Shown here: piece by piece, positions 1 through 64,000 of the stretch | Position numbering within the stretch: position 1 is the stretch's first letter | How the letters are laid out: every line of letters starts with the position of its first letter | From: Antedon mediterranea | Taxonomy: Eukaryota; Echinodermata; Crinoidea; Comatulida; Antedonidae | Direction: 5' to 3' | DNA: 64,000 bases | Assembly (NCBI RefSeq): GCF_964355755.1 | Contig: NC_092675.1 | Span: 20,474,912 to 20,538,911, forward strand | Notes under the pieces: model-generated | Told to the model about the DNA's origin: nothing | The model's input: only the letters and a program-made list of their open reading frames with translations | Databases searched by the model: none | Made by a program: the position numbers and the translations under genes

Positions 1-202
1 TTCCCGATTGATCGTAATCAAAACGGTACTGTATTGTATGATATTTAGTAATTTAAACAAAGAACTCATATAGCGGCAAATGCTGAAAATAATTGAGTGT
101 ATAAAAGGCAAAGAGAGAGAAAAAGTCTACATATTATATAGTTTTCCAAGCATACATTTGAGTTTTTTCTAGAATTATTTAACTTTAATTAAATCTACCA
201 AC

Positions 203-3200
203 CTTTTTTAACTTGATAAATGGTTGCAGACCTGCTTCTAGTGGGTTGTTATCTGTTAACATCTGAACAAAAAAAGAACAATTGTTTGAATTGCTTCACC
301 ACCTCATATCAACACAGTACTCTTGTTATTTGATTGGCTGATTTTTATATTATGTGCTGTTATTTTCTCTTACTGTAAGTATGCAGTCAGCTTGATATCT
401 TTGTGCCATGCAATAGGCAGTTACATAAAGATATTACATAGAGATATTTAGTGAACCATAATAACTCTATGATAAAACTAAACAATTGCACCATCTATAA
501 ATTCTCTGCTTTAATGAGTGATTGAAGGAAGTAGGGTCCCCCCTTGATCTACAGTTACAGAGTATGGTACTTACGCATACTTAAAGATGTATTGTCCCTT
601 TGTCAAATTCCAAAAAAAAAAACAAACAAAAAAGATTTCGAAAAAAAGTGGCTCATTTTGAAGTATCATAATAGTTGAAAAAAAATCATTTAACTGAAAT
701 ACAGACGTTTTTTGGTTCAAAAAATAACTTTGACTTCCAGTCAAAGTTTTCTATCAAAACATATCTCATATTATGAAACGCGCTTATTTGGCTACTCTGT
801 ATGCATAATCATAAACTTCCCTGCGATCTGTGTAAAAACACCTTCTTATCCGTGACGAGTTGTAAACAATCCTAATTAACATCATGCATAATTTATACTC
901 ATGGTTTCAAATCTTTGTTTACTTTCGCTCGGGATGATTATCCAGACAAAATTAATTTAGCTGTTAATTACGTAAAATTGTTGTTTTTGGCTCGAATTTT
1001 CGACTTAAGGTGAATAACTTTAATATTACTTTGATATGGCCAATTTAAATTTAGAATATTTTGACCTTCATTTTTTTGTGTTTCAAGGGACAATACATCT
1101 TTAAGATAGTGCAAACAGTTATTCAAAATGTAGTGTAGCCTGCAAATGCTTACCTCTGCTCCCCACATCCTAAATCCTTTCTCTAACCTCATCACATTGA
1201 TGGCATACGTTCCAAAATCTCCAATACCAAATGGTTCACCAGCCTTCATCAATGTGTCATACAGTTTCGCTGTGTCTCCTTTATCATGATAGAACTCCCA
1301 TCCAAGTTCACCTAAAAAGAAATAAAAAAAGAAACTTATAGTAAGGTACGATTTTTAATTTTTGAAATGTACAGTATATGTTAATTGACATATTCATATA
1401 AGACACATGTGTTGACAATGATGTTATATCTCTTGTACCTGTATATGATATACGCAGTGCCTTCACTGTGACGTCACCTATCTTAATGCTCTGGCAAGTC
1501 ATAAATTTAAATGCTGCATGACTGACATCGGACTCAGTGACTTTGGCTAGTATATCTCTTGACAGTGGTCCAGCTATACTTAGACAAGCGACATCATCTG
1601 TTACATTCTTAAATTGGACGTCATATTTTCCTGCATAAGCTTTTTCTTCCATCCATCTGAAATAGTTGGAACAAATTTAGTTTATTGCATACATCTTATA
1701 CATTGCATGTTGGAAAAACAGATATGCTTTTAAGTATCATTTGAGATCTGGGTAGTGTTGTGCAATCAGCCATGCATTAGCATTAAGTCAGAATTAAATG
1801 CTGGGCCTTGGGTTTTGAAGGTAGGCAATGTATTTCATTAGCGTCCAACAGCGAGTAACATGTCATTGTCAATGACTATTTTATAATTTATGTTGCTTAT
1901 AAACTAAGTCTCATTAAGAAGGCTTAAGGAGTGAAGTTGAAAGAATGAGTTACAACCCTGGCACTATGTCAGGATTGAACCCTGAACCTTGGGATTGGAA
2001 GGTAAGCACATTAACCAACAAGCTACAGCTACACAATTTAATTAACTTATCTCAATAGCTTATATTATAATAAATGTTTGATAATTTTATTGATCTTTTC
2101 TACAAATCTATAATGGTCTGAATAGTATTTGGATGGGACACTGCAACTTTGCATGTTACGAAGCGGCTTAGGTTCTACAGATCAGCCACTCTTTAAAATC
2201 TCTATACATATTAAAATTCACAATACCATACAGTACCTCAAATCATGTAGTTCGGAGCCTGATCCTGTGATTACAAAATATTTGTTTTCCTCGCCTCTAG
2301 TGATAGTTAATTCAGCATAAACACGACCTCGCGGGGTTAGCATATGAGCTACATTTACAGAACCAACCTATTACGGTAAAACATTATAGAATTGAAATTA
2401 ATTTTATATGTATCTTATCCTGTATCAAACCTCAAAATTATGAATTTTTTGATTTACCTTTGGAAGAGAATTAGCCACAAGTCTATCCAAAAACTTTGAA
2501 GCATCATTACCACTGATCTCAATTTTAGCAAACGGTGTAAGGTCAATGACTCCTGCTTTTTCCTTGACTAGTTGACATTCTCGTAGAACCGGTTTGTGCC
2601 AGTTTGTTCGTCTAAAACTTGGTTTGTAGCCTGCTTCATCACCCTCAAGTGCAAACCAGTTGGGCTGTTCCCAACCTAAAAAAAATCACATAAAAACAAA
2701 AAATAATTGTACTCCGATGTAATTGTACTGCATACCCAACCTAAAAAATGAACATCATTAGTATAATTCAATTGAAACCACCATTACATCCATCTTAATA
2801 TGATTTAACTATGATAAAAACTACTACCGTACTAGGAAATAGGTTTGTGTCAGGGAATTAAGATCTGCTCTACTCTGAGGCACTTACTGTATTCTCAGGC
2901 TCACTGATGCAAAGTAGTGGTTAATTATATATATCATCAATCATCTTATAATCATGACAAGCCATCATATTCATATTATAGTCTTTGGGTCACTAATTAC
3001 AAGGTAGTTAGATAAGGACATATTAAAGCTCAGGTACAGCCATGAATTTTAAATATAATATCTGGTTAATTGTACATAAATCAAATATTTGTAATAGAAA
3101 TCAAGATGAAAAAACATGAATTTCCCTCAAAATGGTCAAATACAACATTTCTGCTATAAAAACAAGGAAGATATTTTTTTCAGTAGAGGTAGTACCTCTA

Positions 3201-6200
3201 CTGAATTTACCTATATTTAGTTATCTCTAATAGAGAATAGAGATTTACTGTGTAATTTGACCTATCCCCCCACTTATTTTCAACAAGCTGGTGTAACACA
3301 AATAAAATCCCATAAATTATGAAACATACGGGAAACTATAGATCGATAATTATTGGAATGTATGATAAATAGAAATGTTTTGCCCACCTCTGGCCTTTAA
3401 ACTTTGTTTATAGCATTGTTCTACTAACCAGCATGAAATCCCATCTCGGCACCTTTACGTCTAAGTGTCTCGTAGACTCCAGAGATCCTCTCTGTAGGCC
3501 TACCACCTGGTCTCTCCTCTTTAGGATAACCTAGAAGGTTGTTTAAACCGTACGATTCACGGGCCTTCTTGAATATAAATTCATTATTGCACCACTTGCC
3601 GTAGCGATTTGGATCGACCTCTATGAGGTCATACGGTGGTTCACCATTCATGATCCAATCAGTGATGTATTTACCAGCCCCACCTGATTGGATGACACCA
3701 TATCTGCCATGAGAAAAAGTAAAATTTTTAAATTTAGTAACTTAGACACATTTTTAGTCATACTTGTTCTGAAGGGTTTTTGCTTTTTATCAAGGAGGTC
3801 AAATGGCAGTCAAACAAGACCATATGACCATAAAGGAAATATGCTATGACCAAGGGTTTGGGAGTGAGCATCGCTTTTCAAACAGTCGTCACAAAATTAA
3901 TAATATTATTTGTCCAGAAGGAAATTCATTTTGACATACAATTGCTCAATGAGTGGAGTTGTGGCTTGGTGGATATAATGCTGGGCTACCACTCCAAGGG
4001 TCCTGGGTTCAAGTACCGTCACATGTCAGGATTTTTTCCAACGACAAAATTACAACTCCAATCCCAATGACTTGTAATAAGACTTTGTTTATGTAGCATC
4101 TTGTGTATATGTTTGTCGTGTGAACCTATGAGGGTCCCTAATGATCAGCAAGACCAGAAAACGTTGTTGGCAACAATGGGGATATAATGCAATATACAGT
4201 AATTACCCAAAACCACACATGACCCAGTAGTTATGGACACCATAGCATGGCCCAAGCAGTGCTTGATTTTCAGGTGAGTAGGTAATTGGTCCAGCAACCA
4301 CTGACTGGATGTCACCTTTGGCTAGCACAGGAACCAGCTCCATGGCACTTTCTAGATTGTCGCTAATTCTATCAAGATCACTTTCATACAATTCACGTCC
4401 AAAATCTGCATTTAAATTAAAATTATTCAAATAGTTAACAAGTTCAGGCAGGTATTCAATTAATTAATTGACTAGGAAAAATAACAAACTCCTTAGGCAA
4501 CTCCCCAAAAACAGTTACTGTACCCTCGAACTCTCCTATTAGGACAACTTTGTTAATTTGCCCTGAAGGTACAGTAGTTGTTCTGAAGGTACTTCATCCA
4601 AAGTGGGGGAGGACGACGTATTTCCCGTGTTTTCTAGAGTGTAAAATCATATACAGTTTTATTAGTTACGCACCCTTACGCGAAGACGATGACCGGCAGT
4701 AACTCTCTCCCTCCCCTGTCTCGTGGCATGTGGCCCTTCTGAATCGCTTGGCTCTGGTGATACACCATAGGCCTAGCCTTCCTAGCTAGGTGCCTCGCAT
4801 TCAAACGCCACGCATAACGTATTTGCTTTCAACACAGCCATTTTAACCCAATAAAAATGTTATTTCGTTAAACAATTAAATTAGACGTTCAAATATTAGT
4901 TTTTAAATTTGCAAATTTAAGTGTAATTTGAATTGTATATTTAAGGTTATAATGTACATTATTTCTAGTCGTTCTTCGTAAACGAGAAAACGGCAACTTT
5001 ATCGTCCTCAAAAAGAATTTCAGGCTAAGCTCCGCCCACTTTATTAAAGCTCATGCATAAAGTATTCATGAGCACCGTCTTATGGCTTCCCGTCATTTTT
5101 CGTAAAGTCCCTGAACCCTGGATTATATTACAAAATGTAATTCATACCCGGTGGAACACCTTCAGTGATCCAATCATCTTGTAACCTCATCTTATGTTCA
5201 GTTTCATAAGGACCAACAAGCAGACCAGTCCGCTCTTGTCTTAGGTAGTAGGAGCCATCCAGATCTCGGATTACTGGCAGCTCTTTCTTCAATGCTTTAA
5301 CCTCTGGAATCGTAGAGGTTACTACGTATTGATGATGAATGGGAACTAGCGGAATATCTACACCAGCCATCTTTCCAATTTCAGTTCCCCAAAAACCTAC
5401 AAAACATTTATACTCAATTAAAAATTCACAGTATTTTACACATTTTTTAGAACTGGTTTTTACAACTTTTAAATTCATAACAGTTCGTTCATTCATTCAT
5501 CAGTGGAAAATTACTTCCATTTATTGTCATTTGCATATAAAATATACACAAAAACAGGTAAATAAAAAACTAACAAAATCAATTACAAAGTGTTGTATCA
5601 CTCTCTTACGGTATACTGAAAAGCATTCAGTGCCCGAACAGCAAGTGGGATAAAAGCTGTTATGAAACCTATTTGTACGAGAGAGTAAGTAAGAGGGTAA
5701 GTTTTAATAACCTGTAGCATTGATGACCCGCTTGGCGTTGATGGTACCATGTTCTGTCTCAACATCCCATCCTCCATCTGCCCGCTGAGTAGTAGCCGTC
5801 ACTGGACAATGTTGATACAAGTCCGCTCCATACTTTCTAGCTCCAATTGCTAAAGCTTGTGTCAGTGAATAAGGATCAATATGACCATCATTGGGATTGA
5901 AAAGACCCAATAAAACCTAAAAAAAGACAAAGATATCCATTATTTGAGATCAATCAAAGAAATGATATATTTTTTTTAGGAATTAAAAAATTCAAAAGGG
6001 GATATCAAATGTTATATTACATCGATATAAAGGCAATATCTGTTAGCTAAAATGATTCTGTAGTCCGTAGGCCCAGAGTTACTCTACTCCATCTTACCTT
6101 AGTGAAGTAATTAAAAATCTATGATTACTTTATATAAAAATATTCATCAAGTACTTAACAAATGAATTCGCAGCACATTTTGTACAAGAGTCATTTCTAT

Positions 6201-9030
6201 CAATTCTTCATCTGATAGATATAAACCTATTCGAAGTCACCATTTTAGAGCAAAGTGTACAATGGGCCAGATGGCATCCATTAAGACTCATGCAATTGTT
6301 GTCTTTGCATATTTTTAAACGAAAAAGTTTCCTCTCAGGGGGTTACAAATAATGTGCATGCCACCCACCACTCTTTACCTTTAGGTATTGCCATGACAAC
6401 ACACATTCATTGTACAAGGACAAATCTTCAAACATTTTCGAAAGATAACACAACATATGGCATGTCAAAAATCATATCTTTAAATCACAGTTGTTTTGTA
6501 AGAATACATTTTGATTTCTTAGACACACCATACATTTAACACCGGGCACTACAGTATTATTTATTCAAAAAACTTACAGTTTACAGGTGGGTGTTAGACC
6601 TTACAATAATGGGTGGGAAACATTAGCTCACTTCCACCCAACACAATTACATCCATGAGTACCTTGTCCATATTTAGCAGTGGATGTATTTCTGGGATTT
6701 CCTCTGGTGTTAGGAGCCATTGCGGTGCCTTCTGCCAAGCCTGTCTTTGCATCTGGTAGTGAAACTCATCACAACGCTCTGGAGTGGAGGCTATCCTTAA
6801 ACTTCCAGGTGTGTGGAACCCCACCTCCTGTCATCAAAATTAGAAGAAATAAAAGTTGTTAAAATGTATAAGAATAGAAACCTTAATATAGTAGATTTGC
6901 ATTGCAACATTTGTAGCTATTGTGAATTTAAAATGCATGCCCTTGGGTGAAAGTTCACCAATACAAAAATTCTTAGCAGGAGCAATGATGCATGGTGACA
7001 TGACTGGTTGGCGAATGCATGGGGTATTAAATGCATGTTTAAACCTTCAACCACATTTGTATTGACAATGCTCGGTGACCTTTGCTGAAAAGCAATTTGG
7101 AATCACTTTAAATTGCACTAAGTTACATAGACCTGATTCTGCGCAATACATGATCTGTTGTTAAACTGTAAAGCTCTGTCTACACTATCTAACTAGTTTG
7201 ACAAATATGGTAGTTATAAGTTTTGGTAGTGATATGACATCATCATGTCCAAATATGGGCACATCACATTTTTTTGTCACATAAAGTTTGATAGTGTAGA
7301 CAGAGCCTAAACCATATAATCTGAATCCTTAAGAAATTAAATTAGGGATGAGAATACTATCTTATGTGCATTGATCTAATATTGGGTCATACTGGGTCAT
7401 ACTGTACAATGTCAGACCAATAAGAATAGCCCTCTTTATTCAAACAATTTAAAAGTGAAATTGTTCTGATTATGGGAGTATCTTTCCATACGTGTTTGAT
7501 GCAAAAATGACCGGTGTGGTAATGTTTAGTGCTTCACAACATTAGGCTCTATATAAATCCAGGATATTATTATTATTATTATTACTATTGATAACTAAAT
7601 CATACCTGTCCTGTCTCTTCTTGTAATTCTGAGAACAACCGTATACTGTAATGGTGAATATTTTTCAAATTAATACCTGGATGATAGTATGTTGCAAGAC
7701 CAGCCTAGAAAAAAAAAACATGCTATCTGAAAGGCATATACAGTAATTAAAATAAACTAGATAATAAATTCAATGACATAAATCTCTTAACCACCATGAA
7801 CAAGATTGGTAAAATTATGATGACAGTACATGTCTATATGTCTTGCATTTTTGTGAGGGTCCCTCATTTTCAGCTTCCTCTGGACTGACCACCCTCGTAC
7901 AACATTGTTGAAAAAAATAAAATAAATACAAAACTAGAACTTCTGGATTTTTAATAAACACTGTAGGTAGGCATTAAATAGAACAGACAATGTTCATTAC
8001 ATTGCAAGATTTGAAAGCATTTGCATTTTGTTATGGCTTATCATAGATCTTACAGCATGCCAGGTTGAACCTGCAGTGAGCTCAGTCTTCTCCAAGAGCA
8101 CTACATCCTTCATGCCTGCTTTAGCCAGATGATATGCAGTGCTGACTCCAACACAACCTCCTCCTATCACAACAACCTCAGCTGTGTCTTTTAAGCGTTT
8201 GTTTAGAGGCTTTGTTGTTTTCTTATCACTACTGCAAAGATCAAGACATCATAGAAAAGGTAAGAAACTAACATTAGTCATTGTAAATCATAAAAAGTAT
8301 TAATTTATTAATTAATATTAGCTTATCATGGCCATGTTATGTCTATGGTATTTTAGTCATTTTATTTTTTATGTATAACAACAAGTGTGAACAGAGTACT
8401 CTCAGGATTGTAGCTCTCCAACACTCTAAACCACAAACAAAAAGTAACTGTACATATAATATACACATACAGTAACATATAACCACAAACGCACAGTGAG
8501 AATAGTATTTTTATGCTATCAAAAAGTACTTAATTTAATGAAATGATTTTTTCATTTCATTTCATTTATTTCGTCTCACATACTTATAACAAAAAATAAC
8601 AAACAATAGAGAGACAGGATTCCCAAAAGCGAACTAAATCAAACTATCAAGTGGGTCTCCAAAGCAAAACATAATCATCCGACAATAAAATACAAAATTA
8701 CAACATTAAAAACAACGTGAAGATTAAAAAATGGGGTGTAATGGGGTGTAGGAAAACACTGCTGTTGTACCATATCTTACACAGGGGTGTCATATCCTAA
8801 TTGAAAAGAAGGATATGTCTAATACAGTAAATAGGGAGGGACCGACCGGTGTTAGGATGGTCAATTCCTTAAACTACTACTTAAGATGACCTGATGTATG
8901 GGCTTTGGTTTACTCTCAATTACCTTTGTGTTGTGTACTTGACTGATTGAGTAGAAGACGTTAAAGGCCAAATGCGATGACTTTGACCTAATCTTGAAAG
9001 ACTTCTTACTCGTGACATAGTCCCTGCCAT
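203..9030 (-). CDS. DMGDH: Dimethylglycine dehydrogenase, mitochondrial (13 exons, 3' end beyond window)
   Basis: Flavoenzyme of the mitochondrial matrix that demethylates dimethylglycine to sarcosine and passes the one-carbon unit to tetrahydrofolate. Exons from 5' to 3': 8924-9030, 8054-8231, 7606-7704, 6663-6827, 5712-5916, 5148-5396, 4207-4405, 3429-3703, 2458-2675, 2237-2367, 1439-1656, 1154-1311, 203-262. All junctions are AG/GT and all phases agree, giving 754 codons; the human protein is about 866, so roughly 110 C-terminal residues lie left of base 1. Exon 1 (ATG at 9030) encodes an Arg/Ser-rich, acid-poor presequence of about 35 residues. Residues 54-63 hold the FAD dinucleotide motif [15 protein letters not shown] at 93-97 contains the His expected to carry covalent FAD. 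The folate-binding GcvT-type half starts near residue 570 ([13 protein letters not shown]). Similarity is closer to DMGDH than to SARDH or PDPR, for example in YVVTSTI and SYYLRQER. Confidence 0.93.
581..1104. mobile_element. MITE-like element with 21-bp terminal inverted repeats, TTAA ends
   Basis: TTAAAGATGTATTGTCCCTT at 581 is mirrored by AAGGGACAATACATCTTTAA ending at 1104. The interior, about 480 bp, has no credible reading frame. Both ends carry TTAA, as expected for a piggyBac-type target site, though no transposase is present. It lies in the DMGDH intron between the exons at 1154 and 262. Confidence 0.75.
3023..3240. repeat. Interspersed repeat, copy 1 (about 200 bp)
   Basis: Begins TTAAAGCTCAG and shares long near-identical blocks (for example TCTGGTTAATTGTACATAAA) in the same orientation with 30911-31098. 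Lies in a DMGDH intron. Near its right end is a small hairpin, AGTAGAGGTAGTACCTCTACT. Class unknown; the TTAA start suggests half of another TTAA-type element. Confidence 0.6.
3949..4183 (+). mobile_element. tRNA-derived SINE (family B), sense copy
   Basis: A tRNA-like head has an A-box-like GTGGCTTGGTGG near 3960 and a B-box-like GGGTTCAAGTACC near 4008. It is followed by a body containing CATGTCAGGATTTTTTCC and a tail with GAGGGTCCCTAATGATCAGC near 4131. The same head, body and tail recur in antisense at 13005-13170 and 43395-43620 (and its duplicate), which defines a family. Tail-like pieces also occur near 7855 and 36043. Confidence 0.75.
7171..7308. mobile_element. Short inverted-repeat MITE (TAC family), copy in DMGDH intron
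   Basis: Starts AAGCTCTGTCTACACTATC and ends with the inverse, GATAGTGTAGACAGAGCCT. The interior contains GGTAGTGATATGACATCATC and GGGCACATCACA. It belongs to the family found throughout this window; ends are flanked by TA/TAA-rich sequence. Confidence 0.8.
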
Positions 9031-10963
9031 ATTGAAGCTTCAATTCTATAAAAAAACATATTGGTATGTGTTCATTGTATAAGTGTAAAATAACATCATG
9101 TAAGTACTGTATTATCATTTGCTTCTGTACCTTGAATTTAAGGTTGATTTTGTAGCAATACTCCGGTCACTCCGGGTATAAATTGTCTTATGTTTATTGA
9201 CAATAACCCCACTTAAAAGCATTAAACAAGTGGTGCTACATGTTATGTTATGTTTCATGTTTTAAGATAGGAATATTTTACCAATTTTCAATGACTTACA
9301 AATGCATTGCTAGCATGTAACTATTCTTATAAAAAAGTATTTTCCTGTGTAAAATATTCATTTATAAATTATATACTTTTGTAAAAAATGCCTAAAAATA
9401 TGTTATTTTATGTTATTATAATGTGTAGGTAATGTATTTAATACAAAATCTGGGGCTACCCTTTAAAAGTGTGACTCTTGCAATAAAGGATGACCAACTT
9501 ATAAAGTAGATGTGCAACAATACAAACTAAACCAGTTGTGATAACTCTGGTGATTACAACAAATTATAAGTGTTTTTTAAACAACTATACTAGCCTAGTA
9601 TTAGTAATACAGTAATAATTTAATAATAGTTACATCAGTGTATATGTTATGCGCGATTTGCCCAATTTAAAATTGCGCGAAGAATTTATGTTGTGTATTA
9701 TACACATGTTATCTTCGCATTTATTATGTTTCATTTTGAGTTATTAGTTTCGAATAAATTATTATTGTTAACCGATCGTCGACGTTTAGCACGCATTCTG
9801 GTAGAATTCTGCTGCGCAATTTGACAATTTTACAAATTGTGCAGCGAAATTTGAAATTGCGCAAGGATTTTCTTGCGCAATTTGAAATTGCGCAAGAATT
9901 CTTTGCGCAATTTCAAATTGCGCAAGGAATTTTTTGCGCAACCTCAAATTACGCAAATCGTTCAAATCGCGCATAACATATACAATAGTAGACAAGTTAA
10001 TTAAAGGTATACAATATAGATCATTTCGAGTTTGCAAGGCCAATGACATATTTATTAATAATAATTATATTGGCAGAAGCAATAATCTCCACCCACCAGA
10101 CCACCACCATCAATCATTCCACGCGTGCGCCCAGCCACCCATCTTCCACTTCCATCTATATATATTCTATATCTTGGTTTAGCCATACTCCATGGTTTAG
10201 CATAATGACTGCAGGTCAGTCAAGCCAATACTGTATTTTACTCTAATTAGTATTAAAATATGTCTACACGTAGGCCTACTACTAGGCTCTACATAACATT
10301 TTGAAATAGCTAGGCTAAGCTTATAGTTTTACCTCTACCTAATCCAGGGACGTAAATCTCTGCTCTGCATACAGATGCTATATTTTTGATCAATGGTTTA
10401 CTACTGGTTCATTCCAGTTCTTTTTCACTTCGTGGTTGTGTTGTTGTTTTGTTTTTCTTTCGACCTCGAAACTGAGGTCATATTGCATGGTTCAGTGATC
10501 ATGAAATAAAAAGTAAACCCTAAAATGTTGAAAGATTTTAAAAATTTATAATTTAAACCGTTTAGTAGTGGGTCGACTCCAGCAGTTTATATTTGTTATG
10601 TAAACAGGCCTATAAGCATACATTATTTTTGAGTGGTTTCAGTTGCTGACAAGAAGAAGAACAGCCCCGCCCATGTCGCGCCTTTCTTTTTGTTTACTTG
10701 TACCACACTACGCACATGTCTCACACTGATATACTGCCCCCTATAATACTAATCACACGGCAAAAAGATCGGACTCATGGGGAATACGCGTTGTTCGGAG
10801 TAGTGGTTGTTCGGACTACCCAGTAATTTTTCTAGGCTGCTCTTTTGGCCACACTACTCGACGACATCGACAATCAACCCAGCGGATAGATAGGCTCGCG
10901 CGCGGCGACATACGATCTGAAACACAGTTCAGATCGGGTAGTAGAGGAGCCATTTGGACAAAG
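9031..10963. promoter_or_regulatory. Intergenic region between divergent DMGDH and ABCD3
   Basis: About 1.9 kb between the two start codons. It must contain both 5' UTRs and promoters. The ABCD3-proximal part (10640-10960) is relatively GC- and CpG-rich with a CCCGCCC GC-box-like run near 10667. The DMGDH-proximal half is AT-rich and hosts the palindromic element at 9639-9984. No convincing extra exon was found; the short reading frames here are not gene-like. Confidence 0.5.
9639..9984. mobile_element. Inverted-repeat element with internal GCGCAA palindrome array
   Basis: TGTATATGTTATGCGCGATT at 9639 is exactly inverted at 9965-9984, a 22-bp perfect terminal repeat. The right half of the interior (about 9820-9950) is an array of palindromes of the type TTGCGCAATTTGAAATTGCG, spaced about 30 bp apart. 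No coding capacity. Best read as a non-autonomous DNA transposon. Confidence 0.75.
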
Positions 10964-13900
10964 ATGGCACCGTCAATGAGTAAACTTTTGTATAGCCCAA
11001 CGTCGGCTGTAGCAATATCAAGTGCTTTTAGCATATATTACTTAGCGAAAAGATTGGATAATTCGAAGGACAACAAAGGGAGGCGGAAACGAACTGAAAG
11101 GTAACACTTTTATTTAGGCTAGGCCTAGGCCTAGCTAGGCTAGCCCTTAAGTAGGCTAGATAGCCTAGGCCTAGATGCCTATCTTGCACGCCGCCAGGTA
11201 GACAGGTTGTTACCTGGCGTGACCAACTTAACTGTCATGCCGGCGGCGGCTGGGGATTCCCTGGCATTAACCGACGTGATTCTAGACTGTGCAGTAGGCC
11301 TAGCTAGGCTTATGCGGCTGCCTACAATATAAATTTTTCTTTCGATTTAAAAATTGATTATTTTTTAGTACTTAACATTAAAAGAATTTGTTTTGTTAAC
11401 CTATTCTGTTTTGTTGATTGATGCCGTGCCTTGTTTATGATTTTTTAATGTTACCTGGAAATTGAATAAAATAAAATAAAATAAAAAAAATTATTTGCAA
11501 TGTCATTGGCAATTGCTTGTTGTGTTGTAGGCCTATGGTGCCTAGTCTAAAATAGTAAAATTAGGCCTAGCTAGGCCTATAGCTTTACCTATTGTTGATA
11601 TTATTATTTAATTTTATGATTGTGTTAAAAAATTTAACAAAATAATATGGATATTTTTTACAGGCTCTTTAATCTGCAGGTACATTGATTCATAATATAA
11701 ATAATTACGTTTAAATATGCATGCATATCTATTTTTAATAAATAAGTATTTAATTAAGTACCAGCAACATGGAGTGGTATTATTGGTAATACTATTGTAT
11801 AAGCAAGTAACTGCACCTCACACAATTTTACTAAATGAAACTCTTTTTTTTTTTATTTCAGTATATCAGAAATCCCTGTGGTGCTTCAGGTATAAATCAT
11901 TACTGTTTTTTGGGTAACAATAACATTTTAACAAATAATATGACATAATATAGTAAATCAGACCTGCCAACCCATGGGTCATAAATGAAATTGCTAAAAA
12001 AAGTTCCCAGATTGAATATTACCAATGACGAAAAAAAAAACAACTATAACTCTAACTATTTGCTATCTTAAATCTGCCCGGCCGTTAGTGGCAACATTCA
12101 ATTAAAAAATATGTTAAATTTTTTTTGTGACGGAAGGGACATAAATATACCTGACATTCTTTTGACCCATTTTCCATTTAGAAAATTTGTTTGTTTTTTT
12201 TAGGGAGGAAAATCAAAAGCACAATCAAAAGAAAAGGCTGCTGTAGATTCTGTATTTTTCAGGTAAGACTTTTAGCAAAAAGTATTATCCAAAATCTACA
12301 CAAATTGTTGTTTTCTGTATAATTGACAGTGAATAACATATTCATAAAATAGAATAAACACTGTAAGCATTCTATTGTATGCCTGCAAAAACTTACAATG
12401 TTAAGAATCAATTAACACATTAGTATTAAGTACCTGTTCCGTTCTATTCAAGATTCAAGAAATTTTATTTGTCCATAAAAATGGAAATTCACTTTGCTTG
12501 GTAGATTAAAACAACAATATTGCAACAATTTAAAAACGTGCAGTATTATAACAGATTAAAAATACAAGATAAAAAGTTAAAAATACTGTTAAAAATGTAA
12601 AACTATTAAAAATTGCATTAACGTCTTACATTAGAATTAAAAATTGCATTAACGTCTTACATTAGAATTAAAAATATGAATGCTATTTACAACGAAGGAT
12701 TTTCTAGTTCTACAAAGATTTGCTCTTGGAGGTCGTAGCCTAATGCCTGATCTATTTAAGTTATAACAATGTAACGGATGAGTGGGGTCTTTCATAATAT
12801 TGTTTACTTTTTTTTTAGAATACTCTTTTCATATATAAATGAACAAGGCGTAAGATCAGCTTTAATAATACGTTGTGCAATTTTACGTGGTCTCTCAATA
12901 TTTTTCTTATCATTATCTTTCTATGCTATTATCTGAAGTAATACTAGTTCCTATGTATTGATTTCAATTTTTTTTTTACATTTTTTTTTAACCATATTTT
13001 AATGAGGGTAATCCATCCATCCATTGCTGATCATTAGGGACCCTCAGAGGTTCACAAGACAAACATATACAAGATGCTCTACATAAACAAAGTCTTAGGG
13101 AGTGGAGTTGTAATTTTTTCCTTAGAAAAAAATCCTGACATGTGACAGGACTTGAACCCAGGACCCATAAATTTGAATTTCATTTCAAATAAACATTTAT
13201 TTTCTTTTACATCATATAAAATAGAAAACAAGATATACTGGTATAATATGTAACAGCAGCTCTCTTTTATAAATATGTTTTTTTTCATTTTGTAGACGAT
13301 TATTTTCAATTATTAAGATATTAGTACCAAGGTTAAAATGCAAAGAAGTAAGTATTTTCCAAGTTTGTTTATTTGGTAATACATACTGTATATATATACA
13401 GCTTATTTTGATATGACGTATATAACATCACATGGGTATTGTTTTACTTTCATATGCATATGAAAGTCTGTTCCAACGTAACATTGAGGTGCCGTGCAAA
13501 CATTTGAACTAACTGCGGGCTGGTAGCATGAAATCCGAAAATAACCTTAAAACATTAATATTTAATATCCAAATGTTGAATTAACCACATGTCACTTTTA
13601 AGTTGCTTTAACTTTTTAAAACTAATTTATGTTCATATTATATATACAGTCTGTGTTCTACATGTTTTATTTGGAACATTCTGTTTAATTACTACTCTGT
13701 TGATACTCCTTATAATTTATGTAGTGGCAGTAAAAAATAATTGGTAGGTTATTTTAATATCCTGTTAGATTATAGATTATTCACATAGGGCTTTTATTGG
13801 TCAAGTGGTTTAAATTGTTAAATTGTATTTTACAAAAGATTATGGCGTGCAGGATTAAGAATTTCTTTTTAAATCATACATACTTGTCCTTGACTTTTGT

Positions 13901-16900
13901 TTTTCATAGAAAACTATAATGTATTGTATTAGATGGACTTTAGTAGTAGATTCTTATTTATAGATTTGGGTTTTTTTTTTAGAAATGTATTAAAATATTA
14001 TTATTTTGAAAAGGTGTGCTACAAATTACACTCCTCAACATACTGTATGTGCTGTAGGTATGCTGTTTGTATCTTGGTGTGTAGAAGCCTACAAAATTGA
14101 ATTGTAAATGTAAATGGCACACATTTATGTGTGTGATTGCACTCGCATGCCTCAATCTCTTACGGGTGTATAGATGTGCTAAGAGAGGCCTGAGGTCCGA
14201 GATAGATCACACTAGATTGGATCACTGTCTCGAAAAGCGGACCTCTGGAAATAATACTTTCTCAAAATTTGGACCGGTCATGTGGAACGAACTCCCGTCT
14301 GTGATCCGGGAACAAACCACGGTTCTAAAATTTAAAAAAGCCCTCAAAACACATCTATTTCCTAAGAAGTGACTCATTGTTGGGTCTGCTGATGTAAAGC
14401 GCTTTTATCATTTTATACTAATTTGGAAAAGCGCTATATAAATAAAATAAGAATAATAATAATAATATTAAATGAAATGTTGTTACATAATAATAATAAT
14501 AATTCCTGTATACAAATCATAAAACTGTTATTTTTACTTTTTTTTTTATTTAAACAAAAATGTTATTCTGTCAAGGGGTTCCAAAAGAAGCCAAAAATCT
14601 TCTAAACAAGGATTAAGCGTGTCACTCAAATTTAATGGTTACAATTTTTGTTTTCAGACATTTTATTTACTAATAGTGGCTGCTTCCTTGGCTGCAAGAA
14701 CATATTGTGATGTTTGGATGATTCAAAATGGAACTGCCATAGAAAGGTACATTTTGGGTTTTGTAATTAGCAATACTATAATTAAAAATTAACAAACAAT
14801 ACTTACTTCTTGGTCTAGACTCGGATATCCAAGTGCAAAGAGCTCTATCCCAATCTATGAGAAAAGTCAAGAGACCAACAGGAGGCCCCAAACTCGCCCC
14901 CAGAATCTGGCTATGAAAAAAAAAATAAATAAGTCTATGTGCACACCCTGGGCAATACTCACTCTGATTGGAGGAGTTAAGTGCGGTATGTCATAAGACG
15001 TACTGTACAGTGTTCATAATGACTTACTATTCACAATACATATTCATTTAATTATTTATGCTCTTGTAAATGAAACAATGCATAATTTTTTGCTAAATAA
15101 GAATTTAAATCATCTTTTATACTTTTTCTTTTAGCTCTATAATTGGTCGAGATGTTGGCTTATTCAAGAAATATCTTTTTAATTTCATTTGTGCCATGCC
15201 AGCTGTAAGTATTCTGAAAGGTGTCAGACTTCACCCATTGTTTATTATCGAACATATGTAGGTAGGCCTAGGCCTAGTCAATTTGGTATTGGATATCCCA
15301 GATGGTGTACGCTCAAAGATTTTAATATTATTATTATTACCTTATACAGCGACCTCTATATAATTGTTAATTATTATAGCACACCCTCTATTGTTTATCC
15401 AAACATTTTTTTTTTTCAACTTGGGTCCTCTGGTATGTGTAGTATCGAATCAAATTGGCCATTAATTTTAATTGTTCATTCATTCTTTTTTCAGATATCA
15501 CTGATAAACAACTTGCTAAAAGTAAGTCTAAATTTTAATTTGCAATTACTTGTAGAAACAATAATAATTAATTATATAGAAGATTGGACATATTGTTATT
15601 GCTATTGCCTCTTTTTAATACCTTTTTTAAACAATAATTATTTTGTTTTTTTAGTATGGATTGAATGAAGTAAAGTTATTATTCAGAACAAGGCTGACAT
15701 CATTCCTCTATGATCAATACCTCAGGTAATTTTAATAACACATACATAAGTTATATTATATTTAATAATCAAACTTTTATGTACTCTTGTGATGTAGAAG
15801 CGTTAGGCCTGGCATATTCCTAGTCTGCGTTATAACTAAGAATCACTTGGGTGTTTTTAATTGTTAGTTTGACATCATTTAAGTGGTTATTTGAGATTTG
15901 TTCCATTTCTTCTGCTCAGAAACTTATTCAAATTCTCTCAGCAGAAACAACCTCTTGCTGCTGTTTTATTCATTTAATTCCCTCTGCATTGGCTTGCTAT
16001 TATATAATTTTATTACATAAACAAACATATCATATTTCCTAATGCCGTAATTATTTACAGAGGGTTCACATACTACAAAATGAGCAACCTTGATAATCGT
16101 ATAGCAAATGCTGATCAGCTATTAACGCAAGACGTGGAGAAATTCTGCAACAGTGTAGCTGATTTGTACTCAAACTTAAGCAAGGTAAATATCTTTATAA
16201 TATACAACTCATCTGTTTGTATTTTAAGATTATGTTTAACATCAATAAATATTTAAATTAACACAAGCTCAGAATAAATTGTTAAAATGTAGGTAATTTA
16301 GAAAGGATATCAATAAATATTTAGACATTAAAGTAGTTTGACAAAAAAGTGTGATGTGCCTAAATATGGTAGTGATATGCTAAAAAATGATATAACATCA
16401 TCATGTCCATTATGGGCACATCAAATTTGTTTGTCACATAACATTTGATAATGTAAACAGAGCTTAAGATTTGTTATCGGGAGTGTATCCAGCACTAAAG
16501 CCCTGTCTACACTATCAAATTTATGTGACCAAAAAATGTGATGTGCCCATTTATGGACATGAGGATGTCATATCACTACCATATTTGGGCACATCACACG
16601 TTTTCAATCTATTTTGACAGTGTAGACAGAGCTTAAGAGTGCGTACTCCTCCATTTTGACAGTTTAAATGAAATTATGAACTACTTTTTGATACTATTTT
16701 TGACAGACTTTTGTATGTTAGCGCTGCCCCATTAAATAAATCTTGGCCATATTATAAAATTCAAAATGCTGTCCTTTGGAAATCACAATTTTGATATTTG
16801 GCAAACCATAATTTGGAATTCTATACTTATTTCTTCTTCAGCCCTTACTTGACATCTTGATCTACACCCGTGTATTGGCATCATCTATAGGTGCTCAAGG

Positions 16901-19900
16901 GCCAGCTTTCATGTTGCTATACTTAGCTATATCTGGCCTAGTACTTACAAGGTATGTTGTATTCATAATACTTGCCGATTCATATTTTTAATTATCTTTA
17001 ATCAACAACTCGTAGATGTCAATTAAATCAGTTATGTTACTCGTTGTCATTTGTGGTCAGATTCTGCTTAGCAGAAAATATTTGTTGCCATTAATTTTAC
17101 TGCAGTCTGTTATCAAAGTCAAAATAACCTAAGCCACACCTGACCTAAGCAAGTATTTTTCCGGAAATATTGGATGATGTTAGAGTCCATTTTATAATCT
17201 AAATAGAACTGGTTTGATAGATAAAATGGCTTTGTTTTTCATTTAAGCACATTTTAACTATCCTGACTTAAGCAAAAATATGTATAAGGTCCAGCCCTGA
17301 TGGGGACTAATTATGCATACAGTTTTAAAATGAAGCAATCCACTTTTATAAAAAAAAATGTCTTCACTGCAAATATATAATATCGCATTCAATTATGATT
17401 TCATTTTTGACTGATAGACTACGTAGGCCTGTTGGCAGGATGACTGTACAGGAACAACAGTTTGAAGGAGAGTTTCGATTTGTCAATTCTCGCTTGATTA
17501 CAAACAGTGAAGAAATTGCCTTCTATCAAGGTAACAAGTGTGAAAGGAGGACTATTTATCACACGTTCAAGAAATTGGTATGATTGTGTTGTAGCTCTTT
17601 AAATACTCTATGTGGTATAATTCTGGTTGAAAGCCTTTTAAACCAAGAAATATGGAATCATTTTGTTACATTAATTATATACATTAGCCCCATGACATTT
17701 GCAATAAGTAACACACCCTCCTTGTGTTTAGAAGATATCCGAGTAGAACAAGCAACATGCAGTTAAAAAAGGTTGTCTTTTTATTGGATAACAATGTATC
17801 TTCTGATGTTTTGCCTTGCCATACTAAATTAGAATCTTCAGAACCAAACCTATTTTGTATAAGGTTTTTCTGTACAATATAACTATTAAATTACCTTGCA
17901 GTTGATAGAACTTAAAATGCTAAATTGTATCCATGAAATATTTTTTGGAGATATTTCATTTATGTCAGAACTATAACATGTCAAAACATTTCTTTAATTT
18001 TTCACCATTTTTTTTAGGTTGATCATTTACATCAGTTTATTTTCTTCCGCTTCTCAATGGGTTTTATTGACAACATAATTGCAAAATGTAAGTTAAAATT
18101 GCAATTTAAGTTGATGTTTACTTAAGATGTCCCTGTGACCTGGTTCAGAGTCTCATTCTATCAATCCATCATCAAATATTGATTATTTTTCTTTGGTGTT
18201 GTCTGCTTATTAATATCTGTGAGAACTTAGTACACTTTTTTTTCTTTTATCACTGTCATATTTCTTTATTTGCTACTGACCATTTGAACTGACAAGTAGC
18301 ATGGTATACTATTATAATCTTTTTAATTGTGTTTATTGACTTTCTTTTGATAGATATTGCAACTGTTGTTGGGTATCTTGTTGTTAGTAGACCATTCCTA
18401 AACCTACAGCACAAACCATTCTTGCATCTTAATCACTCAGAAATCATGGAGGTAAGTTGTAGATTATCAATACATTAGAAAAATGTACATAAGATTTATA
18501 TCATAAATATAATGACTAGTGTGTAAGGTGCATTAAGGGTAGGTGAAAATAGGGGTGCCCTAAAGGAAGAGTTCTACTGTAGTACTACCAGTCATATTAA
18601 ATGGTACAGTATGTTACATTCACCTAAAAGTTATTTTGTTCAGAATAAAAGAAATGTTTTTTGAGGATAAATGTATTGTAAATAGAGCAGAAATCTTATA
18701 CAAAAATGATACTACTTAAAACCTTATTTTACCCATTAAATCTTATTATTTATATTATTTTAATATTGTTAATTATACTTCTCCTTGAAAACTTACATAA
18801 CTTTGATAATTTTTTTAATGTATTTTTTATTTATTATGTAACAATGTATTTTGTTTTTAATGACAATTTTAGTCAAACCTCCTTTTAAAAAAAATATCTA
18901 TTATATAGTATAAGTGACTTGTTTAATTTACTGCAATTAAAACTAGATGTTATTACACTATATATAACTGGATGTAATAATACATTGTCTTTAATATTTA
19001 TTGTTATTTAAATTTCTAAATCTGTTCAATAAATAATCGTCTATTACTTTATTTAGACATACTACAGATCAGGTTACATGCTTTTTAGAATGGCCATGTC
19101 AATAGGTCGTTTAGTACTTGCTGGCCGAGAGGCCATAAGGCTGGCCGGGTAAGTTGTCAGCCACGCAATGCCTATCCTTATGTATACTTTAGTGCATCGT
19201 TCTAACATTTGTGTTTGTGTATTTCATGTTTATCGGCCTAAAGGGCTGGCTGTATGTTTTAGCATGACTGTAGCTATTGCGTTTACTGCAGTATATTTGT
19301 TATTTACTCCAGATCTATCTATCTATCTATTTGATACTTGGTCTATGAGTCTTTATTTTTTTGTTCGGGAGTTTAAGAGAACTAAATATATACTAAATAT
19401 TTGTATGTAATTAACCTTGCAACAATTTGTATACAAAAACTATAATTTTTGTTAGATTAACAATATTGTGCAGTAGATATTAAACTGCAATAAATTTACT
19501 GTTAACAAATTACTGCAGTAATTACAATCACTACAGATAAATTTAGCAATTTTTAGATCATACATAACTAATTACAATGAATTATAACAACATCATTTCA
19601 TTTTGTCATCAACTAGGAATATTATCAGGCGGGGAGAATGTTGTTACGTATGGCTCAGGCAGTCGGGAGAATTGTTCTCGCTGGACGAGACATGACACGA
19701 TTATCAGGGTGAGTGTTTAATTGGAGTTTTAGTGACAAAATTGTGCTGTTCCCGACTGCCAAAGTGAATACTTTAAATGATTTGAGAATTGTATGAAAAC
19801 ACTAACATATTTACACTAAACACTACTGTTTTGTTTGCTTTTGTAATGTACTGTATTGTAATTTAGTGCTTTTAATATTGCTTTATTCAATTGTAATGTG

Positions 19901-22900
19901 ACATGTTGACATGTATTGCGAAAAGTGACATTGTGACATTATCTGCTTGCTAGCAATCCTACCTTTTCAGCACACTAAAGTTTGTTGTTATTTTAAAGCT
20001 CTGTCTACACTCTCAAAAAAATTTGATGTGCCCAAATATGGTAGTGATATGCCCATATATGGTAGTGATATGCTCAAATATGGTAGTGATATGCTCAAAT
20101 ATGTTAGTGATATGCCCAAATATGGTAGTGATATGCTCAAATATGGTAGTGATATGCTCAAATATGGTAGTGATATGCCCAAATATGTTAGTGATATGCC
20201 CAAATATGATAGTAATATGACATCATCATGTCCATATATGAGTACATCACATTTTTTTTGTCACATAAAGTTTGATATTGTAGACATAGCTTAACACAGT
20301 ATACAATGGTATGGTGTATAATGTTGGTAAATTGATTATTCTGCTAATGTTGTTCATTTTTTTATCAACTGCTCAAAAATAGTGAACATCCTTTTAAAGT
20401 GAGCTATGACATTGTTTAAGGAACCAGGCTATTGACTGTTCAAGTCATGCTTGCAGAGCAAATAGTCTTAATTTTTGCTGTCTTTAACTTCCTTCATGGT
20501 CAAAGTTGACGATATATGAACAGGGTTCAAATATGTGGTATTTTTATTGATTATTTTTGTCTCCAATACAAAAGGTTTACAGCTAGGGTTACAGAACTAA
20601 TTACTGTACTGAAAGACTTGAACACTGGACGCTATGAACGTACCATGGTATCAGCTACGGGAAAAGGTATTACAATGTTTATGCAAAGTTAAGCTGTGTT
20701 TTGTATAGCAATGATGATAATGCAGGGGTGCCGAAAACAGCTTGAATGAGGGCTGAGTGTATTAAAACTAGTTCTTGTCTGGCATGTGGCTTGATAAGTC
20801 TACTTAATTCCACGATCATGCATTATCTGAGCTTAATTAGCATATATTATTCTAGTGTTACTTAGTATAGCTTAATACAGTACTTTTTTTCTTTTATAAT
20901 TTACAAAACAATTTCATAGATGATAAAGTAAGTTAGTAAAAGTAAAGTATAGATAAAACATACAGTACATAATAGCATAAATTTATATAAATTTCTGTTT
21001 TTCTTGTGCCCTCTTCAATAGCCTAATGTTGTATTTTTCTTCCTTTAGATTCTGATAGTGAAGAGGACAGTGAACCTTTAGTACCAGGAAGTGGAGAAGT
21101 TATATTTAAAGATGATGTTATAAGGTAATAGAGAGAATATGGTAGTATGAGCAGGTGTGGCTAAATTGCTACATTGAAATGTTACATTTTAGTGTTAGGT
21201 TGGATAGTAAGTAATGTAATCAGCAATGCAGAAAGCATGGTATATACATTTACTAATTTTTACTTCCAAATGTAAAAAAATCCTGAATCGTCCATTTTTA
21301 TAATATTATACGGACACCTTCAAATCAATAATCTTCTTCCAGAATTCAACATTTGAAATTGTAAATTTAACACAGTGGAACCGTAATTACGTAGCCATTA
21401 TATCGGCAAGGGTTCGGGGCTCACTCGCTCCATGGTTCTGGTGGTAGAACAAGTCTTCTCGGATAAGGACTATAAACCGTAGGTCCAGTGTACACATCAA
21501 GCTCATGTGCACTTTAAAGAACCTAGTACATCTTTCGAGACGAGTAGGGGGTTACCCCGGTGTACTAGTACATCACAGCCACTGATCATCAACTGGGCCC
21601 TCTGGGAGACCAGACCAGTCTTTGACTGAAGAGGTCGCACAGTATAAATATAAATAAATAAATATTTAAAAACAGACATGGGATACATTATTTAATATTT
21701 TAAAAGCAACATATAAGAACATCAAAAATACTATAAACATTACTTATTCAAAGTTGTCTATTTTTGATAATTTTCATTCTTTATAGATTTGATAATGTAC
21801 CTCTTGTGACGCCAAATGGTGATGTACTTGTTAAGGGCATGACCTTTGAGGTCACTCGTGGCATGAATGTACTTGTATGTGGACCAAATGGGTGTGGAAA
21901 GAGCTCACTCTTCAGAATTCTAGGAGAGGTATAACATTTTATTATACAGTACTGTCAATTTATCCTATTAATATCTGTTTGTATACTTTGGGCATATTGA
22001 AAGACTGTAGTAAGAATGGGACTGCAATATACAAAACTAGAATACGGTTTTATGTATATTTAATACTTTTTTTTCTCTCTTAATGGTAATTTTTTTTTTA
22101 AACCAGGAGAAATGATAGATGACTCCAAATGACCACATTTATCCACTCCATTTTTGTGATATTTAATTGGTTGGTTTAATACTTAATTTTGTCTTTATAT
22201 TTTTAGCTATGGCCATTGTTTGGTGGTACAATGACAAAGCCTGAAGCTTGTAAGCTGTTCTACGTTCCACAGGTTTGTATTTTGTAAAGCTATGTCTACA
22301 CTATCAAACTTTATGCGACAAAAAAAAATGATGTGCCCATATATAGACATGAGGATGTCATATCATTACCATATTTTAACACATCGCACTTTTTTGTGTT
22401 TGATAGTGTAGCTTTGCTGTACCATTTTGAGAGTTTGAGAGCCATCAAATTAGAACTAGGATAGTTCCCAAATTTGTGGGTATGTGTATAACAAGTTTGA
22501 AAGTTCGATTCATCATTATATCTGTATATTTCTTTACCTGTTATTTGTAATTGTAGAGACCATACATGACATTAGGAACACTACGTGATCAAATCATATA
22601 TCCAGATACTAAAGAAGATATGATGAGAAAAGGAGTTACTGATCAACAATTAGCAGAGTCAATGGAAAAGGTAAATAGTTCAAACAGGTTGTTATTAATC
22701 CCATGTCCAAGTTTAAGCTCTGTCTACACTATCAAACTTAATGTGACAAAACAATTTGATGTGCCCATATATGGACACTATGATGTCATATCACTACCAT
22801 ATTTGAGCACATCACACTTTTTTGTCAAACTAGTTTGATAGTGTAGACAGCGTTTTAGATAGTATAGCAGTGCTATCCATTTAATAACAAAACACTCAAG

Positions 22901-23623
22901 TATAACCTTGCCATTTGATTGATTTATTGCACATCATGTGCATTATTTTGTTCTATTCAATGATAAAGTGAGATTCAATGGTTCTATTTAATAACCATTT
23001 GTTTGTTTACTTTTAAGGTTCAACTTGCAAACATTCTTGATCGTGAAGGAGGATGGGAGGCCATACAAGACTGGATGGATGTGTTGAGTGGAGGAGAGAA
23101 GCAGAGAGTTGCCGTAAGTAATTGTATAGTTTTTTTGTGATAGTACATTTAGAATAGCTGTACATTAGAATAGTTGTTTACATGTGTTTTAAGCTATGTC
23201 TAGTTTGACAAAAAAGTATGATGTGGCCAAATATGGTAGTGATATGACATCATATATGGGCACATCACGTTTTGTTGTTACATAAAGTTTAGCTTGGTGA
23301 TTGTTACGTAGAAAGTTTTTGTTTTATTTAGTAATTTGCCTTTGAATTATTATATTAATTATGATTATCTTTAATATTTACAGATGGCACGTCTTTTCTA
23401 TCACAAGCCCCAATTTGCTATCTTGGACGAGTGTACGAGTGCAGTTAGCGTTGACGTTGAGGGCTACATCTACAAACACGCCAGGGAAGTCGGCATCTCG
23501 TTGTTTACGGTCTCTCATCGCAAGTCACTGTGGAAGTACCACGAGTTCTACCTGCAGTTTGATGGACGTGGCGCGTATGAGTACAAGCGTATAGAAGACA
23601 ACACGGTAGAGTTTGGCTCTTAA
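10964..23623 (+). CDS. ABCD3: ATP-binding cassette subfamily D member 3 (PMP70), 21 exons
   Basis: Peroxisomal half-transporter for import of fatty acyl-CoAs and bile-acid/branched-chain acyl-CoAs. Exons: 10964-11100, 11862-11889, 12204-12262, 13296-13347, 14658-14746, 15135-15204, 15495-15521, 15655-15725, 16061-16184, 16842-16951, 17418-17577, 18018-18087, 18354-18451, 19617-19708 (or alternative 19057-19148), 20575-20666, 21049-21124, 21787-21928, 22207-22272, 22557-22670, 23018-23113, 23384-23623. Total is 670 aa against about 659 in human. All phases match, including small exons of 28 and 27 nt. An EAA-like stretch, [14 protein letters not shown], lies near residues 280-293. The ATPase domain has Walker [10 protein letters not shown] (about 484-492), signature LSGGEKQR (about 582-589), Walker B FAILDE (about 602-607) and switch His in SHR (about 636). 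It ends NTVEFGS, like vertebrate PMP70. The N-terminal 75 residues are divergent. Confidence 0.95.
13005..13170 (-). mobile_element. tRNA-derived SINE (family B), antisense copy in ABCD3 intron
   Basis: Reads on the minus strand. The B-box complement GGACTTGAACCCAGGA (near 13149) and body complement AATCCTGACATGTGACAGG match the element at 3949-4183, and the tail complement TGATCATTAGGGACCCTC lies near 13029. The tRNA head is truncated upstream of the B box. Confidence 0.65.
14110..14465 (+). mobile_element. 3' end of a non-LTR (L2/CR1-like) LINE
   Basis: Up to the stop at 14372 the frame encodes a reverse-transcriptase tail, with [14 protein letters not shown] followed by [12 protein letters not shown], the usual C-terminal signature of L2/CR1-type elements. 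It is followed by AAGCGCTATATAAATAAAAT and an (AAT)n tail, the typical LINE 3' terminus. The copy is 5'-truncated and sits in an ABCD3 intron. Confidence 0.7.
16333..16468. mobile_element. TAC-family MITE in ABCD3 intron
   Basis: Contains TTTGACAAAAAAGTGTGATG at the left and a degraded AATGTAAACAGAGCTTA right end. The left terminal repeat is incomplete. Confidence 0.65.
16497..16637. mobile_element. TAC-family MITE in ABCD3 intron
   Basis: Both ends are present: AAAGCCCTGTCTACACTATC at the left and GACAGTGTAGACAGAGCTTA at the right. It lies only about 30 bp from the preceding copy. Confidence 0.8.
19057..19148 (+). CDS. ABCD3: ABCD3 alternative exon 14a (candidate mutually exclusive exon)
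   Basis: 92 nt with acceptor TTATTTAG and donor GTAAGT, in the same phase as the exon at 19617-19708. It encodes 31 residues homologous to that exon: [17 protein letters not shown] then [13 protein letters not shown], against [17 protein letters not shown] then [13 protein letters not shown]. Because 92 is not a multiple of three, splicing both exons shifts the frame and meets TGA within the second. Skipping both also breaks phase. Exactly one must be used per mRNA. The segment is the region just before the ATPase domain (residues 366-396), likely the last membrane helix and its cytosolic extension. This copy is the more diverged from human PMP70. Confidence 0.8.
19617..19708 (+). CDS. ABCD3: ABCD3 exon 14b (canonical version)
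   Basis: 92 nt with acceptor AACTAG and donor GTGAGT. The encoded stretch is nearly the vertebrate PMP70 sequence ([19 protein letters not shown]), so this is taken as the default exon in the 670-aa model. It lies 468 bp downstream of the related exon 14a. Confidence 0.88.
19997..20294. mobile_element. TAC-family MITE with an internal 21-bp tandem expansion
   Basis: The ends match the family (AAAGCTCTGTCTACACTCTC; right end TTTGATATTGTAGACATAGC). The usual single GGTAGTGATATG segment is expanded to about nine copies of a 21-bp unit of the type AATATGGTAGTGATATGCTC. The period is a multiple of three, so long but meaningless reading frames run through it on both strands. Confidence 0.85.
21395..21662 (+). 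mobile_element. Retroelement 3' fragment with TAAATA tail
   Basis: Contains CTCGGATAAGGACTATAAACC and AAAGAACCTAGTACAT and ends in ATAAATATAAATAAATAAAT. I recognise this kind of sequence as a dispersed 3'-terminal retroelement module in marine invertebrate genomes; exact family not determined. It lies in an ABCD3 intron. Confidence 0.5.
22287..22420. mobile_element. TAC-family MITE in ABCD3 intron
   Basis: Left end AAGCTATGTCTACACTATCA, interior GGACATGAGGATGTCATATC-like, right end TGTTTGATAGTGTAGCTTTG (degraded). Confidence 0.75.
22715..22857. mobile_element. TAC-family MITE in ABCD3 intron, near full length
   Basis: AAGCTCTGTCTACACTATCA at the left; AACTAGTTTGATAGTGTAGA plus CAGCG at the right. 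It is one of the best-preserved copies and close to the family consensus of about 140 bp. It starts about 45 bp after the donor of exon 22557-22670. Confidence 0.85.
23192..23294. mobile_element. TAC-family MITE, partial, in ABCD3 intron
   Basis: AAGCTATGTCTAGTTTGACA joins the two ends of the usual left arm (an internal deletion). It continues GGTAGTGATATGACATCATA and ends near CATAAAGTTTAG. Confidence 0.65.
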
Positions 23624-26600
23624 GCTACACATTGTCAACCTTAGTAGCAATTATATCTTAGTTTAAATACTTGTGTGTGGATATAGATTGTCATCTGAAA
23701 TTAACGAAAAATTCATTCAACATGAATGTATGTGCTTATTTTTAAGTATAACAAACATTGAGCATTTTTATTGATTTGATTAATTGATTCATTAAATGTT
23801 ACCTTATTTTTTAACTGAACAATAATAAATTAAGTATCTCTGGATGGTAGACAGATGTTCCATGAATTTGTAGCTATTGATTCGTAGCACAACAGCTGGC
23901 GTTTTTATAGTATGACATATTGTTTGAAGGTTTGCATGGCGAAATCAAATGTTGATATAAAGTGTGCGGTACACCATGTGTATTAGTTCTGAAAAGAACT
24001 GTTGGGTTTCTTGACATTTCGATCAATATACTTTGATCGTGAGGAGTGAGAATGCAGAAAGAACAGAAAACTTGGTATATATGTGGAATAGGGTGGGACT
24101 GGTTTGAAAGCTAGAAACAATAGCAAGTTCACACAAGCTGTCTAAAACCTAGACTAGATTGTAGTCTATAATTTTAAAAATAAATAAATTATGAAGATTA
24201 CATTGGCTTTCATATTCATATGTGTCAATCATTAATGCTCTTGTAAATTGTTATATTTCAAAATGATCATTTAAAAAAATTAATTAGTTTATTATTTTCA
24301 AAGGACAGTATATCCTAATAGAATTTTGTGCCTACATATATTAATTATGCGTGCCATATTGAAACATTTTAATTATGATTTTTATTCATTTTATACATAT
24401 GCTGTGGATATTGTAAAGCTATGCTTTTAATATATTTTAATTATTTAATACTGACATGTAATTTCTATTAATCATTTGAAGTCTTGGGAATTGTACATTT
24501 TGTTATGTGTGGCCATGGCTATGCGAGACACACAAGGAGAGGATAGGTAGTAAAAGTGAACAGGATGTATTACGGTAGGTCCTTGAATCAACTGCCAAAG
24601 CCCATCCTCCTCCTACACAATATTTGGTGAAGTTTAGGAAGTAGGTGGGCTTATACGTAATGATGAAAATTCATGCAAGTCAACTGTACCCATAATAAGC
24701 ATATACCATTTACAGTGAGATTATACCTCAGACTGGGCTTATATCTGAGGAAAGATTAAAAGTGAATATATCCTGGTGTTAGTAGTTTAACCTTTTTAAT
24801 AAGAAACATTTATGGACTTCAAAATCAAATTTAATCTATTAATATTATTGGTGTATTAAAATGTGTTTGCAATATAGAGTAAAAAGTAATTATAGATTTG
24901 TTGATTTTTGTATTTTCAATGCATTGTAGATTTCAATACCTCAATCCCATAATACTTAAAGGTAAAATTGAGCTTTGTTGATATATAAATATTTTTTATA
25001 TTAGGTGTTAAGATATGCTCTAATTAAAATGTGATTTTGATTTATAGGATAGTACTATAATAGTACAGGTCATCTGTAAAATTTACTGATTACGTTTTTT
25101 AAAAGAAATCTCTAGTCACAAAGGGATAGTGTATACATAAATTTATCAAATTTGATATTATAATGTAGTAAAAATGTATTAGTCATTAATTGAAAAGCTT
25201 GTCGTCCACTTCTGGTTTGTTTGCGCAACATTCCATATTTTGTTAAAAGTATACTTGCACATATTCTCCCTCGTTTCATTCAAATACAGATACTGTATAT
25301 ACAAATGTATATATAATATATCTTGTATGGATGTGGGAATACCAGTGAAAAACCTATTCAACATAATGAAGGTTCTCCAAACACATTGGGACTCGTTTGT
25401 TTTACGAGAAAGTCTCCTTTAAAACGGTGTGTCCTACTGTAATTCACTATTTAACTCTTCTATTTTCTCTACAATTGAGCTCATTATGTTATCAATTTTA
25501 GGTCACTAAAATATAGATTTTGGATGAATTCTTAATAATTAACACATAATATTTTTACACTGCCAAAATACTGAATATTTACTACAATGTCTGGCTTTAT
25601 TTAATTCTATCTTTATTTGAAAAAAACTTATCAATAAAATATTACTACAATCGCAAAGTGCATATTATTTTGTCTTCATGGATTCATTATTATATAAACT
25701 AGATGGCACGCTCGCTTCGCTCGCGTACCATCTAGGTCGTGCCCACAGATGGTTCTCGAATACACAGTATTTCCAGCGAGAAAAAAATGGAGATTTCAAA
25801 TGTACGTACCGCAGGACTATAATACATTGTCGTTTACAGAAACGAATAAATATACACAATGATTTATGTAGTCAACCAAAATTAGCACCCTGGGAATTAC
25901 TTCCGAGAGAGAAACAAATTTTTTTATTCGGACTCATTTAAACAAACCCAATTTGTGTTTTGTATGTAACATTAAGGGTTGAGGGATGGGGAAAGAAGAT
26001 AGGTACAAAGAGGAAACATTTTAAAATATATTCTTATCCACTCAGTAACGAAATATTGTTTTTAATGTTTTATAGGCCTATAAATAATATACCACTAAAT
26101 ACAGTAAAACATTTACGATTTAATACGGTACTTTGTTAAAACTCTCACTGTCATAGTCGATTGAAATAGTAAAGTACATGTAACGATACACCACTACGAC
26201 GTTTATATATTTTTAAATTATTAATTAATACAAACGTTGAGAAGCAACTGTCAGTAATAACGTTTATTTATTTGTATATTATATGTTTATAATCTAACAG
26301 TAGGGCCTACCCACACTCACAGTAATAAAGTTTATTTGTATATATTTTATATTACATCTAACAGTACCAACACTCACAGTAAGAAATTTGCTATTCAAAT
26401 TGCGATCAAAAGTGGTTAATACCTTAACAGTATTGTACAGCATTGCAGTACTATTTATGTTTATTCTCCAAGGGGGCCCATAAATCTAAATCTATACCTC
26501 TATGGTTAAACCAAATAATTTGGAATGTTTATTTGTATATTATATGTTTATAATCTAACAGTAGGGCCTACCCACACTCACAGTAATAAAGTTTATTTGT

Positions 26601-27938
26601 ATATATTTTTATATTACATCTAACAGTACCAACACTCACAGTAAGACATTTGCGATTCAAATTGCGATCAAAAGTGGTTAATACCTTAACAGTATTGTAC
26701 AGCATTGCAATACTATTTATGTTTATTCTCCAAGGAGGCCCATAAATCTAAATCTATACCTGTATGGTTAAACCAAATAATTTGGAATGTTCCATTCATC
26801 ACAAATCAATACATTTGTAAAAACGTATATTAAATGTAACAAAATAGTATTTTTTAAAGAAAATCGGCCTGTCTTCAACATTATGATGCTGTACTCGAAC
26901 TGTTCAACCGGTTTTCAGCTATTAAAAACAATTATCGTAGGAGGAGATAGAAAAATGCGAAGCCTCCTCGCATTTTTGTGGCGGGTATTTTTCAAGATGG
27001 ACATCCATTAGACAGTGTATACCACGATCGGAAAACACCCCTATTTGGGGCAAATCTTTGAACCTAAATTCGTTTTAATCGTCAATAACTAATTATCTAA
27101 CTTAATTTAATTAGTAAACAGGGTTACATCAGGTGGTTAAAATCAGTACCGAAAGTACGAACCAACTTTACATACCATCGAGTAAAAATTCTAAAAGTAA
27201 GGCGCGATTTACCGAATTTTGCCCTTACGTAAATTTATATATAGATATCTGCATTCATTTTTCAATTTACATACAGTTAACTTCCCAATACTGGATACCC
27301 TTGTTTTGGTCTAATATGTCTGGTTTTCTGGAAATCTGGTATTGTGAATTTTTTAATGTTAATGATCTTTTGGACCCCAAGAAAGGTCTACTTCTGGGAG
27401 AGTTTCTTGTTTTCAGAGAGTCCAGTATAGTTATTGGGAGAGTCAACGGTACTATAAACTTTAATATATCATAAACAAACATATACAGTATTATGGACAT
27501 AATACTCATTTACTGTATAATAATATTAATTTGGGTTATATTAATGTATTCCCATATAATAATTATGTTTATAACCTCAAGAGACTCACAAAAGCTGAGG
27601 CTTGCCATAAAATACATTACTGCAATTGAATTGTCATAACATGTTATATTACACATCCTTCAGTACTGTATTAATAAATATTTAATATCTGTACAATCTC
27701 TTACTGTACTCTAAAAATGAATAAATAAATATTAAAATGTCATCACCCTGTTCAGTATATCTTAAAGAACACAAAAATACAGGGATCAGGTATTTACAAT
27801 TGTCCACTGTACATTTGGTGGATTAATTGCTGAAAATACCTATAAAAGAATTAAATGTAAAAACATTTCTTATTTAAATCATGGCAGCATTCAAATTTAG
27901 TAAATATGATACAGACCCAATTTATACTTTCATTTCAG
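23624..27938. other. ABCD3 3' UTR and AT-rich intergenic sequence
   Basis: After the ABCD3 stop, an AATAAA at about 23824 is the first plausible polyadenylation signal; the true 3' end is unknown. The rest is AT-rich with no coding signal I trust. It includes a short hairpin of low-copy appearance at about 25700-25735 (GATGGCACGCTCGCTTCGCTC type) and the 262-bp tandem duplication at 26270-26788. One ATG with good context at 24514, ending at a GT at 24547, is in phase with the orphan exon at 27939, but the link is speculative. Confidence 0.5.
26270..26788. repeat. Direct tandem duplication, two units of about 262 bp
   Basis: The block from TTTGTATATTATATGTTTAT to ACCAAATAATTTGGAATGTT occurs twice head to tail (about 26270-26530 and 26531-26788). 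The copies differ at only a few positions, for example AAGAAATTTGCTATT versus AAGACATTTGCGATT. No coding content. Confidence 0.9.
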
Positions 27939-28101
27939 CTGGCATAGGGCTGGCTACCAGGTGGCAATCAATAAGTTTGAATACTTCACAAAGTTAGGCC
28001 GGCCCTGGGATGGACGCAGGCCTTTGGATAGACACAGAAGTGGACCACATTTCGAGGAAGTTCAGAAGCGGCCTAGGACACAAATGCAAATGGGGACTTA
28101 A
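27939..28101 (+). CDS. Orphan coding-like terminal exon, unrecognised protein
   Basis: After a good acceptor (ACTTTCATTTCAG) one frame runs 53 codons to TAA at 28099. It is GC-rich for this region, and codons and composition look coding: WHRAGYQVAINKFEYF, then TKLGRPWDGRRPLDR, then HRSGPHFEEVQKRP. The first base is the third base of a split codon. The other two frames are closed. I do not recognise the family and could not find its upstream exons with confidence. A possible first exon is 24514-24546 (MAMRDTQGED, ending AG before GT), which would give a protein of about 64 residues. Alternatives are a fragment of a gene whose 5' exons were lost, or an old retrocopy. Confidence 0.45.
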
Positions 28102-28455
28102 GTCTGATTGCCGACTAGAAAACTATCTAATAACTATAAAACTATCTATAAAATATTACTACACTTAATACTACTAATATTTACCCTGTTTTATTTGTTT
28201 AAAAACAAACACACTATAGCAAAATGACCAGCTATATGTGCCTGGTATTTTACAAATACAGTAACAATTAACGATACAGTACATGACAAAAATGGAAGCA
28301 AATGAAATGGGGTTAATTAGGGAAGGGGAAACTTATTAAAGAAAATAAATTAGACAAATAGATTAAAATAATTGTTTAAAAAGCACTCTTATAAAAAATA
28401 TATTGCATCCTTAAGTTGGCTTTTTACATAAAGTTTGGTTTTAAGCTTTGAAATT
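28102..28455. other. Convergent 3' flank between orphan exon and SLC25 carrier
   Basis: AT-rich, about 350 bp. TTTATT near 28192 is the reverse complement of an AATAAA signal and could end the carrier mRNA on the minus strand. Nothing else seen. Confidence 0.4.
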
Positions 28456-31400
28456 TCATTTTCGTAAACCCCACTCGGTTACCAGTCTCTGTGCATTCAT
28501 CATGACCACCATGCTGGTGCCATTTGATAAAAAGCTCCTGATAGTTCCAGGTCCAAGTCCTCGGTAGAGCGCAAAGAAACCTCCCCGTTCTCGTATCACC
28601 AGCTGCATTCTTTTCAATACAGGTAATTCTCTGAGAAAATGATATTTACAATGTTATAAATATATATTGTTAAACACACAGGACATTCTTTTCATTATGT
28701 TTGTAAAAGTACTCAGTGTAAGCGGCAATTTCTTAGTTTCCTATTGGCCAGTCATTACCTCAGTAGTGATGTGGTTTTTTACTACCACAACATAAGCAGA
28801 TATAAATACAGTAATTAAACAGTTTGAGTTTTTAATATAAATGAATTATGACAAATTTACGTGCAGTGGGATTTTATTGATGAGGGCAGTGGACGCAAAT
28901 CTAAAACATAATTTCCGTGGCCTTATTAAATTAATAATGATGAAATGAATTGAGTATATTGGATACAGTTTTGGTTCAAATACTTCTATACTCACTTTCC
29001 ATAATTTCCTTGTACCTGATTCTTCATATATTCTAAAGGCCAAACAAGCCACCAAGCAAACGTTTACAATATTAAGGAAAAAAACTATATAATGATTTAA
29101 GTAGAAAAACCAGCAACATAGTACACAGTCCAACGACGAGAAAAAGCCGCCCCAATCAAGGTTCGATTCGAACCCGGAATCTTCAAAACCTGATTGAACA
29201 GTGATTTTATAACACCCTTGGTGAGATATAGTGGAGCATCACTAGTAATTGATATGCACACACAACAGAGATGAAATTAATATGCACTCATCTTGTAGTA
29301 CAGTCAGGGGGAAAATGGCAAAAGGTTTCCTACTTTCTAGGATTTTTTATCAGATAATCTATTATTATATATTATTATTATATATTATTATATATTATTA
29401 TTATATATTGTTTTGACAACTCTTATAACATGACAACAGTGCTGATTTTGCTATTTTTTTAAAACTGCGTAGGCCTATATTAATTTACAATTATTGATTT
29501 ATAATATTACATTAATATATAATAATTTATATAAAGTTATAAAAGGATATGTTGCAGCACATCCAGAAGCCAGGAATGGTCCAAGAATAGGACGTTTAAA
29601 AAGATCATTAAAATGCCTTCGTCCAGTGTCAATTAGTATAAAATATGTACACATTAAACCCATAGTGCGACACCACATAACACCAAAGCCCTATAAAGAG
29701 ATTAAATCAAATCTTGCAAAATGTTCACGTCACACAATGCTTCCTGTTGTGACTGTGTATCCAAAACAATACGTCATGGTTGATCAGTTCGGATTCTTTT
29801 CGTACAACAGATTTCCTGTTTTGTAATTGTAAATCAGTGCACATAGCACAATACATATTTTGAGGACTGGTTTTATCAGGTACACTTGTCCACACTCCAA
29901 CATCCACCCCCACACCCCAACTCAAGGGCTAGAGTGTCTACACAACAAATCGTTTAGGTGGGGATATATATTGTATTTTAATATCGTCCACCTTCAAAAC
30001 ACACATTAATTCTTATTGGAAATATGTCATCAGAATACATAAAGTAATTTCAATTTACTGAATAAAAAATAGTGACTTTTGTTTTGATTTACTTACCTTG
30101 TAAAGACCCCTAAACTCCCATGTCTGTTGTGTTTGTCGTCGAACCTGTTGACAAATTGATAAATTATTTCATAAATCTATGAATGCTTGTTGAATAATAA
30201 TTATTTAAATTTAAATCGATTTAGAATATATGTTGCTGTACTAACCTTTGCTAATTCTAATGGTGTCTCTATTATTGCGCGTGCAGTTGAACCACAGGCC
30301 CCAGCGATACAAACTCGGCTAGAAACACCAAAAACTTAAACAGTTAAAATTTGATTTGGTTTGTGTGGTGAACAGACTCAACACTTTGTAGACTAGAGGC
30401 AGTTCAATTACCTATTTTCTTAATTTCTTTAAAAAACTTATTTCTACTTACACTTGGAGGCCTGCAGTAAGAGGAATTTCAGTTTTGGCCCATGGTGTAT
30501 CTAAATATGTGTACCTATCAAAAGCAAGAATTTTAACATTAATATTATTATCTTATCTTGCCAACAAAAAATGTAACCTCTATGATAATAAATAAATAAT
30601 ACTATTTGACCAAGAAAAGAACCAACAAATGTCACTATTTTCAGTAATGCCAAACATTAAAAACATTATGTAAAAAATAATATGATTTGCAATGAGTACA
30701 TGGAATAAAAGTTAATTTAAAACAGTAGGTGTGTTATTCAATTTCTTTTTTTTCTTGGAAATATCCATATTAATAAACTTATAAACCGAAAAAGAAAAAT
30801 CGTTATATAAAACAATAATGAAAGTTTTGCATTCAGTGAATAAAGAAAATATTTCCATTCTATGAAATATTGCTCTGACTCATTACTTAGAGAAATTAAT
30901 CTTTTAACTCTTAAAGCTCAGATACATCCATAAATTTTAAACATAACATCTGGTTAATTGTACATAAATCAAATATTTGTAATAGAAATCAAGACGAAAA
31001 AAACATGTATTTCCCTTAAAATGGTCAAATACAAAATTTGGCAAAATTCTGCTATAAAAACCAGCAAGACTTTTTTTCAGTAGTTAGGTAGTTTAACCTA
31101 ATGTAATAACATGTCTGGTGACATAGAAGGTGAAAAAAGATAGTGGATATATGGTGGATAATTTTTGCTGTAGCATGAAATAAAACACTGGAGTTGAATA
31201 AAAATACTAGAAACGTAAAATTCAAGTTATATTACCCATATTTACACAGACATGATAAAATCTTTTACGACACCATTTATTTTGCATAATTTTTTATAAT
31301 GCCTCTCTATTTACAACAATTGTGTACAAAAGAATAGATATTTTATTGTGTAGTTTAAGTTTAAAGCCCCATTCCCTACGTTTTTTAGATCTAATTTAAG

Positions 31401-33101
31401 ATCACAAACTATATTTAATGTAAAAATAATACTATATGGTCCTATTGCGATAACTTTTTTCGTCTTTAAACGGTTAAAAATGTGAAAAATAAGTCGATTT
31501 TAATCATTATAGCGGCCCGCTATAAATCCCAAAATGCATTGCGCGCGGATTGATATTTTTGTTTTTCACCTGTAATTCGCCCACTTTTCGATCGATCGTG
31601 AGGCCAAAACAAATGGAAGACTCCTAACTTTTCAGCGAAAATATCGGGTTTTCCCCAATTTGTATCAACGGAGTCTGGCAAAAATAGAAAGACAATTAAT
31701 GCAGCAACTATACAACGTCAGGCTAGGTATATAGCTAGCGTACGATGTTCGTACGTTACCGATGTTTACCAGCTAGGCCTAAAAAACTAAGCCTAGCCAG
31801 GCTAGGCCTAAGACCGTCCACGAGAGGTCGATCGCCGCGAGCTACTTAGGTAGTGCATTGTTTCTCACTTTTTATCATAATTTACCATAAAACGTACATT
31901 TAAGACAAGGAATGACATGGTTTAATGTTTTTAAAGTGATATATATGTATTATTTTCCAAAAAACGTCCAAAATTGCAGGGAAGGGGTCTTTAAATGATT
32001 TAATTTACTACTTGGATTTAAACAAATCTTACACTGCTTCAAAGACAGCAAACTGCGTCGATCTGTAGATTCCTGAGCCCCAAAGTGGTGGTATTGCACC
32101 CCTGAAAAAAAAAAGAATGTTTAAATTTATTTTTAAAAAAATATTTTGTTTTCAATAAAAAAACAACAAATTGTATGGGTGAGTAGATGAACAAATCTAA
32201 AACCTCAAGAGTTATTAAATTATTGCTTTGTAGAAATGCGCTGCTTCATGGTGATCATTTTATGAAATTCTTCAACATGACCAAGAAAAAGGTCAACTTA
32301 CTTTTTTTTATGCACAATGCATTGCAAGCATGTAGCTAGGATTTTTAAAGGGGGTTTTCATTTTTTTCACAAGATGGGAAAAAATCATCATGAGGTAGTT
32401 TGTTTGGCAAATTTATCATACTTCCACTTCAGGAAAAGGGGGTTTCGTCGTTTGTTCGAACCCACAAACCATCTGGCTACATGCTTGCACTGAAGCTTTT
32501 AGGTAATGGCACTCTGAAAACAGTTATTAATTTGGACATTCACAGTTACACTAATACTACCTATATAAACCAATGAATCCCTGATTACGGATGGTTTTAG
32601 TGAATGTCTTGTACATGCCTCCACTTTCAAATCCAGTCTGAGCTTGCATCTTGGTCTTGACCGTGTCAAAGGGATGACCAACACACACGCTTGTAAGACC
32701 ATATAGCACTCCAACTGTAACATAATATATTAACCGATAATTAACTAATAAAAGCTGTGAAAACGATGTTTAACTGATTCCGCTTGTGAGAAAAAAAAAA
32801 TTCAAATCAGATAATTATCAAATATTAAATAAATAGATAATTTTAAACTTTGACCTGAAGTACAAATTGTTGTGCTGTGTGGTGGGCACTTTAGTTGTTC
32901 GGTGATGACTGATCTGATCTGATTGGTTAAAAAATCAACTGATAATTTTTGTATGCCTGCGGAAACACGGCCATAGTCACAATTTTTCCTTTTTTCATGT
33001 CTTTAATTCTTTATTTAAATTACCACACAGATAGAGAAGTCTGTGGAAAGTAACGTTATTGCAAAATTATTGGTGTCAATTCATTACCACCACCAATAAA
33101 C
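28456..33101 (-). CDS. SLC25-family mitochondrial carrier (first exon not found)
   Basis: Inner-membrane metabolite carrier; substrate unassigned. Exons 5' to 3': 33088-33101 (14-nt microexon), 32561-32714, 32033-32101, 30452-30514, 30246-30318, 30097-30144, 29551-29690, 28996-29061, 28456-28630. Phases agree at every junction. All three carrier repeats show the PxD/ExxK core: HPFDTVKTKMQ, TPLELAKVRRQ and WPLEYMKNQVQ, each with the following GLYR/GLYK/ALYR motif. FIGGVGVLYG precedes repeat 1. About 267 codons are visible; families are usually near 300, so only some 10-30 N-terminal residues are missing. The microexon needs a preceding exon ending with two bases of a codon. A GTAAG donor at 33147 fits, but its exon has an in-frame stop and no ATG. 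The 29551/29061 junction is an AT-AC intron. No match to a specific human SLC25 member is claimed. Confidence 0.85.
29062..29550 (-). other. U12-type AT-AC intron in the SLC25 gene
   Basis: On the minus strand the intron begins ATATCCTTTT, the exact minor-spliceosome donor consensus. It ends TTCCTTAATATTGTAAAC, with a U12 branch-site match (TTCCTTAAT) about ten bases from the terminal AC. No usable GT-AG pair joins the flanking exons. With AT-AC the codon ACG is rebuilt and the protein reads GCAAT-FAWWLVWP, as expected between carrier repeats. The intron hosts a SINE relic at about 29128-29300. Confidence 0.88.
29128..29300 (-). mobile_element. tRNA-related SINE (family A), diverged copy inside the AT-AC intron
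   Basis: Contains GAGAAAAAGCCGCCCCAATC, the B-box complement GTTCGATTCGAACC, AGCATCACTAGT and GAGATGAAATTAATATGCAC, all in the same order as the copy at 41440-41680. Confidence 0.6.
30911..31098. repeat. Interspersed repeat, copy 2 (pairs with 3023-3240)
   Basis: Begins TTAAAGCTCAGATACATCC and shares CATCTGGTTAATTGTACATA and ATTTGTAATAGAAATCAAGA with the DMGDH-intron copy. It lies in a carrier intron. Confidence 0.6.
31361..31994. mobile_element. TTAA-ended inverted-repeat element in carrier intron
   Basis: TTAAAGCCCCATTCCCTACG at 31361 is imperfectly inverted at the right end (GCAGGGAAGGGGTCTTTAA at 31976-31994), with ACGTTTTTT / AAAAAACGT extending the match inward. About 634 bp with no reading frame. 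The interior contains a GC-rich AGGCCTA-rich patch. Confidence 0.65.
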
Positions 33102-36100
33102 CTGTAAATAACAAGATTTGTTTAGTAGACATAGATAATGAACTTACCGGTATATATAAAGTCTGGGACCACTTAGCCTAGGCCACACAGTACACCACAC
33201 TCACATGCCCGCTGTAGGCGCGAGTAAAGTACCACCGGTATGCGGCCAGCTGGGGCCTAGCCTAGACTGTACTAAGCTAGATGATGATGGGAACAATTCA
33301 AAATGTAACATATTAAATAAGAAGTGTTACCTCCTAAGCCTATGGCTCCTTCCTTTAACCAATGTGTTCTTTCTTCATTATGTGTCATATTGCCAGGTGT
33401 ACTGTACTGGCTTTATTTTATAATTTCTGATGCTAAAAAACTTTTGTTAATTTGGTTACTACTGGGTCGCACATGTGGTATTAAATGATGCGTTAGTGCG
33501 AAATTTTACATTAGGCCGCTAAAAAGTGACTCACGATCGAACGTTTGTGATTGGTTGATTGTTTTAACACATAAATATTAAAACATAAATATTTAAAAAT
33601 ATTTATGTATTCAAGATTTAGATTGATTTGTTGGTTGTGTATGATGATGAATCATATTAATATGATTGGCAATTTTACCTGATCAATCGTTATTGTAAAA
33701 AATGTATTTGATCGGTTTGTAGCCTATAATTTATTAACCCCATAAAATTGTTCAGCGATAAATAATTCGACCTGATTTTGAAGCATGATCATAAAAACAG
33801 GACAGTTGACTTAATGAGACCATATTTATTTTCAATATTCTTTATTATACATATCATATTACAACAAATCGAGCACTTGCACTATAGAATTAATATATAA
33901 TATGTAGATTCAAACGTGTAATCCTAACATGCCAGGAGGAACAATAACATTAGTGATTGTAATGATAGTTAATAATCATGCGGTATACTCAATTTCCATA
34001 TTAATGCGCTAATCAAACCAAGTCAAGCCAAATTGCCTGCTATAATGTCATGAAATTTAAGACTTTACTAAATATAAGAGAGGTCATCTGTTAATAGGCA
34101 TACGCTTGTTACTTATTTCATATACAATATCATTTTCTTTGAATGGATGTCATCATCCTTAATTATATGTTATGAATGAATATAATATTAATAATGTAAT
34201 AAATGAGAAGGCTATACCGTTGGAATAAACGTTCAGGAGGGTTTTAGGGGAGACGTTTATTCGAAGGTGGGCGTTTAAAATGTAAATGACACAATTTCCT
34301 AATTCAAGTGTTATTGTATATTGTATATGAATGGGAAGAAGTGTAGGAAAGAGAGTTTATTTACGATGTTAATACATTTCGGGGTAGGGTACGTGTGTTT
34401 AAATAAATACATTACTTTACTCATTATTCAACATGGTTTTTAGGCAGAATTCTTGGAACGTTTCTTGTAGGGATAGCGTTTGATGTATGACGTAGACTGT
34501 AGACAGTAAACATATAGGCCTATTAGCACGCTGTCAGCTCCCACCAGCTGTTACTGACTGGAGGACAAGTAGGCTACCGAAGATTTATTTTTTAGGTTAT
34601 TGGAACATGACAAATTTACGTTGAAGGGGAATGGCCTAAAGAAGAATGGCGTAAAGAAGAATGACATGAATAGTTCATGTTATTCCACGTTCATCTATCT
34701 TTATTGATGTTTTTTTCTTTAATTCTTTCATTCGTTTCTTTGTAGTTCGTTTAATCGTTTATTTTCTTTATACTTTTATTACTCAAGTAGTAGTAAATCT
34801 GCGGATAGTTGGCAGATTTTTAAATTATGAAATATATGGAATATGGTTTGTTGTATCTTTTTAGTTCGTTTAATCGTTTATTTTCTTTATACTTTTATTA
34901 CTCAAGTAGTAGTAAATCTGCGGATAGTTGACAGATTTTTAAATTATGAAATATATGGAATATGGTTTGTTGTATCTTTTTAGTTCGTTTAATCGTTCAT
35001 TTTCTTTATACTTTTATTACTCAAATAGTAGTAAATCTGCGTATACGTGAAAGATTTTTAAATTATGAAATATGGAATGATTTGTTGTATATTAATCATA
35101 TGGCGCCACAATAGTTTATTATGCAATAATTAAGATCGTAAAATTATAACACTGATTCAATTCAACATCATCAGGTCTAGTTTTTTTTTTTCGTGTCGAA
35201 AAGGCTAGAGCGGAACACAAACTCACTTTTCTAAAAAGGTCGCCTTCCCATGAGATATTCATTTGTTTAATGTCCCTCTGGAATTATTCAGTCAACAAAC
35301 TGGAACTCATGAAACAAATAATCTTGTAGTGTCAAGTGCTCGATTTCTTCCAAATTACAATATTTATTATGTAATTGCTAAGACTAAAATAAATTTTACC
35401 ATCATTCAAGTTTATTTTATTGACGTCATCGTGGTTAAACATTAAAAATGCAACGTCACGTAGATTTCTCCGGTGACGTAACGTTATGTAAACCCAGTTT
35501 TAGTTCACGCTCAGGTCATGGATAAAACTCGAATTCCGTGAACGTATTTCATTTTTTTTTCTTTTGGTCTGGTGCGTCCGGGAGTTATTTGTGTCAGGCC
35601 CACTCGTAAGAAATTACAATCAATAAATTGAATCAGTTTAAAAATTAGAAGTACATGATCGTAATAAATATACAGTGACTGAACGTCAAAGAAGCCGACT
35701 TGTTTAATGCATAACGGGCCAAATTTCATTATAATCTCCACTCTTTCATCAATTGTGATAGAGTTGTGTTACCTTCAATCAGTCCACCATTTGCTCGAGG
35801 AAATAAGTTCATCTTTCAAGTTATTGGTTAGGAATTTTTTTCTCTTCATGGAAATACGAATCACTAGCATACCAAACACAAGCTCGTCAACAACACAGTT
35901 GCTGTGTTACTGCTGTCAAACTCCTATATCCGAAGGCAGCAACAGTAAGAAATAAACGTAAGTTATACTTACTTGTTATCGTTTATGTAACATATTAGTT
36001 TTAAAATCATATCATGGTGTGTTTAATCATGTTGTATTTTTTTAGGGTCCCTATGATCAGCTTCGGCTGGATGGACCACCCTCGTAAAATATTGAAATAA

Positions 36101-37654
36101 AATTAATAAAGAAATAAATGTTATTATCAACGTAGCAATACAGTGAAGTACAAACAAATGAATCAGTTTGTAAACTGTACCTTTCATTTAATTTTAACTC
36201 GATAATTTGGAGAAAATGAAATGAAATTATAAATAAGACTTTATACAAATATTGAATACTGACTTTGTTTACATAGGCATATTCACTTTGAACTTGGAGA
36301 TGAAACGTTAGGCCTAAATGCGCGCCACAATGTATAATTAGCCTTAGCTAACAGCATTTCGTAGATAGAAAGGTATCAGCTTTTTACATTGTTCAGAATG
36401 TTCAAAATTATTGTCATCAAATGATGATTGTAAATACATGATAGATTTTATATTATATAAATAGGATAAACTATTTTTTTTAATTAAAAAAATAAATATG
36501 ATTAACTATATGAAAACAATAATTGATAAATAAAGTTGAACTTCAAACTCCGAGAATGAATGTTCTATTATACCGGCCTCATTCTCACTTCTAAATCTAC
36601 TTTTGACGAAACAAAGATGGAACAAGATCATTATTTATTTAATCTAACCTCCGTGCTCTCTTCCGATTACCACACAACCGAGACAGAACACCAATCCATA
36701 ATCAAATCAACCCCCTTATTCTTACCTCCCGCTTATGTCATCGTAAAAACAAATGTATAGTTTATATTAGGTTTTGTAAAACCAAAATATTACACCAATT
36801 AAATAATACTAATAAAAATAATTGAAAAAACATAATAAAAGTGATCTTTAATTGATGACGTTATCCTTACATTTAAGCGTACAGTATACAATAGTTACAG
36901 TGTATTATATTTTAAATTAACATAATATAATTTTGTTACGACTATTATAAAGTGCTAAGTAAGATGCTTTTTATCCATAAAATGGAGATTTTCCATAACT
37001 AGTAGGCTAATGGGAACGAGTACGTTTTATCATGCATAATGATTCAAACGTCTTTTCCACTAATGGGTTCTGCTATACCCGTCACAGTTATTGCGATTGT
37101 ATTTATGTTAAGAATAATAAGAAGTAGATGATTTGCAGGATTGAAAATGACAACAATTTAATGTAGTCACGTCTACTCTGAAATTAAATTAAGTTCACAA
37201 AGTGTTTGCAGAATTGTAATAGACAATACTCACATCTAATAAAATACAATTTAGTTAAAGTCAGGAATATATTAAAATATATGTAGATTGTACAATAATG
37301 CATTGATACGTTTTACAAGATGTAAAAACAAAAATGTGAAACACAGAGGAATAAAGCTATGAAGGACCATTTTTGTTAACTTACTGGCCTGATAAAGTAG
37401 CCAAAGTTTCTAAATAATATAAATATATAAATGAGCACAGTTTAAATTGTGTTTATGGGATTCTTTTGCTCTCTGATGTTATTTTTTTCATTCGGCAATA
37501 TTATTTGATAATTTATGTGTGTATTCAGCCTGAATATTTAGTTATGGATTTCAGTTCATTCAATCATCAATAATTCATCCACCAAGCACATTTTGTTTCT
37601 AATTTAAAAGATTATTGAACTATGTTTAAATATGAGATAATGTAGTTTAATTTT
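33102..37654. other. Gene-poor AT-rich region between carrier and minisatellite
   Basis: Expected to include the first exon and promoter of the SLC25 carrier, which I could not place. A GTAAG donor on the minus strand at 33147 is a candidate. Otherwise it holds a threefold 119-bp repeat (34743-35090), a SINE-tail piece near 36043 and AT-rich sequence. Reading frames of 60-82 codons here look random. Confidence 0.4.
34743..35090. repeat. Tandem repeat, three units of 119 bp
   Basis: Units begin at GTTCGTTTAATCGTT at 34745, 34864 and 34983 and end in ATATGGTTTGTTGTATCTTT. The first two are nearly identical; the third is more diverged. Confidence 0.9.
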
Positions 37655-39440
37655 GTTGTCAATTTTACCTGGAGTTGGTCCTAGACTTTGTAAGCTGTGT
37701 TGGATTTTGTTGTCAGTTTTACCTGGAGTTGGTCCTAGACTTTGTAAGCTGTGTTGGATTTTGTTGTCAATTTTACCTGGAGTTGGTCCTAGACTTTGTA
37801 AGCTGTGTTGGATTTTGTTGTCAGTTTTACCTGGAGTTGGTCCTAGACTTTGTAAGCTGTGTTGGATTTTGTTGTCAATTTTACCTGGAGTTGGTCCTAG
37901 ACTTTGTAAGCTGTGTTGGATTTTGTTGTCAGTTTTACCTGGAGTTGGTCCTAGACTTTGTAAGCTGTGTTGGATTTTGTTGTCAGTTTTACCTGGAGTT
38001 GGTCCTAGACTTTGTAAGCTGTGTTGGATTTTGTTGTCAGTTTTACCTGGAGTTGGTCCTAGACTTTGTAAGCTGTGTTGGATTTTTTTGTCAGTTTTAC
38101 CTGGAGTTGGTCCTAGACTTTGTAAGCTGTGTTGGATTTTTTTGTCAGTTTTACCTGGAGTTGGTCCTAGACTTTGTAAGCTGTGTTGGATTTTTTTGTC
38201 AGTTTTACCTGGAGTTGGTCCTAGACTTTGTAAGCTGTGTTGGATTTTGTTGTCAGTTTTACCTGGAGTTGGTCCTAGACTTTGTAAGCTGTGTTGGATT
38301 TTTTTGTCAGTTTTACCTGGAGTTGGTCCTAGACTTTGTAAGCTGTGTTGGATTTTGTTGTCAGTTTTACCTGGAGTTGGTCCTAGACTTTGTAAGCTGT
38401 GTTGGATTTTGTTGTCAGTTTTACCTGGAGTTGGTCCTAGACTTTGTAAGCTGTGTTGGATTTTGTTGTCAGTTTTACCTGGAGTTGGTCCTAGACTTTG
38501 TAAGCTGTGTTGGATTTTGTTGTCAGTTTTACCTGGAGTTGGTCCTAGACTTTGTAAGCTGTGTTGGATTTTGTTGTCAGTTTTACCTGGAGTTGGTCCT
38601 AGACTTTGTAAGCTGTGTTGGATTTTTTTGTCAGTTTTACCTGGAGTTGGTCCTAGACTTTGTAAGCTGTGTTGGATTTTTTTGTCAGTTTTACCTGGAG
38701 TTGGTCCTAGACTTTGTAAGCTGTGTTGGATTTTTTTGTCAGTTTTACCTGGAGTTGGTCCTAGACTTTGTAAGCTGTGTTGGATTTTGTTGTCAGTTTT
38801 ACCTGGAGTTGGTCCTAGACTTTGTAAGCTGTGTTAGATTTTTTTGTCAGTTTTACCTGGAGTTGGTCCTAGACTTTGTAAGCTGTGTTGGATTTTGTTG
38901 TCAGTTTTACCTGGAGTTGGTCCTAGACTTTGTAAGCTGTGTTGGATTTTTTTGTCAGTTTTACCTGGAGTTGGTCCTAGACTTTGTAAGCTGTGTTGGA
39001 TTTTGTTGTCAGTTTTACCTGGAGTTGGTCCTAGACTTTGTAAGCTGTGTTGGATTTTGTTGTCAGTTTTACCTGGAGTTGGTCCTAGACTTTGTAAGCT
39101 GTGTTGGATTTTGTTGTCAGTTTTACCTGGAGTTGGTCCTAGACTTTGTAAGCTGTGTTGGATTTTGTTGTCAGTTTTACCTGGAGTTGGTCCTAGACTT
39201 TGTAAGCTGTGTTGGATTTTGTTGTCAGTTTTACCTGGAGTTGGTCCTAGACTTTGTAAGCTGTGTTGGATTTTGTTGTCAGTTTTACCTGGAGTTGGAC
39301 CTAGACTTTGTAAGCTGTGTTGGATTTTGTTGTCAGTTTTACCTGGAGTTGGTCCTAGACTTTGTAAGCTGTGTTGGATTTTGTTGTCAGTTTTACCTGG
39401 AGTTGGTCCTAGAATTTGTAAGCTGTGTTGGATTTGTTTG
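37655..39440. repeat. Minisatellite, about 33 copies of a 54-bp unit
   Basis: The unit is TTTTACCTGGAGTTGGTCCT, AGACTTTGTAAGCTGTGTTG, GATTTTGTTGTCAG. Copies are almost identical; variants alternate GATTTTGTTG with GATTTTTTTG, and units 1, 3 and 5 have TCAA for TCAG. The 54-bp period keeps plus-strand frames open for up to 620 codons, but these frames are an artefact. Each unit contains a polypyrimidine-CAG and a GTAAG 27 bases apart, resembling a tiny exon. The array ends about 320 bp before the GPCR coding exon. Confidence 0.95.
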
Positions 39441-39761
39441 CATCACTATTATTGTTTACATTAGGCCTAAAGAAATTTATTGTAGTTTTTTTGTTTTGTT
39501 GTGTTTTATTCATTTACTGAAAAGTTATTGTTTTTAAATTGCAAGTATTATTTTCTGTTGGCACTTTCAGCATAAGCTTTACTTTTTTAGACCGGTGCTC
39601 TCCTCCTCCATGTTGTATATTGTAAGATATGTATTTTGTTTATGAATGATGGAAATAAATGTTATTTTGATTGAATGTTTTGTTATTTTGACAAATACAA
39701 TGATTCTAATTGATTGATTAGTTGATTTAAAAAGAGAACTACAATTTGTTTTTTTTTATAG

Positions 39762-40871
39762 ATGGAGACTACATTCTGGAATTCATCAGGATACGGAGCA
39801 AATGATGTTCTAACTACCGAGGCAACAACAGTGTGTGAAACGGTTTATCACGACCAACTAAATTATTACATGTATTCAAGTCTGGACCGCTGGTTTCTAT
39901 TTTGTTTCTTGCCAACAGTCGTCGCCATTGGTATAATTGGTAATATCATTATAATTACTCTTATCACAAAAGACAAAACTCTCCGCACATCCCCAAACAT
40001 GTATCTACTAGCTCTAGCCGTATCGGACATTATTTATCTCTTGTCGGAAAATCTACGAGGCTGGGTCCAGTATGCCACTAGCCCTGTTCAAGCCGATTCA
40101 TCGGGTATACCTTTTGGTGTACTCAAATTGTTCTTGTTTACACGTAGCTCGAGTATTTTAGCATCGTGTTTTATCATAATAGCTGTAAGCTTTGATCGTT
40201 ATTTTTGCATTTGCAAGCCCATGAGATCTTTGACATCCACAAAGAAAACAGCAATTAAGGTATGCATCGCTATATGGCTGCTGACGTCTTTATACAGTAG
40301 TCGTATGTTCTTTACTGCTCATCTGGAGAAAAAGTGCATAATATGGCCCGAAAGCGATGGCATAGACTTTCCGGAATATGTAATGTATCTGTATTCATGT
40401 GATCCAACAAGAGGATCATGCGTGACATTGTTTGTAACTGAGCAGCTACTGGTTCTTATAGTTATTCCAATATCAATCACTCTACACATACTTATGATCA
40501 TGGAACTGCGACGTGTTGGCCAAGATCACATCTCAGAAGATTCCGCACGCGCAGCGCACGAAGCAAAAGCCCGTATGATAAAGATCTTGATGACAATCGT
40601 GGTGATATATGCGTTCTGTATGGCACCATATCGGCTGTTAAACCTATTTCAACATTTTCTAGATCTAAAATTGCCAAGTAATTTTTGGATTATATATTAT
40701 ATCAATCGAATTCTAGCCAGTTTAAACAGTTCTGTAAACCCGATTGTTTATGGATTAATAAGCAAGAAGTTTAGACACGCAATAAAGAATATCTGCTTCC
40801 CACCGCAAAGTTTGGTGGCAACAAGATCTAAAAGACGGTCACACAATGCAACGGTTTGCAGCAAGATTTAA
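39762..40871 (+). CDS. Class A (rhodopsin-type) GPCR, probable peptide receptor
   Basis: A single coding exon of 369 residues immediately after an acceptor (TTTTTTTTATAG), so at least one 5' non-coding exon lies upstream. Seven hydrophobic helices are visible, with class A landmarks N61 in GNIIII, LALAVSD (D89), DRY at 145-147, W172, P236 in VIPIS, P289 in FCMAPY and NPIVY at 326-330. NSS at 7-9 is a possible glycosylation site. The N-terminus is short and the tail is basic. The usual disulfide Cys at the top of helix 3 (about residue 121) is Leu here. Overall pattern is closest to short-tailed neuropeptide receptors (galanin, TRH, FMRFamide type), but no subfamily or ligand can be named. AATAAT/ATAAAA occurs just after the stop. 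Confidence 0.88.
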   Translation: METTFWNSSGYGANDVLTTEATTVCETVYHDQLNYYMYSSLDRWFLFCFLPTVVAIGIIGNIIIITLITKDKTLRTSPNMYLLALAVSDIIYLLSENLRGWVQYATSPVQADSSGIPFGVLKLFLFTRSSSILASCFIIIAVSFDRYFCICKPMRSLTSTKKTAIKVCIAIWLLTSLYSSRMFFTAHLEKKCIIWPESDGIDFPEYVMYLYSCDPTRGSCVTLFVTEQLLVLIVIPISITLHILMIMELRRVGQDHISEDSARAAHEAKARMIKILMTIVVIYAFCMAPYRLLNLFQHFLDLKLPSNFWIIYYINRILASLNSSVNPIVYGLISKKFRHAIKNICFPPQSLVATRSKRRSHNATVCSKI

Positions 40872-41270
40872 ATAATAAAAAGTCGTCCAGAATTGAGATC
40901 CCTGGTCCGGATTGCGTCCAGTTGGTTTTGCGTGATCATCATGTGTGGTAAAGATCTGTTAGAATAGTTTTCAAATTGTAAAGAAAACAACATTTTTTAT
41001 TTTTTAGTATTTAGAGGTACAGCATTATACTTTTTAAGTTACGTTTCTTATTAATTTCAAAATAATTTTCGGGAAAAACAAGAGGATGTAAAGTTCAGTT
41101 TTTCTTCTATTACTGTACGGTACTTTCACCATTTAGTTGTGTAGTATGATTTATAATTGTTATATACTGTATACGTGTTGCATTCTGGACATTAAACTCT
41201 TACCATCATTCAATGTTTATAATTTATATGTCTTCCATGTGATTTATTTTAAATTTACTGTCACTTATCT

Positions 41271-41330
41271 TAAGCTCTGTCTACACTACGTTGACATAAA
41301 AGTGTGATGTGCCCAAATATGGTACTGATA

Positions 41331-41365
<35 letters not shown>

Positions 41366-41742
41366 ACATTAGGCCGGCAATGAACATTAATTCGAAACCG
41401 CCCGGTGATATACTGAAATTTAATTAATTAATTTGAAACGATAAAGATGAGGAAATCTGTGAGAATGAGAAAAAGTCGCCCCAACCGAGACTCGAACTCG
41501 GACCGCCTGCTTGATATGCAGATGTCCTAACCATTAGACCACGGTATTGTTCAAACTCGATTGGATAGCGACTCTTTAACATTCTCGGCGTGGTACGGCG
41601 GAACAGCACTAGTCCTCAGTTGTACGCACGCGCACCAGAGATCAAATTGATACGCCCTCATCTTTCAGTATTTTTATTCACGAGGCTGGATCTCCGAAGA
41701 GATATATATATTTGTCAGTTTAAGAGTGTAGACAGGGCTTTA
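41271..41742. mobile_element. TAC-family MITE interrupted by a SINE
   Basis: The left arm TTAAGCTCTGTCTACACTAC and GTGATGTGCCCAAATATGGT is followed by a TA microsatellite and the SINE. The right arm TTGTCAGTTTAAGAGTGTAG and ACAGGGCTTTAG resumes at about 41713. The two arms together make one element of the usual structure. Confidence 0.75.
41440..41680 (-). mobile_element. tRNA-related SINE (family A)
   Basis: On the minus strand, an A-box-like TGGTCTAATGGTTAGGACAT and a B-box-like GAGTTCGAGTCTC frame a 15-bp hairpin CTGCATATCAAGCAG, giving a recognisable tRNA fold. It is flanked by GGGGCGACTTTTTCTC and, upstream of the head, by about 110 bp of additional sequence also present in the copy at 29128-29300. 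The tRNA part is too altered to be a working gene. Confidence 0.75.
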
Positions 41743-42855
41743 GAATACATCAAACTATATTTGGATTCGATATAATTCTGCAATGGGAAACAGGGGCGGA
41801 CCCAGGCAACACCCTTAATTTCAAAATAAATGTTTTTTTTCTGCCACTAAATTAAAATGTTGATCCTATTTCATTGTATACTGTAATCAGTCATCGTGGA
41901 AGATTCTGTATTCATGATACTGCGAATCGCTCTACTAACACTACAGACGACTTACAAGTTCTGCAAATGAATAATAAGACACTAGGTGTTAAATATATAT
42001 TGTAATGAATGAAATGATTTACAAATTATAAGCATGCGTTTCATTTTATTTTAAAGAAAGTCTTGTAATTTATTTATAAAATTGATTTATTTGTAACAGC
42101 AGCAAAATAATTAATAATAGAGTAAGAGCATTTTTTAAACAAGCATGGCTATTGCTTTCCCCAGGTACATACATTTTTTGTCTATCTTATTCTTCTTTCT
42201 TTCCCGGAATTTTATTGGCAACGTATCTCTAATTCTGGTCAACATATGATTGTATAACTTTGTCATAAGATTGACCTGTAGCTGTAGATGTGCAAGAAAC
42301 TTCGTTATATGACGTTGATTTATACCATTTGCGCGCGTTTTAGTTGAAAAAGTTAGAAATATTGTCAAAATAATGCCAATTTTGAATCTATTATAGCTCC
42401 TCAGTTTTCTGGAAGCATGTCATAGGATGGCATAATAATTGTCGACGTTTATAATAGTTTAACGTATGTGCATGTTGCATTTCCGCGGATAACCCGAACT
42501 CGTCAAAGTGACGAGTTTAAATCTAGTTATTGTTATTATTTAAAATATTAAACTACTACTATAAACGGTAGATCTTTGTAGTAATGATAGTGTTAAATTA
42601 ACAAGTTATAGGCCTAGGTTATTCATAGAAATACATTGTACTAATATTAATAAAAACTAATATTTCATTTTAATAGTAAGTTAATCTATTATAATAGTTG
42701 AGACGATTTTGAAATTATAACACTTCTAGATGGTCGATTGGTTGGTTGGAAACTGAGGTACTAGCCTATTAAAGGGTGACATTTTCACCATAGGCCTATT
42801 TTGAGTAAAAGCGTCACAACATAGCGCTTCGCGCAAGACGTGATCGTTTGTGCAC

Positions 42856-43035
42856 ATGGCGGAAAAAGGTGCTTGTCCAGGGCCGTCGACAGGACCTGTG
42901 GCGAAGCGAACCTTGTTAAATGACGCCCAAGATGCCCGGAAATGGTACCGTACTCTCGCGCACATAAAATTCATGATAAATAGCACCTCTAATTTGAAGG
43001 AAAATACACTCTCAAATGTAGCATGCTACCAATGA
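42856..43035 (+). CDS. Possible small exon/ORF with good start context (copy 1)
   Basis: GCACATGGCGG gives a strong start context in a locally CpG-rich patch. The frame encodes MAEKGACPGPSTGPVAKR, then a basic/aromatic stretch DARKWYRTLAHIKF, and closes after 59 residues. No family recognised. It could be the first exon of a lost gene or chance. Confidence 0.2.
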   Translation: MAEKGACPGPSTGPVAKRTLLNDAQDARKWYRTLAHIKFMINSTSNLKENTLSNVACYQ

Positions 43036-43394
43036 GCAAAACGATCATACCTTTTCCCTCTAATCACGTGACTAATTACAGAATGATATATAACATTTTG
43101 TTGCCGATTTCATTCACTTCAGTATTTAACAATTGCGTTGCGGTCAGTTCAATGCGAACGTACATTTAGGGGAAGCCCCGAAAAAAGAGCAAATTTTAAT
43201 GCTTTTTATAGCTCAATATTTATTTACATCAATTTGTAGAAGAAATTAAATATATAGAAAAAAATCGATTGCTATAATGTATATACTACATCACACAGTT
43301 ACCAGTTAGTGTACTATATTATTATTAACATATTTATTTATTTATTCTCATATTAGGCAAATTGCCAAGGATAACCAAAAGTGAATTTATTCAC

Positions 43395-43620
43395 TATCCT
43401 TCTCAAAGGTGGCAATCCCATTCACATGACAAACATATACACAAGATGCTCTAAATAAACAAAGACTTAATATTCTTTGGGAGTGGAGTTGTTAATTTTC
43501 ATGAGAAAAAAACCCTGACATATGACATGACTTGAACCCAGGAGCCTTAGATTTGTAGCCAAGCATCATAACCACAGCTCCACTTCTATCATAACCACCA
43601 AGCCACAGCTCCACTTCTAA
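43395..43620 (-). mobile_element. tRNA-derived SINE (family B), antisense, copy 1
   Basis: B-box complement GACTTGAACCCAGGAGCC, body complement AACCCTGACATATGACATG and AAGATGCTCTAAATAAAC match the families at 3949 and 13005. The head is partly duplicated (CATAACCAC ... AGCTCCACTTCT occurs twice). Confidence 0.7.
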
Positions 43621-44783
43621 AATGTCCAGGGGATTCAATCATTTTAGGCATACCAGCTAAAATACCACGATTCTATATTCTCATCTTTCATTCTGTTACA
43701 TATACACCACCTAAATAAATACATTCAAATGTTACAGATACTTAAATGTGCTATTGGTTATGTTTGCATGTAAATTTTCTGGTGCATCCAGCAAAAAGAT
43801 TTTGCTTCGGCCGATTTTCATTTAAGAAAAGAATAAAAAGTCCTCTTTGATAATATATACAGTAACTTGATGAGTTTGTAAGATAGTTCCATCAAAACGT
43901 ATTCATGAAAAGACAAGACAGATAAAATAAATGCCATATCTGTAAGCAAGGTAAGACTCAACGTTAAAGTAACAACTAGTCTGTGGTCACTTGGTATTAC
44001 CTTCTTGGGTATAGGTTCCAGTACATGAAAAGAAAAAATAATTATAAAGTGTAAACAAAATACATATTTGCATGGTTAAAATTTCACAAGCTAGACTCGA
44101 ATTTAACTGTGGCTGGTGGTTGCACCTGAAATATTACAACACCATCTTAAAATTATTGGTGATGAGTTGTTTCCCGTAGATGAAAAGAAAAAAATATATA
44201 AAGTATAAACAAAATACATAATTGTATTGTTGAAATGTCACAATCTAGACTTGAATTTAACTGTGACTGGTTGTTTTACCTGAAATATTAAAACCCCATC
44301 TTTAAATTCTTGGTTATGAATTTGCGAATTCATAAAAAGAAAAAAAGAATTTCAAAGTATAAACAAAACAAGCATTTATATATTTGTAAAACGTTTAATT
44401 TAATTTTAAAAGCTAAAATGGAATTTTCAAACATCAACCGTCAGTGGTTGTATTTACCTAAAATGTAATGTAAAACGCATAGGCTAATTCAACTAGCATT
44501 TGTAGGCTATATTTTTACTCGGGGTACCCGAGTCTAGTACTTACTCATTTTCTCCTTCTCTTCCTCCATCTGGACACTATTGAGTAAAAAGTGCGATTTT
44601 TAAAGTACTACTCCTCCCTTATTCGTTATAGTATTGAGCTGGGATTTGGCATGAACATACTACAGGGACATGTCCTCAAAGCTATAGAGCCGGATTTTTA
44701 ATTTTTTGTTAATTAATTTGTTTAATTAAGAAGCCACAATGTGTGACACACACCACAGCGTTATGTAGTTATATGGTTATATG

Positions 44784-44853
44784 CGGATTCTTGGCGTAGT
44801 GGTTATCACGTTTGCTAAACACGCAGAAGGTACCTGGTTCGAGGACGAAACCT
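44784..44853 (+). pseudogene. tRNA-Val-like sequence 1, degenerate (copy 1)
   Basis: TAGTGGTTATCACGTTTGCT, an AAC anticodon in a CTAAACACGC context, and TGGTTCGAGG resemble tRNA-Val(AAC), but the acceptor arm does not pair. Confidence 0.5.
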
Positions 44854-45065
44854 TTTTTTTAAACTTTATGGTGAAAAGTACTGTATACGCAATATGATAA
44901 TTATACAGAGTATATCTTATTTTTATTATTTTTTAAAATACTTATTTTGTGTAATCGGTAATTATCACTTTTACACATGTTTATTTTGCTTTGTGCTTAT
45001 TACCATTTATTTGTAATTTAAATGGATTAAAAAACTTTCTGTAACCCACATTTTTAATGTAAGAG

Positions 45066-45135
45066 GTTTCGTAGTGTAGTGGTTGTCAAGTCTGCTTAAC
45101 ACGCAGAAGGTCCCGGTTTGAGCCCTGGCGAAACC
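45066..45135 (+). pseudogene. tRNA-Val(AAC)-like sequence 2 (copy 1)
   Basis: Acceptor GTTTCG pairs with CGAAAC, the anticodon stem TCTGC/GCAGA carries loop TTAACAC (anticodon AAC), and the A box TAGTGTAGTGGTTGTC is intact. The length is 70 nt with a mismatch in the T stem and in the D stem, so it is probably a relic, or at best a marginal gene. Confidence 0.5.
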
Positions 45136-45889
45136 TATTTTCTTTACTTTCTAACTGTATACGTCTGTATACAGCTTCTTTCGCTGTACCCCGAGTATTG
45201 CACATTCGTGCTTGTTAAAACGTGTTCAGGTTGTTCAGTTTAATTCAAACTCAAATTTATAAAAAAAATGTAATGTCTTTACCTATAATGTTGAAAAATG
45301 TTGCTTTAACATCATCATATCGACTTCTTGTTGATAAGTCTCGCCAAATAATGAAAATAAAGAATTATCATAGTTTTAAACATAATAACATTAAACAATA
45401 CAAATGTGGGTATAACTTGATAAAGGCTCTAACAATTTCGATTGCCTTAGCTAGACTACAGTAATATAACGTGATTAATGTTCATACCTAAAATGTTAAT
45501 ATAGACTTGATTATGTCGTGTCACCATCAGAAAGTATTTATAAAAAAAATAAAAATTATTACACACTTAAAAACAAATAAATGACAGTTTGGTGGATAGA
45601 GTTGTAGTTAATAATTGTGACGCTTTTTACCTAAAATGTTGACAGCTTGGTGTCGATTGTTGATGTGTTCCCCCGTCATGTGTATCAATGAAAAACAAAA
45701 TTTAAAAATAAACACTTTATTAGTTATTGATTTTAGACGTGTATTCATTGTATACAGGCCACCACACAAATAATAATGACTGTATTACACAGCTATAAAC
45801 AAATCAATTTAACGTGTTTTATATTTTTCTGAACAGAGTTTTAGATAAAAATTACGACTGCTCTTACCTTATATTATGTTGACAACATT

Positions 45890-47462
45890 AGAATATGAAG
45901 ATAAAGTGAAGTTAATGTTAATTTGTAGATAATGTGAGAATATGAAGATAATGCAAGAATGTGAAGATAATGTGAGAATGTGAAGATAATGCGAGAATGT
46001 GAAGATAATGCAAGAATGTGAAGATAATGTGAGAATGTGAAGATAATGTGAGAATGTGAAGATAATGTGAGAATGTGAAGATAATGCGAGAATGTGAAGA
46101 TAATGCAAGAATGTGAAGATAATGTGAGAATATGAAGATAATGCAAGAATGTGAAGATAATGTGAGATTGTGAAGATAATGCAAGAATGTGAAGATAATG
46201 CGAGAATGTGAAGATAATGTGAGAATGTGAAGATAAAGTGAAGTTAATGTGAAGGTAATGTGAGAATGTGAAGATAATGCAAGAATGTGAAGATAATGTG
46301 AGAATGTGAAGATAATGTGAAGGTAATGTGAGAATGTGAAGATAATGCAAGAATGTGAAGATAATGTGAGAATGTGAAGATAAAGTGAAGTTAATGTGAA
46401 GGTAATGTGAGAATGTGAAGATAATGTGAGAATGTGAAGATAATGCGAGAATGTGAAGATAATGCAAGAATGTGAAGATAATGTGAGAATGTGAAGATAA
46501 AGTGAAGTTAATGTGAAGGTAATGTGAGAATGTGAAGATAATGTGAGAATGTGAAGATAATGCAAGAATGTGAAGATAATGTGAGAATGTGAAGATAAAG
46601 TGAAGTTAATGTGAAGATAAAGTGAAGTTAATGTGAAGGTAATGTGAGAATGTGAAGATAATGCAAGAATGTGAAGATAATGTGAGAATGTGAAGATAAA
46701 GTGAAGTTAATGTGAAGGTAATGTGAGAATGTGAAGATAATGTGAGAATGTGAAGATAATGCGAGAATGTGAAGATAATGCAAGAATGTGAAGATAATGT
46801 GAGAATGTGAAGATAAAGTGAAGTTAATGTGAAGGTAATGTGAGAATGTGAAGATAATGTGAGAATGTGAAGATGTGAGAATGTAAAGGTAATGCGAGAA
46901 TGTGAAGGTAATGCAAGAATGTAAAGATAATGCGAGAATGTGAAGATAATGTGAGAATGTGAAGATAAAGTGAAGGTAATGCAAGAATGTGAAGATAATG
47001 TGAGAATGTGAAGGTAATGCAAGAATGTGAAGATAATGTGAGAATGTGAAGATAATGTGAGAATGTGAAGGTAATGCAAGAATGTGAAGATAATGTGAGA
47101 ATGTGAAGATAATGTGAGAATGTGAAGATAATGCAAGAATGTGAAGATAATGTGAGAATGTGAAGATGTGAGAATGTGAAGATAATGCAAGAATGTGAAG
47201 ATAATGCGAGAATGTGAAGATGTGAGAATGTAAAGGTAATGCAAGAATGTGAAGATAATGTGAGAATGTGAAGGTAATGCAAGAATGTGAAGGTAATGCG
47301 AGAATGTGAAAGTTATGCAAGAGTGTGAAGATAATGTGAAGGTAATGCAAGAATGTGAAGATAATGCAAGCATGTGATGATAATGTGAGAATGTGAAGAT
47401 AATGTGAGAATGGGAAGATAATGCGAATGTGAGAATTAGAAGATAATGCGAGAATGAGAAAA
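45890..47462. repeat. 19-bp satellite array (copy 1)
   Basis: Units of the type AAGATAATGTGAGAATGTG with GTGAG/GCAAG/GCGAG variants, broken at intervals by AAAGTGAAGTTAATGTGAAG modules. Because 19 is not divisible by 3, the minus-strand frames rotate through the same HYLHILTLSSHS-type peptide; these long frames are artefacts. Confidence 0.95.
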
Positions 47463-47735
47463 TATTGCCCTTGCTGAAAATCTTCTGATTGATAGTAATA
47501 TAATACACATACATAAAAAACAACTAATTATTTTAATACAAAAGTATAATTAATAATACAATTTCTTTATTTGTGTTTTAATCATCTTCACACTATTTTC
47601 TCACAACTTATGTTTTTATATTTTTGCTTTGTCTATCGTTTCCAGTAATTTGTATTTATAATAAAAACATTTACAATAACTACAATTCACAATTATAATT
47701 TTAATACATAAAATGTTTTGAATTCATTTGAGAAT

Positions 47736-47811
47736 TCATTTAAATTCTTCATCATTTATATCATAATCTTTCATTGCCTTCTCTAAGAAAAGCCATCGTC
47801 CAAGAACGCCA
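47736..47811 (-). pseudogene. TIMM29: TIMM29 3' coding fragment left by the duplication
   Basis: Encodes GVLGRWLFLEKAMKDY-DINDEEFK and the stop, identical to the end of the intact gene at 53448-53523. It is cut off at the duplication edge. No upstream part exists here, so it is non-functional. Confidence 0.9.
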
Positions 47812-48567
47812 TAATTAAATAATTAATAATAGAGTAAGAGCATTTTTTAAACAAGCATGGCTATTGCTTTCCCCAGGTACATACATTTTTTGTCTATCTT
47901 ATTCTTCTTTCTTTCCCGGAATTTTATTGGCAACGTATCTCTAATTCTGGTCAACATATGATTGTATAACTTTGTCATAAGATTGACCTGTAGCTGTAGA
48001 TGTGCAAGAAACTTCGTTATATGACGTTGATTTATACCATTTGCGCGCGTTTTAGTTGAAAAAGTTAGAAATATTGTCAAAATAATGCCAATTTTGAATC
48101 TATTATAGCTCCTCAGTTTTCTGGAAGCATGTCATAGGATGGCATAATAATTGTCGACGTTTATAATAGTTTAACGTATGTGCATGTTGCATTTCCGCGG
48201 ATAACCCGAACTCGTCAAAGTGACGAGTTTAAATCTAGTTATTGTTATTATTTAAAATATTAAACTACTACTATAAACGGTAGATCTTTGTAGTAATGAT
48301 AGTGTTAAATTAACAAGTTATAGGCCTAGGTTATTCATAGAAATACATTGTACTAATATTAATAAAAACTAATATTTCATTTTAATAGTAAGTTAATCTA
48401 TTATAATAGTTGAGACGATTTTGAAATTATAACACTTCTAGATGGTCGATTGGTTGGTTGGAAACTGAGGTACTAGCCTATTAAAGGGTGACATTTTCAC
48501 CATAGGCCTATTTTGAGTAAAAGCGTCACAACATAGCGCTTCGCGCAAGACGTGATCGTTTGTGCAC

Positions 48568-48747
48568 ATGGCGGAAAAAGGTGCTTGTCCAGGGCCGTCG
48601 ACAGGACCTGTGGCGAAGCGAACCTTGTTAAATGACGCCCAAGATGCCCGGAAATGGTACCGTACTCTCGCGCACATAAAATTCATGATAAATAGCACCT
48701 CTAATTTGAAGGAAAATACACTCTCAAATGTAGCATGCTACCAATGA
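48568..48747 (+). CDS. Possible small exon/ORF with good start context (copy 2)
   Basis: Identical to 42856-43035; same reservations. Confidence 0.2.
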   Translation: MAEKGACPGPSTGPVAKRTLLNDAQDARKWYRTLAHIKFMINSTSNLKENTLSNVACYQ

Positions 48748-49106
48748 GCAAAACGATCATACCTTTTCCCTCTAATCACGTGACTAATTACAGAATGATA
48801 TATAACATTTTGTTGCCGATTTCATTCACTTCAGTATTTAACAATTGCGTTGCGGTCAGTTCAATGCGAACGTACATTTAGGGGAAGCCCCGAAAAAAGA
48901 GCAAATTTTAATGCTTTTTATAGCTCAATATTTATTTACATCAATTTGTAGAAGAAATTAAATATATAGAAAAAAATCGATTGCTATAATGTATATACTA
49001 CATCACACAGTTACCAGTTAGTGTACTATATTATTATTAACATATTTATTTATTTATTCTCATATTAGGCAAATTGCCAAGGATAACCAAAAGTGAATTT
49101 ATTCAC

Positions 49107-49332
49107 TATCCTTCTCAAAGGTGGCAATCCCATTCACATGACAAACATATACACAAGATGCTCTAAATAAACAAAGACTTAATATTCTTTGGGAGTGGAG
49201 TTGTTAATTTTCATGAGAAAAAAACCCTGACATATGACATGACTTGAACCCAGGAGCCTTAGATTTGTAGCCAAGCATCATAACCACAGCTCCACTTCTA
49301 TCATAACCACCAAGCCACAGCTCCACTTCTAA
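49107..49332 (-). mobile_element. tRNA-derived SINE (family B), antisense, copy 2
   Basis: Identical duplicate of 43395-43620, copied with the segment rather than independently inserted. Confidence 0.7.
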
Positions 49333-50495
49333 AATGTCCAGGGGATTCAATCATTTTAGGCATACCAGCTAAAATACCACGATTCTATATTCTCATCTTT
49401 CATTCTGTTACATATACACCACCTAAATAAATACATTCAAATGTTACAGATACTTAAATGTGCTATTGGTTATGTTTGCATGTAAATTTTCTGGTGCATC
49501 CAGCAAAAAGATTTTGCTTCGGCCGATTTTCATTTAAGAAAAGAATAAAAAGTCCTCTTTGATAATATATACAGTAACTTGATGAGTTTGTAAGATAGTT
49601 CCATCAAAACGTATTCATGAAAAGACAAGACAGATAAAATAAATGCCATATCTGTAAGCAAGGTAAGACTCAACGTTAAAGTAACAACTAGTCTGTGGTC
49701 ACTTGGTATTACCTTCTTGGGTATAGGTTCCAGTACATGAAAAGAAAAAATAATTATAAAGTGTAAACAAAATACATATTTGCATGGTTAAAATTTCACA
49801 AGCTAGACTCGAATTTAACTGTGGCTGGTGGTTGCACCTGAAATATTACAACACCATCTTAAAATTATTGGTGATGAGTTGTTTCCCGTAGATGAAAAGA
49901 AAAAAATATATAAAGTATAAACAAAATACATAATTGTATTGTTGAAATGTCACAATCTAGACTTGAATTTAACTGTGACTGGTTGTTTTACCTGAAATAT
50001 TAAAACCCCATCTTTAAATTCTTGGTTATGAATTTGCGAATTCATAAAAAGAAAAAAAGAATTTCAAAGTATAAACAAAACAAGCATTTATATATTTGTA
50101 AAACGTTTAATTTAATTTTAAAAGCTAAAATGGAATTTTCAAACATCAACCGTCAGTGGTTGTATTTACCTAAAATGTAATGTAAAACGCATAGGCTAAT
50201 TCAACTAGCATTTGTAGGCTATATTTTTACTCGGGGTACCCGAGTCTAGTACTTACTCATTTTCTCCTTCTCTTCCTCCATCTGGACACTATTGAGTAAA
50301 AAGTGCGATTTTTAAAGTACTACTCCTCCCTTATTCGTTATAGTATTGAGCTGGGATTTGGCATGAACATACTACAGGGACATGTCCTCAAAGCTATAGA
50401 GCCGGATTTTTAATTTTTTGTTAATTAATTTGTTTAATTAAGAAGCCACAATGTGTGACACACACCACAGCGTTATGTAGTTATATGGTTATATG

Positions 50496-50565
50496 CGGAT
50501 TCTTGGCGTAGTGGTTATCACGTTTGCTAAACACGCAGAAGGTACCTGGTTCGAGGACGAAACCT
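50496..50565 (+). pseudogene. tRNA-Val-like sequence 1 (copy 2)
   Basis: Duplicate of 44784-44853. Confidence 0.5.
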
Positions 50566-50777
50566 TTTTTTTAAACTTTATGGTGAAAAGTACTGTATAC
50601 GCAATATGATAATTATACAGAGTATATCTTATTTTTATTATTTTTTAAAATACTTATTTTGTGTAATCGGTAATTATCACTTTTACACATGTTTATTTTG
50701 CTTTGTGCTTATTACCATTTATTTGTAATTTAAATGGATTAAAAAACTTTCTGTAACCCACATTTTTAATGTAAGAG

Positions 50778-50847
50778 GTTTCGTAGTGTAGTGGTTGTCA
50801 AGTCTGCTTAACACGCAGAAGGTCCCGGTTTGAGCCCTGGCGAAACC
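50778..50847 (+). pseudogene. tRNA-Val(AAC)-like sequence 2 (copy 2)
   Basis: Duplicate of 45066-45135. Confidence 0.5.
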
Positions 50848-51601
50848 TATTTTCTTTACTTTCTAACTGTATACGTCTGTATACAGCTTCTTTCGCTGTA
50901 CCCCGAGTATTGCACATTCGTGCTTGTTAAAACGTGTTCAGGTTGTTCAGTTTAATTCAAACTCAAATTTATAAAAAAAATGTAATGTCTTTACCTATAA
51001 TGTTGAAAAATGTTGCTTTAACATCATCATATCGACTTCTTGTTGATAAGTCTCGCCAAATAATGAAAATAAAGAATTATCATAGTTTTAAACATAATAA
51101 CATTAAACAATACAAATGTGGGTATAACTTGATAAAGGCTCTAACAATTTCGATTGCCTTAGCTAGACTACAGTAATATAACGTGATTAATGTTCATACC
51201 TAAAATGTTAATATAGACTTGATTATGTCGTGTCACCATCAGAAAGTATTTATAAAAAAAATAAAAATTATTACACACTTAAAAACAAATAAATGACAGT
51301 TTGGTGGATAGAGTTGTAGTTAATAATTGTGACGCTTTTTACCTAAAATGTTGACAGCTTGGTGTCGATTGTTGATGTGTTCCCCCGTCATGTGTATCAA
51401 TGAAAAACAAAATTTAAAAATAAACACTTTATTAGTTATTGATTTTAGACGTGTATTCATTGTATACAGGCCACCACACAAATAATAATGACTGTATTAC
51501 ACAGCTATAAACAAATCAATTTAACGTGTTTTATATTTTTCTGAACAGAGTTTTAGATAAAAATTACGACTGCTCTTACCTTATATTATGTTGACAACAT
51601 T

Positions 51602-53174
51602 AGAATATGAAGATAAAGTGAAGTTAATGTTAATTTGTAGATAATGTGAGAATATGAAGATAATGCAAGAATGTGAAGATAATGTGAGAATGTGAAGATA
51701 ATGCGAGAATGTGAAGATAATGCAAGAATGTGAAGATAATGTGAGAATGTGAAGATAATGTGAGAATGTGAAGATAATGTGAGAATGTGAAGATAATGCG
51801 AGAATGTGAAGATAATGCAAGAATGTGAAGATAATGTGAGAATATGAAGATAATGCAAGAATGTGAAGATAATGTGAGATTGTGAAGATAATGCAAGAAT
51901 GTGAAGATAATGCGAGAATGTGAAGATAATGTGAGAATGTGAAGATAAAGTGAAGTTAATGTGAAGGTAATGTGAGAATGTGAAGATAATGCAAGAATGT
52001 GAAGATAATGTGAGAATGTGAAGATAATGTGAAGGTAATGTGAGAATGTGAAGATAATGCAAGAATGTGAAGATAATGTGAGAATGTGAAGATAAAGTGA
52101 AGTTAATGTGAAGGTAATGTGAGAATGTGAAGATAATGTGAGAATGTGAAGATAATGCGAGAATGTGAAGATAATGCAAGAATGTGAAGATAATGTGAGA
52201 ATGTGAAGATAAAGTGAAGTTAATGTGAAGGTAATGTGAGAATGTGAAGATAATGTGAGAATGTGAAGATAATGCAAGAATGTGAAGATAATGTGAGAAT
52301 GTGAAGATAAAGTGAAGTTAATGTGAAGATAAAGTGAAGTTAATGTGAAGGTAATGTGAGAATGTGAAGATAATGCAAGAATGTGAAGATAATGTGAGAA
52401 TGTGAAGATAAAGTGAAGTTAATGTGAAGGTAATGTGAGAATGTGAAGATAATGTGAGAATGTGAAGATAATGCGAGAATGTGAAGATAATGCAAGAATG
52501 TGAAGATAATGTGAGAATGTGAAGATAAAGTGAAGTTAATGTGAAGGTAATGTGAGAATGTGAAGATAATGTGAGAATGTGAAGATGTGAGAATGTAAAG
52601 GTAATGCGAGAATGTGAAGGTAATGCAAGAATGTAAAGATAATGCGAGAATGTGAAGATAATGTGAGAATGTGAAGATAAAGTGAAGGTAATGCAAGAAT
52701 GTGAAGATAATGTGAGAATGTGAAGGTAATGCAAGAATGTGAAGATAATGTGAGAATGTGAAGATAATGTGAGAATGTGAAGGTAATGCAAGAATGTGAA
52801 GATAATGTGAGAATGTGAAGATAATGTGAGAATGTGAAGATAATGCAAGAATGTGAAGATAATGTGAGAATGTGAAGATGTGAGAATGTGAAGATAATGC
52901 AAGAATGTGAAGATAATGCGAGAATGTGAAGATGTGAGAATGTAAAGGTAATGCAAGAATGTGAAGATAATGTGAGAATGTGAAGGTAATGCAAGAATGT
53001 GAAGGTAATGCGAGAATGTGAAAGTTATGCAAGAGTGTGAAGATAATGTGAAGGTAATGCAAGAATGTGAAGATAATGCAAGCATGTGATGATAATGTGA
53101 GAATGTGAAGATAATGTGAGAATGGGAAGATAATGCGAATGTGAGAATTAGAAGATAATGCGAGAATGAGAAAA
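51602..53174. repeat. 19-bp satellite array (copy 2)
   Basis: Duplicate of 45890-47462, including the same irregular units. It lies 270 bp downstream of the TIMM29 stop codon. Confidence 0.95.
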
Positions 53175-53447
53175 TATTGCCCTTGCTGAAAATCTTCTGA
53201 TTGATAGTAATATAATACACATACATAAAAAACAACTAATTATTTTAATACAAAAGTATAATTAATAATACAATTTCTTTATTTGTGTTTTAATCATCTT
53301 CACACTATTTTCTCACAACTTATGTTTTTATATTTTTGCTTTGTCTATCGTTTCCAGTAATTTGTATTTATAATAAAAACATTTACAATAACTACAATTC
53401 ACAATTATAATTTTAATACATAAAATGTTTTGAATTCATTTGAGAAT

Positions 53448-54506
53448 TCATTTAAATTCTTCATCATTTATATCATAATCTTTCATTGCCTTCTCTAAGA
53501 AAAGCCATCGTCCAAGAACGCCAACATCCAAATAACGGTCATACAAATCCAACCACCCAACAGACAAATGCTTGCAGTTTGCATTATACAGTGAAACTTC
53601 ACTTCCGTAATTATCATACCATATTAAGCTGAAGAACACAAAATTCTGGCGTCGAATCATGTTTTTACTCCTGTATTTTAATAACATTTGCACATGGTTA
53701 TTTGATTGCAAGTTCCTGGTTCGATCACCTACAAGGAGCAGATCATTGGACGCTTCACAGAGTTCTTGATTGAAGAATTCTAAACTGGGGTTACGGTGAG
53801 CTGCATAACCTAAACTGGCAGCAGCTATAAGGTAGATGCTTGCTTTTATCGGCCTAGCTTTCGCATCACTTACAGTATCTTTGGCAACATTTTTGTAGTC
53901 CAAGGCAAGTGCTTTCAGGTATTCACCTATTACATTGAAACAAAAAATAATAATATTATAGAGAATACATAGGCCTAGAGCTTAGTAATAGTATTATTAA
54001 TTATTATGATTAAGATACAGTAGGCCTTCTTTGTAGGCCTAGCCTAAATGAATTTAAATACTATTAATAATAATAATAATTAATATCTTATCTTTGTTAA
54101 AGTTATGTCTAAAAAAAAATAAATTTAGCCTATGTATTGAGTTTTCTAATAATAATACAGTACTCGGCGTTAATTAACTAAAAAAGCAGAGAAGTATAAA
54201 ATGTGCATTGGGGCGAAATGACTCGATACTGTACTAATACTGTTAGTTTTCCCATTTCATCGCGGGTTATCAATCATATCGATCATACGGAGCCTAGCCT
54301 GGCTGCATGGTAGGTTGAGTGAGTGGGGCTTACCTATCTAACATATTAAACAATGCCGAGCTCTGTATATATCATCATTGGATAAGGGATCATGTCATAT
54401 TTAAAAGGGTAAGATATTACTAGAATTATTTACCTAGTTTTTGGAGCTGCCGACCGAAAAATCCTCCACCTGACTTCCACATTCTCAATTTCATGGAAGC
54501 AGCCAT
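53448..54506 (-). CDS. TIMM29: Mitochondrial import inner membrane translocase subunit Tim29
   Basis: Component of the TIM22 carrier-insertion complex in the mitochondrial inner membrane. Two exons: 54434-54506 (ATG at 54506) and 53448-53926, joined G|GT, giving 183 residues. One hydrophobic helix lies near residues 53-67 (ASIYLIAAASLGYAA). Family hallmarks are the DARARP-like DAKARPIKA before the helix, the SLYNANCKHL segment and the end VGVLGRWLFLEKA then DINDEEF, all closely matching human TIMM29. The human protein continues about 60-70 residues past this point, whereas here a TGA follows EEFK directly. The last 24 codons belong to the duplicated segment. It is head to head with PGAP6. Confidence 0.9.
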
Positions 54507-54983
54507 CTTTTTGTGAACATAGGTCGCGAGAGGGCAGCAAACATAGATGGCAGCATCACATACTGTACACTACCAAATACTTTTTTTTAAGAAGATGGGA
54601 AATGCCAACCGCGGTGGTTTGTTGACTTTTTGCAGGCCTACCCTTTTGCCCAGGCCTATTTCCTATGTGTCATTTATAACCAATTGTAAGGGACATTTTT
54701 GCTTTATCCGCCAGTGACTCAAGGTATCTTCTGTAGGTTAAGAAATTAATAAACTTATAAAATATTGGCCCTACTACTCATGAGTCACATGGTTTTTCAG
54801 TAGTATACGTCATTAAGCAACCAGGACTTTGAACATCAGTTTTATTTATTTTGAATGCAAAATGTAGCATTTGTTGTTTAATCGCAGAAAGGAAGAAGCT
54901 GAGTGAGTGAACTAAGGTTCTGGCTATCATCATCATCAGACAGGAGAGACAAGCTGGCAGAAAGAGAGTAAATAATTGTTGAA
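54507..54983. promoter_or_regulatory. Short divergent promoter region, TIMM29 / PGAP6
   Basis: Only 477 bp separates the two start codons, so both 5' UTRs and core promoters must fit here or overlap, unless a non-coding upstream exon exists. The TIMM29 side (54500-54620) is relatively GC-rich with ATGGCTGC and GCGAGAG. No TATA box assigned. Confidence 0.5.
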
Positions 54984-57900
54984 ATGTCTTCAATTATTTG
55001 GCATTTTGGTGTTTTGCTGCTTCTTATTCCAACAGAATTTTGTTTATGTACGTATTAATTAAATAATAATCTTCTTTGTTTTACAGTCAATATTATAAAT
55101 ATTAAATTTTACTGTATTTATACAAAACACACCTTCGTTGAAGAATAAAATACCCTCTTTGAATATTAAACGTCTGCCATAAATATTGTTTGGAATAAAT
55201 ACCTCCCTCGAATAAACAATAACTGTTCCTGCATTATTCAAATACTGGTAAATACGGTAATAACTTTTGGGCAAATTGACAATCAATACAGCCAACCAAA
55301 ATGGTATAGATTGTTTGTAATTATTTTCTATCCGCACGTTTGTGTGTGTTCAATTGCCACAGATCTAGTTCTCTGTTTCCGATAATACCAATAAACTGAT
55401 ATCCTTTACACCAAATACTGTAGTCCCCGATAAAATATAACTAATTTACATGCATGGAGATCGACTGAACTGTTTTTGGGCAACTAACTTTCGATGCAGT
55501 CAACCATGCAAATGGTATGGTCAAATGTGCATTTTATTTATTATTTTTAAATTACACGCATACATGACATGACATGGCCTTAATCTTTTTTAGGTTCTCC
55601 AAGCAGTGCTTACACCCTTATGTACCAAGAAAGCAAGAAACTCCGTACCTATAGCAACTATCATAACATTGGGTTGTTTCACTTCCCAGTTCAATCGGAG
55701 GTCAATATTATGTGTATGGTGTTTACGCAACTAGTAAGTGATGTGAAAAATTGCGATGCTATTGACCTGACGGTGTAAGTATTTTTTTTTGTAGACATTC
55801 TGAATTCTGTGAGAGAATGAGTTCTATGGCGCTTTAAATATTTTTGAGCCACTGTGGTGGACAGACGTAATGGCGCCATAGTTGGTTGCCGGTGACAGGT
55901 TGGAACTCTTAGGGGAGAAGAATTCTGTTGAAAAGATGTAAAATCTAAGTCCACAGTGCTCTGATCTTAATGAACTGGCTCTATATAAATGTCTCATTAC
56001 ATTACACTTGAGTGCTCAACATTAATAAATTCTTAATTTAATTTTTGTTTTCACAGAGAAATACATCAAGGTAGTTTTCCAGTAGTCAATCCAGATGGAT
56101 CATCATTTCCAGATAACACCTACCTACGACCATCAGAAGTCGACCAACAATCCATGAAGTCTAATATGACGTTAGTGTTTGACAATCCTACCCCTGGCTA
56201 CTGGTTCTTAGGGGCGTATATCAAATCTGATGGAAATGATCGTATCAAACAGGAGGTAAGAAGAAGAACACTATCAAACTTTATGTGACAAAAAAATGTG
56301 ATGTGTCCATATATGGACATGGAGATGTCATACTACTACCATATTTGGGTATATCACTAACATATTTGGGCACATCACACTCTTTTCGTCAAACTATAGT
56401 ATAGACAGAGCTTTCAGCTTGGTTCAAACTTGAATGCAACCCAATGACATACTGTAGGCGCAACGCAAGTGAGTTGACCAAGCAACAGATAATCTATTGC
56501 GTAGTGATTGGTGTTATGTTCTTGCGCTGCATCCAAGTGAGAACAAAGCTTAAATCATTGGTAAGCAAATATCTTCACCAATCCACTAATATCAGTTCAG
56601 TTTTATTCGGTTCACTCAAAAATACAAAGACAAACATAAAATATAAAAAAGCACAAGATAACAATATTAATAGAATGAACCGAGGAATAACCCAAGAAAG
56701 TTTAAAAGAAAACTTATTTCCATTGGGGTCCTCAGACATAAAAATAACACTGATTATCGCCCTAAGACTACTAAATATGTTTACATATCCTTGTTAGTTT
56801 TTAAGACCAGACTGTTTTTGGATCCTAGGAGTTCTAGACTCTATCCTTTGATTACTTAATTGACAATATGTAATGACAAATTCATTTTTATGTCTACATC
56901 TTTTTGTTTTTATTGTACAGGGCCTTGGGAAGGATTGTGAATATGGGATAGAAGTACAGATGTTAAGTATTCTTGAGGCTGATATTACAACACTTATAGA
57001 CTCAGCTCTTGTTGAAGATTCATTAGATGCTGCTCGCAATGCTACCATGTTTAGGTACACTATGCAAGATAATCGTGGGAGATTCCCGACATTTCGGGTC
57101 ATCCTCACACCTCCTGCTAGGGTGCAATTTGTTGTTATTGCTTTGGAACGAAACAATTATTCCTATAATGTTTACATAAATAAATTACTAAAATTAAAAC
57201 AACTTTGTTGCACTCTACAAACGGTTTCACGATGGTGATAACAATCATTATATTACAATATCATTATATATACTGTATATTAATATTCAGGTGTTCTATA
57301 ATTCTAAATTTATTATTTAGTCTCTAATACTAGGTCTTAAGGTCTGTCTAAACTATAACTAGTTTGACAAAAAAAGTGTAATGTGCCCAAATATGGTAGT
57401 AGGGATATGCTATAAAATATGGTAGTGATATGACATCATCATGTCCATATATGGGCACATCACATTTTTTTGTCACATAAAGTTAGTGTAGACAAGGCTT
57501 TAGTTTGTTTAACAACATGAAAACACATTTCACATTTACATACTCGAGTGGAAGCCTAAAATTGGTTTATTTTGAATTTGTAGAGCGCCTTGTCTTGTTT
57601 GGCCATACTTCACTTTTCCAACCTTTTGTGATTTTTAGTTACTGTACCATAAAACTCTTACTTACTTTTTCAGATATTTTGTTGCGCCCACGATTGGAAG
57701 CATTAAATTCATGGTCAGTGGTTGTCATGTGAAACACCAAGATGGTAAAATCGATGAAGCGTGTCCCCTGAACATAACCACACGTGCAAATGCATTACCA
57801 ATGAACGTAGGCTCAGTATACTGTAACTCGTCCGCAGTAAAGGATGATGGTGAATGTCAAATAGACGTCCAATATCCAGAGACTAAAGTGTGGTATTATT

Positions 57901-60900
57901 TATTGGTGGAGGTTTCCCAGCAAATACCTGTGAATCAAACTGTGATTTTTAATATTACCCTACAAGCTACAGGTAAGAGAAATATTTAGTTGTGTAGCAT
58001 ATACAAAAGATCATAACACAAATTTAGCATTGAAATAGTATTTTTTTTCTGTCTGTCTGTTTGTGTGTTTGTTCGTTTGTTACTTATACTAAGATTATGT
58101 CAAAACTACTAAACCGATTTCAATTGCTCTTCTTTTTATTATCTGTATTGTTTTTAAATAAAGATCTCTGATAGCTGCTAAAATTAAATTATTTGATAAT
58201 CCTGATGAAAAATTCTTTTTATTCTTTTTTTTTTTCAGTTTGTCAGAATAATAAATACTACACAAACTATGAGGCTGATGGGTACAGTGCCTCAAGAACA
58301 GACGTGAAAATGTTTAAGGATATTATGGACTTGTACCTTTACAATGTACAGTATGAAGTGTCGTCCTCCGACGACCTGGACACAGGCGGAATGCAGTGCC
58401 CCGAGGTGATCCAGTTAGAGTCACATGACCTGTCTTCTATTTTTAACATTGCTTTTTACGGAACTACAGGGAATGGTACAAACCTATATCAATTTAGTTT
58501 TGAAAAACCTCTAATCACTTCGCTGGAAGTAAGACCTTTCATTGATATTGGTGGCACTCTCAAGATATATGCTGGAATATTTGATACAGAGGTAATATCT
58601 GAGATATTTTATTTTAAATTTGATACTGTATAATACAGTAATAGGGTTGTACCTAGTGTTATAACATATATTTCCTTTTCTGTCTTGGGAAAGTGTGGAG
58701 GGGTTCTGCCATAGTCAAAATAATTTTAACTAGGATTATATACTTATGAGTGTTCTGGTATAAATATCTACAACGAGATCTGTGAAAGAATGAAGCATAT
58801 TTAGTAATAATGGCACAAATAGTGGGTATGTTATAGATACATTTATATAATCTTAAAAACCTTAAACTATTATTAAATGATATAAATCAGTTTATTAAAC
58901 CCAAAGTGTATAAAAAATTCCATATAAAAAATTAAAATATTCACTAAATAGCAAAATACGGTAAGTCATTGTGCTGATTCAATATTAATATTAATCATTT
59001 TCTTATTTCATAATTTTATCTTTTCTTCCAGCTGTTTACCTTATATTTTTGATTTATCATAATTTTTAATTTTGTTGTTTTGATATTCAGTTCTTTTATT
59101 TCCCTTCTTTTTTTTTATGATGTAATATTATTATTTATATACATTTTCCTTTTCAGATGAATAGTACAGATGCTCTATCAATAAAGCTATGCTTGCATAG
59201 AAATACGCTACCACCTATCACTGATGATGGAGAAATAGACTGTCCCAGCGAAAACATATTATACTTAAATAATACTGACTTAGAAGATACATGGTTTGTT
59301 CCATTTCCTGAATCGGGGACATGGTATATATCTGCGTCGGCACAATGCGACGATGATGAGTAAGTTTCTTATTTATAGAATGTGTTTTTTTTTGCCATCC
59401 ACAAATCCATCATCCACATGTTTTAAAAAGTAAAAAAAAATATAAATAAACAAAAAAAAAATTGTGTTTCATGTTTTGTCCAAGATGCATTATAAGGCCA
59501 ACTAGGGTATAATATTAAGTGAATAAAGTTTATTGACCTGTGACCGGATGTTAAGGTCACAGGGGGATGGTAAAACCTCTTTGGAAATGAATGAAGTGAA
59601 ATATTACCACACACAATTACGTAAAGTTCAGTTGTTTTGATAGTCTCTACCTGGGTGAATGAAAACTTCCATAATCAAACAGTTTTTTTAAAGTTTTAAA
59701 TAATACAGTTAGAGTTAAGCACCTCTTAGGAGGAGACACTCGTATTAAGGGGACACTGTGGTTCTATAGGTTCCCCAGGGTTTTACTGTTTGTGCTTTAT
59801 TGAATTTTAAGTGCAATCATGTAAAAGTTCAGTTTAGGCCGCCACTTTTAAAATGAGTTCCGATAAATCACATGCCAAGTAATTTCCTCCCTTGCGTTAA
59901 AGTTGAAAAATTTATATTGTTTAACCTAATTACTGGAATCAATTTTGATTTTCTTTGTAGCGATGAGATGGATTGTGAGGGTGATATATTCTTAATATTG
60001 GATATTCATTTAATTCCTTGCATCAATGATTGTGGAGAATATGGCACTTGTCATGTTGGTTATGATGCTGGTCTTTCATATGCTTATTGCACCTGCAAAA
60101 ATGGTAAGAATTCTTGAAACCAAAGTTGTGATGACCCAAGACCTAGCAAATACTATTAATTCATTTGATTTCTTGGTCCAACGACACAATGTGTATTAGG
60201 TCCTAGGTTCTAGTCCAATGCAAGAAGAAAACCTTGCTCTTCTATCTAATGCTCTGTCCACACTATCAAACTTTATGTAACAACAAATGTGCCATTATAT
60301 GGACATGATGATGTCATATCACTACCATAGTTAAGTCTATCACTACCATATTTGGGCACATCACACTTTTCTTGTGAAACTAGTTTGATAGTGTAAGCAG
60401 AGCTAAAAAATTGTCTTTCTTTTGCAGATTATCGTGGCTGGGGCTGTACCGATGATTCTGAGGCCTGGTCAAGGACTTATTTCCTAGTTCAAGTGTTACT
60501 GTTGACTCTTAGTAATTTATTTTTCATTCCATCAATTATTTTGGCCATATACAGGAGGTTCTTTCCAGAGGCTGTTGTGTATTTCTGCACAATGTTTTTT
60601 TCCACTGTAAGTATCTTTTTCGAAAGTTCTGTCTACACTATCAAACTTTATGTGACAAAAAAAATGTTTAACCATTTCGGTCAATCCCTATTAAAGGATA
60701 CTTTGTTGAGTTCCTCTCAATAGAGTTTCCAAACAAAATACATCTTGTTTTAACCTAATTTTAGTGCTTTTTCAAATAAATCAAATAAAGTATAACTTTA
60801 TTTTTCACATTTTTGACCTAGTTTTACCATGCTTGTGACGCTGGCAATTTTTGTATAATGGACTATAACACACACCAATACTGTGACTTCTACGCATCGT

Positions 60901-62019
60901 TTATGGCTATATTTTGCACACTGCTTTGTATGGCTAAATTACCAGACAGCTTAAAGCAGACATTTACAATGTTAGGTAAGTTTAAACAAATTGTAACGAT
61001 TTTCAATACTAAGAGTATTATGGAAATAGCACAATTAACAGTTGAAGAGAAAATGAAACTTTTATATAATTGTACTGACCCTTTTGATTGTTACGTACTT
61101 GGTTTGATTTATTTCAGCTGTGTTTGGAATCACCGTAGGTGTTAATTACAACAGGTTTAGTTTGTGGGCGGCACTAGTTCCCACCGTAACAGGCCTGGTG
61201 ATAGTGATTGTATCATGGGTAAGTGGTAGGGTATTAATTAGTAATGGTGTTAATGTATGCATCCAGCACAGGACTTCAAGGCTGTGTTAGTTACAAGTAC
61301 GGGGATAGAATTTGTGGCTACTTGTGAAAACATTGAACCGCATGAATTATTAATAAATTAAATTAAAATTAATTGCACAGCCATGAAAGAAATTAAACTT
61401 TTAAACTTACTTACTTTTAAATAATATAAAAATAATGCTAATAAAATAATGCTAATATTTTTATATTGTGTATAAAAAGGGAATTAGCATGGTGTGTTTC
61501 TAATGTAAAGTTTTCTATTGGCGTGTCGACAGTGTGCCTATTTTCATAGTGTGCTGATATGACAAAGCATGGTCGACATTGTCGGTAGAAAATAATGCAT
61601 TTACACTCACGTTCCAGCAGATCTATAGAAAACATGCATGGTCGTCTGTTCCAATAACCTCTACCATAAGAATATTGATATATTGATTTTAGAGGTGATT
61701 AAATGTGGATTTATTTTTACAGAGTTACCAGTGCCGTAGACTAAAAGCATGCTACCCTTCGAAGAAGCTGTGGTTGACTCGACTGCTACCAGGATTGTGC
61801 CTAGCTGGTATCGGCTTTCTACTGTACGCGCTTCTGGAGAAAGAAGACAATTATCAATATATCCACAGTATTTGGCATGCGTTCATGGCAGTCGGCATTC
61901 TGTTTCTTTTACCGACACAAACAAAAAAGAATGATGAACATGAGTTTCACATGGCAGAGCTCATGGATATATCAACTATACATGCAGAGTTAGTGGAGAA
62001 TGAATCACCTGATTATTAG
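54984..62019 (+). CDS. PGAP6: Post-GPI attachment to proteins factor 6 / TMEM8-family protein (12 exons)
   Basis: Cell-surface multi-pass protein of the CREST superfamily; mammalian PGAP6 (TMEM8A) is a GPI-specific phospholipase A2 that releases GPI-anchored proteins. Exons: 54984-55047, 55594-55774, 56057-56255, 56921-57054, 57674-57972, 58239-58591, 59157-59359, 59961-60103, 60428-60606, 60822-60975, 61118-61218, 61723-62019. Phases are consistent, giving 768 aa against about 771 in human TMEM8A. Signal peptide at 1-20 (IIWHFGVLLLLIP). A large ectodomain is followed by an EGF-like module near 498-535 (CINDCGEYGTC ... CTCKNG) and a C-terminal seven-helix domain. Putative catalytic residues of CREST proteins are present: S-TFY-H (split by the intron after FFST), D in YCDF and H...H in HSIWH. 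Orthology to TMEM8A rather than TMEM8B is not resolved. The end of exon 4 is uncertain (see findings). Confidence 0.9.
56266..56412. mobile_element. TAC-family MITE in PGAP6 intron 3
   Basis: ACACTATCAAACTTTATGTG at the left (the first dozen bases are lost) and GTATAGACAGAGCTTT at the right. It starts about 10 bp after the exon 3 donor. The interior segment ACCATATTTGGG is duplicated. Confidence 0.8.
57338..57503. mobile_element. TAC-family MITE in PGAP6 intron 4
   Basis: TTAAGGTCTGTCTAAACTAT at the left; GTTAGTGTAGACAAGGCTTT at the right; interior ATATGGTAGTGATATGACAT. Confidence 0.8.
60249..60407. mobile_element. TAC-family MITE in PGAP6 intron 8
   Basis: ATGCTCTGTCCACACTATCA at the left; AACTAGTTTGATAGTGTAAG at the right; short internal duplication of CTATCACTACCATA. 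Confidence 0.8.
60624..60665. mobile_element. TAC-family MITE, left arm only
   Basis: AAGTTCTGTCTACACTATCA and AACTTTATGTGACAAAAAAA, then the match stops. It begins 17 bp after the exon 9 donor of PGAP6. Confidence 0.7.
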
Positions 62020-64000
62020 CCAATCAAAGAAGTGTATTTAAAGTGCGAAATAAATCGTGAGAATAGAAGGTGAATGAAAAGTGAGAATAGACAACAAGTG
62101 TGAATAGACAACAAGTGTGAATAGACAAGTTGAAATGTGCTGTATAATTCAATACATAGATAGTGTAGTGTATTTATTAAATCAATGTAATTTACAGTGT
62201 GTTCCTCTAGCATTCCTCTTGTGATTTTTAAAAGATCGTTGACACGAAAATTTAATGACCTTAATATTGATTTGTTTATGATTTAGTAGTTATACAATTT
62301 AAAATTTTAGTAAACTTTTCATAATTTTCTTTTTGTTTTGCCGTTTATTTATTAAAAAAATGGAAAATTATCTACACTTTATATGCACATTTTATTTAAA
62401 ATTGCTATGCATTAGTTATATTGTTTACATTTGTAACATTGCATAAATACATGTTTTTCTATATAATTAATATTTAAAAAATGATTGATTTAAAGGCAAA
62501 GCTACTTGCTTTATAATTTAACTACTAAGATAAGGTAGTATATATGTGGACAAATCATAAAAACTGGCAATAACTTTATGGTGCATGTTAGATAGGTTTT
62601 AGATTTGCTTTGCCTCATTCTTAAAAAAAAACAAATTGTACTCCAAATTTGACATATTTACATTTTGTATTAGCAGGAAAGAATGACATTATAACTCTTT
62701 TCCTGGTATTAGTCATTCATGAGCAGTTGTTCACATGTTGTAAGTTACTCATGAGCAACTACTCATTCATGACAGGCTAGATTAGTGCGAGTCAGTTTCA
62801 ATAAACCCATTCATGAGTACATTTGCATGTTTTCTATCACTTATGAGTGACTCGCAAGTACTGTAGGTCATGTTCACATGTTGTAAGTCACACATGAGCA
62901 ACTACTCATCCATGACCGGCTTGGATAGATTAATGTCAGTTCCCATTCATGAGTACATTTACATGTTTTCTATCACTTATGAGTGACTCGCAAGTACTGT
63001 AGGTCATGTTCACATGTTGTAAGTCACACATGAGCAACTACTCATCCATGACCGGCTTGGATAGATTAATGTCCGTTCCCATTCATGAGTACATTTACAT
63101 GTTTTCATCACTTATGAGTGACTCATCAAAATTGTAGGTGTTCACAAGTTATAAGTCACTCATAACTGACTCATGAGCAAGTGTTCACATTTAAGTTACT
63201 TGTTGAGTGACTCTCAGGAGCAACTTGCTATGAGCAGGTGTTTAATACCGTATTAATACAAGTTATAACTGCCTGTACACTCATTTCAAAGTTGCCTTTA
63301 AATCTATAATTTGCTGAATGACAGGATAATGATAATTAGAGTAGAACCCCTACACCTAAGGGACCACTTTCCTGTTTAACGAACAAGGCGCAATATATGT
63401 TTGAACACTACATCCAACCTCTATTCAGGGGACACTTTATTCTGTCCCAAAGGTGTCTGTTTAATACATGTCCAACTGGGATCATAAATTATTTTATTTA
63501 TAACATTTTTTAATAAAAATAATTTGGTGCTTTTAAACTATTCTTGATATCAGATTGAACAATCTCAATCAATTTTCTAATTTATGGTAATGTGAAAATA
63601 GCAATAGGCCTATATGTACTTGGTGTTAAACAGGTGTTAAAATAGTGTTTCAGCATTATCACTGTGTGTGCTTTAGTGTTTCTCTACATTTTAGTATGTT
63701 ATACAAAATATATATTCTAGTTTTAATTTCATATTATTTATTAAGCTTTTATAGTTTCCTCATGTCCAGTATCATTATATGTACAGTATACTGTATGTAC
63801 ATTCAGACAACTTTATTGATAATTTTAATACAATCAAATGAATTCCATTAAACTATCAAGCATAGAGTAGAGTAAGTTAGTTTTACCTAAATAATATTAT
63901 CTAGTCTTAAGATTAACACATTTGAAAAATAAATATTCAATCTCAATTGTTGCATTTGATGTGTATTTTATTTGCAAATACTTTAGTACAAAACAAACAG
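62020..64000. other. PGAP6 3' UTR and flank
   Basis: AATAAA at about 62049 is a possible poly(A) signal. The remainder is AT-rich with the 135-bp repeat at 62728-63140 and no coding signal. Confidence 0.5.
62728..63140. repeat. Tandem repeat of about 135-143 bp, three units
   Basis: Units begin TGTTCACATGTTGTAAGT at 62728, 62871 and 63006 and contain ACTCATCCATGACCGGCTTG, CCATTCATGAGTACATTTAC and CACTTATGAGTGACTCGCAA. Units 2 and 3 are almost identical. Short ACTCATGAGT-like palindromes continue to about 63230. Confidence 0.88.

Follow-up and report, generated by a model that had tools for sequence, protein, structure and literature searches.

Mutually exclusive exon arrays are cited for the metazoan ABCC/MRP transporters in PMC6071210, and mutually exclusive exon events are cited for ABCC9 in PMC9741552. 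The ABCD3 (PMP70) gene described here resembles these systems in carrying tandemly duplicated exons of an ABC transporter, of which one would be chosen. It differs from them in encoding a peroxisomal half-transporter, whereas ABCC/MRP is another ABC subfamily in which the arrangement is of independent origin. Mutually exclusive pairs that are held apart by a frameshift are an established class, collected in a human atlas (Hatje et al. 2017, PMC5740500). As in the ABCD3 pair, the exons of these pairs are homologous neighbours whose length is not a multiple of three, their joint inclusion leads to a premature stop, and their ends are embedded in a helix. The atlas pairs were validated by RNA-seq, whereas the ABCD3 pair is known here from genomic sequence. 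ABCD3 is absent from the main text of the atlas. In the openly readable literature, a text search linked ABCD3 with mutually exclusive exons only in one cancer review, and we found no description of such exons for this gene; an isoform that is unpublished, or recorded only in annotation, may exist. The type of exon pair is known, and ABCD3 as its gene is new as far as we have searched. To our knowledge, vertebrate ABCD3 has one version of the segment in question.

This segment corresponds to human ABCD3 residues 356-386, within TM6, and is the same one seen in structures of human ABCD3 (8z0f, 8z9x, 9ngj and 9w62) and of ABCD1, where its substrate contacts are Gly372, Arg373, Ile374, Val375, Arg379 and Arg383. 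In human ABCD3 with phytanoyl-CoA, Gly372 holds the pantothenate and Ile374 and Val375 contact the branched acyl tail, while in the ATP state Arg379 and Arg383 bind CoA (PMC11369193). The R373A substitution abolishes substrate-stimulated ATPase activity (PMC11369193).

The window, that is, the whole 64-kb stretch of DNA that was analysed, is AT-rich and carries the ABCD3 gene on its plus strand (Table 1). A tblastn search with human ABCD3, a query sequence that PDB alignments confirm for residues 324-413 only, returned a full run of exons, and we placed 19 coding exons between a start at about 10964 and a normal stop at 23623. The product has the half-transporter architecture of ABC_membrane_2 (PF06472, E 2.5e-91) followed by ABC_tran (PF00005) in Pfam. 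The exon segment was closest to ABCD3 among PDB chains (E 2e-40, compared with 5e-4 for ABCD1). The junction between coding exon 1 (10964-11100) and the next exon (12204-12262) is out of frame; probably, therefore, a small exon in 11101-12203 was overlooked, or else the true start is at another position. A search for a mini-exon between 11101 and 12203 gave no convincing candidate. From exon 2 to the stop the spliced reading frame is open with either exon of the pair alone.

Several other features were noted in the window. Its 64 kb contain the octamer TAGGCCTA 24 times, which is far over expectation, and copies are often grouped in short clusters, as at 11120-11572. The intron past the pair holds an element (19996-20292) whose ends are inverted (AAGCTCTGTCTACACT...) and whose interior carries 9.3 tandem copies of a 21-bp unit; since related ends recur in the window, for example at 22294, 22722 and 60631, it is probably a member of a MITE-like family. 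A 54-bp minisatellite of 33 units (37650-39435), in which several frames are open, lies a short way upstream of an intronless gene for a rhodopsin-type GPCR (39762-40871, Pfam 7tm_1). At 42104-53527 a 5712-bp unit is present twice in tandem (42104-47815 and 47816-53527) with essentially no differences; either it was duplicated very recently or the second copy arose in assembly. Within the unit lies a minisatellite that repeats 19 bp about 79 times.

Table 1. Positions in the window of the ABCD3 gene, its exon pair and associated features.
Feature	Position	Strand	Evidence or remark
ABCD3 (PMP70) gene	10964..23623	+	tblastn with human ABCD3, exon model and translation, Pfam PF06472 and PF00005
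Upstream constitutive exon	18354..18451	+	98 nt, ends in phase 0
Exon a (14a in the preliminary description)	19057..19148	+	diverged copy of TM6 segment, 31 residues
Intron between exons a and b	19149..19616	+	468 nt
Exon b (14b in the preliminary description)	19617..19708	+	vertebrate-like copy of TM6 segment, 31 residues
Stem arm 1, GGCAGTCGGGA	19658..19668	+	inside exon b
Premature TGA if both exons are included	19693..19695	+	spliced translation, inside exon b
Stem arm 2, TCCCGACTGCC	19750..19760	+	intron, 42 nt past exon b donor
Downstream constitutive exon	20575..20666	+	enters in phase 2

The preliminary description had recognised two adjacent, homologous 92-nt exons in identical phases, and this arrangement was borne out, although the pair stands at the twelfth of the 19 placed coding exons and not, as numbered there, at the fourteenth. 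Each is preceded by AG and followed by GT, with phase 0 at its start and phase 2 at its end. They matched human ABCD3 separately and significantly in tblastn (E 4e-7 and 1e-10), so the pair is not a chance resemblance. The frame consequences anticipated there also held: inclusion of both exons runs into the TGA listed in Table 1, and omission of both breaks phase, so that translation stops at a TAG (20584) nine bases past the start of the downstream exon. Adjacency, homology, similar length, shared phases and preservation of the frame by each exon alone are among the features by which mutually exclusive tandem exon duplicates are recognised.

An assembly or haplotype artefact might have produced a second copy, and the near-identical 5.7-kb tandem duplication in the same window could be one. 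Exons a and b, however, are only 53% identical in DNA (49 of 92 bases) and lie in different introns without common flanks. This divergence refutes an artefact, for which we see next to no likelihood, and no second ABCD3 locus was found. In the 354-Mb genome (18 contigs), the only other matches to the membrane domain of the family were two loci, one ABCD1/2-like (on C9) and one ABCD4-like (on C10), labels that were assigned by similarity; the ABCD1/2-like paralogue shows a single version of the TM6 segment. The exon region itself matched the ABCD3 locus and the downstream exon of one paralogue, and nothing else in the genome, indicating that there is no retrocopy. A search for relatives in IMG/VR and GTDB genomes yielded no encoding contig.

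We consider that the pair is best explained, with a probability of roughly 0.8, by the tandem duplication, long ago, of a single 92-nt ABCD3 exon whose two copies have been retained for mutually exclusive use, so that the gene would yield two functional transporters with different substrate handling. After this duplication, the mature mRNA would take either exon a or exon b, and the products would be two full-length peroxisomal half-transporters, identical except for 31 residues of TM6. A transcript that contained both exons, or lacked both, would shift frame, stop early and be removed by nonsense-mediated decay.

The divergence between the copies bears on whether both are maintained. Exon b was said to be near-vertebrate and exon a diverged, and their translations agree with this: exon b shares 25 of 31 residues with human ABCD3 and exon a 20 of 31, while a and b share 18 of 31. 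By codon position, identity between the exons is 16/31, 25/31 and 8/30, the last being the random level. In the Nei-Gojobori comparison silent differences are saturated (pS 0.94) and pN is 0.33. When neutral drift was simulated at 1.2 substitutions per site, the expected number of matching residues was about 4 of 30; the observed 17 of 30 was reached in none of 20,000 runs. Neutral decay does not produce such a combination of saturated silent sites and a conserved protein. Judged by this pattern the duplication is old, and exon a is not released from constraint, although this measure averages over all the time since the duplication and would miss a loss of exon a in the recent past.

Exon a could instead be a dead or dying duplicate, unused but still intact in appearance, and with human as reference it carries eight unique changes against three in exon b, a difference that is not significant (P = 0.23). 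Such a duplicate would be expected neither to retain an open frame and good splice sites nor to conserve its contact residues across saturated silent divergence, and the loss would need to be very recent; we regard this explanation as improbable. Exon a may nonetheless have evolved faster than exon b. The distance between a and b (13/31 residues) exceeds that between b and human (6/31), which in a comparison of three sequences fits either a duplication before the vertebrate split or a faster exon a. It is a speculative possibility that the duplication predates the split from vertebrates and that the pair was an old animal device for obtaining two acyl-CoA preferences from one ABCD3, lost in vertebrates.

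In animals, stop codons far upstream of the last exon junction usually trigger nonsense-mediated decay. The premature stops of the double-inclusion and double-skip messages lie 599 and 574 nt upstream of that junction, and both messages should therefore undergo decay. Exclusion would thus be enforced at least at this level through the frameshift of the two forms. Steric interference between the exons was ruled out by the 468-nt intron, which is too long, and a clash of U2 and U12 spliceosomes by both introns being U2-type GT-AG.

The splice sites were compared with a small matrix built from the 17 constitutive introns of ABCD3 itself. Good sites had been proposed for both exons, and this applies to exon a, whose sites are ordinary (its donor beats 7/17 and its acceptor 9/17 constitutive sites). 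It applies less well to exon b, whose acceptor scores lowest of all and whose donor is GTGAGT, although its pyrimidine content is ordinary. The stronger sites of exon a, and the TGA that results when it is spliced together with exon b, would suit a regulatory "poison" exon, whose inclusion with b creates a target of nonsense-mediated decay and lowers ABCD3 output while only b is translated. Such an exon needs no constraint on its protein, yet exon a keeps the identities to b and to human given above and retains the CoA-binding residues with silent sites saturated. We therefore think this role unlikely, and the mutually exclusive pair proposed in the preliminary description has strong support from the reading frame, the phases and length of the exons, their homology and their long-term constraint.

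How the choice between the exons might be made was sought in the RNA. A perfect, GC-rich stem of 11 bp (Table 1) would loop out the donor of exon b. It was equalled in none of 150 shuffles of its intron, and its region has a folding z of -2.1; being one of six pairings tested, it is a lead. Splicing choice would set the ratio of a to b, perhaps through the weaker exon b and this stem. The ABCC/MRP arrays have been linked to competing RNA structures, whereas no clean competing docking/selector structure was found in the ABCD3 gene. A whole-exon duplex scan of the pair was uninformative, and neither exon showed reduced donor accessibility relative to constitutive donors. Counts of splicing-factor motifs gave no distinctive pattern, and an Rfam search gave no match.

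With respect to substrate, Gly372, Arg373, Val375, Arg379 and Arg383 are kept in both versions. In exon a the acyl contact Ile374 is Leu, and further changes are R362Y, L365F and Q369M. ABCD1 numbering is that of ABCD3 plus 28 in our alignment (R401 = R373), so positions 365 and 369 correspond to T393 and D397, which in ABCD1 touch the CoA headgroup or carboxylate (PMC9944889). The ABCD1 acyl-cleft residues A384 and A388 (PMC9177597) are equivalent to ABCD3 356 and 360. The preliminary description placed the divergence of exon a at positions that face the transporter core. R362Y, L365F and Q369M do sit, on a helical wheel, on the stripe that carries the CoA contacts, and two of them align with ABCD1 contacts. 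The residues that grip CoA, however, are unchanged, and differences between a and b are not enriched on the CoA-contact face (4/12 versus 9/19 elsewhere; Fisher P = 0.48) or at known contacts (5/13 versus 8/18; P = 1.0). A sober reading of the alignment is that the CoA grip would be preserved in exon a and a few cavity and acyl-side positions altered. Isoform a would for this reason most likely differ in acyl-CoA preference or kinetics.

How ABCD transporters choose among straight, branched and bile-acid-like acyl-CoAs is an open question on which the pair bears. Hydrophobic residues around the acyl chain have been proposed to decide substrate choice (PMC11369193). The ABCD3 pair offers a natural swap of one substrate-contacting helix with the rest of the protein identical, and with the CoA grip kept and a few cavity positions changed, two constructs would suffice to put that hypothesis to the test. 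The pair would also carry mutually exclusive splicing into the peroxisomal ABC subfamily.
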